DNA of 64,000 nucleotides from Daucus carota subsp. sativus (taxonomy: Eukaryota > Streptophyta > Magnoliopsida > Apiales > Apiaceae), in contig NC_030388.2 of the NCBI RefSeq assembly GCF_001625215.2, positions 22,060,558 to 22,124,557 on the forward strand, given 5' to 3'. Made by a program: the position numbers and the translations under genes. The notes beneath the pieces are model-generated. The model saw only the letters and a program-made list of their open reading frames with translations. It was not told the DNA's origin and did not search any database. This document shows positions 1 through 64,000 of this stretch, piece after piece (the first letter of the stretch is position 1; each line of letters starts with the position of its first letter).

Positions 1-3000
1 TAGTTTATTTTGTTGATATCAACCATCAATATGATGTCAAGACTATATTCTTTCCTGTGTTTGGATTTGTGGACTCCAATATAACGGTCTATAACTACCT
101 TTGTTTTTTTAATACTGTACAAACAGCCTTCACTTATCGTTGCAGAAGAACGGCACCTCCGAGTTAGAAATCGAGTAAGAGAAAGATAGTTCTAATTTTT
201 GATATTTTTCATCCAAAAATTTCAGAAAATTAGAAAAATAGAACGAAGCGATGTGAGAGGCGCCACCTACACGCCCCTCGCTTCTCCTTTAAAACTCGAG
301 TAAGAGAACTATCACCAGAAAGAGGTAGATTTGTGGTATTGAGAGAGGAGGTTGTGTTTAGATGATCCAAAACCCTACGATCTATACGGGTATTTATAGG
401 TGCGGATAGACTTGTTTGCTACTCTTTCCCATAATTAAATAATCTGAACAAAATCAGAATAAAATTTTCAAGCTACTGTATTCCATAAATAATCTGTATT
501 TCCCATAATTAAATAATCTGAAATAGAATTTGATTAAAACTTTCAAGTTACTATATTCCATAAATAATCTGAAACAAAATCAGATTCTGATACTTGCTTC
601 TAATATACCTGAAACGAAAAAAGATAGTTCTAATTTTTGATATTTTTCATTCAAAAGCGATGTGAGAGGCGCCACCTAGACGCCCCTCGCTTCTCCTTTA
701 TATAAGTATATTGATTTAACGGAATATCCATCATGCACACCGTATAAGCCGAATTTGTCATAATTGTGTCAATTATATGCTCCGATTCCAGAAGGAGAAA
801 TCGTGTTTAGCGATAGCGATGTAGACAACTCCCAAGTCCCAATATGAAATTAATGAAGTGTTTATACGGTGGATGAATGTGTGCCCATATAATTGTGCTG
901 CTTTGGAATTCAACGGAGAGCAGTATCGCCGCCGCACATTTATTACGCCAACGCTCTAATCCTACTTGTGCTATATTAGCACTGCTATTCTTCAACACTT
1001 CTTTACACTTGTTACAACTTACAAGTTGCAATACCGTAAGCAGTAGTTTTTCGAAAATATTAATACGAATTCTTCAGCGTGTTTCGACAATGAAGCCGTC
1101 TGGATTAATTTAAAAAAATGACTTATTATTTAAATTGAAAAAGTGGAGTACAAATTAGAAGTAAATAAGTTAATAAAGTGTTTGGAAGAGAAGCAGAAAC
1201 TCTGAAAGAAAAATTAGCATTCTCAGCGCTTTTCAAAGTCTTCTACTTATTTACACAAACGGGTCAAGAAAAATTGAAACGGGAAGCACCTTCGGCTTCT
1301 GCTAGCCAAACATACACAATAATTTCGAAGACTCTCATGTCATCAAATATTGTTAGCCTAGCCTTCTGTATACATAAAAAATTTTATCAACAAAAATAAG
1401 TCATCTAAAAAATAAATTATTAATGTAGTCCATGAGCATAATTGAATAATTGAAAATTTTGTTTTAACACACATCAAAAAAAACTTACATTTATAAACTA
1501 AATCAAAGAACATGCGGTATAATCCGACATGCCAAGTGTTAATTAGAATCATACGACCGGGGTTGACTTGACAAAATCTCGGAGCACAATTTTTTTATAT
1601 ATAATTATGAAAAATATTATATTTTCTTCATTTTTTAATAAATTTATTATTTTTTAAAAAAAATCTAAAAAAATCGTCTTCAACTAAAAACAACTAACCG
1701 AATGCATTCTAGAGTAATTTTTTTTCAAAAAAAGTTCGAGTTGCTTACGATTCATGTTTTTTTATTGCATCTAGTTGTATTTGGTTGAAACACATAAATC
1801 TGTATAAAAACAAAAGGTTTAGAAAATAGTATTTTATAAAAATGATGAAATACGATTATATTTCTTTACTTGCGCGTGTATGGACAATGCGTGTGGCATA
1901 TGGTGCGAGCCATTCTCAGTTTTTCTGGATATACGTTTACTTGCAAGAAACCTGCATTTAAATTATTTATCGAATACCGACCATATCGTTAACTTTCGCT
2001 TATTAACATGACTTATGTTCTTTCAAAAAAAAAAATGACTTATGTGTGAGTACTCTAGACTCCCTCTGATCTTTCTTTTTAACGTTCACGTTTGATTTCT
2101 GAAGCAAATTTTGCATATTGCGGACGTCATTTGCTTTGCAAGTTTGTACCGAGACGTGTCTGGAGCACTATTTTTAGAAAAATGTTATTTTCGGAGCAAC
2201 ATATTTAGTCCAGAGCATATTTAATTCTTAGCCCTTCTTGCATCTTCACAAATCATACACTTTCAATACTAATTCTTGCAAATTGTTCTGGAAATTAAAA
2301 AATTGACTTGGATATAATATTTTCCTATTTTTATTCTTATTTCTTTTACTCTAAGTTAGGAGATTGAAAATAAATTTATTAGAGTTGCTCAGTTGTCTCA
2401 AATCTGAATGACTTTGAAATTTGAAAACTAAACCAAACGCCACATATACTACAAAGAAGAAATTTTTATTTAAATTGCAGTTGTTAAGAAATTACTTTCA
2501 CCTACTTCACTGTCTAACGAATAGTACTACTGTACTTATTCATTAAAGTTTGCAGGTCAAAAGACTCAAAACACGTAAACACAATAATAACTTGCTTCAG
2601 AACCATCCCTGTCAAATAGTTTTACACGATCTTATCAGATTTATTGCATAAATCTTGCCCACAAAAAATTCAAGGAAATGGAACTTACACCGTGTATGTA
2701 ATATAATAAATCGGAATATTTAGTGTGTGTGCATATGAGCACACGCTAGTTATCATTTTTGAGTTAGATGATGAAATTTTATTAGCTTTAATCTAAGCTA
2801 ATAATCTATTAGTAATGATGCTCCGGACAATACATAATAATCTCTACTGAAAAAAAATTATTCATCTAAAAAAACATTTAGTGTGTGCCTATATACACAC
2901 ACAATAAATATCTATAATAGATAAGTTCTGCTCGAACTATTTGGATTCAAATTCTGCTATGTATTTAAATTCAGATTCAAGTACGTAAAATTTACATACA

Positions 3001-3248
3001 TCATGTGCTAGTAGCATTCTTATTGCATATGCCATAAAGTAATATAAATAACAAAATTATATTTATCTACACTTACCTGTATTTGCAACAGTTTTGCACC
3101 TACCTTTGAATCCAACTATAATAAACTAGCAAAAACTTACATTTTAATTCAAATAAAAATTAAGATAAAATCCACACATTTCTTCCCGCCACATAAACTT
3201 TGGTTTCACACAACCAACCAACTTTTACTTGCATTTTTATTCTTCTTA
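1..3248. other. AT-rich repeat-derived intergenic region
   Basis: No gene is recognised. Positions 181-290 and 618-703 share a direct repeat with a conserved GC-rich core (GAGAGGCGCCACCTA, then CGCCCCTCGCTTCTCCTTT). Positions about 430-575 hold two diverged tandem copies of a unit of roughly 70 bp containing ATTCCATAAATAATCTG. Positions about 1125-1330 resemble the element at 10518-10760 (shared AAAAAGTGGAGTACAA), so this is probably an old MITE remnant. The open frames at 807-1552 are short, overlap on both strands and match nothing I know. Positions 2700-2900 carry small GTGTGTGC/CACACAC hairpins. The last 200 bases probably include the 3' UTR of the ABC transporter. Confidence 0.5.
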
Positions 3249-5483
3249 TCAGTTCCTTTTGTTTTTACTTCCCAGTAACAAACTAAAGTAAAATAAAATC
3301 CTAAACAGAAATCCCCAGGCCACAGTCACAAACAAGCAATTCCACTTGCTTAAATCCGTAACGCCTTGCTGCTTCAGTATATCTGCTCCGGTTGTTAAGC
3401 ACGTCGTCGCGCTCAGTGGCACGCCAAGCGTCTTGCTCATTCCCTCCAGCAGCTTCACCTTCAATGCATCAGGCACAGCACCTAAGGGTGAATTGTCGAA
3501 TATTTGAATTCCACGGACAAAGCATTTGTTAGGATCTTCAAACTCGTTCTGTAACACTGCCTCAAACGGATACTTAATTAGCGAAATATAGTGAAACCAA
3601 ATCCAGTAATCAGGAATTCTGTTCCGCGTGATGAAGAATCCGCTGAACAGAAGAAAGTAGGCTAGGATCGCAACCACAATTGTGTAACCAAGCATCACAC
3701 TAGGCACAACTCCTGATAGAAATGTCACGAAAGAACTCCCTGCCCAAAACGAGGCTAACATAATTAGGAAATAGTATAGGAAGCCTGATAATCCACCGTC
3801 GAGTCCCACTGCCCAAAATGTGAGAGTTGCAAACAAGGCCGCGAGGAAAATCAGCGTAGGAAACACAACCATGGCATGAGAAATAACATAAGAGGACCGT
3901 CGATAAGCATTATAAGCAGTTTCACGCATAAATATGTAACGCTCTTGAAGAAACACGGGTAATGCATCTGCACAAGTATAGAAAGTAGTCGACATAGCAA
4001 ACGCGAAGAATCCAAGCCTTTCCTGGATGCCTTTGGGCGTGTTATCCAAATTCCAGAAAATTGAGGCTAAGATAAAGCCTGTAGTCATGACAGTACCGAC
4101 TCGAATTCCAAACAGCTCAGGCATTCTCCGGGAATTAGTAATCGAACGTCTTGATAAAACCGCGATTTCGTTCCAAATCGGATTGGCGAATTTAGGCACC
4201 ATAGATGCGCGAGTCACATCGCTGCTCACAGCTCCGGAGACTAATTTTCCACGCGAGATACTCGCGCTTATCGCTTCTTTGAGTGATAAATTGTGTAAAG
4301 GACTAGGACTATTGAGGTAAGAAGCCGTGTTTCGACGACTGCTTTTCATATTCTGCCAAGTTTTGTTGAACTCCACCAGGCTTTTAGTCCCTCCAGGAGT
4401 GGCCTCGAGCTCACGGATCCGATCCAGCGCGAATTCAGTCCTGTTTTCATTTTCAGGCATCGGAACGCCAAAATCAGAGAAATACAGAGGCAAATTCGCT
4501 GGAGATCCGCTGTATACAGTCTGTCCGCGAGACAGAAACAGCAAGCGATCCAGCAATCCGAGTATTCGATAACTCGGCTGGTGTACGGACATTATGACAA
4601 TGCTTCCACTTTTCGCAATTCTCTGCAACACTTTCACCACCATATAAGCACTTGTTGAGTCAAGTCCTGAAGTCGGCTCATCGAGAAAAAGCAGGATCGG
4701 ATCATGAATAATATCGGTTCCTATCGAGACACGACGTCGTTCGCCTCCAGAAACTCCGCGGTGGCCTTCGTCTCCAATTACAGTATTCGCAGCGTTTCGG
4801 AGACCTAACTGATCAATCAGAGTCTGCACTCTGAGCTGCTTCTTCGACTTGGAAAGAGCTCTCGGGAGACGAAACTCAGCTGCGTACATCAGAGTTTCTT
4901 CAACCGTAAGCATCGGAAACAACAAATCATCTTGCATTACATAAGCCGAAATGACTTTGAGCAGCCGCGACTCGAACTGTTCTCCATTGAGCGAAACCGT
5001 TCCTTTCAAGCTCCCTTTCGCAATTCTATTCGCCAAAGCATCAATCAGCGTTGATTTTCCAGATCCGGAGGCTCCGAGAACCGCGAGCACTTCTCCGTCC
5101 CGAGCCTCCCCTGATATGTTATCGAGAAGCGTCTTGCTTCTCGAAAACATATTTTCTGTTGCGAAAGGTTCGGCTGGTGCAGCCGAACCCGCAACACTCC
5201 TTTTACCGCCTCCGCATAAATTTGAAAACGTCAACTTACGTCGAACTTTCACACTATACGTAAGATTACTGAACGACAGCACGAACGGCACGGAGCGAGG
5301 CTCCGTGCCCATCGCGCTGCTCATATCCACGGCCTGATGAACCGGAGTCTCGTCTCCAGTAACTTCCTTTCTCACATCGCCGACGCACTTAAGTAACTGC
5401 CCCAGCGTCGGCGAAGCCGAATCAAAACGCTCAATATCTTGCTGATCATCCGGCGATGAATTTTCATCAACCACACGAGACAT
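3249..5483 (-). CDS. ABC transporter G family half-transporter (ABCG1/2/6/16/20 clade)
   Basis: Intact intronless gene for a 744-residue half-size ABC transporter with the nucleotide-binding domain first and the membrane domain second (WBC/ABCG order). Walker [10 protein letters not shown] is at residues 137-145, the signature VSGGERRR at about 244-251, Walker B ILLFLDEP at about 263-270, and the switch histidine lies in SVHQPSYRI. The C-terminal half has six hydrophobic segments of the ABC2 type. Length, lack of introns and the N-terminal extension match the Arabidopsis ABCG1/2/6/16/20 group. Members of that group work as plasma-membrane dimers exporting suberin precursors or pollen-wall components. 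The start MSRVVDEN fits the family; the ATG is at 5481-5483. The long antisense frames inside are shadows. The family assignment is firm, but the exact paralogue and substrate cannot be read from sequence. Confidence 0.95.
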
Positions 5484-6956
5484 AATTAACCGACAGAAAA
5501 AACTTTGACCTAGAGAGGACGAAATATCACCGCGGGAATTGAGGAGGTCCGTATAAAACGACGACGCATGAGGGTGAATAAATAGGGTGGTTTATAAGTA
5601 GGTAAGGAGGGAGGAGTGAATGAAGAAGCTTTAAAATCCCATAATGCTTGTAGAGATGTACAAGTAGATGTGAGTTTATATATAGAAGTTAAGCATAGAT
5701 TTAAGAGCAAAATGTTTGAATAAGGAGGAGGTGTGAATGGCGTGGTGTGTGCGAAATTAATACTTATAAGTTGAGTTGGGTGGCGAATGGAAAAAGAAAA
5801 ATCACTCCATATGCATGGAATGTGGTAGGGGGGGACAAATTGTGTGTGGTAACCTACATCTGCTCGTAATATATAAATGAGCACGTTAGTTCTTTTCTTG
5901 TGATTTCCAAAGGGAGGGAAGCGGCTCGTTGGGAGATGCGCGTGGAGAGTGGCTTCAATTTGAAATTTATGAGGAGATTGATTAGGTGGGGATGGGTTAT
6001 TCATGGTTTTTGTTTTAGTTGTGTTGGGCTCTCAAAATATCTAGCAAACTTCCGAAATAAGTACTATATACGTTATCCATAGTTATCCACGTTAATTATG
6101 CGGGGGAGAATCACATTTCGAAAAATAATAGTCCCGTTTGAAAATCAGAAGTTTGAAGCAAAATTAGATGTTTGAAGCAAAATTAAATGTTTGAAGTGTG
6201 TTAGAAGTTTGACCGCTAGAATCCGCTAATGTTAGTGTTTGATAGTTAGTGTATTGAAATAGAGGTTGGACCCAAAAAGCTGATTTTGAAAAAGTTGCTT
6301 TGGAGAGTTTTTTGCTTTGTATTAGAAAAAATTAATCAATCAGTTATTTACGAAACAGTTTTACGAGAAACAGCTAATTCAATCCGCTAGTCAAAACATC
6401 TATTTCAATCGCCTAGTCAAAACATCTAATTCAATCCGCTAACAGCTAGTCGCTAATTCTCAAACATGTAACTGTGAAACAAAATTGATATAAGAGTTTA
6501 ATATTTGCAGCTGATTTTGCATTTTGACAGATTTGGTAAATATTCGTCATGCTGAGACAGGCACCGAGAGAAAAGAGATGCATATATTTATATGGATTAT
6601 GAACCGTGCTGCAAAATTAAGCTTTTACGAATTAAAATCTTAAACTTTCGTTACAGAAGAACAGATATGCCGACCAGATGGAAATACAAATTGACATATC
6701 TATAGTACTGCTGCCTCCTTTGCCCAAAAAGTATAAGCCCGTAAAAACTGTCTTATAATTATACTCTTATGTCCCTCTCATTTTTTTACAGTTTTTTTAC
6801 ACTGCTCGACACGTATTTTAAGACACATATAAAATATAGTTATATAACCTATTATTAAAAAAATTCTTTTTTAGTATAAAATAATAAACATCTAACTTTT
6901 ATTCAGTAGAAAAAAATTTCAAAATAATGTATCAAACTACGTTTTATGAGAGCATT
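5484..6956. other. Upstream region of the ABCG gene; no gene seen
   Basis: The first kilobase presumably holds the promoter and 5' UTR of the minus-strand ABCG gene. Open frames at 5510-6004 (-) and 5900-6082 (+) have low-complexity composition and no recognisable domain. Positions about 6120-6480 hold many short degenerate direct repeats (AGAAGTTTGAAGCAAAATTA; ATCTAATTCAATCCGCTA), typical of a decayed non-coding element. Nothing else is supported. Confidence 0.5.
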
Positions 6957-7125
6957 AGAATGCATGCCGAGCCCACGTCCCCCAATGTAAACAAACGAGG
7001 GGGGTGGAAGGAGTAGTAATTTATCGGGATACATTATATTTTAAATATATAGAATGCATGCCGAGCCCACGTCCCCCAATGTAAACAAACGAGGGGTGGA
7101 AGGAGTAGTAATTTATCGGGATACA
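6957..7125. repeat. 94-bp tandem duplication (2 copies)
   Basis: The segment starting AGAATGCATGCCGAGCCCAC at 6957 is repeated almost exactly from 7051, a period of 94 bp. Both copies contain CACGTCCCCCAATGTAAACA and end in TTTATCGGGATACAT. The second copy abuts the proposed Helitron start at 7126. Confidence 0.85.
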
Positions 7126-8929
7126 TCTACTTCTATATATTAAATGGCAACCAAGGGCAAAATGAGCCAAAAAAATGGTAGTGAAATCTCCATTATACCC
7201 TTATGTTATATGTAATTACAAAATTACCAAGTGGTGTGTCATTTATTGTATTTAAAATACTAAGTGTTAGTAATTAATACATTTGCATTTTAATTACACT
7301 TATTTATGACCACTCATTATAAAGGAATTGAAATAAATAAATGTTAATGTTGCTATTTATTTTACACAAAATAAATTTATGTGAGTTGGAGTTGAGATAT
7401 ATGATTAAACTTATTAAATTAAGATATCTTGATTCTCATTTTATTTAAAAAAATTATAAATTTTTTTACACGTGCAGTTATCTCAAATTATTTTCGATTT
7501 AAGTTAATGTCAATTCTAATATAGTAATTAATTAGCTCTCATCCTTTTTGTGGAATGATTTTGTTTCCGAAACTTATTTTTAATTACATGTATGTATATG
7601 TGTATGTATGTATTTACATACATACATATGTACATACTTATATGTATTTATATATGTAATAGTACAATCATATTTATAAAGTTGAAATTTTACATTAATG
7701 ACTAAATTTTACAACAAATCTTAGATTTGTTACATGTTGTGTTGAAAAAGTGGGAGTACAAAAAAATACTACGTATGTCATGTGATCCAAATATTATCAT
7801 TAGAGTGATGGTATTGTTCAATAAAACTCTGACACTCGAGTGGCAAGTCATTAAATGCTAACTAATGCTATCGAGTAATAAATACTCAAAATAATCGAGA
7901 AGTACTTAGTTAAATAGTTTGTATGTATTTATAAATTAATTTTAGAGATTAAATTATTAAAAAATGTGTATTGTATGATAAATTGTGTTTCTGTTATAAT
8001 ATCATATGAAACTTTACAAGAGTTAGATAATTAGGTTATTATTTGGGATCTTTCCTCTTCTTTTAACCATTTTTTTATTTTTTTAATGTATAATCCATAT
8101 TGTCCCGATTTTGACTCGAGTTATGCCGAACTTTAGGCTAAATATCGAGTTAGCATTCAAAGCACGGGTACTCGACCAAGTTATCGATCAAGTTGGTCGA
8201 TTTTAAACAACATACTTTAACAGTCAACTATTAAACAAATAATCATATATAAATTATTAAAAAAAACAGTCTGTTAAATATCGATAACATCCATTGATAA
8301 GATAATAATTAAATAGTTGATAATTGATCGACCGACTTATAATTAATGTATCATTAACCTATAATTGATGGATAGTTATTGTAACATAATAATGAGTAAG
8401 ATGATACATATATATAGAGAGAGATTACTATAGAGGGAGAGGGAGAAAGACCTACTAAATATTATGTTTATCTTTGCTATAAGACTGTATCATATAAATA
8501 TCCTTTCATATATACATGTCTCTCGGTGTTTGATCTTATATCTCTTTGATGATCGTAGCATATGAACATATTAATAAATTTTAACTATTTTACCATGGGT
8601 TGATTATACAATTCATGCGAATCATGCTTATAATTTTTACCATTTACATACACATTCTATTGTGTTTTAGTTAAATAACATATTGAAAAATGATAATGCA
8701 AACTTCTTTCATGTGCGAATTCTATTATGCCAATTCGAATTATATGAAAATTTGTTTGTCATGTTGAATCAATTATCATGGATATTATTATTTTATTTTA
8801 AAAAAAATATTTAAAAGTCAAATAAAATTGATATATTAAAAATCCAAATGTAAATATTAATCAAAATAAATAATATAAAAATCAATTTATAAATGACCGG
8901 CCCGTGCCTCCCACGGGCTTCTACGCTAA
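7126..8929 (+). mobile_element. Probable non-autonomous Helitron
   Basis: The 5' end reads TCTACTTCTATATATTAAA directly after an A. The 3' end has a GC-rich hairpin (GCCCGTG, loop, CACGGGC) about ten bases before a terminal CTAA, followed by T. TC at the 5' end, a subterminal hairpin, CTRR at the 3' end and A/T target bases are the structural marks of plant Helitrons. The interior is AT-rich with no Rep/helicase coding, so it would depend on proteins supplied elsewhere. I infer both ends from structure; no empty site is available in the window. Confidence 0.65.
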
Positions 8930-11448
8930 TTATATTTTAAATTATATATTTATGTAGTTTTATATCATACATGATTTATTATTTAATAAAAATAAGTTTA
9001 ATAGATTAGTTATTTGGGTGGTAAAATTATTTTTACTAAAAAAGACTTATATAAAAATATTAGTTGTTTGAAAAAGTACATCTTACCAACCTCAGAGTTT
9101 AAATCAATTTCTAATTTGTTTTAATTCTAAATCTTTTAATACTCCCTCTGTTTAACTATAAGTCGCTTCGACTTTTTGCACGCAATTTTGGGTTTTTTGA
9201 CCACATGGTAAAAATAAAAATAATTATTTTCAAAATTTTCCTTTTTCAATAAAAATATATGATTGATATTATTATTCAGAAAAAAAATTTAAATATTAAT
9301 TCTAAGCCTGCGGTCAAAAGATTTAAATTTTTTTTTTTTGAAGACTTAAATATTTAAAAATACGTAAAAAATCAAACGATCTATGTTTCGAGAGTAAACA
9401 GATTGTTTTTGGTTTAAAATCGAAAATAACTTAACGCTAATACTGATAAACCCACCAAACAGCGTCTGTATCATGCCTACAAAATTTAATGTCGATGGTA
9501 ATATGTATCTACTTTATAGCTTTGCAGTTTGCGGAAAATAATTGTTCAGTTGCAGATATTGATTATGATATTAGTACGTGATACGAAACGGGAATGAAAT
9601 TATAATGTGGACATGTGTCTCTACAATGACTCATTAAACTACTTGTATGTCAATTGGAGTAGATGAATGTGATAATTGTGAGCATTGCGCAAGTCAAATG
9701 AAAATTAATTGTATGGCGATTGTATTTAGGTTGTAGTTGAGCTCTGAATTGACCTCTTGTATGCGCTTTAATGGATGAGATGTACTCCTATTGTTTAGCA
9801 ACTCACAAATATGGCTTTCTATTAACCTTCCAATAGAGTATAATTACATCCCAAGTCTGGAATTAATGTTCGATTAATCTGTGAAAATTAATAAAAATAA
9901 AATTATAAACAAAAATAGTACTCATATCGTTAATAATTATTAACATATTATTTTATTCTTAATAACTTAAAATTTGGTCCTTTAATTGTTTACATTGTAG
10001 GACGGGGCTCGAAACGCATTTTTAATACTCTTATAAAATATCGCTTGATAAATTATTCTGCACATTTTTTTTCTTCTAAATAAAAGTTTAATGTTTAAAC
10101 TTTTATATAGAAAATTAAAAATAAATTGTAAAATTATATTTTATATTCATTTTAAAATATGTTCCTAGCAATGAAAAAAACCGTAAATAAAAATCGGAGG
10201 TAGTATAAAATTAAATTGGACACAAAAGGTATTAATGTGTTACGGGTGAGGTCCCGTTCTAGAAAACGAAGTACGGAATAATTTTAATTCCGATTCAGGT
10301 ACACATGGATCCCTTTATGTTACTCGATAAATATGAGGCCAAATAATAAGTATCCCTCAACTACCTAAACAGAACTACCCTTAATATCTTAACTGCTGAA
10401 CGCAACACAGTACCGGATTGGATTTTGGCGCCGGTGGCCTCCCAAACCGACCCCAGCTCCTGCACCAAAGCCTATGACTTAACCCATGAGAAAAGGTATG
10501 GACATTTCATACATTTGGGGCCGTTCGGGAGAGCTTAAAATAAGTGCTTTTGCTTAAAATAAAAAGTGGAGTACAAGTTAGAAGTAATTTAAGACTTATA
10601 AGTGATTAAAGTATTTGAGAAATAAGCAAAAATCTTGAGACAAAAGCTAGCATTCCTAACTTTTTATAAGTGCTTCTTGATTTTTTACACAAATTATACG
10701 AATAAGTGCTTATAACTTATAAATCAGAAGCCCGGATTTTAAGCCGGAAACAAACACCCTATAGTAATAGTTATTTTATAGGTAAATAAAGGCAACAACT
10801 TTTTCACATGCAAAAGGCCAAATAATGTGATTTCTTCGACTCCAGCTTCTTCTAATTTGACTTTGCATTTTTCTTTTCTTTCTATTAACAGAGCGTTGCC
10901 CAGATCCGTTTAATTTACTAGAAAAATGCTGGATTTCTTATTTTGACCATTCAGTGACCATGCTGATTATTTATGGCTCTTTATTAGCACCCGAAATGAA
11001 AGGTCTACTTTTTATATGAACTCTTCATTCTTAGTACATGGTCTGCTTATCTGCATGATGAATGTCTCATAAGGGTCATATCAAACATCTTTAAATCTTG
11101 AATATTTTACAAATTTCTCTATTTTAATAAATTTCGTCATGAACAAGAATGACTTGATAATAAATAAATCCTTGTTGCTTGCTTATCTCATTCAAAAATA
11201 TAGTTTCTTTAATAAACATATTAATTTATAAACTCGCTCATATTTTGTTTCCGAAATTTCAAAAAAAAAGATATTTTTTATCTATAAAATAACATAGAGG
11301 GAGTATAAAATTAAAGATAAAGCCTGACTAATCAAACTTTTTAATACATAGACACTTGATTAGTTAGAAATAAAGCTTAACAGTTGAGTTAATCAGGGAT
11401 AAAGTTCCAATAATTGGAAGTGTGTTACATCTTCTAGTTTGTCGTCTA
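8930..11448. other. Intergenic region with MITE remnants
   Basis: No gene is recognised. A Stowaway-like terminus (TACTCCCTCTGTTTAACTATAAG) begins near 9140, but its partner end near 9400 is too degraded to call the element complete. Short GGAGGTAGTA and GAGGGAGTA ends occur near 10196 and 11297. Positions about 10240-10500 are somewhat less AT-rich but have no open reading frame. Confidence 0.45.
10518..10760. repeat. MITE-like repeat
   Basis: About 240 bp bounded by GGGCCGTTCGGGAGAGCTTA on the left and AAACAAACACCC on the right, with inner inverted similarity (CTTAAAATAAGTGCTT against AAGTGCTTATAACTTAT and GGATTTTAAGCC). A related, more decayed copy lies at about 1125-1330. The superfamily is uncertain; hAT-like is possible from the terminal bases. 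I could not define a target-site duplication. Confidence 0.45.
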
Positions 11449-11683
11449 CTCCCTCTGTTTTTTTTTATATGACGCTTTGACTTTTGGCACACACTTTTAA
11501 GTGCTTTGACTGGGTAGTTAAAAATATTATTTTTTAAATTTTCTTTTTCTGAATAAAAATTTTGATTATATATTATTATTCAGAAAAAGAAATTTCAAAA
11601 AATAATATTTTTAACTACCCGGTCAAAACACTTAAAAGTGTGTGCCAAAAGTCAAAGCGTCATATAAAAAAAAACAGAGGGAG
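11449..11683. mobile_element. Foldback Stowaway-type MITE
   Basis: A nearly perfect inverted repeat about 235 bp long, beginning CTCCCTCTGTTTTTTTTTAT and ending with its complement ...CAGAGGGAG, flanked on both sides by TA. The arms pair over almost the whole element (for example CGCTTTGACTTTTGGCACAC on the left against its complement on the right). CTCCCTC termini plus a TA target duplication are diagnostic of Stowaway (Tc1/Mariner) MITEs. The high arm identity suggests fairly recent insertion or preserved foldback symmetry. Confidence 0.85.
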
Positions 11684-12970
11684 TATATTTAATAAAATTA
11701 TATGATGTATACCAGAGAAAATGAAGGGAATTGAAACTTTATGGTAAGAGGAGGTTGGGGAGTAAATCGAAAATTTATGAATATTGGGCCACCAAACTTC
11801 AAACCAATCAGATATTACCAAACACGTCCTCAAAATGTCCCAACTAATTAGTCTTATATATCATTAATAATTATCGGCCGAATTTGAATTATTCGCTTGT
11901 TTTATAGTACCTTTTAGACTTTTAAAGTAGGGTACATATGTATTTAGAGCTTCTGTGACTATCGAGTCCAATGTTATAAATTATTTAAGACTATTCCTAT
12001 ATAGATTTTAATTTTCTATAAAATGATTATGCATGTGTAAATACAAATATTATACATAACAGAGAAGCCCAATTCACTAAAAAAACCTTGAATCAAGGCC
12101 CAAGAAACGAAACCCAGAATCACACCTCTCTCGCAGTCTCTATCGTGCCTCTTGGTTTCAACTTTTCAACATATCTCTGATGCGCTTCAACCATGATAAT
12201 TTTCCTTTAAACTCAATATGTCAACCGATAATTGAGAAATGTTTAGGTAAGTGCCATGACTACGGTATTATATTTATATTGTACCACATATTATTTCATT
12301 TAGGTCTAAGTTATACGGTGATCACAATTATTTAAAGTATTGTTGTCCTTTATCTAGTCCGTTCTTAAGCGGGATAGTATGTGAGAGATAGTATAATAGA
12401 GTATCTCAGATTACGTTACATATATGTAGTAACCCATTCTGTTTTCAAATTTTATACGTATTATCCCCCTGTCTATTCTCTACCCTTCATTTATGTTTTA
12501 ATCTAACAATGTTGTTATAGGTCTTCAACGACTCCAAATATTTTATTTTATACTCCAAAGAGCCAACTCTTGTGATATTATAATTTATTCTAAGAATTTT
12601 ATTAGAAATATAAATCACTACTTATATAAAAAAAATTCAAAATTATATGATAAATTATTTAAATTAGTTTCATTGTATAAAGTAACTAATATGTTAAAAT
12701 AATATTATAATATTTTTTTATAGTAAGTAAATTTAAACCATTTATTTGAAAAATTAATACAAGCATATAAAATTATTACAGGATTAAGTGTACACAATTC
12801 GTAGTTAAATATACAATTTTTTTAATTAAGGGTTGCTATGTACAACATGTTGTACTTAACTAAGCCGACATATAATTATATACCGAATGCTCAATGTTAC
12901 TGTGAGAGGAGGGGATTAAAGAAGCTTCTGAAACTGAATTGGATTCACTTTGAATCTCGGCGGCGGCAGC
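11684..12970. other. AT-rich intergenic region
   Basis: No gene is supported. About 12060-12250 is a less AT-rich, UTR-like stretch (CACACCTCTCTCGCAGTCTC) that could be a remnant of a 5' leader, but no frame follows it. The remainder is AT-rich. Confidence 0.4.
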
Positions 12971-12973
12971 TTC

Positions 12974-13408
12974 TTATGATATGTTTCTAGCTTCATGAGT
13001 CATGACCAAGGCATTGATCACTGCAACATCATCTAAAGATGCTGTAGAAAGGGTAGTGGCTTTATCCTTTGTGACAATCTTCACTTGTCTCAACTCAGGG
13101 GCTACCACTTTGTTAATAGCATATGCAAACCTACTAGGAGATTTGACCCAGTTAGGAAGAGAAATATCGAATGTCTCTGTTGGTAAAATAGAACCCGCCA
13201 TAACAGAATAAAGGTCTTGGATCTTTGGAAGAAAATTTCAATGGATGTGAAATTCAAGTGCTTCATGTGTTTGAACCTGATTCATGGAAAGGGCAAACAA
13301 TTAGGCTGGGAGCTGACTAAAGAAAATTGGTTAAGAGGTCACAGTGATAATCTAAGCAGTCTACACGTACTTCATACTCTAGCTTTTTTTTGTAGCTTAA
13401 TTAGATAA
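12974..13408. other. Unrecognised short reading frames
   Basis: A 75-codon frame on the minus strand (12974-13201, beginning MAGSILPTETFDISLPNWVK) has balanced protein-like composition. A plus-strand stretch at 13212-13320 reads GLGSLEENFNGCEIQVLHVF in a frame that soon stops. Both look like pieces of real genes rather than random frames, but I do not recognise them. They sit just beyond the 3' side of the UBA1 pseudogene fragment, so they may have been carried in with it. Confidence 0.3.
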
Positions 13409-13414
13409 AAAAAC

Positions 13415-14088
13415 CGAGATTGGGGCATCATAATGACAATTCAATGGCTTTAGGTCATCAGCTTCCAGAGATTCAACAGGAAGAGATTCAACAGAATCAA
13501 TGTAAAAGAACCGTCCACATAAACAATAAACAAGTGCAAGTTAAAATTAATATTTCTATGATAGAAGACCTTACTCCCTAAATGATTCATAACAATTAGA
13601 TAACTGCGATATAAGAAGCCACAATTAAATTGGCGCCAACAAAAATGTAACTAACTTGAAAAAGTGGTTGATCCTTCACGACTTGCTGTCCAACAATGCC
13701 GCCAAACATAGCAACCACGGGGTTTAGCACTGCCTAGAACCAAAAAGCAAAGTTACGAAGAAGTTTTTTGTCTATATCTTCATTTTTTTTTTCATTGGTC
13801 AAGGTATCATTATTGTCATTGGCCAAAGATATCAATTTTTGAGAATCCTCATCTGATCCAGAAACACATGAAACTAGCACAGCTGCACAGGGTTGTCATT
13901 GCTAATAGATGCAATAATACCCGTATGTGGATCCTTGCCATCAACATGCAAGCATAGTAAACTCTGGCCCAAAGTCACAAAACAACCAAAAAGACCTTGT
14001 ACCTCAAGCGATTGGAGGCCGATGATCATGGAACAAGTCATCAAAATCAATTGCCTTTTCTAGGCTGATATCAGTGACTACTACAACC
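13415..14088 (-). pseudogene. Ubiquitin-activating enzyme E1 (UBA1) pseudogene fragment
   Basis: Minus-strand translations line up, in order, with an internal part of plant UBA1. From right to left they are [20 protein letters not shown] (about 14087-14025), CDFGPEF and [15 protein letters not shown] in shifted frames (about 13985-13895), LNPVVAMFGGIVGQQVVK (about 13732-13680), and [17 protein letters not shown] then HYDAPISVF (about 13515-13420). These are recognisable E1 segments from the inactive adenylation half. Frameshifts, stop codons and the absence of both ends of the gene make it non-functional. An intron-like gap between the PLFQ and FFYIDSVES segments suggests it came from a genomic copy, not from cDNA. 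Confidence 0.8.
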
Positions 14089-14212
14089 TGCATCAATAAT
14101 CATCGTGAAAGCCTAGGGTCATAGATGAAGCATGCACAAAGGCAAAGATAGGTAGGAATTAGATAGGTAGGAATTGCGTTGGAGTTGTATGTTGTGAATT
14201 AAACTACTTTAA

Positions 14213-14590
14213 GAGCAAGTTTAACAGTGCCCTAAAATGGTGTCCTAAACTAGAATTTAAGGCACTTGAGGCAAAAATGTAATCTAACAGTGTCCTATTG
14301 GTGCCTTAAAACACTAGGACACACAACATATGCCTCATTTATTTTTAAGGCACTACTAGACTTGCCGTAAACTATTTTCATTCATAAAATATTCACATCC
14401 CTTCTTTTTCACTCCTTTTCACAGTTGTCTTACATGTGATTGTATTCAAATATATTAATATTTTAGTAATAGGGCATCAAGATAAGACACATTATTGGAG
14501 TAGATGTACAATAGTGATGTCCTAAACTACTACGACACTATATTTATTAATATATTTAAAGCAATCACTAGGACACTCTTGGACTTGCTC
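14213..14590. mobile_element. TIR MITE with TAA target duplication
   Basis: Begins GAGCAAGTTTAACAGTG and ends CACTCTTGGACTTGCTC, an imperfect terminal inverted repeat, with TAA on both sides (14210-14212 and 14591-14593). A 3-bp TAA target points to the PIF/Harbinger group. Only the right-hand part of this element, from about 14464 on, is present in the duplicate (33331-33454), so the left break of the large duplication lies inside it. Confidence 0.7.
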
Positions 14591-14600
14591 TAATACCTAA

Positions 14601-15732
14601 GAGCATCTCCAAGAGTCTCCTAATAGACTCATAAATATAATATAAAAAATATGACTCTTAGTAATATAGTACTCTATAATTTTAAGAGTGACAACTCCAG
14701 CAGCCGCTCCCTTTCTTTTCTTTCACTTACGGCCGCTGGGGGCTTCCACCGGATCTCTACCGGTGGAAAGCCCCAAACAGTATTTCTTTATTTGTTTTCT
14801 CCCTTCTTCTTTTAATAAATCTTGTGATTTTCCTAAAGATCTTTCTTGTTAGGTAAGATTGATCTATTTTTTCTTAAACTTTGGCATTAGTTTATTTTTC
14901 GGATCTAAGGAATCAAAGCTTTTTCCATTTGACCTTCTTTTTCTTAGATCTCAATTCCACAGAACTGCGGATTTCTCGTTCTTCCAGGTGATTTTATTCT
15001 CTAAATTGGTCCGAGTTATTCTGTTTTGTGGTTTTGTTCCCCAGATCTAGGGATTGTCTTGGTTTAGTTAATATTTTATTTATGTATTTGCAAATCTAAA
15101 GTTGCTAGTTTATCACGTTTAGTTCGTGTTTTATCTTGGATTTTTTATGTTGTCTCACCGTTTGTGTGAGTTTTGTTATTTTCTCACCATTTGTGTGAGT
15201 ATGATGCTTGATTTAGTTATGAAAATTGTTAGGGGATTGCATTCTCAGTCGATAGCTCAAACTGGTTGTGGCGGAAGCGAATGTGGCGAAGTATGTGTAC
15301 ATATCATCTTCAACAAATCACGTGATTTTATCTCCAAGAAGAATGGATTGATCAGTGATTGTTTCTGTGTTTTGTTTGTTCGACGCGACTGTTTATGTAG
15401 ATGCCGTATGGCTTTTTATTATTGAATTAACTCATCTATCAAAAAAAAAAAAAGTGTGACAACTCCAACAATGCTCTCTATATCCTCTCACTATTGTATA
15501 TTTTATTCATATCTAAACCCACTATGTTAAGGATTCAAATTCATGTAGTGGAGTGAATGAATTTTTTTATTATTAAAAACAAGTTAAGAGCTACTACATG
15601 GCTCTTAAAATAGAGGAGAGAGAAGAGGCTCTTAAGTTTTTTAAGATCCACGAGCCTCTTGGAGCTCTATTTTTGATCATCCTCTTTATATTTTGAGTTG
15701 AGAACCTATTTAAGAGTCTATTGTAGATGCTC
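14601..15732. mobile_element. MITE with TAA target, split by a retroposon (copy A)
   Basis: The ends are GAGCATCTCCAAGAGTCTCC and GAGTCTATTGTAGATGCTC, inverted copies of each other, flanked by TAA (14598-14600, 15733-15735). The retroposon at 14703-15453 interrupts it; without that insert the element would be about 365 bp. The matching element in copy B starts at 33465 and has its first right end at 33790. Confidence 0.75.
14703..15453 (+). mobile_element. Poly(A)-tailed retroposon with target-site duplication
   Basis: The insert of about 750 bp ends in an A13 tract at 15441-15453. It is flanked by near-identical copies of the target (GTGACAACTCCAGCA, ending at 14702, against GTGACAACTCCAACA, ending at 15470). 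Copy B at about 33547 has the uninterrupted site. These are the marks of LINE-machinery target-primed insertion. Near the 5' end a strong hairpin is formed by GGGGCTTCCACCGG (14739-14752) and CCGGTGGAAAGCCCC (14760-14774). A 99-codon frame (15126-15425) and a 63-codon frame (14859-15050) match nothing I know. It could be a short non-autonomous LINE derivative or a retroposed transcript. Confidence 0.8.
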
Positions 15733-17440
15733 TAACATTATGCAAAAAGAAGTTTGTGGAGAAATAAAATACCATATACATATAGAGGAAGACTTAGAGA
15801 GTGCTTTAAGGTGGCAGCTTATCCCATAATAATATACATTAACTTATCTTACTCAGTTACTTCAGGAAACATGCCCGATCAGTAAGAAGCAAACAAAAAA
15901 CTGACATTCATAATTCAATATATCATACGTAGGCCACTACATCATGAAACTGAAGTATTTCATGTGCTAGAAATGAGAAAAACTAAAGTTGATCAGTAGC
16001 CAAACAAGTCATGCAAAAGAACAATCACCACACAAAATTGTAGATTTACTATAAAATCTAATTGACAAGATATCACTAGATGCTATTATGGACAGACTAA
16101 AACTAAAATTGGTTCTTGCAACAATCACAATCAAAACTATATTATCCCACTATTTTTATTTGCTCCAATTGCATAGCTATCAGTATACTCCCTCCGTCCC
16201 ATTTTATGTGAGCTGGTTTGACTTTCACGGAGGTTAGGAAAGAGTAAATTTAGTTTAAAAGTGGGTAAAATGGTGGGACCTACTAAAATCTAATAATAGA
16301 TTGGAGAAAAGTAATGGGTGTAATAGTATTTATTTAATAAAAAGAGAGTATAAAATAGATAAGTGGTGGGTGTAATAGTGAAAATTAGGGTTCAGAAATA
16401 GTAAGTATAGTAGGTTCATTCTTTTTGAAACATCCCAAAAAGGAAGTGTCACATAAAATGGGACAGAGGGAGTACTGATGTAGTAATAAATGCTCTTAGA
16501 CAATTAAATCTTTAAAGTCAATTTGTTGATGCAAATATAATCTAATAGAGAAGTAATTTCCACTTTCTGAATTTTATTGGACAATTCTTAGGCATCCAAA
16601 ATATTCAAACCAAGAGCTAGCAACTCAGTCTAGAGACGAAAGATTATGATCTCGAAAAATAGCAACTCATTCTACAGACGGAAGATTATGATCTCGAAAA
16701 ATTCGTCGCAGCAACATATACATATCTATCTCGACAGACTATTCAAGAACACTGAACAATTGTCTTTATTAGTCAGTTTAATTACAAAAAGACAATGCAA
16801 AAGTACTTGCAGACCCAATTTTCTAATAAGTTGGAAGATGTTGCATTCAGTTTCAAAGAATCTCAGGAAAATTATAAAAAAAACAGAGTTATTTGAGAGA
16901 AGTACAATGTATCAGAAAAACATAAAATTGATATTGATATTTAACATAACAAGATAACAACAAACTCTTTTAAAATTAACTTTACAACTAACTCCAGAAA
17001 TTTACGTATATCTTTTTTCACCACAGATACTCAATTCGAACCTAATATCCGTGGAAGTCTTACATACTGATACACCACATGCCCCTCATCCGTGAGTACC
17101 TCTTCGTCTTCTACCACCCAATATACCTCTGGTAGATATATGTCAACTCATTATCTTCATTTACACGGTAAATGACAAGACGTACATCATTTCCAAAAAA
17201 TCTTGCATTTCGCATAGCAATGTTACCATGAGACATACGTTGATTCCTCAGGACTCTCACTCTCATTCCATGCCTTTCGACAACATGAGCAAGAGGGGTC
17301 AGTCGGCCCCTCTTAAATTTTTGTCATTGCTTTTATATAATTACATATAACATAATGTCATGAAACGGTAAAAAATTACGTAATCTGAATATTAAGTTTT
17401 TGTTGTCTATATTTTCATTTTGGTATCTGTCATTTTAATC
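15733..17440. other. Duplicated non-coding region, copy A (left)
   Basis: Matches 33974-35740. It contains the Stowaway element at 16188-16472 and a short tandem repeat of GATTATGATCTCGAAAAAT (16643 and 16685). The plus-strand frame at 16646-16957 is basic, low in complexity and broken in copy B. Apart from the minus-strand frames listed separately, nothing is supported. Confidence 0.5.
16188..16472. mobile_element. Stowaway MITE (copy A)
   Basis: Terminal inverted repeats CTCCCTCCGTCCCATTTTAT and ...ATAAAATGGGACAGAGGGAG with TA at each side (16186-16187 and 16473-16474). The interior is AT-rich and non-coding. The same insertion is present in copy B (34431-34728), so it predates the duplication. 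Confidence 0.9.
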
Positions 17441-17744
17441 AAACTGGACATTACTTATTTATGTTATTAAACGGTAAATATTTATATAATATGAATATTA
17501 TTTTTTTACATGTGTTCATTCCTTTTATCGGGTCATTATGTAATGCGACTAGCATGAGTTGGAAACGAAGTCTAAATTGTTTCTCGACTTCAATCGGAGG
17601 AACATGCCCAATTTGTGCACTCTGGACACGAACAATCTGATGGTCAGCCGAAAGTTCGATTGTTTGTCGATAAGAAGTGAAACGGTTATTGGTGTTATCC
17701 ATATATTCATCAAAACGCTGAAGGAGTCTACGAGCTGGATCCAT
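17108..17744 (-). pseudogene. Unrecognised duplicated minus-strand reading frames (copy A)
   Basis: Two protein-like stretches on the minus strand. The first (17451-17744) begins MDPARRLLQRFDEYMDNTNN. The second (about 17300-17108) reads HVVERHGMRVRVLRNQRMSH and then NARFFGNDVRLVIYRVNEDN before a stop. They could be two exons of one small gene, or remnants of a transposon-associated gene. In copy B the first frame diverges after the SAQIRHVSP segment and ends differently (35799-36023), which suggests loss of constraint. I do not recognise the family. Confidence 0.4.
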
Positions 17745-17797
17745 GTTAGATCCAAAGGCTAAATTCCTGAAACAAAAGGAACGATTTAAACATAACC

Positions 17798-18510
17798 GGT
17801 TATGTTGATATAATTATTTTTTTAATTAAGTACAAATTCATTTAATCTTCTCATTTTACTAGCCTTTACCCGTGCGAACCACGAGCGGATATATAGTTCA
17901 TAATTTACTATTTATATATTAAATTTTAACATCATTTTATCAGTATTTTAATATTAATGAATTGAATTTTAATTAAATTATATTAACCAACAGATTATTC
18001 TCACAAAAATTTAGTTTTTATAATTTATTATCTATTTATAAATATAGTTTTGTTATTAATATGTGATAATTTATTATCCAGTTAATTTAAAATCAGAATT
18101 TTCATATTTTCGTATTACAAATTAGAGTTAGAAAGGGTTTCACGTTACGTAAGTTAAAAAGAGTTCGGTTATGTTGTTCTAATTATTTTTTTAATTAAGT
18201 ACAAATTCATTTAATCTTCTCATTTTACTAGCCTTTACCCGTGCGAAGCACAAGCGGATATATAGTTCATAATTTACTATTTATATATTGAATTTTAATA
18301 TCTTTTTATCAGTATTTTAATATTAATGAATTGAATTTTAATTAAATTATATTAACCAACAGATTATTCTCACAAAAATTTAGCTTTTATAATTTATTAT
18401 CTATTTATAAATATAGTTTTGTTATTAATATGTGATAATTTATTATCCAGTTAATTTAAAATCAGAATTTTCATATTTTCATATTACAAATTAGAGTTAG
18501 AAAGGGTTTT
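17798..18510. repeat. 369-bp tandem duplication at the Helitron terminus
   Basis: The sequence starting GGTTATGTTGATATAATTA at 17798 recurs from 18167, a period of 369 bp. Each unit contains about 61 bp of host flank plus about 308 bp of the Helitron 3' end. Copy B has only the flank, once. The pattern is therefore a tandem duplication made after, or during, Helitron insertion. Confidence 0.85.
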
Positions 18511-18757
18511 GTTCTTGCTAAAAAAAGATATTTAAGATTATATATTTATAATTTTATTTTTAACATCATTATAACTTTTTATGAAATATTATATGATAAT
18601 GTATTGTCATGAGTGTTTTTATTCGAAACTATTTAACAATGTAAGAGTAATAGACATTCACATGTTGTAGACTTGTAGAGTACCCTCATATTGTAGACTT
18701 GTAGTGCAAGAGGGGGAGTACCAAACCAAAAAATATAACTAAAATCTTGGATATAGA
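17859..18757 (-). mobile_element. Non-autonomous Helitron, absent from copy B
   Basis: On the minus strand the element starts TCTATATCCAAGATTTTAG (right end, 18757) and ends in a hairpin region CCGCTTGTGCTTCGCACGGG followed by ...GGCTAG, then T. Copy B (around 36140) has the uninterrupted site ...CATTTTA/TTGTTCATC, so the insertion lies exactly between A and T without target duplication, as Helitrons do. The CTAG-hairpin terminus occurs twice, at 17859 and 18228, because of the 369-bp tandem duplication. The basic element is probably 18228-18757, about 530 bp. Confidence 0.85.
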
Positions 18758-18794
18758 TTGTTCATCGATGTAATATTATTAGTGCAATAGATAC

Positions 18795-18860
<66 letters not shown>

Positions 18861-18861
18861 T
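18795..18861. repeat. (ATA)n microsatellite, copy A
   Basis: About 22 uninterrupted units of ATA/TAA. The equivalent tract in copy B is 36186-36264 and is a few units longer. Confidence 0.95.
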
Positions 18862-20397
18862 ACAAAGATTCAAAATAATCTAATCTATAATGAAATATCC
18901 TAAATATAAGGCGTGATCAATAAATTTTGGATTGTATATATAATGAAACCAACATCTGAATCTTTATATCATACAAAATTCTACTATGAAAAAGGTTTTT
19001 TTTTCCAAATTCTACTATTGATTATTATAGGAGAACAATTCTGTCATAAAACAATTTTTTAATTATAATTGTTACTTTTTCTATAAATTCTTTCAATCTT
19101 GCTGAGGTCGATAGAATTTTGAAAGGGCCAAAGTCTACGTTCAAAGTAACCACTAATGTTAGTAACCATTAATGTTAGTACTCTTCATATGCTCAAGCTC
19201 TTACAAACTGAGGTGATGTTACTGGATTCAAGAGAATCTTTGAGGAGTGGGAATCAACCTGCCTTAATTATGATGAAAGGCTAGCAAAAACTGCGATAGT
19301 CCTTTGCTTAAGAATAAATTTTTATAAATTAATTGAAAAGGTCCAGTGCATTATACTCGCTATAAGCTAAGAGGAGGATACGAAGGGCGGTGATGTAACG
19401 TCTCCGGAATTGCTCGATTTAGTCTTATAATTTTCTTGAATTTTAAATTGAAAAATAAAATTGTAATTCAAAAAATAGGCTGAGGGATTCTGAAGGTAAT
19501 ACAATTCTTTTTTTTACTGGATTTAAGAGGTAATACAATAATTTTCTTATTTAGGAATCCTAAAAAGAATAAGATTGTTGTTTATTGAACAATCATAGAA
19601 CAAATACAATTCTTGTACACTAGTATTACATAACAAGTTCAATTTCCTCAACATTAATGAGTACAAATAAAAAAGCTTCCCTGTAACCCCCCCCCCCCCA
19701 CACACACCAGTTCGGTTGAACACACACTTGAGTACTAATTATGTCTTGAGTACTAATTATGTTTTATTGGGGTTTGAGTAATCTGATTATTAATTATTGT
19801 TTTTGTTATGATCAATTAACTGAATAATGGTTTTGTGATCATATCTGATCTGGGTATTTTGAGTTATTGATTATTCGAGTGACCCTTAGTTCTAAGTTTA
19901 TCATTTGTTTATTCATATTGTGCCATGGCTTCTTTTTGTCTCGCCATCAAATGTTTGATCAGTCCTATTTACTGTTATACTGTGTTATTTCTCCGAAAAG
20001 ATTTTTGATGATATGATCAAGTGTTGTACACCTGTTATGATTTGGGGGTTTTATTATGATGCTCTGGAATGTGGGTTTTTGATGATATGCTCTGGAATGT
20101 GGGTTCGTAAATTTAATGTTTTGATACATAAAATGTGTAAAGAAGGTAAATCGAAAGAAGCCCAATTGGTCTTGAAAATTGTGGCAATACTTGCAATTGT
20201 AACTTTGTTCTTTAGTTATTTGTTTGTTTAATCCTTGAGTTTTGGTGTTTTTGGCGATTTTTCATGTTACAAATGAAACGCTTCGTTGTTCGCTTCGCAT
20301 ACGATGAGACAACTTGACCGATGGCATAGCGGTGGTGGCCGAGGGTGATGGCAACGGCGGTTTCGGAATAAGTATGGGATTCGGTTTCAGAACGGAA

Positions 20398-20580
20398 GGC
20401 GTTAATTGTGTCCTAATTGAGGACGTTTATTGTGCCTCTTAACTGAGGGCGTAAATTGTGCCTCCTAATTGAGGCGTAAATTGTGCCTCTTAATTGAGGG
20501 CGTAAATTGTGCCTGATTTGAAGGCCTTAATTGTGTCTTAATTAAGGACGTTAATATTTTATTAATTGTGCCTTAATTAA
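20398..20580. repeat. Degenerate tandem repeat of about 26-28 bp
   Basis: Six or so imperfect units of the form GGCGTAAATTGTGCCTCTTA followed by ATTGAG, some differing by a few bases (GTGTCCTAATTGAGGACGTT). It lies within the retroposon, directly before the nested MITE. Confidence 0.8.
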
Positions 20581-21044
20581 GAGGGGTGTATTGGATTGGG
20601 ATTTTAAAGCATTTTTTTGCATTCATGAAATCCGAGGGTATTCGATTGGGATTGTTTGAAATCCATTAAAATCTTGAGGTATTCGATTGGGATTTCAAAT
20701 TATGCTACAAAATCTGGTGGTATTCAATTGGGATTTAAAATTATGATTTAAAATCCGATGGTATTCAATTGGGATTGTTTAAAATCCATTAAAATCTGAT
20801 GGTATTCAAATGCTGGTGGATTTTTTTTCATTTCATAAAATGATGGATTTTGTGGCATTCTTCAGTGTATTTTAAGTTTTTTGAAATCCCACCAAATTCA
20901 ATGGGATTTTGAAGCATTGTACCTAAATCCTATAAACTCTGCGACATTTCATTAAGAATCCGCACAAAATCAAAATCCCGTACAATCCGTTAAAATCCAT
21001 AGACTAAAAACAATGCATTAAAATCCCAATCGAATACACCCCTC
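20581..21044. mobile_element. PIF/Harbinger-type MITE nested in the retroposon
   Basis: Starts GAGGGGTGTATTGGATTGGG and ends with its complement, CCAATCGAATACACCCCTC, giving inverted repeats of about 35 bp. It is flanked by the 3-bp target TAA on both sides (20578-20580; 21045-21047). The interior consists of degenerate direct and inverted copies of GGTATTCGATTGGGATT. There is no coding capacity. It was inserted after the retroposon formed, or was carried inside it. Confidence 0.85.
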
Positions 21045-21351
21045 TAAGAGTTTAATTGCCTCAATTATGAGTTATCATGATTGTGGGAATATTTTTGATA
21101 TAATCTGTTATATATATCGACTTATATTTTTAATTATTGTTTCCCATGTTTTATTTTCAGGATTATTGGAAGAAGACCGGTTTTTCTTTTCGGACATTAA
21201 AATTTTATTGTCTAAATTTCCCCGATCATCTTGCATGTCCGACGGTTAGATAATAAGCTTTCTTGAATGAAAGAATTATCACGGTGAATTGCCGATTCAT
21301 ATTTCGTTGAGATTCATTCTCATTATCAAAAAAAAAATACAATTCTTGTAC

Positions 21352-22500
21352 GATATTTTTATTATCGATAGTAGTCTTATAATTTTCTTAAATTTCGAAT
21401 AAAAAATAAAGGATCGTAAAGATAATACAATTATTTTCTTATTGGATTGTAAAGGTAAATATAATTATTTTTTTTATTTAGGAACCCTAAAAGGAATAAA
21501 ATTGCGTTTATTGAACAATCATAGAAAAAACACAATTCATATTTAAGATTTGTATGATAATAGAATTCTTATTTTTGTTTTAGTCTTATGATTTTCTTAA
21601 ATTTTGAATAGAAAATAAAATAATAATCTAAAAATCAGGTTGAGGGATTGTAAACTGAATCGTGCGGTTTGTGTAAAATTCAAACCGTAACCACACCACG
21701 AAATTTAAAAACCACGTTTTATGGTGCGGTTTGAATTTTTCACAAACCGCACCACGAAACTTAAAATCCAAATTGTGATATTCAGGATTTTTTCTACATT
21801 TTACCTGTGCTACGCATTGATCGATCAATTTTTCAAATAAAAATAATTATGTTAATATATAAATTAAAGTACTGGTTATTTTGATATCATTTATACAATT
21901 TTATTAAATTTAAATATATGTATAAATTTTCTAAATAATTTATTATATCTTAAATACTTTAATTTTGATCAAATATAAATGTCCCGTTATTATTAAATGA
22001 AACATATAATAAATCATATTTTATCTTCAATCAAATATTATATAAGGATCGACTATCGGTTCAAGAATTATGAAATTCAATCTCTGCTTCGAATTTCAGA
22101 ACCCAAAATCTAAACAATATGGGTTCGGTTTCATCTTAATTCCCGAATTTGAACAAATAATGATATAGTATATTTTTCGATCACAGTTCGAACGACAAAT
22201 AAGGATCCACGAGTATTTTGAAAAATCCTAAAAATTTTAAAACTAATAAAAATTAAAATATATTTTAAAATTAATCAGTTAATTACTCGACTATGAATTA
22301 ATTTTAATTATCATATAATCAAAAATACACATAAAATTATTATTAGTAAACCATAATACAATATAAAATAGTAAAAAATAAAAGAGAATAATATAAGTAC
22401 ATATAAAATTATATTATTTTTAATAATTTATGTAAAAGAATAATTTAATATTTTAGGGTCATAAATTTTTCCAATTTCCCGTCCCGAATAAAAGAGTGTC
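21352..22500. other. Duplicated AT-rich region with an inverted-repeat core (copy A)
   Basis: Matches 37020-38200. It contains repeated segments (TAGTCTTATGATTTTCTTAAATT; TGTTTATTGAACAATCATAG) with a period near 200-230 bp that are also found upstream of the retroposon. Around 21655-21775 copies of GTGCGGTTTGAATTTT and its complement form a stem-like block; the match in copy B is about 37338-37445. No gene is seen. The frame at 21628-21828 is a by-product of the inverted repeats. Confidence 0.55.
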
Positions 22501-23197
22501 GTGATAGTTTCTATAGCTTTCTTTACGGGACGGTTCTATATCCACGTCCAATGGGGAAACACTGATTTCTGTTTAAAAGGTGAGTGAAGCCGGTGATTTC
22601 AGCGGAAGTGATTTCTCCATCCCTTAGCATCTGATTAAAGTTTGGCTGGTTGGCTAATGGCTTATATCCCCGCCCCATCGCGAAAAAGAAAAGGTGATGA
22701 TTGCAGAGAGCTAACACTCGGAGAAATTACTCGTATCCGAAGAGGGGTAAATTATTTTTCAACTAATATTGTCGAAAATTCAATTGCTTGCTGATGTTCT
22801 TGTAGATATATTTGTGGATTTCAATTATTTGTTTTGTTTGATTATTATACCTTTTGTTCTCTAAAGAAAAAAGAAGATGGCTTAAGAATGTTTCATTTTG
22901 AGAAATTTGTTATGCGTACAATGTGTGGCGCTGCAGCCTTTTATAGGCCCTGTACTATCACCTTAGTTTGTAACAGAAAAGTAACAGAAAGTCTCAAATT
23001 ACACTTCACTTCCTCTCACTTATAGTAAATCACATATTTAGCCCTGCAATATCCTGTATTCTCAAAAACTCTCACAAACTTCATTCAGGCCCACCTTGCA
23101 TTTGTTAAATATTTCAAAATTTGAAATTGGTTTGGGTTTGACAGACCTTGTGTAACTGGTGTACAGTTAACTGGCTTTTTATGTTTCTCAGAAAGTT

Positions 23198-23728
23198 ATG
23201 CCGATTCATCTACTTTTTGAATGTGCCACCGGATACGCCCTTATTCTTGCCCGTGGAATCACTGAAGTTGGGATGGTCAAATTTGAATCAGTCGAGGAGT
23301 ACCTCAACCAATCAGAGCAACCCTTTGAGCTTGAATCTTATCTACCATTTTCATCGGACGAGAATGCCCTAATTCAAATGAATGCTATTTCCAAGTGTAA
23401 AGTTCATTTCTGTCTTAATCCACTTCTTTCCATGTATCCCCTCTTCTTTTACACAAAGTTGTATTTTTGTTTCTTTTTTAGCACTCGTGACTGATCAGTT
23501 ACAGAAATTTCTCGAGGATGCTCTTCCACAACCAAAAATGGGAGGAAGTAGGTATACTGTTGGAGTTGGTGATTCAATGCTGGGAGCAAGGATTATAAGG
23601 AAAACAGGTTTATGTGTTCGAAGTGCTAGACTGATTAGTGATGTCATGCGTGGCTTGCGGATGAAAATTAATCAACTGATAGGCTTGGGGGTATGTTGTT
23701 CTTTTTTCAAACTAGCATTTACAACATC

Positions 23729-23768
<40 letters not shown>

Positions 23769-24139
23769 CTCAAATACAAACCACTAAAATAAAAACTAAA
23801 ATGGAAACCAAGAGAAACTATACCTAAATGACCTCACCCACCCCCTATATGTCATCATCCACCTAAGGCCCGCCCTCACCACAACTCAATCCACCCCGGG
23901 CCCGCTAGGGCCTCGCTAAGGCTCCTCACAGGCCCTGGACATGCTCCAGACAATCTTAAAGAGCCAAACCTTGGTCCCACTATGTTGCCACTAGGCCCCG
24001 ACCCGGCCCTATTAGGCCCCACTTAGACCCCGTCTAGGCCCATGTCGGGATTCATCCCCGGTCCCAAAACCCGCATCATTCTACTTAATCTCATTGGTTT
24101 CTATTTAGTTTCTATTCTAGTAGTTTCTATTAAAGTAGG

Positions 24140-24178
<39 letters not shown>

Positions 24179-26024
24179 ATATATATAGACACACACACAC
24201 ACACACACTAACACTTCTGAATTCTGATTATATGCAGCATGGTGAATTGGAAAGGGCTCAACTTAATCTGGCGCGCCTTTACAACCGGACGTGTACTCAA
24301 AAAATCATCAAAAGGCCGATCTTGGTTTCATCATTTTCTTCGTTAAAAAAACAAATTAAGGTTGTGCCATTTAGATTTGAAGGTGTTTTTAAAACCAAGG
24401 GTAAAGACAACATGTTGTGCACCAAAAATTTAGTACCCGGCGAAGCTCTTTATGGTGAAGAATTAATGCGTGTTCAGGCGAGTTGATTTATCTGTGATTA
24501 ATATTTGCCTCTTAATTGATTTATGTAGTTATGAATCTCCATGAATATTATTATCTTTATGTTGAAACTGCTTTTTTTGTGTCACGTGTTAAATTCTTTA
24601 AACCAACGTATTAGTTCTCAATTAATGTCTTAAAAAGGCTCCATATTGGTCCTTTGTCCTTTTTCAATGTTGTCGTTTAATGCACAATAATGCATAGCTT
24701 TGTGTTTCCATCCGCCGACCAAGTTTTTACTTATTAGGAATTATTTCAATCTTTTTATCTCAGAATGAGGGGGACATAACTGAAGTCGAGTACAGAGTGT
24801 GGAATCCCTTCAGATCGAAATTAAGTGCCGCAATCATGTATGGTGTTACCAACATATGGATTGTAAGTATTATCATATCTCGGAACTTGAAATAGAATAT
24901 GAGTTGTGTAATGTACTGATCAATCTAAATAATTATTTTTGTTTTATGTTTTTTAGAAACCCGGCTCTCGTGTTTTATACTTGGGAAATGTATGTGGACT
25001 TACGGTTTCTAATTTGTCCGATCTTGTTGGTTCGGTAAGTTATGTAGTCTGTCGTAGGTTACATATATCTATCATTTATACCTTGACCAGACATGTGTTT
25101 CAATAGTAGTTTGAAAACATATTTACATAATTTTCATTTGCAGGATGGTATGGTCTATGTAGTGGGGTATATTGATGATGTTGTGGGCATGGCCGGGACA
25201 AGGCCAAATGTTGTGACAATTATAGAAAAATTCTGGAATCATGGGAATTACCGCATGCTTGTTAGTACGGTTGATGTGATCTTTGCTGAGTATGATCGTC
25301 ATCTGGATGAGGTTCTCTTCTGTCCCCGTAATATGAAGTTTAATATTTCATACTCCATTAAGTGCACAATTTCGTGTTAAGTGTTTTTAAATAAATTTGG
25401 GACAGGGGTCTTACTCTAATTATAAATAACTTTTGTAATACTATATCTTTTTAATCATGTATAGTTCATCATTCAGTTTTTGTTTTGCTTATTTCATATG
25501 ATAGTCAGTATGATTTCCATGTTTCAAATAATGGGCTAATGGCTATTAGTTGAATATCTAATATATCTTTGTAACCATGCTCATTTGTGATATTTCATAA
25601 TTCTTCGTATGTGCGTAGAGAATTACACCTTACTCAATAACTTGTTATGTTCTATTACTATTCTGGTTTACATAGTAGTGATTTTGGTTTTGTGTTTGCT
25701 AGTATGTTGCAGAGACGCTATTTATGGTTAATAATGTTCGTTTCTATCTTAGAGCTGGTGGGCATTACATGATCTCTACACGGGTTTGTTTTCGATTATT
25801 ATATGATTTACTGTGTAATAATGTCTTTGATGTCTTTGTTGAACTATGCTGATGACTAATGTTAATTGTAGGCGAACAACCTCAATTCGACTGGTCAAGT
25901 TAAAGATGTTTTTACTATTCATTTCCAACGAAAGGAATTTAAGCAAATTGAAACAATCATGCTGAATTTGATGGAGGGAGCATGTTCCTTGGTTGTTGGT
26001 AGTTATCGCTTACTTGATGATTAA
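23198..26024 (+). CDS. Nop56/58 N-terminal domain fused to fibrillarin methyltransferase (copy A)
   Basis: Eight coding exons: 23198-23396, 23482-23690, 24238-24477, 24764-24862, 24957-25034, 25144-25311, 25703-25783, 25872-26024. Together they make 1227 nt and a 408-residue protein with no interruption. Residues 1 to about 160 are a NOP5NT domain (MPIHLLFECATGYALILARG; LVTDQLQKFLEDALP; VMRGLRMKI; GELERAQLNLARLYNR) as in snoRNP scaffolds Nop56/Nop58. From about residue 175 the protein is fibrillarin (EGVFKTKGKDNMLCTKNLVP; EYRVWNPFRSKLSAAI; NIWIKPG; RVLYLGNVCG; GGHYMI; VVGSYR). The junction is inside exon 3. The fibrillarin GAR region and the Nop coiled coil and Nop domain are absent. All junctions are GT-AG except a GC donor after exon 3 (CAG/GCGAGT). 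Fibrillarin's acidic SAM residue is G283, the catalytic Asp is E324 and the later Lys is R358, so catalysis is doubtful. A 5' UTR exon probably ends near 22746. Confidence 0.88.
23732..23766. repeat. (TA)n microsatellite in intron 2, copy A
   Basis: A pure AT dinucleotide run just left of the intronic TIR element. The longer match in copy B is 39436-39484. Confidence 0.95.
23767..24140. mobile_element. GC-rich-cored TIR element in intron 2 (copy A)
   Basis: The left end (AAACCACTAAAATAAAAACT) and the complement of the right end (GAAACTACTAGAATAGAAAC) form imperfect inverted repeats of about 40 bp, continuing to GGAAACCAA/GAAACCAAT. The core (about 23860-24060) is very GC-rich (CACCCCGGGCCCGCTAGGGC), unlike anything around it. 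TA repeats flank both sides, hiding any target duplication. It could be a MULE-type element with a captured GC-rich segment. It is also present in copy B (39486-39867). Confidence 0.55.
24141..24208. repeat. (CA)n(TA)n(CA)n compound microsatellite
   Basis: Runs of CA, then TA, then CA again just before the exon 3 acceptor of the copy A gene. In copy B the equivalent place holds only a short TA run. Confidence 0.9.
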
Positions 26025-28960
26025 ATGCATGTTCAAAGGTGTGTTTTTCTTCAACGGTAGATCTTAAATTTAAGTTGTTGGTGTTGTGTATGAATTTTGT
26101 TTATTTTAATATACTAGTTTTTCTTTCATATTTGCTTTCTTTCAAATTATGATTTGGTTGTCATAACCATGACTATGTTTATTGAATTTAAGCCTTTAGT
26201 CAGTGCCCTCACAATTGTGATCTCATAGCATCCCAATGACAATATACGTGTTAAGGATCTGAGGAGTTATTTCTCGGTGATCGATCATAAGAGATTAGGC
26301 AAGTCAACTACAGTTACTCATAACATGTAGTTAACGTTCATAATTATGATTGATGAAAAAAGTAAATGGATTCCCTAGCTCAGCATTGACTTCCAATCCC
26401 CAACCATCCCCCCCCCCCCCCCCCCCCAACCCCCAACCGGTCAAAACCTCTTGTTACTAAAATACAGTCTTATTGGCATTTGGTTAATTTTTAAGCAGTA
26501 TTTGTTCATGTTATCTAGTTGATTGTTCTATCTTTGGTAATGCTTGCATTTTATGTTGTTTCTGTTTAGTTTTTTGCATATTTTGCGGCCGTAACTTTTA
26601 TTAATTATTAGGTCTTCGAGTATGAAAAGATTTAAATATTGACAAATTGGAATTACCTAATGATATTGGGGTGGCCAAGGTCTAATTGCATTTCACAAGT
26701 TGTGATAATAAACCAAACCAAACGTACCCGGTATATCCAGCTATTTGTAGTTTACGTGCTATTGTCTTGATGTTCTGCTAGTCTTATATATCTGTAATCT
26801 GTTGTTTGCAGGGATCCAACTTTGGATGGAATGGCTCCACTTTGTAGACTTGTCTGGTGTTTGGTTGTTTCTATATTCAATTTGAAGTAATCTGAATCCT
26901 TTTCAAAATTAGGTTTAATTTTGTATTTATCTAATACTACTGTGGTAGTTATAAATATGATATTCAGTAATTTGATCATCATCACATTTTGTTTTCCGAT
27001 CTCTTTGAAGATGCTTCATGCATTTCTTCTTTTGTTGTTCTCGAGATAAACATAAATGCTGCTTCCAACATTTACGGTGTACCTGTCTAAGTGTAACTGC
27101 TTATGGTTCATGTTTGAAGGATGGTGAATGGCTTGTGTTAGATAAAAAAATGGCATGATATGATTTTCCGTTTGGAGAAGAAGCCTTAACTAAGGTTTTG
27201 TTGCAAAGTGTGGAATGCAAAATTCAAACCTTATCAATGGATTTCTTATAGTTGCGTGACCAATAGAAATTAGCAGCAAATCTCCCTTGTCAAGTTGCTT
27301 GTCTATCTTATTGTAAAAAATACCTGCTCTTTCTCGATGGTGTACATCCCCTGATCCTTCATTAACCGAAACTATGAAAAGAAGTTAGAAGAACTGGATT
27401 GCATCATGAGAGATGAAAAACTTGAATGGATCATGCTGTCTTGGTTTGTAATTTAGTAGTGATGTAGTGAAGAAAGAAAAGTTATTCATGTTGATCCAAA
27501 TTGAACATTTTCATCCAGGTCGGCCAGTCTGTGTTGTGTTTCGCGTACATTGAGCTTTGAAGTACTTGACAACTGCATTAATCTTCCTTGGTTTGCTGAA
27601 GTCCTTCGTTCGAGAGGAGGCTCTCATTCTGCTTGCCAGAATTCTTTGAGATGGAAATTATATATATCTAGTCTTTTTTCTTTTCCAGCCAACCATACAA
27701 CGTTTCTCCTAATTTACTTAAAAAATTCTATTAGGAACCATTCTGTCAAGAGTCAAGGTTATTGTTCGATAAAAATCAAGGAAATGATTCTAGAATGGAA
27801 AGGAGAGCTTCGACTTGGGGGTGTAAATAAAAATGAACTACTACTATAGTAGAGACTCAGAGAGTAGCGGAGAATATGTTTGTTACATGATGTTACGCCT
27901 TCATAACCAAATATTATTGGTTAAAATTATAAATCTCCACACCAGGGATTGCCATTTATTGTTATTTGTGTCTTCATCATCTTCAGAGTAAGGTCATGGA
28001 AAACTATTTAGATGTACTAGAACCAGAGAATACAGTCCATCAACGAAATAGCATGTTTTTTTTTAAAACCTTATTTCTCAGTCGAGCATGCATTTAATCA
28101 CACTACACTAAAATCAGGATCGAATTTAAAACAAGATTCATAATCAAGAATTATACTTCTATTAAATTTAATAAATATAAATTTTATCATTTAAATAAAT
28201 AATTTATCAAATTTATTTTTTTATTATATTTTTTATAACTTAAAAATTATCTATAATATAAAATTATTTGTACAATTTAAAGTGCTTATTTATACTATTA
28301 AATCATTATAAATCATAAGACATTAATTTAAATCTAGTCAAACAAGCTCATAAATCAGCAACTAATCCCAACTGATTTGCTTAAATATGAGCATTCATTC
28401 CCTCAAATATAGTATATTGGCAAAACTTAGCATTCAAGAAACATCATGCAATAAAATCAGAAATCAAATAGTAGTAGAAAACTTCAAATTTGATCTACGC
28501 TTTGCACTAACAAGCCTTGCAAAATACATGAGGTTCTGCAAGTTGCATCGAAACTATGTTAGCACCAAATTCAAAAAAAATTGAACAAGATAAAAAAACA
28601 TGCTACATATTTGGAGTGTCAGTAATTAATAACATATCTCCAACCGGCTTATTTTCAGGAATACAACTTAGCATATATTGTTTTCCCATAAAATGAAGGT
28701 ATAAAAAGAAGAGTGGATTACTGTCCATATTGTTATTATAGCAACAGCTTACAAGATAATGATCAAAGACCAAAGACCAAACTAGAAATTATAGGCTAAA
28801 AGTGCCCACCTCAAAACAAGTATTTCATGGAGCAGGGATACATAAAATCAGCCAGTTTTTTCCTGTTTAAAGCTCTAAATCATACATGAACTCATAAAAA
28901 GGATACCGCTCAAGCAACTGCAAAAACTTGGTCTATCAATATAACTCTGCAGCAGACTAA
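26025..28960. other. Convergent intergenic region, copy A
   Basis: This separates the 3' ends of the Nop-fibrillarin gene and the PRP3 fragment. The first part is probably 3' UTR and downstream sequence. A C20 run lies at 26408-26427. A plus-strand 99-codon frame at 27550-27849 is identical in copy B (43220-43519), but it sits in the near-identical tract, so identity alone does not show coding, and its sequence matches nothing known to me. Positions 28120-28300 are AT-rich. Confidence 0.5.
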
Positions 28961-30710
28961 TCACTCCTCTGTGAAGTTGAGTGCAAGATCCCAATAGTGA
29001 GGAACTCCAGCATCAGAAAATACCCTCCGAGCAGCTGCTTCACTCCTGCACTCATGGACAGTAAACCTGTTAAAACTCGGTTTAGCAACACTTCCTTGCC
29101 ACACTAAGACACATTTGTTTACAACAGCTTCATCCTCATCTTCGTCTTCATCTCTCACAGCTGCAGCCCAGTCTATTCGTTTAAGCATAAGCTTCCCATA
29201 CCGTTTGATGGACTTACTTCCACCTTCAACTACCACAACAGTAATGCCGTCAGATATCACAGCACTTCCTGTCAATCGATTTTCCTGGGCATTCACATCA
29301 ACCTTAAAGCGGGTCTGACGGTGTGAAAGATCATTAATTTTATAGACAGAAACTAGCGTCTCTAGTGTATTAGGGTCATCAAAAAGTTTCCTTTTCTTCT
29401 TTCCACTGCGTTCATCAGGGGTTAGCTTCCGTGCCATATTTCTGTCGACATGAGCTTGTTCACGCTCAGCAGCAGCGCTTCTGATTTCCATTTCAAGTCG
29501 AGTAGGATCTTGGGTTGCTTCAGAACCAAGCACTTTCATCAGATTGCTCATTTTAACTTTGGGTTTAGGAGGTTCTATCAGGCCTTGCCTGATCATCTCT
29601 TGCTTATCTTTTTCCCTAGCAAGTCGTCTCTGTGTACGGAGTTTCTTCTGTTCTTTCTTCGTCAGTTTTAAGGGTTGAGGAGGTGGAGGAGCAGGTTCAG
29701 CAGGTGGCTCAATAGGCCGTGGATGTTCCACATAAATGGTAATTTTCTCCATCCTCAACTTATTTTCCGCTATTTTACCGTCACATATATCATCGTAAGT
29801 ACCAGCCAATAAAAGAGGTGCATCCCTGAAAATAATGAGCAATCGCATACGCTTGTTACTTATTTGACATGCTAAATTTGATCAACAAAGGGCAAATAAT
29901 TAGAAAAAACACCAAACTTTGCATCACTACTATCGTACACGAACTTAAAAACTTCAATATAGGATCTGGCACTTTTCACAAGTGTACATAGGCACGTGCA
30001 GGCAATCACCAATGTAATTTTAAAATGGACCTGGCAACAACCTTACACTCCCAATATTATGAAGCTGATTTCTCAATCAGCTTTATTATGTGAGTTTAGC
30101 ATTTTTAACAATATAAACAGCTAATATCATCTGCAACCCAAACCCCACATGTAATATGGAATGGTACGAAAAAGAATTTAATTCACATGCTTGATAAAAA
30201 AAACTTCACATGTTGAGTTCTACATATAATGAAGGAACCAATTAAGTAACATAATCAGTAAGCACAGTTTCAAAGAGCATAGATAGACTTTACTGCTATG
30301 ATTCATAAAGACCCGACAACAATTTAAAGCTAATAAAAAATATATTCTCTTAAAATAAATCAAGCAGAATTATACTGTATTATGAAAGATTCAGGTATCT
30401 TACCACCACTCAACTTCAGGAATTGGTTCTTTTGGTTTCTCTTTCACGATCACTCTCTCTGATACCTCAATCAGGTTGGGATTTATATCTGGCTCTGCTT
30501 TAGCTTTTGCAAACTGTGCTTGCTTGACCCTCAACTCTTTCGCTTGTGCTTCACCAAATTGACTCTGAAAAAGAAATTAGAAGTGGAGAATAAAAAAAAA
30601 TGTTAACATAACCAGAGCGAGAATAGAAAATATAAACCAGAATACCTTCAACTTAGTAATCTCTGCATCTCTCGACCATTTACCCTCCTCTACAAATAGA
30701 AAATTCATTC
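28961..30710 (-). pseudogene. 5'-truncated PRP3 gene copy (copy A)
   Basis: This holds the last exon (28961-29825), the preceding exon (30404-30564) and the 3' part of the exon before (30646-30710) of the PRP3 gene that is complete at 44632-49139. Similarity ends at 30710 within coding sequence, so the first three exons and the start of the fourth are missing. The remaining exons are still open. The last-exon reading frame (295 codons counting intron) is identical in protein to copy B. That preservation is explained by the near-identical tract and does not prove function. A shortened protein with the PRP3/DUF1115 C-terminus could be made only if a new promoter and start exist upstream; I see none. 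Confidence 0.9.
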
Positions 30711-33278
30711 CATTTGATATTTACTAGATATATTTTAAACTTTACAAAAGAGGCTAGATGGTATGATTACCCTAGACATAGTTATATGGACTATGTTTTT
30801 TTTTTTGACAGATATGCATGCAGAGTTAATGCATAATATATGAGACAAATGATAAAATAATCTTAACATCCAAAATTCTGAATATGCGGTAACATTTTAA
30901 AATGAGACTGCTAAATAAATTCACTTGTGGAAGGTAAATAATACTAGTAATGTTTTAGGGTGAATGTTGCAGCACTGTCAGTTCTTTGCTCTCTCCGGCC
31001 TTCAACTATATATCAGACTCTGCAAGTACAAATTCATCAAAAATTCTGAGTTACTGAATTTAGAACTTCAAATTTATCAAAGAAACATTTTAGAAGTCCG
31101 GAATTTAGTAAAAAAATCTACATCGACTACTTTGTTTTCAGCTTTACAGCCAAAAGAACTCCTATATAACATCCAAGCAAGTGAATACGGGATCAAAAAC
31201 CCACCACAGGTCGGTACAAAAGTAGTAACAAATTGGTATACATGTTGTCCTCGTAATTAAAGGTTTCAAATAGTGGGATGTTACATCCTTCCTCGCGCAT
31301 TAACAGTTTTGTATTTAATTATATATAGTTTAATAGAAATCTTTAATAAACTGATATCCATTCTTGACATTGGAATAGTCAATAATCCCTAGCTTATATA
31401 TACTAATTTATTAATCATATAAATAATGAAGCTAAATTTAAGGATCTATGAAAATTCTTCATAGATCAGGATTTAATAGAGTACAAGACATAATATTTGG
31501 GAACCAAATTGTATAACTTATAATATATATTTGGGAACATTGTCAAATTATAATTATAAGTTATAATATATATTAAATTATAAGTTTAAATATTATATGC
31601 TTATTAGGTAGTAAATGGGGGATTTCTATTAAATTTATATTGGTATACTATTCCAATATAAATTTAATAGAAATCTTTAATAAACTGTTAATGAAGCTCC
31701 CAAGGTACTCAGGATAGCTTAATATAGTAACTTGCATCTTCATTCCAGACTCGTTTGAAGTTAAAAACAACTTGTAGCTTCATTTTTGGTTGTTTGAAAT
31801 TGTAATCAACTTGTAGTTTCATTCTTGACTCGTTTGAGCCCGGAAACAACTTGTAGCTTCATTACTGACTAGATTGAAGTTGGAAACAACTTGTAGCTTC
31901 ATTCCAGACTCGTTTGAAGTTGAAAACAACTTGTGCCTTCGTTTTCGGTTGTTTAAAATTGGAATCAATTTGTAGTTCCATTCTTGACTCGTTTGAGCCC
32001 GGAAACAACTTGTAGCTTCAATATTGGTAGATTGAAGTTGGAAACAACGTTTAGATTCATTCCAGACTCGTTTCAAGTTAAAAACAACTTGTAGCTTCAT
32101 TTTCGGTTGTTTGAAATTGTAATGAACTTTTAGTTTCATTCTTGACTCGTTTTAGCCCAGAAACAACTTGTAGCTTCATTATTTACTAGATTGAAGTAAA
32201 TAATTGATCGTTTCCCATCTGAAAATGAAGCTACAACCGAAAATGAAGCTTACATAGGCAATAATAAATTGTCCCACCATCAGTTTACTCTATCGATTAT
32301 TAACTCGTAAAGCTCAATTATATGAAACACCTTAAGGTTTTTCTCCCGGACTAGTTGTTTTTGAACAAATTAGTTATAGAATAAAATAGTTTCATACTTC
32401 TCTCATCCAATTGCATAACAAGGTGTTTAACTATATTAACCTCTATTTGAACTATATTAATTACCCTAAATTCATTACTCCCTGGGATAAATTCTTAGAC
32501 GCTATAAGATTTCTTCTTATACTCCACAAGGGTTAAGAACACGAGATTTGAAGTAGTAATGTTGCCTGCGCTAGGTGAGAGCACGCTAGGGGTCTGCAAT
32601 GCATGCTGTGTCAAAAAAGACATAATATACAGTCATCGTTTTTCTCCCCTTTTGTGACTTATGCATTGTGCCCTCCACAACACATATTTTTGAAGAATTT
32701 GTTGTCCTCCATGAAGTTATTTCGCTGACCCTGCTTCGTCCGATATAACTATATAATTTGAACAAAGTTTTGAGCGCGCAGGACAGAAAAATACACATGA
32801 TCTGTCGACTCCAAAGGAGAAACGTTTATACTCTAAATATTTACACACAAACAACTCAACCAGAATACAATTATTAAAGGCAATCCAACGAATTTGATTG
32901 ATGACGATCAATTGCCATGTGTGTTTGTGGAGAATGAAGAAGAAAAAAAAAAAAAAGAAGCTATGACTCGAAAACTTGTAAAATCTCCGATATTGGAGTG
33001 CAGCACAAACTAAGAACATGGAAAAAGCAAAGTTGAATGTACACTTCATTTTATCAGAATAGAGATGCTAGAATCTTGCGGTAGTTGTAACTGCCAGTTA
33101 ATGAGTACAGTATACGTGTAGACATACTAACATAAATACAGTATGACTTAAATGAATTTATTTTATATTAAAAATAGAAAACTGTCAAACAAATGTCAGC
33201 CCTTGGATGGAAAATGAGTGGATGGTGGATACTTTGTCCTCCAATACTCCAATCATTATGTGTACTCCATTGAACTTT

Positions 33279-33330
<52 letters not shown>
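30711..33330. other. Filler between the two duplicate arms
   Basis: About 2.6 kb with no counterpart in either arm. It holds a repeated AATTTAATAGAAATCTTTAA segment (31316 and 31664), a 23-bp perfect hairpin at 31621-31675, the higher-order tandem repeat at 31729-32200 and, at its right end, a (TA)n run (33287-33331). No gene is recognised. The frames at 32586-33049 and 33185-33376 are AT-rich or include the microsatellite. Confidence 0.7.
31729..32200. repeat. 40-bp tandem repeat with four-unit higher-order structure
   Basis: About twelve units of roughly 40 bp, each beginning AACTTGTAGCTTCATT. They come in four diverged types that repeat in order: CCAGACTCGTTTGAAGTT, TTCGGTTGTTTGAAATTG, CTTGACTCGTTTGAGCCC and a TAGATTGAAGTTGGAAAC type. 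That gives a higher-order period near 160 bp and about three rounds. The 106-codon frame through it (31819-32139, minus) simply reads the repeat. Confidence 0.85.

Positions 33331-33331
<1 letters not shown>
33287..33331. repeat. (TA)n microsatellite at the duplication edge
   Basis: A pure TA run that ends exactly where homology with copy A begins. It may mark the break or may have grown at the junction. Confidence 0.95.
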
Positions 33332-33334
<3 letters not shown>

Positions 33335-33464
33335 TAATAGGGCATCAAGATAAGACTTATTGGAATAGATGTACAAAAGTTATGTCCTAAACTACTAGGA
33401 CACTATTTTTTTAATATTTATAAGGCAATCACTAGGACACTCTTGGACTTGCTCTAATACCTAG

Positions 33465-33973
33465 GAGCATCTCCAAGAGTCTCCTAATAGACTCCTAAAT
33501 ATAATATAAAAAAATATGACTCTTAGTAATATAGTATAATTTTAAGAGTGATAACTCCAACAATGCTCTCTATATCCTCTCATTATTGTATATTTTATTC
33601 ATATCTAAACCCACTATGTCAAGGATTTAAATTCATGTAGTGGAGCTACTACATGGCTCTTAAAAATAGAGGAGAGAGGAGAGACTCTTAAGTTTTTTAA
33701 GATCCATAAGAGCCTCTGGGAGCTCAATTTTTGATCATTCTCTTTATATTTTGAGTTAGGAGCCTATCTAAGAGTCTATTGTAGATGCTCTAACATTATG
33801 CAAAAAGAAGCTTGTGGAGAAATAGAGGAGAGAAAAGAGGCTCTTAAAATAGAGGAGAGAGAAGAGGATCTTAAGTTTTTTAAGATCCACTAAGAGCCTC
33901 TTGGAGCTCAATTTTTGATCATTCTCTTTATATTTTGAGCTAGAAACCTATTTAAGAGTCTATTATAGATGCT
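33465..33973. mobile_element. MITE with duplicated right end (copy B)
   Basis: Starts GAGCATCTCCAAGAGTCTCC as in copy A. The first right end GTAGATGCTC finishes at 33790; a second, from a local duplication of about 183 bp, finishes at 33973. It is not interrupted by the copy A retroposon. Confidence 0.7.
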
Positions 33974-34430
33974 CTAACATTATGCAAAAAGAAGCTTGTG
34001 GAGAAATTAAATACCATATACATATAGAGGGTGACTTGGAGAGTGCTTTATGGTGGCAGCTTATCCCATAATAATATGCATTTAACATATCTTACTCATT
34101 TACTTCAGGAAAAAGGCCCGATCAGCAAGAAGCAAACAAAAAACTGACATTCATATTTCAATATATCAGACGTAGGCCACTACATCATGAATCTGAAGTA
34201 TTTCATGTGTTAGAAATGAGAAAAACTAAAGTTGATCAGTGGCCAAACAAGTCATGCAAAAGAACAATCACCACACAACATTGTAGAATTACTATAAAAT
34301 CTAATTGACAAGCTATCACTAGATACTATTATGGACAGACTAAAACGAAAATTGGTTCCTGCAACAATCTTAATCAAAACTATACTATCCCACTATTTTT
34401 ATTTGCTCCAATTGCATAGCTATCAGTATA

Positions 34431-34728
34431 CTCCCTCCGTCTCATTTTATGTGAGCTGGTTTGACTTTCACGGAGATTAAGAAAAAGTAGTAAGAAAGAG
34501 TAAATTTAGTTTAAAAGTGGGTAAGTGGTGGGACCTACTAAAATTTAATAATAGATTGGAGAAAAGTAGTGGTTGTAATAGTATTTATTTGATAAAAAGA
34601 GAGTATAAAATAGATAAGTGATGAGTGTAATAGTGAAAAGTATGGGTTCAGAAATAGTAAATATAGTAGGTTCATTCTTTTTGAGACGTCCCAAAAAGGA
34701 AGGGTCACATAAAATGGGATAGAGGGAG
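34431..34728. mobile_element. Stowaway MITE (copy B)
   Basis: CTCCCTCCGTCTCATTTTAT at the left, ATAAAATGGGATAGAGGGAG at the right, with TA on both sides. It is orthologous to 16188-16472. The 73-codon frame inside it is not a gene. Confidence 0.9.
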
Positions 34729-35339
34729 TACTAATGTAGTAATAAATACTCTTAGACAATTAAATCTTTAAAGTCAATTTGTTGATGCAAATATAATCTA
34801 ATAGAGAAGTAATTTCAATTTTCTGAATTTTATTGGACAATTCTTAGGCTTCAAAATATTAAAACCAAGAGCTAGCAACTCAATCTAGGGACGGAAGATT
34901 ATGATCTCGAAAAATAACAACTCAGTCTAGAGACGGAAGATTATGATCTCGAAAAATTCGTCGTATTAACATATACATATCTATCTCGACACTATTCAAG
35001 AACAATGAACAATTGTCTTTATTAGTCGGTTTAATTATAAAAAGACAATGCAAAAGTATTTGCAGACCCAATTTCCTAATAAGTTGGAAGATGTTCCATT
35101 CAGTTTCAAAGAATCTTAGAAAATTTATAAAAAAACAGAGTTATTTGAGAGAAGTATAATGTACCAGAAAACATAAAATTGATATTAATACTTAACATAA
35201 CAAGATAGCAAACTCTTTTAAAACTAACTTTACAACTAACTCTAGAAATTTACGGATATCTTTTTTCACCATAGATACTCAATTCGAACCCAACATCCGT
35301 GGAAGTCCTACATACTAATACACCACGTGCCCCTCATCC

Positions 35340-36023
35340 GTGAGCACCTCTTCGTCTTCCTTTTCGTCTTCTTCTCCGTCTTCCTTTTCGTCTTCTACCA
35401 CTCAATATACCTCTGGTAGATATATGTCAACTCATTATCCTCATTTACACGGTAAATGACAAGACGTACAGCATTTCCAAAAAATCTTGCATTTCGCATA
35501 GCAATATTACCATGAGACATATGTTGATTCCTCATGACTCTCACTCTCAGTCTATGCCCTTCGACAACAGGGGCAAGAGGGATCAGTTAACCTCTCTTAA
35601 ATTTTTGTCCTTGATTTTATATAATTAGTTTTATATAATTACATAATGTCGTGCAACGGTAAAAAATTACGTAGTCTGAATCATTTTGGTATCCGTCATT
35701 CTAATCAGAGTGGATATGACTTATTTATGTTATGAAACGGTAAATATTTATATAATATGAATATTATTTTTCCCCTGTGTTCATTCAAATTAATATCGCT
35801 ACAAAATATTATATACGACATCCCTTATTTTCGGAGCTGCATCCGCCACTGGATGCACCCGATGAACAATCGGAGAAACATGCCTAATTTGTGCACTCTG
35901 GACACGAACAATCTGATGGTCAGCCGGAAGTTGTTCGATTGTTTGTTGATAAAAAATGAAACGGTTATTGGTGTTATCTATAAATTCATCAAAACGCTGG
36001 AGGAGTCTACGAGCAAGATCCAT
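35340..36023 (-). pseudogene. Unrecognised duplicated minus-strand reading frames (copy B)
   Basis: Counterpart of 17108-17744. The first frame (35799-36023) begins MDLARRLLQRFDEFIDNTNN and then changes to unrelated sequence after SAQIRHVSP. Positions about 35341-35390 contain extra CGTCTTCCTTTT-type repeats not in copy A. Family unknown; probably decaying. Confidence 0.4.
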
Positions 36024-36185
36024 GTTAGATCCAAAGGCTAAATTCCTGAAACAAAAGGAACGATTTTAAACATAACCGGTTATGTTGATCTAATTATTTT
36101 TTTAATTAAGTACAAATTCATTTAATTTTCTCATTTTATTGTTCATCAATGTAATATTATTAGTGCAATAGATCCATTAAATGGT

Positions 36186-36186
36186 C

Positions 36187-36264
<78 letters not shown>
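36186..36264. repeat. (ATA)n microsatellite, copy B
   Basis: Trinucleotide run matching 18795-18861 and slightly longer. Confidence 0.95.
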
Positions 36265-38200
36265 TACAAAGATGCAAAATAATCTAATCTATAATGAAAT
36301 ATCCTAAATATAGAAAATTAGAGAGGACGTGATCAATAAACTTTGGATTGTATATACAGTGAAACCAACATCTGAATCTTTATATCGTACAAAATTCTAC
36401 TATGAAAAGGGTTTTTATTACAAATAATTGATTATATAATTATTGTAATTCTGATTTTATTTGTATTATTAAATAATTTTGAAGACATGTATTGATTATT
36501 ATAGGAGAACAATTCTATCATAAAATAGTTTTTTTTAATTATAATATTACTTTTTCTATAAATTCTTCCAATCTTGCTGAGGTCCATAGAATTTGGAAAG
36601 GGCCAAAGTCATATGCTCAAAGCTCTTGCAGGTGATGTTATTGGATTCTTTGAGGAGTGGGAATCAACCTGCCTTGATTATGATGAAAGGCTAGCAAAAA
36701 CTGCAATAGTCCTTTACTTAATAATAAATTTTTATAAATTAATTAAAAAAGTTCCGTGCATTGCACTGGCTATAAGCTAGTAGGAGGATACGAAGGGCGG
36801 TGATGTGGCGTCTCCGGAATTGCTCGATTTAGTCTTATAATTTTCTTGAATTTTAAATTGAAAAATAAAAATGTAATTCAAAAAATCAGGTTGAGGGATT
36901 CTGAAGGTAATACAGTTCTTTTTTAATTGGATTCTAGAGGTAATACAATTATTTTCTTATTTAGAAATCCTAAAAGGAATAGGATTGTGTTTATTGAACA
37001 ATCATAGAACAAATACAAGTCATATTTAGGATTTGTACGATAATAGAATTTTTATTTTCGATTTAGTCTTATGATTTTCTTAAATTTCGAATAGAAAATA
37101 AAGGATTGTAAAGATAATACAATTCTTTTCTTATTGAATTGTAAAGGTAATACAATTATTTTCTTATTTAGGAACCCTAAAAGGAATAAGATTGTGTTTA
37201 TTGAACAATCATAGAACGAACACAATTCATATTTAAGATTTGTATGATAATAGAATTCTTATTTTTGTTATAATTCTCTTAAATTTTGAATAGAAAATAA
37301 AATTATAAACTAAAAATCAGGTTGAAGGATTGTAAACCGCATCGTGCGGTTTGTGGAAAATTCAAACCGTAACCACACCACGAAATTTAAAAACCACGTT
37401 TTTTGGTACGGTTTGAATTTTTCACAAACCGCACCACGAAACCTAAAATCCAAATTGTGATATTCAGGACTTTTTCTACGTTTTACCTGTGCTACGCATT
37501 GAACAATCAATTTTTCAAATAAAAATAATCATGTTAATATATAAATTTAAGTACTGATTATTTTCTTTTTCAAAAAAAAAAAGTACTGATTATTTTGATA
37601 TCATTTATACAATTTTATTAAATTTAAATATATGTATAATTTTTCTAAATAATTTATTATATCTTAAATGCTCTAATTTTGATCAAATATAAATGTCCCA
37701 TTATTATATTAAATAAAATATATAGTAATCATATTTTATTTTCAATCAAATATTATATAAGATCGACTATCGGTTCAAGAATTATGAAATTCAATCTCTA
37801 CTTCGAATTTCAGAACCTAAAATCTAAATAATATGGATTCAGTTTCGTCTTAATTCTTGAATTTGCACAAATACTGATATAGTATATTTTTTGATCATCG
37901 TTCGAACGACAAATAAGGATCCACAAGTATTTTGAAAATTCCTAAAAATTTTAAAACTAATATAAATTAAAATATATTTTAAAATTAATCAGTTAATTAC
38001 TCGACTATGAATTAATTTTAATTATCATATAATCAAAAACACACATAAACTTATTATTAGTAAACCATAATACAATATAAAATAGTAAAAAATAAAAGAG
38101 AATAATATAAGTACATATAAAATTATATTATTTTTAATAATTTGTGTAAAAGAATAATTTAATATTTTAGGGTCATAAAATTTTCCAATTTCCCGTCCCG
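36265..38200. other. Duplicated AT-rich region (copy B)
   Basis: Matches copy A from 18862 to 22500 but lacks the 1.7 kb retroposon. Two or three diverged tandem copies of a unit of about 200-230 bp containing TGTTTATTGAACAATCATAG lie at 36837-37270. The inverted GTGCGGTTTGAATTTT block is at about 37338-37445. A short duplicated AGTACTGATTATTTT with an A-rich spacer lies at 37551-37601. No gene is seen. Confidence 0.55.
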
Positions 38201-38902
38201 AATAAAAGAGTGTCGTGATAGTTTCTATAGCTCTCTTTACGGGACGGTTCTATATCCACGTCCAATGGGGAAACACTGATTTGTGTTTAAAAGGTGAGTG
38301 AAGCCGGTGATTTCAGTGGAAGCCCCTTTCTCCATCCCTTAGCATCTGATTAAAGTTTGGCTGGTTGGCTAATGGCTTATATCCTCGACCTATCGCGAAA
38401 AAGAAAAGGTGATGATGATTGTAGAGAGCTAACACTCGGAGAAGTTACTCGTATCCGAAGAGGGGTAAATTATTTTTCAACTAATATTGTCGACAATTCA
38501 ATTGCTTGCTGATGTTTTTGTAGATATATTTGTGGATTTCAATTATTTGTTTTGTTTGATTATTATACTTTTTGTTATTCTTCTCTATAGAAAAAAGAAG
38601 ATCGCTTGAGAATGTTTCATTTAGAGAAATTTGTTATGCAGCCTTTTATAGGCCCTGTACTATCACCTTAGTTTGTAAGAGAAAAGTAACAGAAAGACTC
38701 AAATTACACTTCACTCCCTCTCACTTATAGTAAATCACAGTATTAGCCCTGCAATATTAATCATTCTCAAAAACTCTCACAAACTTCATTCATGCCCACC
38801 TTGCATTTGTTAAATATTTCAAAATTTAAAATTGGTTTGGGTTTGACAGACCTTGTGTAAGTGGTGTACAATTAACTGGCCTTTTATGTTTCTCAGAAAG
38901 TT

Positions 38903-39432
38903 ATGCCGATTCATCTACTTTTTGAATGTGCCACCGGATATGCCCTTGTTCTTGCCCGTGGAATCACTGAAGTTGGGATGAACAAATTTGAATCAGTTGA
39001 GGAGTACCTCAACCAATCAGAGCAGCCCTTTGAGCTTGAATCTTATCTACCATTTTCATCGGTCGAGAATGCCCTAATTCAAATGAATGCTATTTCCAAG
39101 TGTAAAGTTCATTTCTGTCTTAATCCACTTCTTTCCATGTATCCCCTCTTCTTTTTACACAAAGTTGTAATTTTGTTTCTTTTTTAGCACTCGTGACTGA
39201 TCAGTTACAGAAATTTCTCGAGGATGCTCTTCCACAACCAAAAACGGGAGGAAGTATGTATACCGTTGGAGTTGGTGATTCAATGCTGGGAGCAATGATT
39301 ATAAGGAAAACAGGACTATGTGTTCGAAGTGCTAGACTGATTAGTGATGTCATGCGTGGCTTGCGGATGAAAATTGATCAACTGATAGGCTTGGGGGTAT
39401 GTTGTTCTTTTTTCAAGCTAGCATTTATAACA

Positions 39433-39486
<54 letters not shown>

Positions 39487-41723
39487 CAATTGCTCAAATA
39501 CAAACCACTAAAATAAAAACTAAAATGGAAACCAAGAGAAACTATACCTAAATGACCTCACCCACCCCCTATATGTCATCACCCACCTAAGGCCCGCCCT
39601 CACCCCAACTCAATCCACCCCGGGCCCGCTAGGGCCTCGCTAAGGCTCCTCACAGGCCCTAGACATGCTGTAGACAATCTTAAATAGCCAAGACTTGGTC
39701 CCACCATGTTGCCACTAGGCCCCGACCCGGCCCTATTAGGCCCCACTTAGACCCCGTCTAGGCCCATCTCGGGATCCATCCCCGGTCCCAAAACCCGCAT
39801 CATTCTACTTAATCTCATTGGTTTCTATTTAGTTTCTATTCTATTAGTTTCTATTGGAGTAGGACCTATATATATATATAATTTTTCATACTAACACTTT
39901 TGAATTCTGATTATATGCAGCATGGTGAATTGGAAAGGGCTCAATTTAATCTGGCGCGCCTTTACAACCGGACGTGTACTCAAAAAGTCATCAAAAGGCC
40001 GATCTTGGTTTCATCATTTTCTTCGTTAAAAAAACAAATTGGGGTTGTGCCATTTAGATTTGAAGGTGTTTTCAAAACCAAGGGTAAAGACAACATGTTG
40101 TGCACCAAAAATTTAGTACCCGGCGAAGCTCTTTATGGTGAAGAATTAATGCGTGTTCAGGTGAGTCGATTTATCTGTGATTAATATTTGCCTCTTAATT
40201 GATTTATGTAGTTATGAATCTCCATGAATATTATTATCTTTATGTTGAAACTGCTTTTTTTTTTTGTCACGTGTTAAATTCTTTAAACCCAATGTATTAG
40301 TTCTCAATTAATGTCTTAAAAAGGCTCCATATTGGTCCTTTGTCCTTTTTTAGTGTTGTCATTGTTTAATGCACAATAATGCATAGCTTTGTGTTTCCAT
40401 CCGCCGACCAAGTTTTTACTTATTAGGAATTATTTCAATCTTTTTATCTCAGAATGAGGGGGACATAACTGAAGTCGAGTACAGAGTGTGGAATCCCCTC
40501 AGATCGAAATTAAGTGCCGCAATCATGTATGGTGTTACGAACATATGGATTGTAAGTATTATCATATCTCGGAACTTGAAATAGAATATGAGTTGTGTAA
40601 TTATTTTTGTAAATCTAAATAATTATTTTTGTTTTATGTTTTTTAGAAACCCGGCTCTCGTGTTTTATACTTGGGAAATGTATGTGGACTTACGGTTTCT
40701 AATCTGTCCGATCTTGTTGGTTCGGTAAGTTATGTAGTCTGTCGTAGGTTACATATATCTATCATTTATACCTTGACCAGACATGTGTTTCAATAGTAGT
40801 TTGAAAACATATTTCCATAATTTTCATTTGCAGGATGGTATGGTCTATGTAGTGGGGAATATTGATGATGTTGTAGGCATGGCCGGGACGAGGCCCAATG
40901 TTGTGACAATTATAGAAAAATTCTGGAATCATGGGAATTACCGCATGCTTGTTAGTACGGTTGATGTGATCTTTGCTGAGACTGATCGTCATCTGGATGA
41001 GGTTCTCTTCTGTCCCCGTAATATGAAGTTTAATATTTCGTACTCCATTAAGTGCACAATTTCGTGTTAAGTGTTTTTAAATAAATTTGAGACAGGGGTC
41101 TTACTCTAATTACAAATAACTTTTGTAATACTATATCTTTTTAATCATGTATAGTTCATCATTCAATTTTTGTTTTGCTTATTTCATATGATAGTCGGTA
41201 TGATTTCCATGTTTCAAAGAATGGGCTAATGGCTATTAGTTGAATATCTAATATATCTTTGTAACCATGCTCATTTGTGATATTTCATAATTCTTCGTAC
41301 GTGCGTAGAGAATTACACCTTACTCAATAACTTGTTATGTTCTATTACTATTCTGGTTTACATAGTAGTGATTTTGGTTTTGTGTTTGCTAGTATGTTGC
41401 AGAGACGCTATTTATGGTTAATAATGTTCGTTTCTATCTTAGAGCTGGTGGGCATTACATGATCTCTACACGGGTTTGTTTTCAATTAGTATATGATTTA
41501 CTGTGTAATAATGTCTTTGATATCTTTGATGTCTTTGTTGAACTATGCTGATGACTAATGTTAATTGTAGGCGAACAACCTCAATTCGACTGGTCAAGTT
41601 AAAGATGTTTTTACTATTCATTTCCAACGAAAGGAATTTAAGCAAATTGAAACAATCATGCTGAATTTGATGGAGGGAGCATGTTCCTTGGTTGTTGGTA
41701 GTTATCGCTTACTTGATGATTAA
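38903..41723 (+). CDS. Nop56/58 N-terminal domain fused to fibrillarin methyltransferase (copy B)
   Basis: Same architecture as copy A. Exons are 38903-39101, 39188-39396, 39921-40160, 40453-40551, 40647-40724, 40834-41001, 41393-41473 and 41571-41723, again giving 408 uninterrupted residues. All introns have GT-AG ends, including a normal CAG/GTGAGT donor after exon 3. It differs from copy A at about a dozen residues, nearly all in exons 1-6 (for example V27N, D54V, M86T, R90M, K177G, F232L, Y284N, Y325T); the last two exons are identical. The substituted fibrillarin positions (G283, K304, E324, R358) are the same, so those changes predate the duplication. K250 of NIWIKPG is kept. Expected location, if functional, is the nucleolus with box C/D snoRNPs; this is inference from the parent families. 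Confidence 0.9.
39436..39484. repeat. (TA)n microsatellite in intron 2, copy B
   Basis: A pure TA run next to the intronic TIR element, longer than in copy A. Confidence 0.95.
39486..39867. mobile_element. GC-rich-cored TIR element in intron 2 (copy B)
   Basis: Counterpart of 23767-24140, with the same imperfect inverted ends and the same GC-rich core. The insertion therefore predates the duplication. Confidence 0.55.
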
Positions 41724-44631
41724 ATGCATGTTCAAAGGTGTGTTTTTCTTCAACGGTAGATCTTAAATTTAAGTTGGTGTTGTGTATGAATTTTGTTTAT
41801 TTTAATATACTAGTTTTTCTTTCATATTTGCTTTCTTTAAAATTATGATTTGGTTGTCATAACCATGACTATGTTTATTGAATTTAAGCCTTTAGTCAGT
41901 GCCCTCACAATTGTGATCTCATAGCATCCCAATGACAATATACGTGTTAAGGATCTGAGGAGTTATTTCTCGGTGATCGATCATAAGAGATTAGGCAAGT
42001 CAACTACAGTTACTCATAACATGTAGTTAACGTTCATAATTATGATTGATGAATAAAGTAAATGGATTCCCTAGCTCAGCATTGACTTCCAATCCCCCCC
42101 CCCCCCCCAACCGGTCAAAAACCTCTTGTTACTAAAATACAGTCTTATTGGCATTTGGTTAATTTTTAAGCAGTATTTGTTCATGTTATCTAGTTGATTG
42201 TTCTATCTTTGGTAATGCTTGCATTTTATGTTGTTTCTGTTTAGTTTTTTTGCATATTTTGCGGCCGTAACTTTTATTCATTATTAGGTCTTCGAGTATG
42301 AAAAAGATTTAAATATTGACAAATTGAAATTACCTAATGATATTGGGGTGGCCAAGGTCTAATTGCATTTCACAAGTTGTGATAATAAACCAAACCAAAC
42401 GTACCCGGTATATCCAGCTATTTGTAGTTTACGTGTTATTGTCTTGATGTTCTGCTAGTCTTATATATCTGTTGTTTGCAGGGATCCAACCTTGGATGGA
42501 ATGGCTCCTCTTTGTAGACTTGTCTGGTGTTTGGTTGTTTTTATATTCAATTTGAAGTAATCTGAATCCTTTTCAAAATTAGGTTTAATTTTGTATTAAT
42601 CTAATACTACTGTGGTAGTTATAAATATGATATTCAGTAATTTGATCATCATCACATTTTGTTTTCCGATCTCTTTGAAGATGCTCCATGCATTTCTTCT
42701 TTTGTTGTTCTCGAGATAAACATAAATGCTGCTTCCAACATTTACGGTGTACCTGTCTAAGTGTAACTGCTTATGGTTCATGTTTGAAGGATGGTGTATG
42801 GCTTGTGTTAGATAAAAAAATGGCATGATATGATTTTCCGTTTGGAGAAGAAGCCTTAACTAAGGTTTTGTTGCAAAGTGTGGAATGCAAAATTTAAACC
42901 TTATCAATGGATTTCTTATAGTTGCGTGACCAATAGAAATTAGCAGCAAATCTCCCTTGTCAAGTTGCTTGTCTATCTTATTGTAAAAAATACCTGCTCT
43001 TTCTCGATGGTGTACATCCCCTGATCCTTCATTAACCGAAACTATGAAAAGAAGTTAGAAGAACTGGATTGCATCATGAGAGATGAAAAACTTGAATGGA
43101 TCATGCTGTCTTGGTTTGTAATTTAGTAGTGATGTAGTGAAGAAAGAAAAGTTATTCATGTTGATCCAAATTGAACATTTTCATCCAGGTCGGCCAGTCT
43201 GTGTTGTGTTTCGCGTACATTGAGCTTTGAAGTACTTGACAACTGCATTAATCTTCCTTGGTTTGCTGAAGTCCTTCGTTCGAGAGGAGGCTCTCATTCT
43301 GCTTGCCAGAATTCTTTGAGATGGAAATTATATATATCTAGTCTTTTTTCTTTTCCAGCCAACCATACAACGTTTCTCCTAATTTACTTAAAAAATTCTA
43401 TTAGGAACCATTCTGTCAAGAGTCAAGGTTATTGTTCGATAAAAATCAAGGAAATGATTCTAGAATGGAAAGGAGAGCTTCGACTTGGGGGTGTAAATAA
43501 AAATGAACTACTACTATAGTAGAGACTCAGAGAGTAGCGGAGAATATGTTTGTTACATGATGTTACGCCTTCATAACCAAATATTATTGGTTAAAATTAT
43601 AAATCTCCACACCAGGGATTGCCATTTATTGTTATTTGTGTCTTCATCATCTTCAGAGTAAGGTCATGGAAAACTATTTAGATGTACTAGAACCAGAGAA
43701 TACAGTCCATCAACGAAATAGCATGTTTTTTTTTAAAACCTTATTTCTCAGTCGAGCATGCATTTAATCACACTACACTAAAATCAGGATCGAATTTAAA
43801 ACAAGATTCATAATCAAGAATTATACTTCTATAAAATTTAATAAATATAAATTTTATCATTTAAATAAATAATTTATCAAATTTATTTTTTTATTATATT
43901 TTTTATAACTTAAAAATTATCTATAATATAAAATTATTTGTACAATTTAAAGTGCTTATTTATACTATTAAATCATTATAAATCATAAGACATTAATTTA
44001 AATCTAGTCAAACAAGCTCATAAATCAGCAACTAATCCCAACTGATTTGCTTAAATATGAGCATTCATTCCCTCAAATATAGTATATTGGCAAAACTTAG
44101 CATTCAAGAAACATCATGCAATAAAATCAGAAAATCAAATAGTAGTAGAAAACTTCAAATTTGATCTACGCTTTGCACTAACAAGCCTTGCAAAATACAT
44201 GAGGTTCTGCAAGTTGCATCGAAACTATGTTAGCACCAAATTCAAAAAAAATTGAACAAGATAAAAAAACATGCTACATATTTGGAGTGTCAGTAATTAA
44301 TAACATATCTCCAACCGGCTTATTTTCAGGAATACAACTTAGCATATATTGTTTTCCCATAAAATGAAGGTATAAAAAGAAGAGTGGATTACTGTCCATA
44401 TTGTTATTATAGCAACAGCTTACAAGATAATGATCAAAGACCAAAGACCAAACTAGAAATTATAGGCTAGAAGTGCCCACCTCAAAACAAGTATTTCATG
44501 GAGCAGGGATACATAAAATCAGCCAGTTTTTTCCTGTTTAAAGCTCTAAATCATACATGAACTCATAAAAAGGATACCGCTCAAGCAACTGCAAAAACTT
44601 GGTCTATCAATATAACTCTGCAGCAGACTAA
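41724..44631. other. Convergent intergenic region, copy B
   Basis: Matches 26025-28960. From about 42905 onward the two copies are almost identical. It contains a shorter C run (42094-42108). The 99-codon frame at 43220-43519 is present as in copy A, with no recognisable domain. No other gene is supported. Confidence 0.5.
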
Positions 44632-47600
44632 TCACTCCTCTGTGAAGTTGAGTGCAAGATCCCAATAGTGAGGAACTCCAGCATCAGAAAATACCCTCCG
44701 AGCAGCTGCTTCACTCCTGCACTCATGGACAGTAAACCTGTTAAAACTCGGTTTAGCAACACTTCCTTGCCACACTAAGACACATTTGTTTACAACAGCT
44801 TCATCCTCATCTTCGTCTTCATCTCTCACAGCTGCAGCCCAGTCTATTCGCTTAAGCATAAGCTTCCCATACCGTTTGATGGACTTACTTCCACCTTCAA
44901 CTACCACAACAGTAATGCCGTCAGATATCACAGCACTTCCTGTCAATCGATTTTCCTGGGCATTCACATCAACCTTAAAGCGGGTCTGACGGTGTGAAAG
45001 ATCATTAATTTTATAGACAGAAACTAGCGTCTCTAGTGTATTAGGGTCATCAAAAAGTTTCCTTTTCTTCTTTCCACTGCGTTCATCAGGGGTTAGCTTC
45101 CGTGCCATATTTCTGTCGACATGAGCTTGTTCACGCTCAGCAGCAGCGCTTCTGATTTCCATTTCAAGTCGAGTAGGATCTTGGGTTGCTTCAGAACCAA
45201 GCACTTTCATCAGATTGCTCATTTTAACTTTGGGTTTAGGAGGTTCTATCAGGCCTTGCCTGATCATCTCTTGCTTATCTTTTTCCCTAGCAAGTCGTCT
45301 CTGTGTACGGAGTTTCTTCTGTTCTTTCTTCGTCAGTTTTAAGGGTTGAGGAGGTGGAGGAGCAGGTTCAGCAGGTGGCTCAATAGGCCGTGGATGTTCC
45401 ACATAAATGGTAATTTTCTCCATCCTCAACTTATTTTCCGCTATTTTACCGTCACATATATCATCGTAAGTACCAGCCAATAAAAGAGGTGCATCCCTGA
45501 AAATAATGAGCAATCGCATACGCTTGTTAGTTATTTGACATGCTAAATTTGATCAACAAAGGGCGAATAATTAGGAAAAACACCAAACTTAGCATCACTA
45601 CTATCGTACACGAACTTAAAATCTTCAATATAGGATCTGGCACTTTTCACAAGTGTACATAGGCACGTGCAGGCATCACCAATGTAATTTTAAAATGGAC
45701 CTGGCAACAAGCTTACACTTCCAATATTATGAAGCTGATTTCTCAATCAGCTTTATATGTGAGTTTAGCATTTTTAACAATATAAACAGCTAATATCATC
45801 TGCAACCCAAACCTCACATGTAATATGGAATAGTACGAAAAAGAATTTAATTCACATGCTTGATAAATAAAACTTCACATGTTGAGTTCTACATATAATG
45901 AAGGAACCAATTAAGTAACATAATCAGTAAATCACAGTTTCAAAGAGCATAGATAGACTTTACTGCTTTGATTTATAACGACCCGACAACAATTTAAAGC
46001 TAATATAAATATATTCTCTTAAAATAAATCAAGCAGAATTATACTGTATAATGAAAGATTCAGGTATCTTACCACCACTCAACTTCAGGAATTGGTTCTT
46101 TTGGTTTCTCTTTCACGATCACTCTCTCTGATACCTCAATCAGGTTGGGATTTATATCTGGCTCTGCTTTAGCTTTTGCAAACTGTGCTTGCTTGACCCT
46201 CAACTCTTTCGCTTGTGCTTCACCAAATTGACTCTGAAAAAGAAATTAGAAGTGGAGAATAAAAAAAATGTTAACATAACCAGAGCGAGAATAGAAAATA
46301 TAAACCAGAATACCTTCAACTTAGTAATCTCTGCATCTCTCGACCATTTACCCTCCTCTACAAATAGAAAATTCATTCTTTTAGGCCTCAGAAGCTTATT
46401 CTTATCAATACCCATGTCCGGATCAAAGTGTGGATTTTTCTCGGGATCAACTTCCAGTTCAGGTTTTAACATTTGAAATGAATCTTTTTTCTGCTTGTTA
46501 ATGTTAACCTGGACAACATAAAAGAAAGCACTGGTGAATTTGCATTAAGATAACTTTAAACAAAGATATAGAATGTTATAACTCAGCAAGCAAACAAATA
46601 ACAAACCTTCAGGGTGCTGAGGTTGTTCAGTTTTGGAACATTCACCACATTTCCATGTTCATCTATTTCTCTGCCCAACGCATCCAAACGAAGAACAGGA
46701 GCCTTTGCAGGCTTTGGCTGGACAGTAACATCAGGTGGTAACTGTCCAGGAAACATGTTTATCAGAGGAGCATATTGTGGGTCCTGTCTGAATCCCATTT
46801 TAGCGGCAAGCTCCTGTGCACGTTTAACCGCTTCAACCTTTGGTGCTGTAAGGCCCTCTAGATGAGGCACACCACTCACAAGTGGTTTTGCTGAAGCAGA
46901 AGTAGGTAGAATTGAAGAACTTAATGTTACTCCAGCAGATGGAGCAGGAGTAGGAAGTATGCCTGATGTAGAGACTGCTGCTTTAGATCCCTCTTTCGAC
47001 CCAATACTCTTGTTTAACTACAAGATCAACAAGAAATTTTAGGTGTGCATAGTAGATTATTGACAGGTAACTACTGAAGAAATAAAATGAAAGCGTAAAA
47101 CTTGTGATATTATATCGTATACTTACCAATGGAATTTTCTTTAACTTCTCGGAGATTTCCTTCTGCTTCTGCAAGGTTATCCTCGCTTTTGTCAAAGCAT
47201 CAAGTGAGTGGAGACCTCCACTTCTCCCAGCTGCTGGAGTTGTCCCATCTGTACTAGATTTCCCAGGAACCTCATAAGATCTGTTCACAATAACTCCCTT
47301 ATTTTCATTTGTGGTATAAATTGAAGATACCTTAGGATTGTCGACAGGAGTAAAAGAGGCCCCAGGCAGAGTTCCTGATGCCATGTTGAGTGGTTCCGAA
47401 CCAGCACCCTGTAAAAAATAGAATCAATCAATTAAAACTGTATACTGAATTATGAGTTTTGAAAAAAATATTATGCTTGAGAATATATCTTTAGAGCACA
47501 CCAACATCATGACAACTAAAAGGAAAAGTTAAAAACTCATCAAAAGTCTTCCACAAATACTACCATTGACCAGCCGACAGTTTACTTGCAGATATGTGCT

Positions 47601-49139
47601 TTACTGCTTTGTGCATAACATTGAATACTAAATGTTGATCACAAAAAAGCAATATACAATTTCTGCAAAGAAGACATGTATGGGTATATATGTTTGAAAA
47701 CATAATAACGTGAACTGTGAATGCCATATTGCCATAGGACACCTGATGAACCCATTTTGAGGTCCTCACAAAGGGTGTGGAGTCATACAACTGGTACCAT
47801 AACAAATATGCTGACACAAGAAATGATAGCACGCTCCAATTCCAATAGTTCTAAAAAAAAAGGAACCCCACCTAAGATGTGAAGCAATCTCGTCTTTAGC
47901 GAGTTATATTGCTAAAATTGGTATACAACCAGAAGAATAATGAATCATTAAGTGAAAAGATCTAATAGCATGTGGTAATAGCTGTATATATGCACAACAG
48001 TGATATTGCATTATAGATAATACAAAAACCATATATAAAATGACTACTAATGAATGGTTTAACTAGGACCTCAAATTTAGCTCAAATACAAATCACTTAC
48101 ATCATCTCCAGAACAAGATATGCTTTTAATCGTTATATAACATGGATAGATTCTTGGCTAAAATATTGAAATGGATCATACCTAGAAAAAATTAGAGAAT
48201 AACAATGACAAATGCATAAAACATGAACACAAATCAGGCTTAATTAGTAAGCTAAACATCGAAACAACAATCAAGCTTCCAGGCACCTAGGTTATGATAT
48301 AAACTAATCAAATCCAAAGGCATTTCAGTCCTGAAATCAAACATCCCATAGCCCAGTTACAGACTCATCCTCCAGGCTCCAACTATGACATAAAAGACAA
48401 AGACACTAAGCTAATCGAACACATCTCATCACAAAAAGCAGGCTATCTAATCAGCATAATGTAATCTTACTATCACACATTCAATAAATAATTAAATTTC
48501 TACCACTACATAAAACACAAACACACACAATAATTCATCAGAAATGCAGTGAGTAATACTCACATTGGCAACAGAACCCCCCGCACCATTCTGATTCCCA
48601 TTCACCTCCTCATTCTTCACTTCTCTCTTCACCAAAACCTCATCGAAACTGCCTCGCTTACTCTCACTATCAACATCCACATCCTCCTCCTTAACCTTAT
48701 CCCCAAACCTCCTCCTCTCCTTCCTCTTCCCTCTCTCCTCTCCATCCTCAATCCTCTTCCTCTCTCTCCTCTCCTCTCTCTCGTCTCTCTCGATTCTCTC
48801 CTCTCCATTCACATCCTCAAACCTCTTCCTCTCTCTCCTCTCATCCGAAACCCTAGCTCTCTTCTCATCGAATCTCTCCTCCTCGCTCCCTCCTCTCTCC
48901 TTCCTCTTACTCAAATTAACATCCAATACTCTCTCTCTACTCCTCTCTCGCTCATCCCGTGACTCGTACGATCTCTCTCGCCGCTCGCGATCGTTCTCTC
49001 GGTCGCCTCTCGATCTGTGCTTGTCGTCGTCGTCTCGAGATTTGTGCTTAGAGCTGCGGTGCTTGTGGTGGTGATCTCTATCGCGATCGGGATCTTTGTG
49101 TCGCCGGCTGGATTTATCTTTTTCCGATGGTTTATCCAT
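44632..49139 (-). CDS. PRP3: Pre-mRNA splicing factor PRP3 (U4/U6 snRNP; RDM16-like)
   Basis: Complete six-exon gene: 48564-49139, 47127-47408, 46607-47017, 46314-46508, 46073-46233, 44632-45496. These give 2490 nt and 829 residues in frame, all with GT-AG introns. The first exon encodes a charged RS/RE/RD-rich region starting MDKPSEKDKSSRRHKDPDRD. The middle exons carry the PRP3 domain (QDPQYAPLINMFPGQLPPDV; FDPDMGIDKNKLLRPKR; FLFVEEGKWSRDAEITKLK; EPIPEVEWWD). The last exon carries the C-terminal PRP3/DUF1115 part (LTKKEQKKLRTQRRLAREKD; VPHYWDLAL). PRP3 binds U4/U6 snRNA in the tri-snRNP and is essential for splicing; the Arabidopsis homologue RDM16 also affects DNA methylation. An in-frame ATG 27 nt upstream (49164-49166) is possible, but the MDKPSEK start fits better. 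The 3' half lies in the duplicated arm. Confidence 0.93.
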
Positions 49140-51490
49140 AATAACCCTAGGTTTTTGAACACACACTCCGCCTCTGCGTAGCGTAGTATTTTATAGATCC
49201 TGTGTAACTTTGGGGCTTTCGAGTTATCGAGCGTGTTTCCATTTTTCTTTTTAAGTCAAAAGATATTTCCTAGAGGCCGGTAATTCGTAATTTTATATAA
49301 TTTATAATTTTTTAATAAATTTTAACAAAAACTAATTTTGGTTTCAAAAAAAAAACAAAAACTAATTTTAAAAAATTAATTTATATAATTATTTTATATT
49401 AATTTTAGTACTTATAATCATTTGTGATTAAAAAATAATTTAAACAGACAATTTAAATCACACCCTTATACCAAGCACTTAATATAAATATATTTTTTTA
49501 AATCATTGTGTGTTTGAAATTAATTTCAAAATATAATATATAAATACGATATTTTTTTATGTGCATTTCTGCTACAAAACTCTAATTAATGCTATAAATA
49601 AAGTAAGGATTCTAAAACTAATAATAGTTCTAATCGGAACATGTTGTCATAAATAGAATTTAAGTCGGCTTAAATAGTCTATTTCGTTTTTCCGCTTTCT
49701 AGCTCATAATAACTCACCATCGATTTATTCGTATAAATAAATTATAAGTCAATTTTTAATTTATAAATCATAATAAGTTGAATATCATAAGAAATTATAA
49801 ATACAAAAAAAAGTATCCAGATATATAAAAATAACTTCTTAATTACCAATTATTTTAGTAAGTATTATTTTCGGTTTAAGTCAAACAATCCTATGTTTGC
49901 CTGCTACGCATAATGGGAACTAAAAAGCTAAAATTAAATGTAACTTTACTTTCAAAAAAAAAAAAATTAAATGTAACTTTAGTTGAATAACTTAATTTTG
50001 CTGGTTTAAATATCATTTGTGTTATTATAATAATAATAATTTAAGAAGTACTGATTATTATAAATTGAATAAGTACTATATAAGCTGTTATTGTACATTG
50101 TACATAATCCAACTGGGTCCTATTTCATAAAATGAAAAATATCATGTATTTGATTTAAAAAAAAAAAAAACTAAACTCAAGCAGGACAAATCTTAATAAA
50201 TTGATAATCATTTAATTTTTGAATTGCTTAACATACATAATAAAATTATCTTTTCCGTGATCACTTAACATACATAATAAAAATATTTTCCGAGCACTAA
50301 TTAAATTATTTTCAGAAAATAACGAAAATGAGGAAAAATCATTATCAAAGAAAATAAGAATTGTGATGATTAGAAGAGATAAAATAAGATGAATGTGAAT
50401 TTGTGAAAAATAAGACGACGAACATGAATTTGTGAGAAGGATGAAAGTTAATTGATGGAGTGATTAGGTTGAATTTTTTTTTTTTTTCTAAACTATACGA
50501 ATATACATTTTTTGAATTAACTAAAGCACTATCCTTGGCTCCTTACAATCCTGGGTACTGTACAGCTCTGGCATTCTTACAAACTTGACAATATATATCT
50601 AACAAGAATCTGTTTGCCAATGCCAAATATCGAGTCATTTTGAGGTGTTACTGTCTGGTTGTTATAAGATCTTTCAGGATTAAAAATAACTTCTACAGCT
50701 TTCACAAAACCAGATTGAATCCTTAAAAGAGATGAAGTTGAGAATAAGGCTCACAGAAGCTCATTGTTTGCGAATAAATGCTCAAGCAAAATGTGAATTT
50801 TCACCCTACTAAATATTGAAACTCACAACTCTTGCAGAAAAACGCTCAATAGTTTACATTTTGGGTATCACAAAAGGATCTTATCGGCACATTCTTTCTG
50901 TGGAATAAAGGAGCATGCTCATTTTTAACATTGTATCTGAAGTTTAAGCATTTGACCTCCGGAAGGCAGATGTATGGAGTCGCGTAAGTCTTAACTATAG
51001 CATGAGAGTACCTTCCAACTTGAATCAGAGATAAAGCATAAAATCGCACCAGAATCACTTCTTATTATGTGAGTATTCACATGCGTATTTGGGAGAGATA
51101 CATATCAGACATGAGTATTTGCTAATTACTGTTCCTAAACGCGATTATATATGAATATGAGGATTTAGAAGTTGCACATTTGCCATTTGGGAGATCCCAA
51201 TGAAATATGCATCCATGTGGTAGTGAGGGCTAAAACTTAAGTTACAGTACTGGGACAATGCTTTTGATTTTGTAGTGAAATATACCTTCACCCCGTAAAA
51301 CAGATATACCAAGTACACAGATTGGCAAACATAGAATCAAATCAGTTACATATACCATATTATGTATTCTCACAGTTCACACAGCTGGAGATAGATATGT
51401 GATAAGCATAAGATGCATTAAAACATATATTAACTACTCGCGATCACTCTTATGCAAAACTTTATTCTGGAGTTCTGTTACCATTTCAGC
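49140..51490. other. Intergenic: PRP3 promoter side and CHI downstream side
   Basis: The first 100-150 bases should contain the PRP3 5' UTR and promoter. Positions 49250-50520 are AT-rich with poly(A)/poly(T) tracts (for example 49966, 50157, 50477) typical of old repeats. Positions 50520-51490 are less AT-rich and may include the 3' UTR of the chalcone isomerase gene. The 70-codon frame at 50846-51058 (-) has no recognisable domain. Confidence 0.45.
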
Positions 51491-54095
51491 CTATACCTGA
51501 ACCTGAGTCTCTGTTTCAGTATCTTTACTAGCCATCTTTCCGACTTCTGCTTTGCCATTCCCAGTAACCTCATGGTCATGATGCTTCAACAAGTCTGAAA
51601 TTCTTACTGCCAAACTGTGCTTTGCTGCTGGGGAAACACCATGCTCCCCAATGATTGAGTCCAGTACTGCTTCTGCCAATTGTTTATTGTGAATCACTGC
51701 TTTTCCATCTTTTGGTATAGAAGTTTCCTTGGAGAAGCCGATCTATATTGGCAAAACAAGTAAGGGATGCAAAGAATAAAAAGATTTCAAAACGTGATAG
51801 AACTTGTACAAGAATAGTAGAATACATACTAAAATCAGTAATTAGATTAACCGAGTGTTTTATATTGCAAGGGAGCTAATATGCTTTCGCACAAAAAAAG
51901 GGTATTAGTGCAAAAATATGGGCCTGGTAGCTAGGGAGACTTCTGCCAGGTGCAATTGGTCCAACCAAAAACACAGTCGACCAATATAAAAAGTTAAAGA
52001 GCATTTTGTTTTGTTTTGTTATTAGACTTGTATACTAGTAACCAGATCATGTTATTTTACTAAAACTCTGGGGAAACCAGCATTTCAAATTATACAGCGT
52101 CTGTTTGAGTTTGAAATCACATACGGTCAATGATCCAGCAGGTAATTGTGTGAAGAGAATTGAGGAACCCGGAGGAAATTCCTCATCTTTGAAAACTTCA
52201 AGAAACTTGTCAATGGCTTTTGCCTCTTCATCAGTATAGCTACCAATTGCTTTCCAGTGAGCAACACAGTTTTCTGCTACTTTCTCTGAATATTGTTTAC
52301 CAGTTAATGGCAAAATCGTGGTCACACGTGTAAACTTATCAAAGGGACCTGCAAAACAGGTTGTGGGAATACTGTGATTAATTTCTAATGTTTTTATAAA
52401 TGCAGCATTGATTTGGTAATTAAAATGTTATGATATTTATTACTATTAAGCATTCCTCTGTTCAATTATAATTTATATTTATATGCTCAAATAATCAGAA
52501 CTGGTACTAAGGGTTAAACTTCACCTTGGAAAATTTAAAACCAAAACCAAGTACAGGCTTAATCATATAAAGGGTCAAGCAACAAGATAATATTATACAA
52601 CGGTGACTGAATATTACCTAAAATGAGAGACATTGTGCCATATAAAGTTATCTAACCAGTTTTCTGCTATCTGTAAAAAAAAAAAAAATTCTTAAGAACA
52701 GTTCATGTTTTTTGACTTTGTGTGAATTGTGGGAGAAGACTACATTTAAAGTATTAACCACAACTAACAAACTCCAGAAACAAACTAACTTAGGCACGAC
52801 GCGAACTCCAGAAACATACTAATTTAAGCACGACGCACAACTTAAGCTGTATTTGAGTGGTAAAAATAATTGGCGTTAAATAGATGACCCCAGTATATCG
52901 CTTCTTATCCATCAACAACATGGATTGAATCTCTTATCATCTTATCAATGATGGGGAAAATCTTATCTCTTAAGATTTCGTTCAACTAATTGACCTTCTA
53001 CACAGTTCAGACTACATTCAGTTTGTATGATCAAAAATTTGGTTCCATGTATTTAATCAATTTCAGCTAACAGATTCTAGAACCGCCATAGCTATAAGTA
53101 ATTTGCACTGGTGACAATATCAGGTGTCATGTTCAAGTTACAGTACACATTAAACATATAGCACTCTGTATAGTAGCATGCTTTGTAAGACTGGATGAGT
53201 ATACACTTCCTTGCAGCTTAAAATTCCCAATTAATTTCTCAAATTACAATTTGGCATTTGTGTACTTTCTCACACGGATTAAATTTCTAAACAATGTCAG
53301 TTCACACAAAATCTGTAGGTTAAACTTCAGCAATCAACATAATATCGTTGGCATACGTATCAAATTCTTAACAGATTTAGTAATTACGTGCATTCAGATG
53401 AATACTCCTAGACCTCCATTACTTCACATTTCTTTAGGGAAAAACTAACAATTACTCAACCTAAAAACATTCATAACCACAACCATTAGACTCAGACAAC
53501 AGCACAATTCATATCAATAACAGAGTATCAAAAATGGAGCTCTAACCAGTAACAATATCATTGAAAAAACCGACGGATTTCATCAACTCGTCAGCGGTTT
53601 TGCCTTTCCACTTAAGAGCGAGCGACGGAATCGCAGAATCCTCCAGGTACACACCAATGGCCGTAAATTTTATAAACTTCCCCTGGATTTCCAGGCCTCT
53701 CACACCTGCACACATTCACGTCAATCACAACAATACATTTTCAATCAAACCGAAAATATCCGACACACATACACAGAGTCGCGCTCTATGAAAAACAGAA
53801 CGTCTCTTCGAACTAATGCTACATCTATTAAAAATTTGCACAACAATACATTTCAATCAAACCGAAAATATTTGACACAAATTGCACTAAAATCAAACGC
53901 CTATTAAAACTGATGCTACATATATTTAAAATTTGCACAATAATACATGAAAAAAAATCTCGAATTCTCACGTGTTTTCACGTTAAAAAGTGTACCTGCA
54001 CCGGCGAGGAACAAGGTGTGACAAGTGGCGGGAGGTTTGACCGTGGCAGGAAAAAGATGATTTTCGACCTGAATTTCGGTAACGGAAGGAGACAT
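51491..54095 (-). CDS. CHI: Chalcone-flavanone isomerase, type I
   Basis: Four exons: 53996-54095, 53547-53705, 52125-52348 and 51491-51742, totalling 735 nt and 244 residues with canonical introns. The enzyme closes chalcones to (2S)-flavanones, the second committed step of flavonoid synthesis. The usual residues are visible: the Thr of [12 protein letters not shown], the Tyr and Asn of [17 protein letters not shown], and Ser-Ile in [14 protein letters not shown]. Ser-Ile at that place marks the non-legume type I enzyme, which acts on 6'-hydroxychalcones. A C-terminal tail of about 25 residues ([20 protein letters not shown] and on) varies between species. The start [16 protein letters not shown] is the conserved one; an upstream in-frame ATG at 54237-54239 would add an atypical leader. 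A TATA-like sequence lies about 85 nt upstream. Confidence 0.96.
53729..53885. repeat. Tandem repeat in CHI intron 1
   Basis: ACAACAATACATTTTCAATC with following CAAACCGAAAATAT occurs at about 53729 and again, slightly diverged, at about 53838, a period near 110 bp. It is intronic. Confidence 0.7.
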
Positions 54096-54178
54096 GGTAG
54101 CAGTAACGTATGATGTCTGAGGAGCAGCGAAGACAGTGAAGCTATCCACAATGAAATTATTAAAATAGAGTGTTACGA

Positions 54179-54187
54179 ATATATAGG
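54179..54187 (-). promoter_or_regulatory. Putative TATA box of the CHI gene
   Basis: Minus strand CCTATATATTCG, about 85 nt before the CHI start codon, a normal plant distance for a TATA element plus a short leader. Position only; no experimental support. Confidence 0.4.
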
Positions 54188-54903
54188 TACAAATTAAGAT
54201 AAATTTAGCGAGAGATTGAGTTGAGTTGGGTAATGTCATGTCCCGTTTTGATGTGCACTGTCAGTAGAGTCCTGCCCCAACTAAATAAGGGGGGTCAGTT
54301 TTAATATGTTTGACTTATTTTATTAAATGTTTGACTATTTATTATAATGAAAATATAATAATTTTTTTTTAATTTTTATTTGTGCGACTCTAGTAAATTT
54401 ATGTAGTGACAATTGAATTTGATTGTACATAATAATAAAGTTTAGAATTTAATAAAATTCACAGATTAAGAAATCTAGAAGTAAAATATTTAACACAAAT
54501 TCGGAACTGACAATAAAGTCAAGTGCTGCCCATCTAGATGAATAAATGATGCGGCCTTCTAATCACCAACCAGCCCAACCACCTCAGACCTCAGTGTTTG
54601 GTACGACGTGCGGTGGTTATCAAATGCCCTTTTCTGCTCTTATTTCAATCATCATACTAGTGTTTTAAATATTTAATTATTTCGTATTTTTAAAATTTAT
54701 TGATTCTTAATACTTTTACAATATTTTTAATTTTTATTTTATATTTAATAATATTTTCAATCAAACATAAAACAATAGTGAGAAACTCTTGTAATGGTGA
54801 GATATCTGGTTGCTTTTATTTCGAGATATGCATATTCATATAAATTTACAATGTTAACATCTTCTTATTTTAAGTTATACATTATTAAATTTTATTAGTA
54901 TTA

Positions 54904-56381
54904 AGCATCTCCAACGGCGTTGGTTATAATCGTGGCTAAATTGGACATGTAAGACATAAGATAAAATTTGTTGAACCTATAAAATATTGTATTTCAACGG
55001 TATTGGCTATATTGGTTGTGTATAATTTAAAAATAGCATGTTACTAATATTTTGGTTTGTTAAAATAGAATATATCAATTCAATATGACAATAAATGATG
55101 TATAATCTTCCTACAGATTTCTTAAGCGGTTCGACAAATATTTATCTTCGTAGGTTGGCTAAAATTATAAAGAGCTATTAACCAAAAAACCCAACTAACT
55201 TGTCATTTTTTTGCCAAAAAACCTATAAACCTTTTTTCACCAATAACCCCAGTAAACTTTATTAAATCTTTGAAAAACATTTAACTATAGTTACTTATAG
55301 CTGTTGTGGACTAACCATGATCATCACATATCCTATGCGGTAAATTGATTACAATTAATCAAAAAAAATAACCAAAAAATCAGCACCACCAAAATCAGCT
55401 TTAAGATGGTTGATCTCATTAAGACAGGAAAGTAATAGGCTCTCATTCAAACAATGAACAGACTGAGAACTGCTCTGCCGCCATGTTATTGCGACTGAAG
55501 GCTATGAGGCATTTCATCCACCTCGTTTCTACGTGGTTGATTTTCTATGTAGAAAAAATGTATCTTATGGTGTATATTAATGTGTGAAATCCTTACTTAA
55601 CTACTCGAGTATAAACAGTTAACCAAGCTTCAGGTGCAGCCGTGCAGCACATCAAGCGGCAAAATGGGAACTCTGAATTGAGTAAGACATATGTTAACCA
55701 CTTAGCACAAACAATCCACCAAAATAGAAACAAATTACTCAACCATATACTCTGTCCAATCAATAATCCCGAGCAACTCCAAACAAACACCCCCTAAAAC
55801 TCTATAAAAATTAGTCATGTGAGACACCCTAACCAAACCTGTGAGCTCAAACATAAAAAACTGTTCCATCTCCTGAATTTCGTATTGAATAATGGAGTCA
55901 GAAATAACACCCCATCTGCTAATCTTTTCACATACCATCTGATTACGTCAAAATGATAACCCCATTAATTTATTTCGAACATCAACTCAGCCTTTACAAT
56001 AACCTGCCAATATCATACATCTTCACTTGTTTTCATTTTAATTTTTAAATCTAAACTAACAAATATCATATTATAAATTATTCCTGTAAATGACTAGGCG
56101 CTATATGACACACACGTGTATAAAATGATACAAATCAAGGAAAGATACATGACAAGTCACATTGGTATATTTAACCATGGTTTATTTTTATACTTTTAAT
56201 AAAGTTTATTGGGGTTGTTAAAGAAAACAAAGTTTAAAGGTTTTTTGGCAAAAATTTGACAAGTTGATTGGGTTTTTTGGTTAATAACTCAATTATAAAC
56301 AAACACATTCACGTGGTTGGAGTGTGATTGAAATGTCAAATCACTTCTTAGCTAAAAGCTTTGTATGGTTGGAGATGCTCT
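54904..56381. mobile_element. Older TIR element interrupted by a MULE
   Basis: AAGCATCTCCAACGGCGTTGG on the left (54904) and the inverted GGTTGGAGATGCTC on the right (ending about 56381) are termini of the GAGCATCTCCAAC type common in plant MITEs. Removing the MULE leaves an element of about 350 bp. Target duplication is unclear, so the exact ends are uncertain. Confidence 0.5.
55172..56290. mobile_element. Non-autonomous Mutator-like element (MULE)
   Basis: Long terminal inverted repeats begin GAGCTATTAACCAAAAAACC and end in the inverted GGTTTTTTGGTTAATAACTC; similarity continues for about 90 bp per end (CCAACTAACTTGTCA against TGACAAGTTGATTGG). A perfect 9-bp target duplication, AATTATAAA, flanks it at 55163-55171 and 56291-56299. 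Long TIRs plus a 9-bp target are diagnostic of Mutator. The interior of about 0.9 kb has no transposase and no recognisable captured gene. Confidence 0.88.
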
Positions 56382-56844
56382 TGTCGAATAGCTTAGCAAC
56401 TTGATTTTTATCCGAAATGCTGCAAAACGCAGTTGGTGCAAGTCCTGGAGGACTAATTCATGACCAGATGGTCCGAAACAGGACTTGTTTTTTCTTTTCA
56501 ACTGTTTAAAAAGACATATAAATTTCTACTGTCAGATTCCTTCTTCGTGTCTGTTTGGCCGTTTGGGGTCGTGGTTGTCAACCACAACCGCAGCTTTTTA
56601 TCAATAAGGAGGTATGTCGTTCTCGTGTGTGTTAATATAGCAGCTGCGATGCCCTGCAAGGTTGCACCATAAGAATGACACCAAAATTTTCGTTTGCTCT
56701 GTATAAAAATCAGGGGGATTTGGTAACTTAGTTGGTTTGCAGAATATATAATCAAACGGACATTTTTTTCTGCAGAGTCATCAGCACCAGGCCACCACGT
56801 GCTCATAGAAAGACATCACATATATCTCTTCACAAAAAATGTTA

Positions 56845-58630
56845 CCAAAGGATCATGAATTTCAAAGGTCACCTCTAACAAAAGGGATTACTACAGTATT
56901 TGGTAATAACACAAGGGATTCTGATGATGATTAATCATAAAGCTTTCCACATTATTGAAATCCAAGTTTCCTTCAAGAGGCAACATTATTTTTCAGGGGC
57001 TACTGCATTATCCTTTCAGAGGCAAATATTCTTATTGGCAACTATGATATTTCATGTCAGAGCATGTTTGAATTGTTTACGACGCCTGTTCGGTAGGATA
57101 ACTGGCAATGAAGATCATTAAATTGTATAATGGAGGGTCTGCTTGTTGCTAATAACTAGTCAAGACTAACAATTTGATCCTGATATAGAGGTTTGTCACT
57201 CACTTGGGATGAATTTCATAATGGCTACCTTGGCTCCTCTTATCTTGTATCTTTCTCCACTTTTTATAATGTTGGAGTTTGCTACTTATCATGTGTACTC
57301 TAAATGTCAGAATTTTGTTACAGATTCATAAAATAGAAGGGAGAAATTAGAAAAGAGAGGCTATTTTCAGTTTATCATTAGCGTCGAAGTCAATTTTTAG
57401 TGTTAGCAAAGTCGTTTTCATTAGATTAGTCAGATACGAGAGACTTGTGCACTTGATATAATATTTTTAGATTTATGATATATATATTTAAAAGGATCGA
57501 TGACCATCAAACTTCCAGCGATCACCGCATTATGGAAAAGTTTCGTGCATTGCTAACTAATCCATTTGTTTGAGTTTTATCTTGACACCATATAAGGACT
57601 CCTAAACTAATATTCTAAATTAAAATTTAAATCATTTTATATAAACAAGTACTCCGACATGTCCTGGTAGTGTCTAGACAACCAAATGTCTCATTTTTAA
57701 GACATCACTAGATATGTCATATTGTTGGAGCAAATATACAAAAAGCATAACTTAAATAACCAGGACACTATATTTTATTATATTTATAAGACATCTAGTA
57801 GGGCATTATTGGACTTGATCTAAACACGTCAAACACGGTATCTTTCCCAGAAAAGGTGGTACTAAAGGATCATATTTCAAACTTCACCACTAACAAAAGG
57901 GTTTACTATTTGGTAATAACAGAAGGGACCTTGATGATAAGTCATAAAGCTTTCCACATTTAGATATTAAAATTTGTATTTCTTTAAAGAGGCAACATTA
58001 TTGTTCTGCAGGGGCTACCACTGCACTGAGCCAAAGGCCACATAAGGTGGTGTATCAAGAGGCCCCATGCATATCCCAAATTCTTGTATTTTCAGCTTCA
58101 TAAAATTCCTGAGCATTCTTATTAGCAACTATGACAATTCATGGAACAGCATTTTTGATTGTTTACGACGCCTGTCGGTAGGATAACTGGCAATGAAGGG
58201 CATGAAATGTGTATTTGAGGGTCAGCTTGTTGCTCATGAACCAATCAAGACTAACATTTTGATCCTGATATATAGGTTTGTAACCCACTTGGGATGAATT
58301 TCATAATGGCTTCCTTTGCTCCTCTTATCTTGCATCTTTCTCCCCTTTTTATAATGTTGGAATATGTTGCTTATTATGTGTACTCTAAATGCTACAATTT
58401 TGTTATACACTCAAGAAAAGAAAGGATATTTTAAGTTAATGTTAGCGTTCAGGTCGATTTTGGTGTCAGACTGGTTGTTCATTTACTCGTGATATTAGAG
58501 ATACAAAGTTTTGTGCACTAGATACGACCTTTTTCAATTTATAATAACTATAGATAAAAAATGACCATCAAACTTCCACCTATCAGCAGATCATTGAAAT
58601 GTTTTCTGCATTTGCACTTTCAGCAACCAC
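56845..58630. repeat. Diverged tandem duplication, period about 1 kb
   Basis: The order ACAAAAGGG...TTTGGTAATAACA...CATAAAGCTTTCCACATT...GAGGCAACATTATT...GGGGCTAC...TTGTTTACGACGCCTGT...CACTTGGGATGAATTTCATA occurs at 56875-57220 and again at 57893-58310. Identity by eye is about 80-85% with indels. Neither copy has an open frame of note, so it is probably an old non-coding or pseudogene duplication. Confidence 0.7.
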
Positions 58631-58960
58631 AAAGCTAACTAGACCTCCCAGCAAACACTAAACTGAGTGTTAGATTTGAGTGAGCCACCTCAAAATGTTA
58701 ATTATATTCTAAGAATAGCTCCTCAGAACAGCTTAAGCCTAAAGGTGGTGATTCTTTTTTTATTTACTCCTGATAAAGCAAGCTTAGCAAACAGGGGCTG
58801 TGTTTAACAGAAAAACAAATATCTCGAGCTTCACAGACATCACTTTGCTTCATTTCCTTTCCCACCACAGTATGTCGGGGATGTGTTTTAATACTCACTC
58901 CTAGGCTATATTCACAGGACATTTATGCATGATGACACACGTGTGCGCGCGCTCATGAGA

Positions 58961-58979
58961 GGGGGGGGGGGGGGGGGGG
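58961..58979. repeat. Poly-G tract
   Basis: Nineteen consecutive G bases after GTGTGCGCGCGCTCATGAGA. The length is likely to vary and may be misassembled. Confidence 0.9.
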
Positions 58980-60349
58980 ATGTGGAGAGAGATCCTTAAA
59001 ATGAGTTGCAACCATGAAGAAGGTTACAAAGAAGCTCTAAAAAAAGTTCAAAAATTAAACAGATCAATCCAGGACAAGTAGCTAAGTTGGTGTAAATTAG
59101 AAATCTGTACTTCAGTTCTGGGCTATAATTTATTACCATTTAAAGAAAGTCTCTGGCCGGATTCTACGATCACTTAGTTATGTAGTCCGACTTTTAATTT
59201 CAGCTCAAGTACCCTTATATGATATGGCATTTGGACATGGTTATGGACACTCAACGCGACAGGTTATTCACATAAAAATTTCCAACCTAATCCTGGTAAA
59301 GTTGAATTTACACACATGCACCACCATAAACAAAAAGTTATTAGTGTAGTTAGGTTGCAGAAAACCAGGTATTAAGAAAAGCGTTGATATTAACTTTATG
59401 GTTTTGTTAGGCATAGAGCATATTTCAAACGAAACAGAGGCTCAACGATAACTTTTAGTGCCATCATTTGGTAAAAGGTGCAAGAGTAATATATATAATG
59501 CCATCAGACAAGAGTGGCCCTTCAATTCTTCATCCACTATCTCAGGCCTCAGCCATCCCAGACATATATTTATTTTCGGTATAGTGTGCCCATGGGCACA
59601 CAATAAGCACTAACATCTATGAGTTTGATGCATTTTTATTGGTCATGTAATCATAAATATGGATGGCCCCCCTGCATTTACATCAATCCAACCAATCAAA
59701 ACCCACCAAACTCATCAAATTTTGTGTATATGAGGTTAAAAAGTAAAACGAGCTACACATACTCAGTTAAGTACCTTGAATCATCTTAACTCTTGAAACT
59801 GCCAAGCTGTGTCAGGACGATTGCAAGGAGAAATAGTAAATTAACTTGTCCTAACTCCTATGCTAATGAGAAAGTGTTTACGATTCAAAGCCAAATAACT
59901 GCTGTAAGCTCTATGCTGATTTCAAGACTTCAACAGTAAGTAACACATTTACCTTTTGGTTCCTCTGGGTGGTCATCGACAAGGTCCGCTAATCAGGCCA
60001 TGAAACAAAGTAAAAGAAACTTTGGGTTTGATGCATCCAGTGCTCAAGAAGAACCTAAGCCACAATAAGCACAATGATTACTGCACAGCCAATACAATTA
60101 AAACCATCTAATATGACCAATGATTCTATTCATTACTTTTTCAAACTTTGTTGTTAAAGTACAGGTATCTAATACTGTTGACACATTAATAAACAACAAA
60201 AATAAAGACAAAAGTTGGAGAAGAAGACATGGATAACTGTCGAGCAATACAAGAATTTAAATGAATATTATACTTTGCTGAAATAATTTTTGCTATCTTA
60301 CAATTTAAAGAAAGTGTGTCCATTTCCAGAATCTTTACTTTTCAAGCAT

Positions 60350-60357
60350 TATATAAA
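60350..60357 (+). promoter_or_regulatory. Putative TATA box of the MAKR gene
   Basis: TATATAAAC lies about 125 nt upstream of the ATG at 60481, followed by a leader without other ATG codons before the start. This fits a core promoter; inferred from position. Confidence 0.5.
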
Positions 60358-60480
60358 CTAAAAAAGAGAAGACAACTTTCATCTGCAGCCTTCCCCTATT
60401 TAAACTCTGATTTCCAAACAACTAAACTACACAATACTTAGTTCACAAACACACCTAAACTGAGAGAATAAAAGAGTTAA

Positions 60481-61542
60481 ATGGCTGCAAATATCGTTTC
60501 ATGTGACCATGCAGATGAAGATTATATTGATATGGCAGTGAGCTCAAACGACAGTATTTTCTGCCACGCCATGAGTTCTCCTCCCCATCCTATGGAATTT
60601 GAATTCCAGATGTTCCCTAGCTTTTCAGAGAGCGACACAACCACTTCTCCAGCTGATGAACTCTTCTACAAAGGGAAGCTTCTTCCACTACACCTCCCAC
60701 CGCGTTTACAGATGGTGGAGAAACTGCTGCAGAATGCCAACTGCTATGATAAATATGCAGATTCTTTTGATGAGTTCTTTAGCACTCCATTAGAAAATAC
60801 CACCCCTGCAAGCACCACCCCCTTTGAATCCTGTAATATCTCACCTTACGAATCTTGTCAGGTTAGCCGAGAACTGAATCCAGATGAGTATTTCTTCGAG
60901 TATTCTACTGAAGCGAGTGATTTTATTGCTGATCCCTGCAAAAAGTCTTGGACAAGAAAACTTAAGTTGATCAAGCAGTCGTCCATTGGTTCAAAGATGA
61001 AGGCTTCCCATAGTTATCTAAAATCGTTGTTTAATAAGTCTGGATGCTCAAACGAGTGTTCTGCAGCAGCTGCAATACGGGAACGAACAACTCCTTTGGC
61101 AAAAGAATGTGCAGACAACTATACGAAAGTAGAAAGAGAAGCATTTGGAAAAATACATACAAGCAAACACAAGATTTCTACCAAAAGAAGCCTAAAGAAT
61201 GGACAGATTCCTCAGATTGGAGGTGGTCATCATAGAAGATCGTTCACTGGGGCCATCAAGAGGCTTTCAACAACTAAGTCTTCATCTTTATCCTCTTCGG
61301 TTGGCTCTTTGTCATCATCAAGCTCAAGTACTTCAAATGGATCTCAAGAATCACAGTCATTCAAGCTAAATGGCAGTTCATATTCAGATATTGAAAATTC
61401 AATACAGAGTGCAATTGCTCACTGCAAGAGTTCTCAACAGCTTAATTCAAGAAAAGATACAAGTACTATAGAAGTATATTCATTCCCCTCATCTAGAATA
61501 ATGTATGAGGATAGAGAAAGGTTTGAACTTTGCCAGGTTTAA
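60481..61542 (+). CDS. Membrane-associated kinase regulator (MAKR4-like, BKI1 family)
   Basis: Intronless gene for a 353-residue protein. The N-terminal DEDYIDMAVSS (about residues 12-22) and EFEFQM (39-44) motifs, followed by SPADELFYKGKLLPLHLPPR (about 56-75), are the family signature. A basic stretch (KKSWTRKLKLIKQSS, then KASHSYLKSLFNKSGC, about residues 154-189) is the expected membrane-binding region. Then come RRSFTGAIKRLS, a long Ser-rich run and a C-terminal tail ending DRERFELCQV. MAKR proteins bind the plasma membrane and the cytoplasmic domains of leucine-rich repeat receptor kinases and modulate signalling; MAKR4 acts in auxin-dependent lateral root spacing in Arabidopsis. The similarity is closest to MAKR4 from what I recall; a neighbouring paralogue is possible. 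Confidence 0.88.
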   Translation: MAANIVSCDHADEDYIDMAVSSNDSIFCHAMSSPPHPMEFEFQMFPSFSESDTTTSPADELFYKGKLLPLHLPPRLQMVEKLLQNANCYDKYADSFDEFFSTPLENTTPASTTPFESCNISPYESCQVSRELNPDEYFFEYSTEASDFIADPCKKSWTRKLKLIKQSSIGSKMKASHSYLKSLFNKSGCSNECSAAAAIRERTTPLAKECADNYTKVEREAFGKIHTSKHKISTKRSLKNGQIPQIGGGHHRRSFTGAIKRLSTTKSSSLSSSVGSLSSSSSSTSNGSQESQSFKLNGSSYSDIENSIQSAIAHCKSSQQLNSRKDTSTIEVYSFPSSRIMYEDRERFELCQV

Positions 61543-62577
61543 AGATTTCAGAACGATTATAAATTAAGAATAATATTGATTTGAAAATGCTCCTTTTCCA
61601 TAATTTTTTCACATTTTTGTGCAAGTAACTTCCTATTTGTTACATGTATCACTTCCTATTTATCATATGTGTCAGCATTGGTAGGGTTTTCTGGCTTCAC
61701 TAATAAGAAAATTTACCAGGGGTTGGGAAGGGGAACGACATAACTTTGAAGGGGAAAGTATCTGTTTCTTTATAACAGAAAAATGACACTACAAAATCAA
61801 TGTTTTATCGGAGCTTTCTTGCCAATGATAATTGTAAGCAGTAAAAATCAGCAAAAATATAAAACAGAAAAGCAACACTACAAAATTGAGGTCTGAAGTA
61901 AAATTAACCTTTGGAATGATGAGCACGGAAGAGAGGAGAAAGGCGAGGTTGAAGCAAATTTGCTAGACAGCAGATCTGCAATTTTACTCTTAAGTCTTGG
62001 ACAATTGTGTCAATATTTAGTACAGCTTAAATTTACATATGAATCTCTCCACGCAACTCACCACATGTTTTTTAACCATCTCGCCTTAAACCGGTGATTC
62101 AAGTTATTTTGACATGCACTTCCTGATCAGAAGCCACCTGCTGGTTGGGCCCTAAATTTCGTTCCACCTATCCTGCACTTTCTGATCAGAAGCCACCTGC
62201 TAGTTAGGCCCTGAATTTCGTTTTACATATCTTACACCTTTCACGGATGGAATCACAACCGAAACTAGAAGGCATACTTTTGTTACAAACTGCTACTTTG
62301 TTTACCCACTTTGCAACATCAAGTGCATATTCATGAAACATATTATCCTCCAGATTGTATAACAAGCATGCAACAAATGGCCAACAGTACTTGACATCCA
62401 AAATATAATGCCATCAGCAGATACTTGAAAAACCAAGATGATGCTAATTGCAGATAAGAAGATTGTATATGATATGATCATCTATATAAAAATTCGGAAA
62501 TTATTTTGACCGATGCTCCTTCCATAGTTGTTTACAATGTCACTCAGCAATCAAACTGTAAGTTAAGTATTTATTTC
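61543..62577. other. Intergenic region between convergent genes
   Basis: Contains the 3' ends of the MAKR and ITN1-like genes. A tandem repeat of about 60 bp lies at 62115-62225 (TGATCAGAAGCCACCTGCTG...GGGCCCTAAATTTCGTT, twice). A CTTCCTATTTGTTACATGT / CTTCCTATTTATCATATGT pair lies near 61628-61670. The 65-codon minus frame at 62204-62401 has no known domain. Confidence 0.55.
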
Positions 62578-64000
62578 TTAAAGTGCATACATATGGTGAA
62601 CTTCTGAATCGGAAAAATCAGAATGATGCCATGAGTTGGAGCCACTTCTTGCATGCTTCTGCCTCTTCCTCATTGATCGGACTCTCTTTGACTTCACAAC
62701 GTAGTAAGTCATGGTGCCAAGAACTCCGGCCATTATAACTCCTCCCACAACTGTTACCAGAATTGCTGCCCACTCGTATTTGCGACCAACAACAATATAA
62801 GAGGATGCCATGAATGCAACAGAAGTGCACACGGAAGCAAGCCACATCAACTTGTTTATTACTTCTACTACCCTTCGTTCTGCTTTCGTTTCACCTCTAA
62901 CCAGTGTAATTTGAATGACCACAACAGCCAAGGACGTGAAAAGAGCTATGGCGTTAAAGATGAAGAAGATTTTAAAAGAAGCCCTGCTCACCACTACAGC
63001 CATCCCCTGGTTGTTATCTCCACCAGGTACAGTAAAAATAGCTGCGAATGCAACTGTAGCAAAAAGCACAGCCACCACAGTCACTGAGTTTGTTGCATTA
63101 TTGATCCCTTCTCGGTGAAGCTTCCTGAGCTCTTTGGCAATTCCATGAACATTCTTGTTTGTTCTTTTGGTTTGCTCGAGCTGTGTGTGAACATCTTTTT
63201 TTATTTGAGTTACAGTGTTCCTCAACTCATCCCGTGGTTGGTTCAACTCGTTAGCTCTAACAGCACCACGGCGAATGAGGCATGCCATTATATCTGAGGA
63301 TTCTTCAGAGAGTGGAAGCCCTTCAGCTATGTCAAGTGCAGTTTTGTGATCTCTGGTTGGTGCATTAACATTGATATCAGGGAGGCATAACAATTCGTTT
63401 ACTATCTGCAGCAAACAAGAAATGATATTACTAAAGTTTAGACTTCATATTTCTAACTAGCAAGTGGAAGAATTGAGGTATGCTACTATTGACATGCTTT
63501 AGGAAGTGAATAGTAAATAACTGGTGAGAACAAATCCTAAAACTATTACCCGTTTTCAAGGTAGTACTGATAATGAGAGCTTAGAAAAAAAAAGAACTCA
63601 AAACCATACAGCTTTTATAATTTGAATAAATACATATGTAGACAGTTTCTGGATTCAGATAATAGAACTAGGTACAAAATATGTAAACTCAACTTCACAA
63701 ATGTTTTTTAGGTCAGTCATTTTCATATTTGACGGTCAACTAAGATGACCAGATGATAGTAATGTGTGAACTGGAATCCTAATATGTACTGAAGATACAT
63801 TATTAATATGTGGTGATTATAATGCATATGGAAACTCAGAACATTCACAATATACCTCAGCTCGCTTTTTCCTGGTGGCTACATGCAATGCTGTGTTACC
63901 AAACTTGTCTGGAAGCATAACAATGGCAGCATCAGCTTCAAGAAGTAGCTTCACTGCCTCACAACTATGACCTTTGACAGCCATATGCAATGCAGTCTGT
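62578..64000 (-). CDS. Ankyrin-repeat/PGG-domain membrane protein (ITN1-like), 5' end outside window
   Basis: Partial gene: last exon 62578-63405 and the preceding exon 63856 to beyond 64000, joined by a GT-AG intron. The upstream exon encodes ankyrin repeats (TALHMAVKGHSCEAVKLLLE; FGNTALHVATRKKRAE). The last exon finishes the repeats (INVNAPTRDHKTALDIAE), then has a charged linker (DVHTQLEQTKRTNKNVHGI; KELRKLHREGINNATNS), the PGG domain (VAVLFATVAFAAIFTVPGG) and about four membrane segments, ending in a basic/Ser tail. This matches Arabidopsis ITN1, a plasma-membrane protein affecting salt tolerance and ROS signalling. The window edge cuts off the N-terminal half. Confidence 0.93.

Follow-up and report, generated by a model that had tools for sequence, protein, structure and literature searches.

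The 64,000-nucleotide stretch of Daucus carota DNA analysed here (the window), which lies on contig C8 of the carrot genome, carries a real gene in which a Nop56-type N-terminal domain and a fibrillarin fold, two natural binding partners, are fused in one reading frame. An earlier note had described eight exons splicing into a 408-amino acid frame. Splicing of the window DNA yielded this open frame, with GT-AG at all junctions and neither a stop nor a frameshift, and all eight exons were confirmed, although an upstream exon (38372-38464) had been overlooked. This exon joins an acceptor at 38897 in an open splice, making nine exons and 441 codons. The resulting gene (copy B, 38372-41723, forward strand) encodes a 441-amino acid protein with a basic N-terminus and is organised as follows:

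Exon 0, 38372..38464, forward strand: basic N-terminus beginning MAYILDLSRKRKGDDD; open splice; start of database protein P0002 identical
Exon 1, 38897..39101, forward strand: first part of NOP5NT; the 408-amino acid model begins at 38903
Exon 2, 39188..39396, forward strand: remainder of the Nop56-type N-terminal domain
Exon 3 (junction exon), 39921..40160, forward strand: end of the Nop56 domain, linker and start of the fibrillarin fold
Exon 4, 40453..40551, forward strand: fibrillarin fold; absent from P0002
Exon 5, 40647..40724, forward strand: altered motif I; absent from P0002
Exon 6, 40834..41001, forward strand: further active-site motifs changed or missing
Exon 7, 41393..41473, forward strand: spliced frame
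Exon 8, 41571..41723, forward strand: ends at the stop codon

Structure of the chimeric gene

Protein P0002 (LOC108199324 isoform X4) is letter-identical to the 441-amino acid model except that it lacks 40453-40551 and 40647-40724. A chance reading-frame artefact is ruled out, as two database proteins (P0001, described below, and P0002) match exactly. In Pfam scans of the 408-amino acid protein, NOP5NT was found at residues 4-66 (E 1.6e-7) and Fibrillarin (PF01269) at residues 182-404 (E 7.4e-53, above the cut-off). A PDB sequence search matched residues 3-162 to residues 4-163 of human Nop56 (57.9 bits; best Nop58 match, 23 bits) and residues 173-404 to fibrillarin (178.8 bits). As in the earlier note, the first ~160 residues are Nop-type and the last ~230 are fibrillarin, and the switch falls within exon 3.

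By eye, the exon 2 border and the first two introns lie at places corresponding to those of canonical carrot Nop56 genes (L029 and L030), and canonical fibrillarin genes also have exon borders close to profile positions 43, 69 and 95. Because introns of both the Nop56 and the fibrillarin parent are retained, the fusion appears to have formed at the DNA level, and origin of the window gene as a retrocopy was rejected. An Rfam scan of the window gave nothing above threshold, and a search against plasmid DNA gave no match.

A second copy in a tandem duplication

The window contains a second intact fusion gene (copy A, 22657-26024, forward strand) which had previously been missed. Its spliced protein is letter-identical to P0001, a database protein of Daucus carota, and its junction exon (24238-24477) is followed by a GC donor at 24478, where copy B has GT. 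The two copies lie ~15.7 kb apart within a tandem segmental duplication:

Copy A exons, forward strand: 22657-22746, 23192-23396, 23482-23690, 24238-24477, 24764-24862, 24957-25034, 25144-25311, 25703-25783, 25872-26024
Duplication unit 1, 15600..30710, no strand: alignment broken in the left part
Duplication unit 2, 33839..46378, no strand: 39887-46378 is 98.07% identical to 24204-30710

Copies A and B are both open in frame and differ with dS 0.045 and dN 0.017 (ratio 0.38, Fisher p = 0.019). The duplication also includes part of a PRP3 splicing-factor gene, at 28964-29881 and 44635-45552, both on the reverse strand; the first of these was covered by the domain scan.

Predicted fold and loss of active-site residues

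AlphaFold2 predicted the copy A protein as a single confident two-domain chain (pTM 0.86), in which the fibrillarin fold is retained and the Nop56 and fibrillarin folds are as in PDB 6zdt, the Nop56 N-terminal domain bound to fibrillarin; the reverse-order fusion described below gave a model of quality too low for use. The carrot fusion resembles 6zdt in its two folds and in the extent of the Nop56 segment (approximately residues 3-164), but differs in having a short covalent linker, altered active-site residues and no GAR tail. With Nop56 and archaeal Nop5 it shares the NOP5NT domain and the first two intron places, whereas the match ends near Nop56 residue 163 and the Nop RNA-binding domain is missing. 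With canonical fibrillarin and MED36 (PF01269) it shares the fold and the exon borders of the second half, but it has lost active-site residues and the GAR tail and has gained NOP5NT and the basic N-terminus. Both losses that the earlier note had pointed out extend to the wider family: three or more RGG motifs occur in 0 of 89 fusions, compared with 9 of 10 canonical fibrillarins checked, and Pfam found NOP5NT and Fibrillarin only in all 30 fusions scanned.

In the alignment, all 21 canonical fibrillarins, but none of the 38 forward (NOP5NT-fibrillarin) fusions, have the key glutamate of the active site. The forward fusions also seldom keep the active-site D (3/38) or K (5/38), residues which, like the others scored, we take to be SAM-contact residues, and up to four residues following the key E are deleted in 29-35 of the 38. 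Thus several active-site residues are missing in most members, while some other motif positions are retained. At the position of the key glutamate, one of the two aligned reverse proteins carries D and the other E; K is retained in one of the pair. Since the key glutamate is lost from every forward fusion aligned, the fusions are likely to be pseudo-methyltransferases. These losses leave without support the idea, raised in the earlier note, of a specialised methyltransferase; its alternative of a self-contained or competitor module is the reading that best fits the predicted fold.

Distribution of forward and reverse fusions

The chimera is not a single oddity. Three protein searches (the best 120 of 548, the best 120 of 825, and 111 matches) revealed a multi-copy family and a sister family of reverse order, both patchily distributed. 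Among the 236 proteins listed there are at least 69 NOP5NT-fibrillarin, at least 16 fibrillarin-NOP5NT and at least 4 mixed proteins; because these are the best matches of larger sets and only part of the candidates were scored, additional fusions may have been missed. The 89 fusions among the matches listed come from Apiaceae, Orobanche, Trifolium, Linum perenne and Rumex, plus further contigs. Forward fusions were listed for Daucus, Apium, Heracleum, three species of Orobanche, Trifolium, Linum perenne and Rumex salicifolius, and reverse fusions for Orobanche, Heracleum, Daucus and Trifolium, so that the reverse family shares three lineages with the forward one; the further contigs carry fusions of both orders. 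Striga, Erythranthe, Helianthus, Arachis and others had separate fibrillarins only, among the matches listed.

The two-domain make-up is uniform across the families. In six protein clusters, fusions of 435-554 amino acids are encoded on contigs of at most 1557-2012 bases (longest per cluster), which we infer to resemble spliced RNA. In the mixed gene models (P0006, P0009, P0011 and P0014) both domains are tandemly repeated, perhaps through merging of neighbouring genes. The earlier note knew of no described plant protein with this order; gene models do exist in databases under names such as “fibrillarin-like”, but no title or opening abstract in the literature searched was found to describe the fusion, and the words “fusion”, “Daucus” and “Trifolium” are absent from the main text of a survey of fibrillarin evolution (PMC7608942).

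Carrot itself holds several members. Twelve loci were examined besides the window, and 6 have exons of both domains in NOP5NT-fibrillarin order, giving 8 forward genes when both window genes are added. Three loci are of reverse order (L019, L020 and L022), one is partial (L026), and two have NOP5NT alone (L027 and L028). This count is a lower bound, because the locus of P0021 (on C9) was not found among those examined. Matched stretches contain stops in L020, L022 and L026 and none in L017, L018, L021, L023, L024 and L025. Ratios of dN/dS were 1.04 for L017/L018, 2.2 for L024/L025 (13 changes), 0.63 for L023/L021 and 0.68 for L021/L025; they were 0.43 for L020/L022 and 0.38 for window/L026, both pairs with stops in matched stretches. 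L019 and L020 show zero differences over 492 codons. Over 14.4 kb or more, a block that holds a reverse-order fusion is 99.8% identical between C2:16513043-16527400 and C7:26533176-26547549 and has one sharp edge, which suggests a very recent copy or an assembly artefact; when scanned for mobile-element ends it revealed no terminal repeats, and its sole direct repeat pair (361 bases) is internal.

A different chimera was seen at L031 (C6:35.90 Mb) and L032 (C9:43.71 Mb), where a Nop56-like N-terminal part is in frame with an F-box and a KIB1-4 beta-propeller; the domain scan covered L031.

Phylogenetic relationships

The fibrillarin tree was built from 38 forward rows (one being the second half of mixed P0009), 2 reverse rows and 21 canonical rows, the fusions being drawn from the 89. 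All 40 fusions grouped in one clade (100/97) that excluded the canonical proteins and in which the 2 reverse rows were sister to the forward ones; the Rumex row was long-branched. In the NOP tree (44 fusions, and 3 carrot rows entered by hand), fusions again formed one clade (100/100), against just those three carrot outgroup rows. A concatenated tree of 43 fusions and 1 outgroup, from which the long-branched Rumex row was excluded, contained several deep subfamilies, the Linum group among them. The mixed P0006, P0011 and P0014 were excluded from every tree.

The concatenated tree placed the carrot reverse protein with four clover proteins (100/99), apart from those of Heracleum and Orobanche. 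Its identity is 72, 72, 71 and 62% to the clover proteins, 65 and 69% to those of O. minor, and 61 and 62% to those of Heracleum. Similarly, P0033 of O. gracilis shows 69-75% identity to four Daucus and Apium members and at most 62% to other Orobanche proteins in the alignment. In AU tests of taxonomic groups, which were picked after inspection of the tree, four of five groupings gave p < 0.05: the tests rejected a single clade for reverse Apiaceae (p = 1.07e-5) and for reverse asterids (p = 0.0014), as well as for forward Orobanche (p = 0.036) and, within the window subfamily, for forward Apiaceae (p = 0.008), whereas one for forward asterids of that subfamily was not rejected (p = 0.074).

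Because the gene trees conflict with species relations, horizontal transfer is favoured, and a patchy range that takes in parasitic broomrapes as well as the clovers and carrot relatives on which they grow is a hint that the genes have moved from one species to another. According to Kado and Innan (2018, PMC6294234), the hosts of O. minor are mainly Fabaceae, with clovers preferred, and include Apiaceae; of the 22 O. minor transfer genes that they report, 11 are nearest to Trifolium pratense. Another paper likewise names red clover as an O. minor host (PMC11607093). The carrot case thus resembles the plant-to-plant transfer described by Kado and Innan in its partner plants (O. minor, Fabaceae including clovers, and Apiaceae). 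It differs in involving several lineages and both fusion orders, and the word “fibrillarin” is absent from the main text of that study.

An SRA-like companion gene

Two gene models join this family to an SRA domain: in P0063 of Orobanche hederae the SRA domain is joined to a fusion, and in P0234 of Trifolium pratense, a match to the reverse-order profile, it is joined to a fibrillarin part. Related sequence is present in the window:

17114..17813, reverse strand: degenerate SRA-like pieces upstream of copy A; 46.5% identity over ~100 amino acids to the SRA part of P0063, E 1e-18
35398..35586, reverse strand: SRA-like piece, duplicate near copy B; E 2.8e-5

In Pfam the SRA match at 17114..17813 (E 0.005, 17.1 bits) is below the cut-off of 30.7, and by eye the window pieces appear broken. 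Of the 7 separate forward places in carrot, 4 have SRA-like sequence nearby, namely the window, L026 (a weak match, with E 1e-4 in one search and 0.026 in another), C5:147-149 kb (adjoining L024/L025) and C5:44.97 Mb (adjoining L023). At L017, L018, L021 and the 3 reverse places, none was found in the searched flanks (L048 not included) or in the family list. One SRA frame, at L047, stays open for 269 amino acids. At L046 (C5:147-149 kb), two SRA-like genes stand in inverted orientation next to the fusion locus. The probability of two SRA neighbours by chance is ~8e-5, a rough estimate that counts just the two neighbours from the family search and assumes flanks of 15 kb around 10 fusion places and a total of 18 degenerate SRA places, all values set by hand after the family search had been seen.

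Origin and function

Taken together, these data are probably best explained by an intact gene, with annotated splice isoforms, that arose by genomic fusion of Nop56 and fibrillarin and whose product would act as a tethered, non-methylating decoy or competitor, within a family that may have moved sideways. A Nop56 gene, whose first two intron places were kept, would have joined a fibrillarin gene that kept its introns. The product would fold as a tethered Nop56-NTD:fibrillarin pair without methylation, and its normal entry into box C/D snoRNPs would be blocked because it has neither the GAR tail of fibrillarin nor the coiled coil and RNA-binding domain of Nop proteins. It may occupy partners of the Nop56-NTD:fibrillarin module, possible targets being canonical Nop56 or fibrillarin, assembly factors, and pathogen proteins that use fibrillarin. 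The best-supported part of this account is a catalytically dead tethered module, in which the fusion and the residue losses are computed and the inactivity and action are predicted from them. Repeated transfer among carrot relatives, broomrapes and clovers is favoured with less certainty.

Vertical inheritance, by which the fusion would predate the splits of the eudicot families, be lost in most and persist as ancient paralogues in a few, seems to us rather unlikely. The several deep subfamilies are consistent with it, as paralogy is able to scramble gene trees, and so is the group of forward asterids that the AU test did not reject. It would, however, require very many losses, given that the 89 fusions among the matches listed fall in five named lineages plus further contigs while Striga, Erythranthe, Helianthus, Arachis and others are listed with separate fibrillarins only, and the O. 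gracilis protein is closer to Daucus and Apium than to other Orobanche. Independent fusion in each lineage is less probable still: the existence of both orders means that fusion or rearrangement can recur, and the Linum group is deep, but in the trees of both domains all sampled fusions fall into a single clade, if with only three carrot outgroup rows in the NOP tree.

A similarly low probability attaches to neutral debris, that is, fusions made by segmental duplication and persisting just as decaying copies. Such decay would account for the partial and NOP-only loci, the stops in three loci, the two pairs with dN/dS near or above 1 and the broken SRA-like pieces; against it, both window copies are open with a ratio of 0.38 (p = 0.019), six other loci are stop-free in their matched stretches, and the two-domain make-up is constant across families. 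By far the least probable alternative is a specialised active methyltransferase. The retained fold, the motif positions that are kept, the acidic residues of the two aligned reverse proteins and the K of one of them speak for activity, but they are set against the loss of E from all 38 forward fusions, of D and K from most, and the deletion after E in most.

Within the preferred account of a tethered decoy or competitor, the fusion might conceivably act as a decoy for fibrillarin-dependent proteins of pathogens; one plant virus protein reportedly needs fibrillarin, to go by a study's title. A broader scenario, which we regard as speculative and doubtful, is that forward and reverse pseudo-enzyme fusions and a degenerate SRA gene form a travelling set, carried by broomrapes between carrot relatives and clovers and retained for tampering with or shielding the nucleolar methylation machine, for example as a pathogen decoy or a selfish element.

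Few eukaryotic proteins are as conserved as those of the snoRNP core, and some plants nevertheless retain two opposite-order fusions of one conserved snoRNP pair with an altered active site. Such fusions would serve as a natural “Rosetta stone” for the Nop56-fibrillarin contact, would offer a ready-made probe of the roles of the Nop56-fibrillarin module besides methylation, and would give a test case for repeated nuclear gene transfer from plant to plant.
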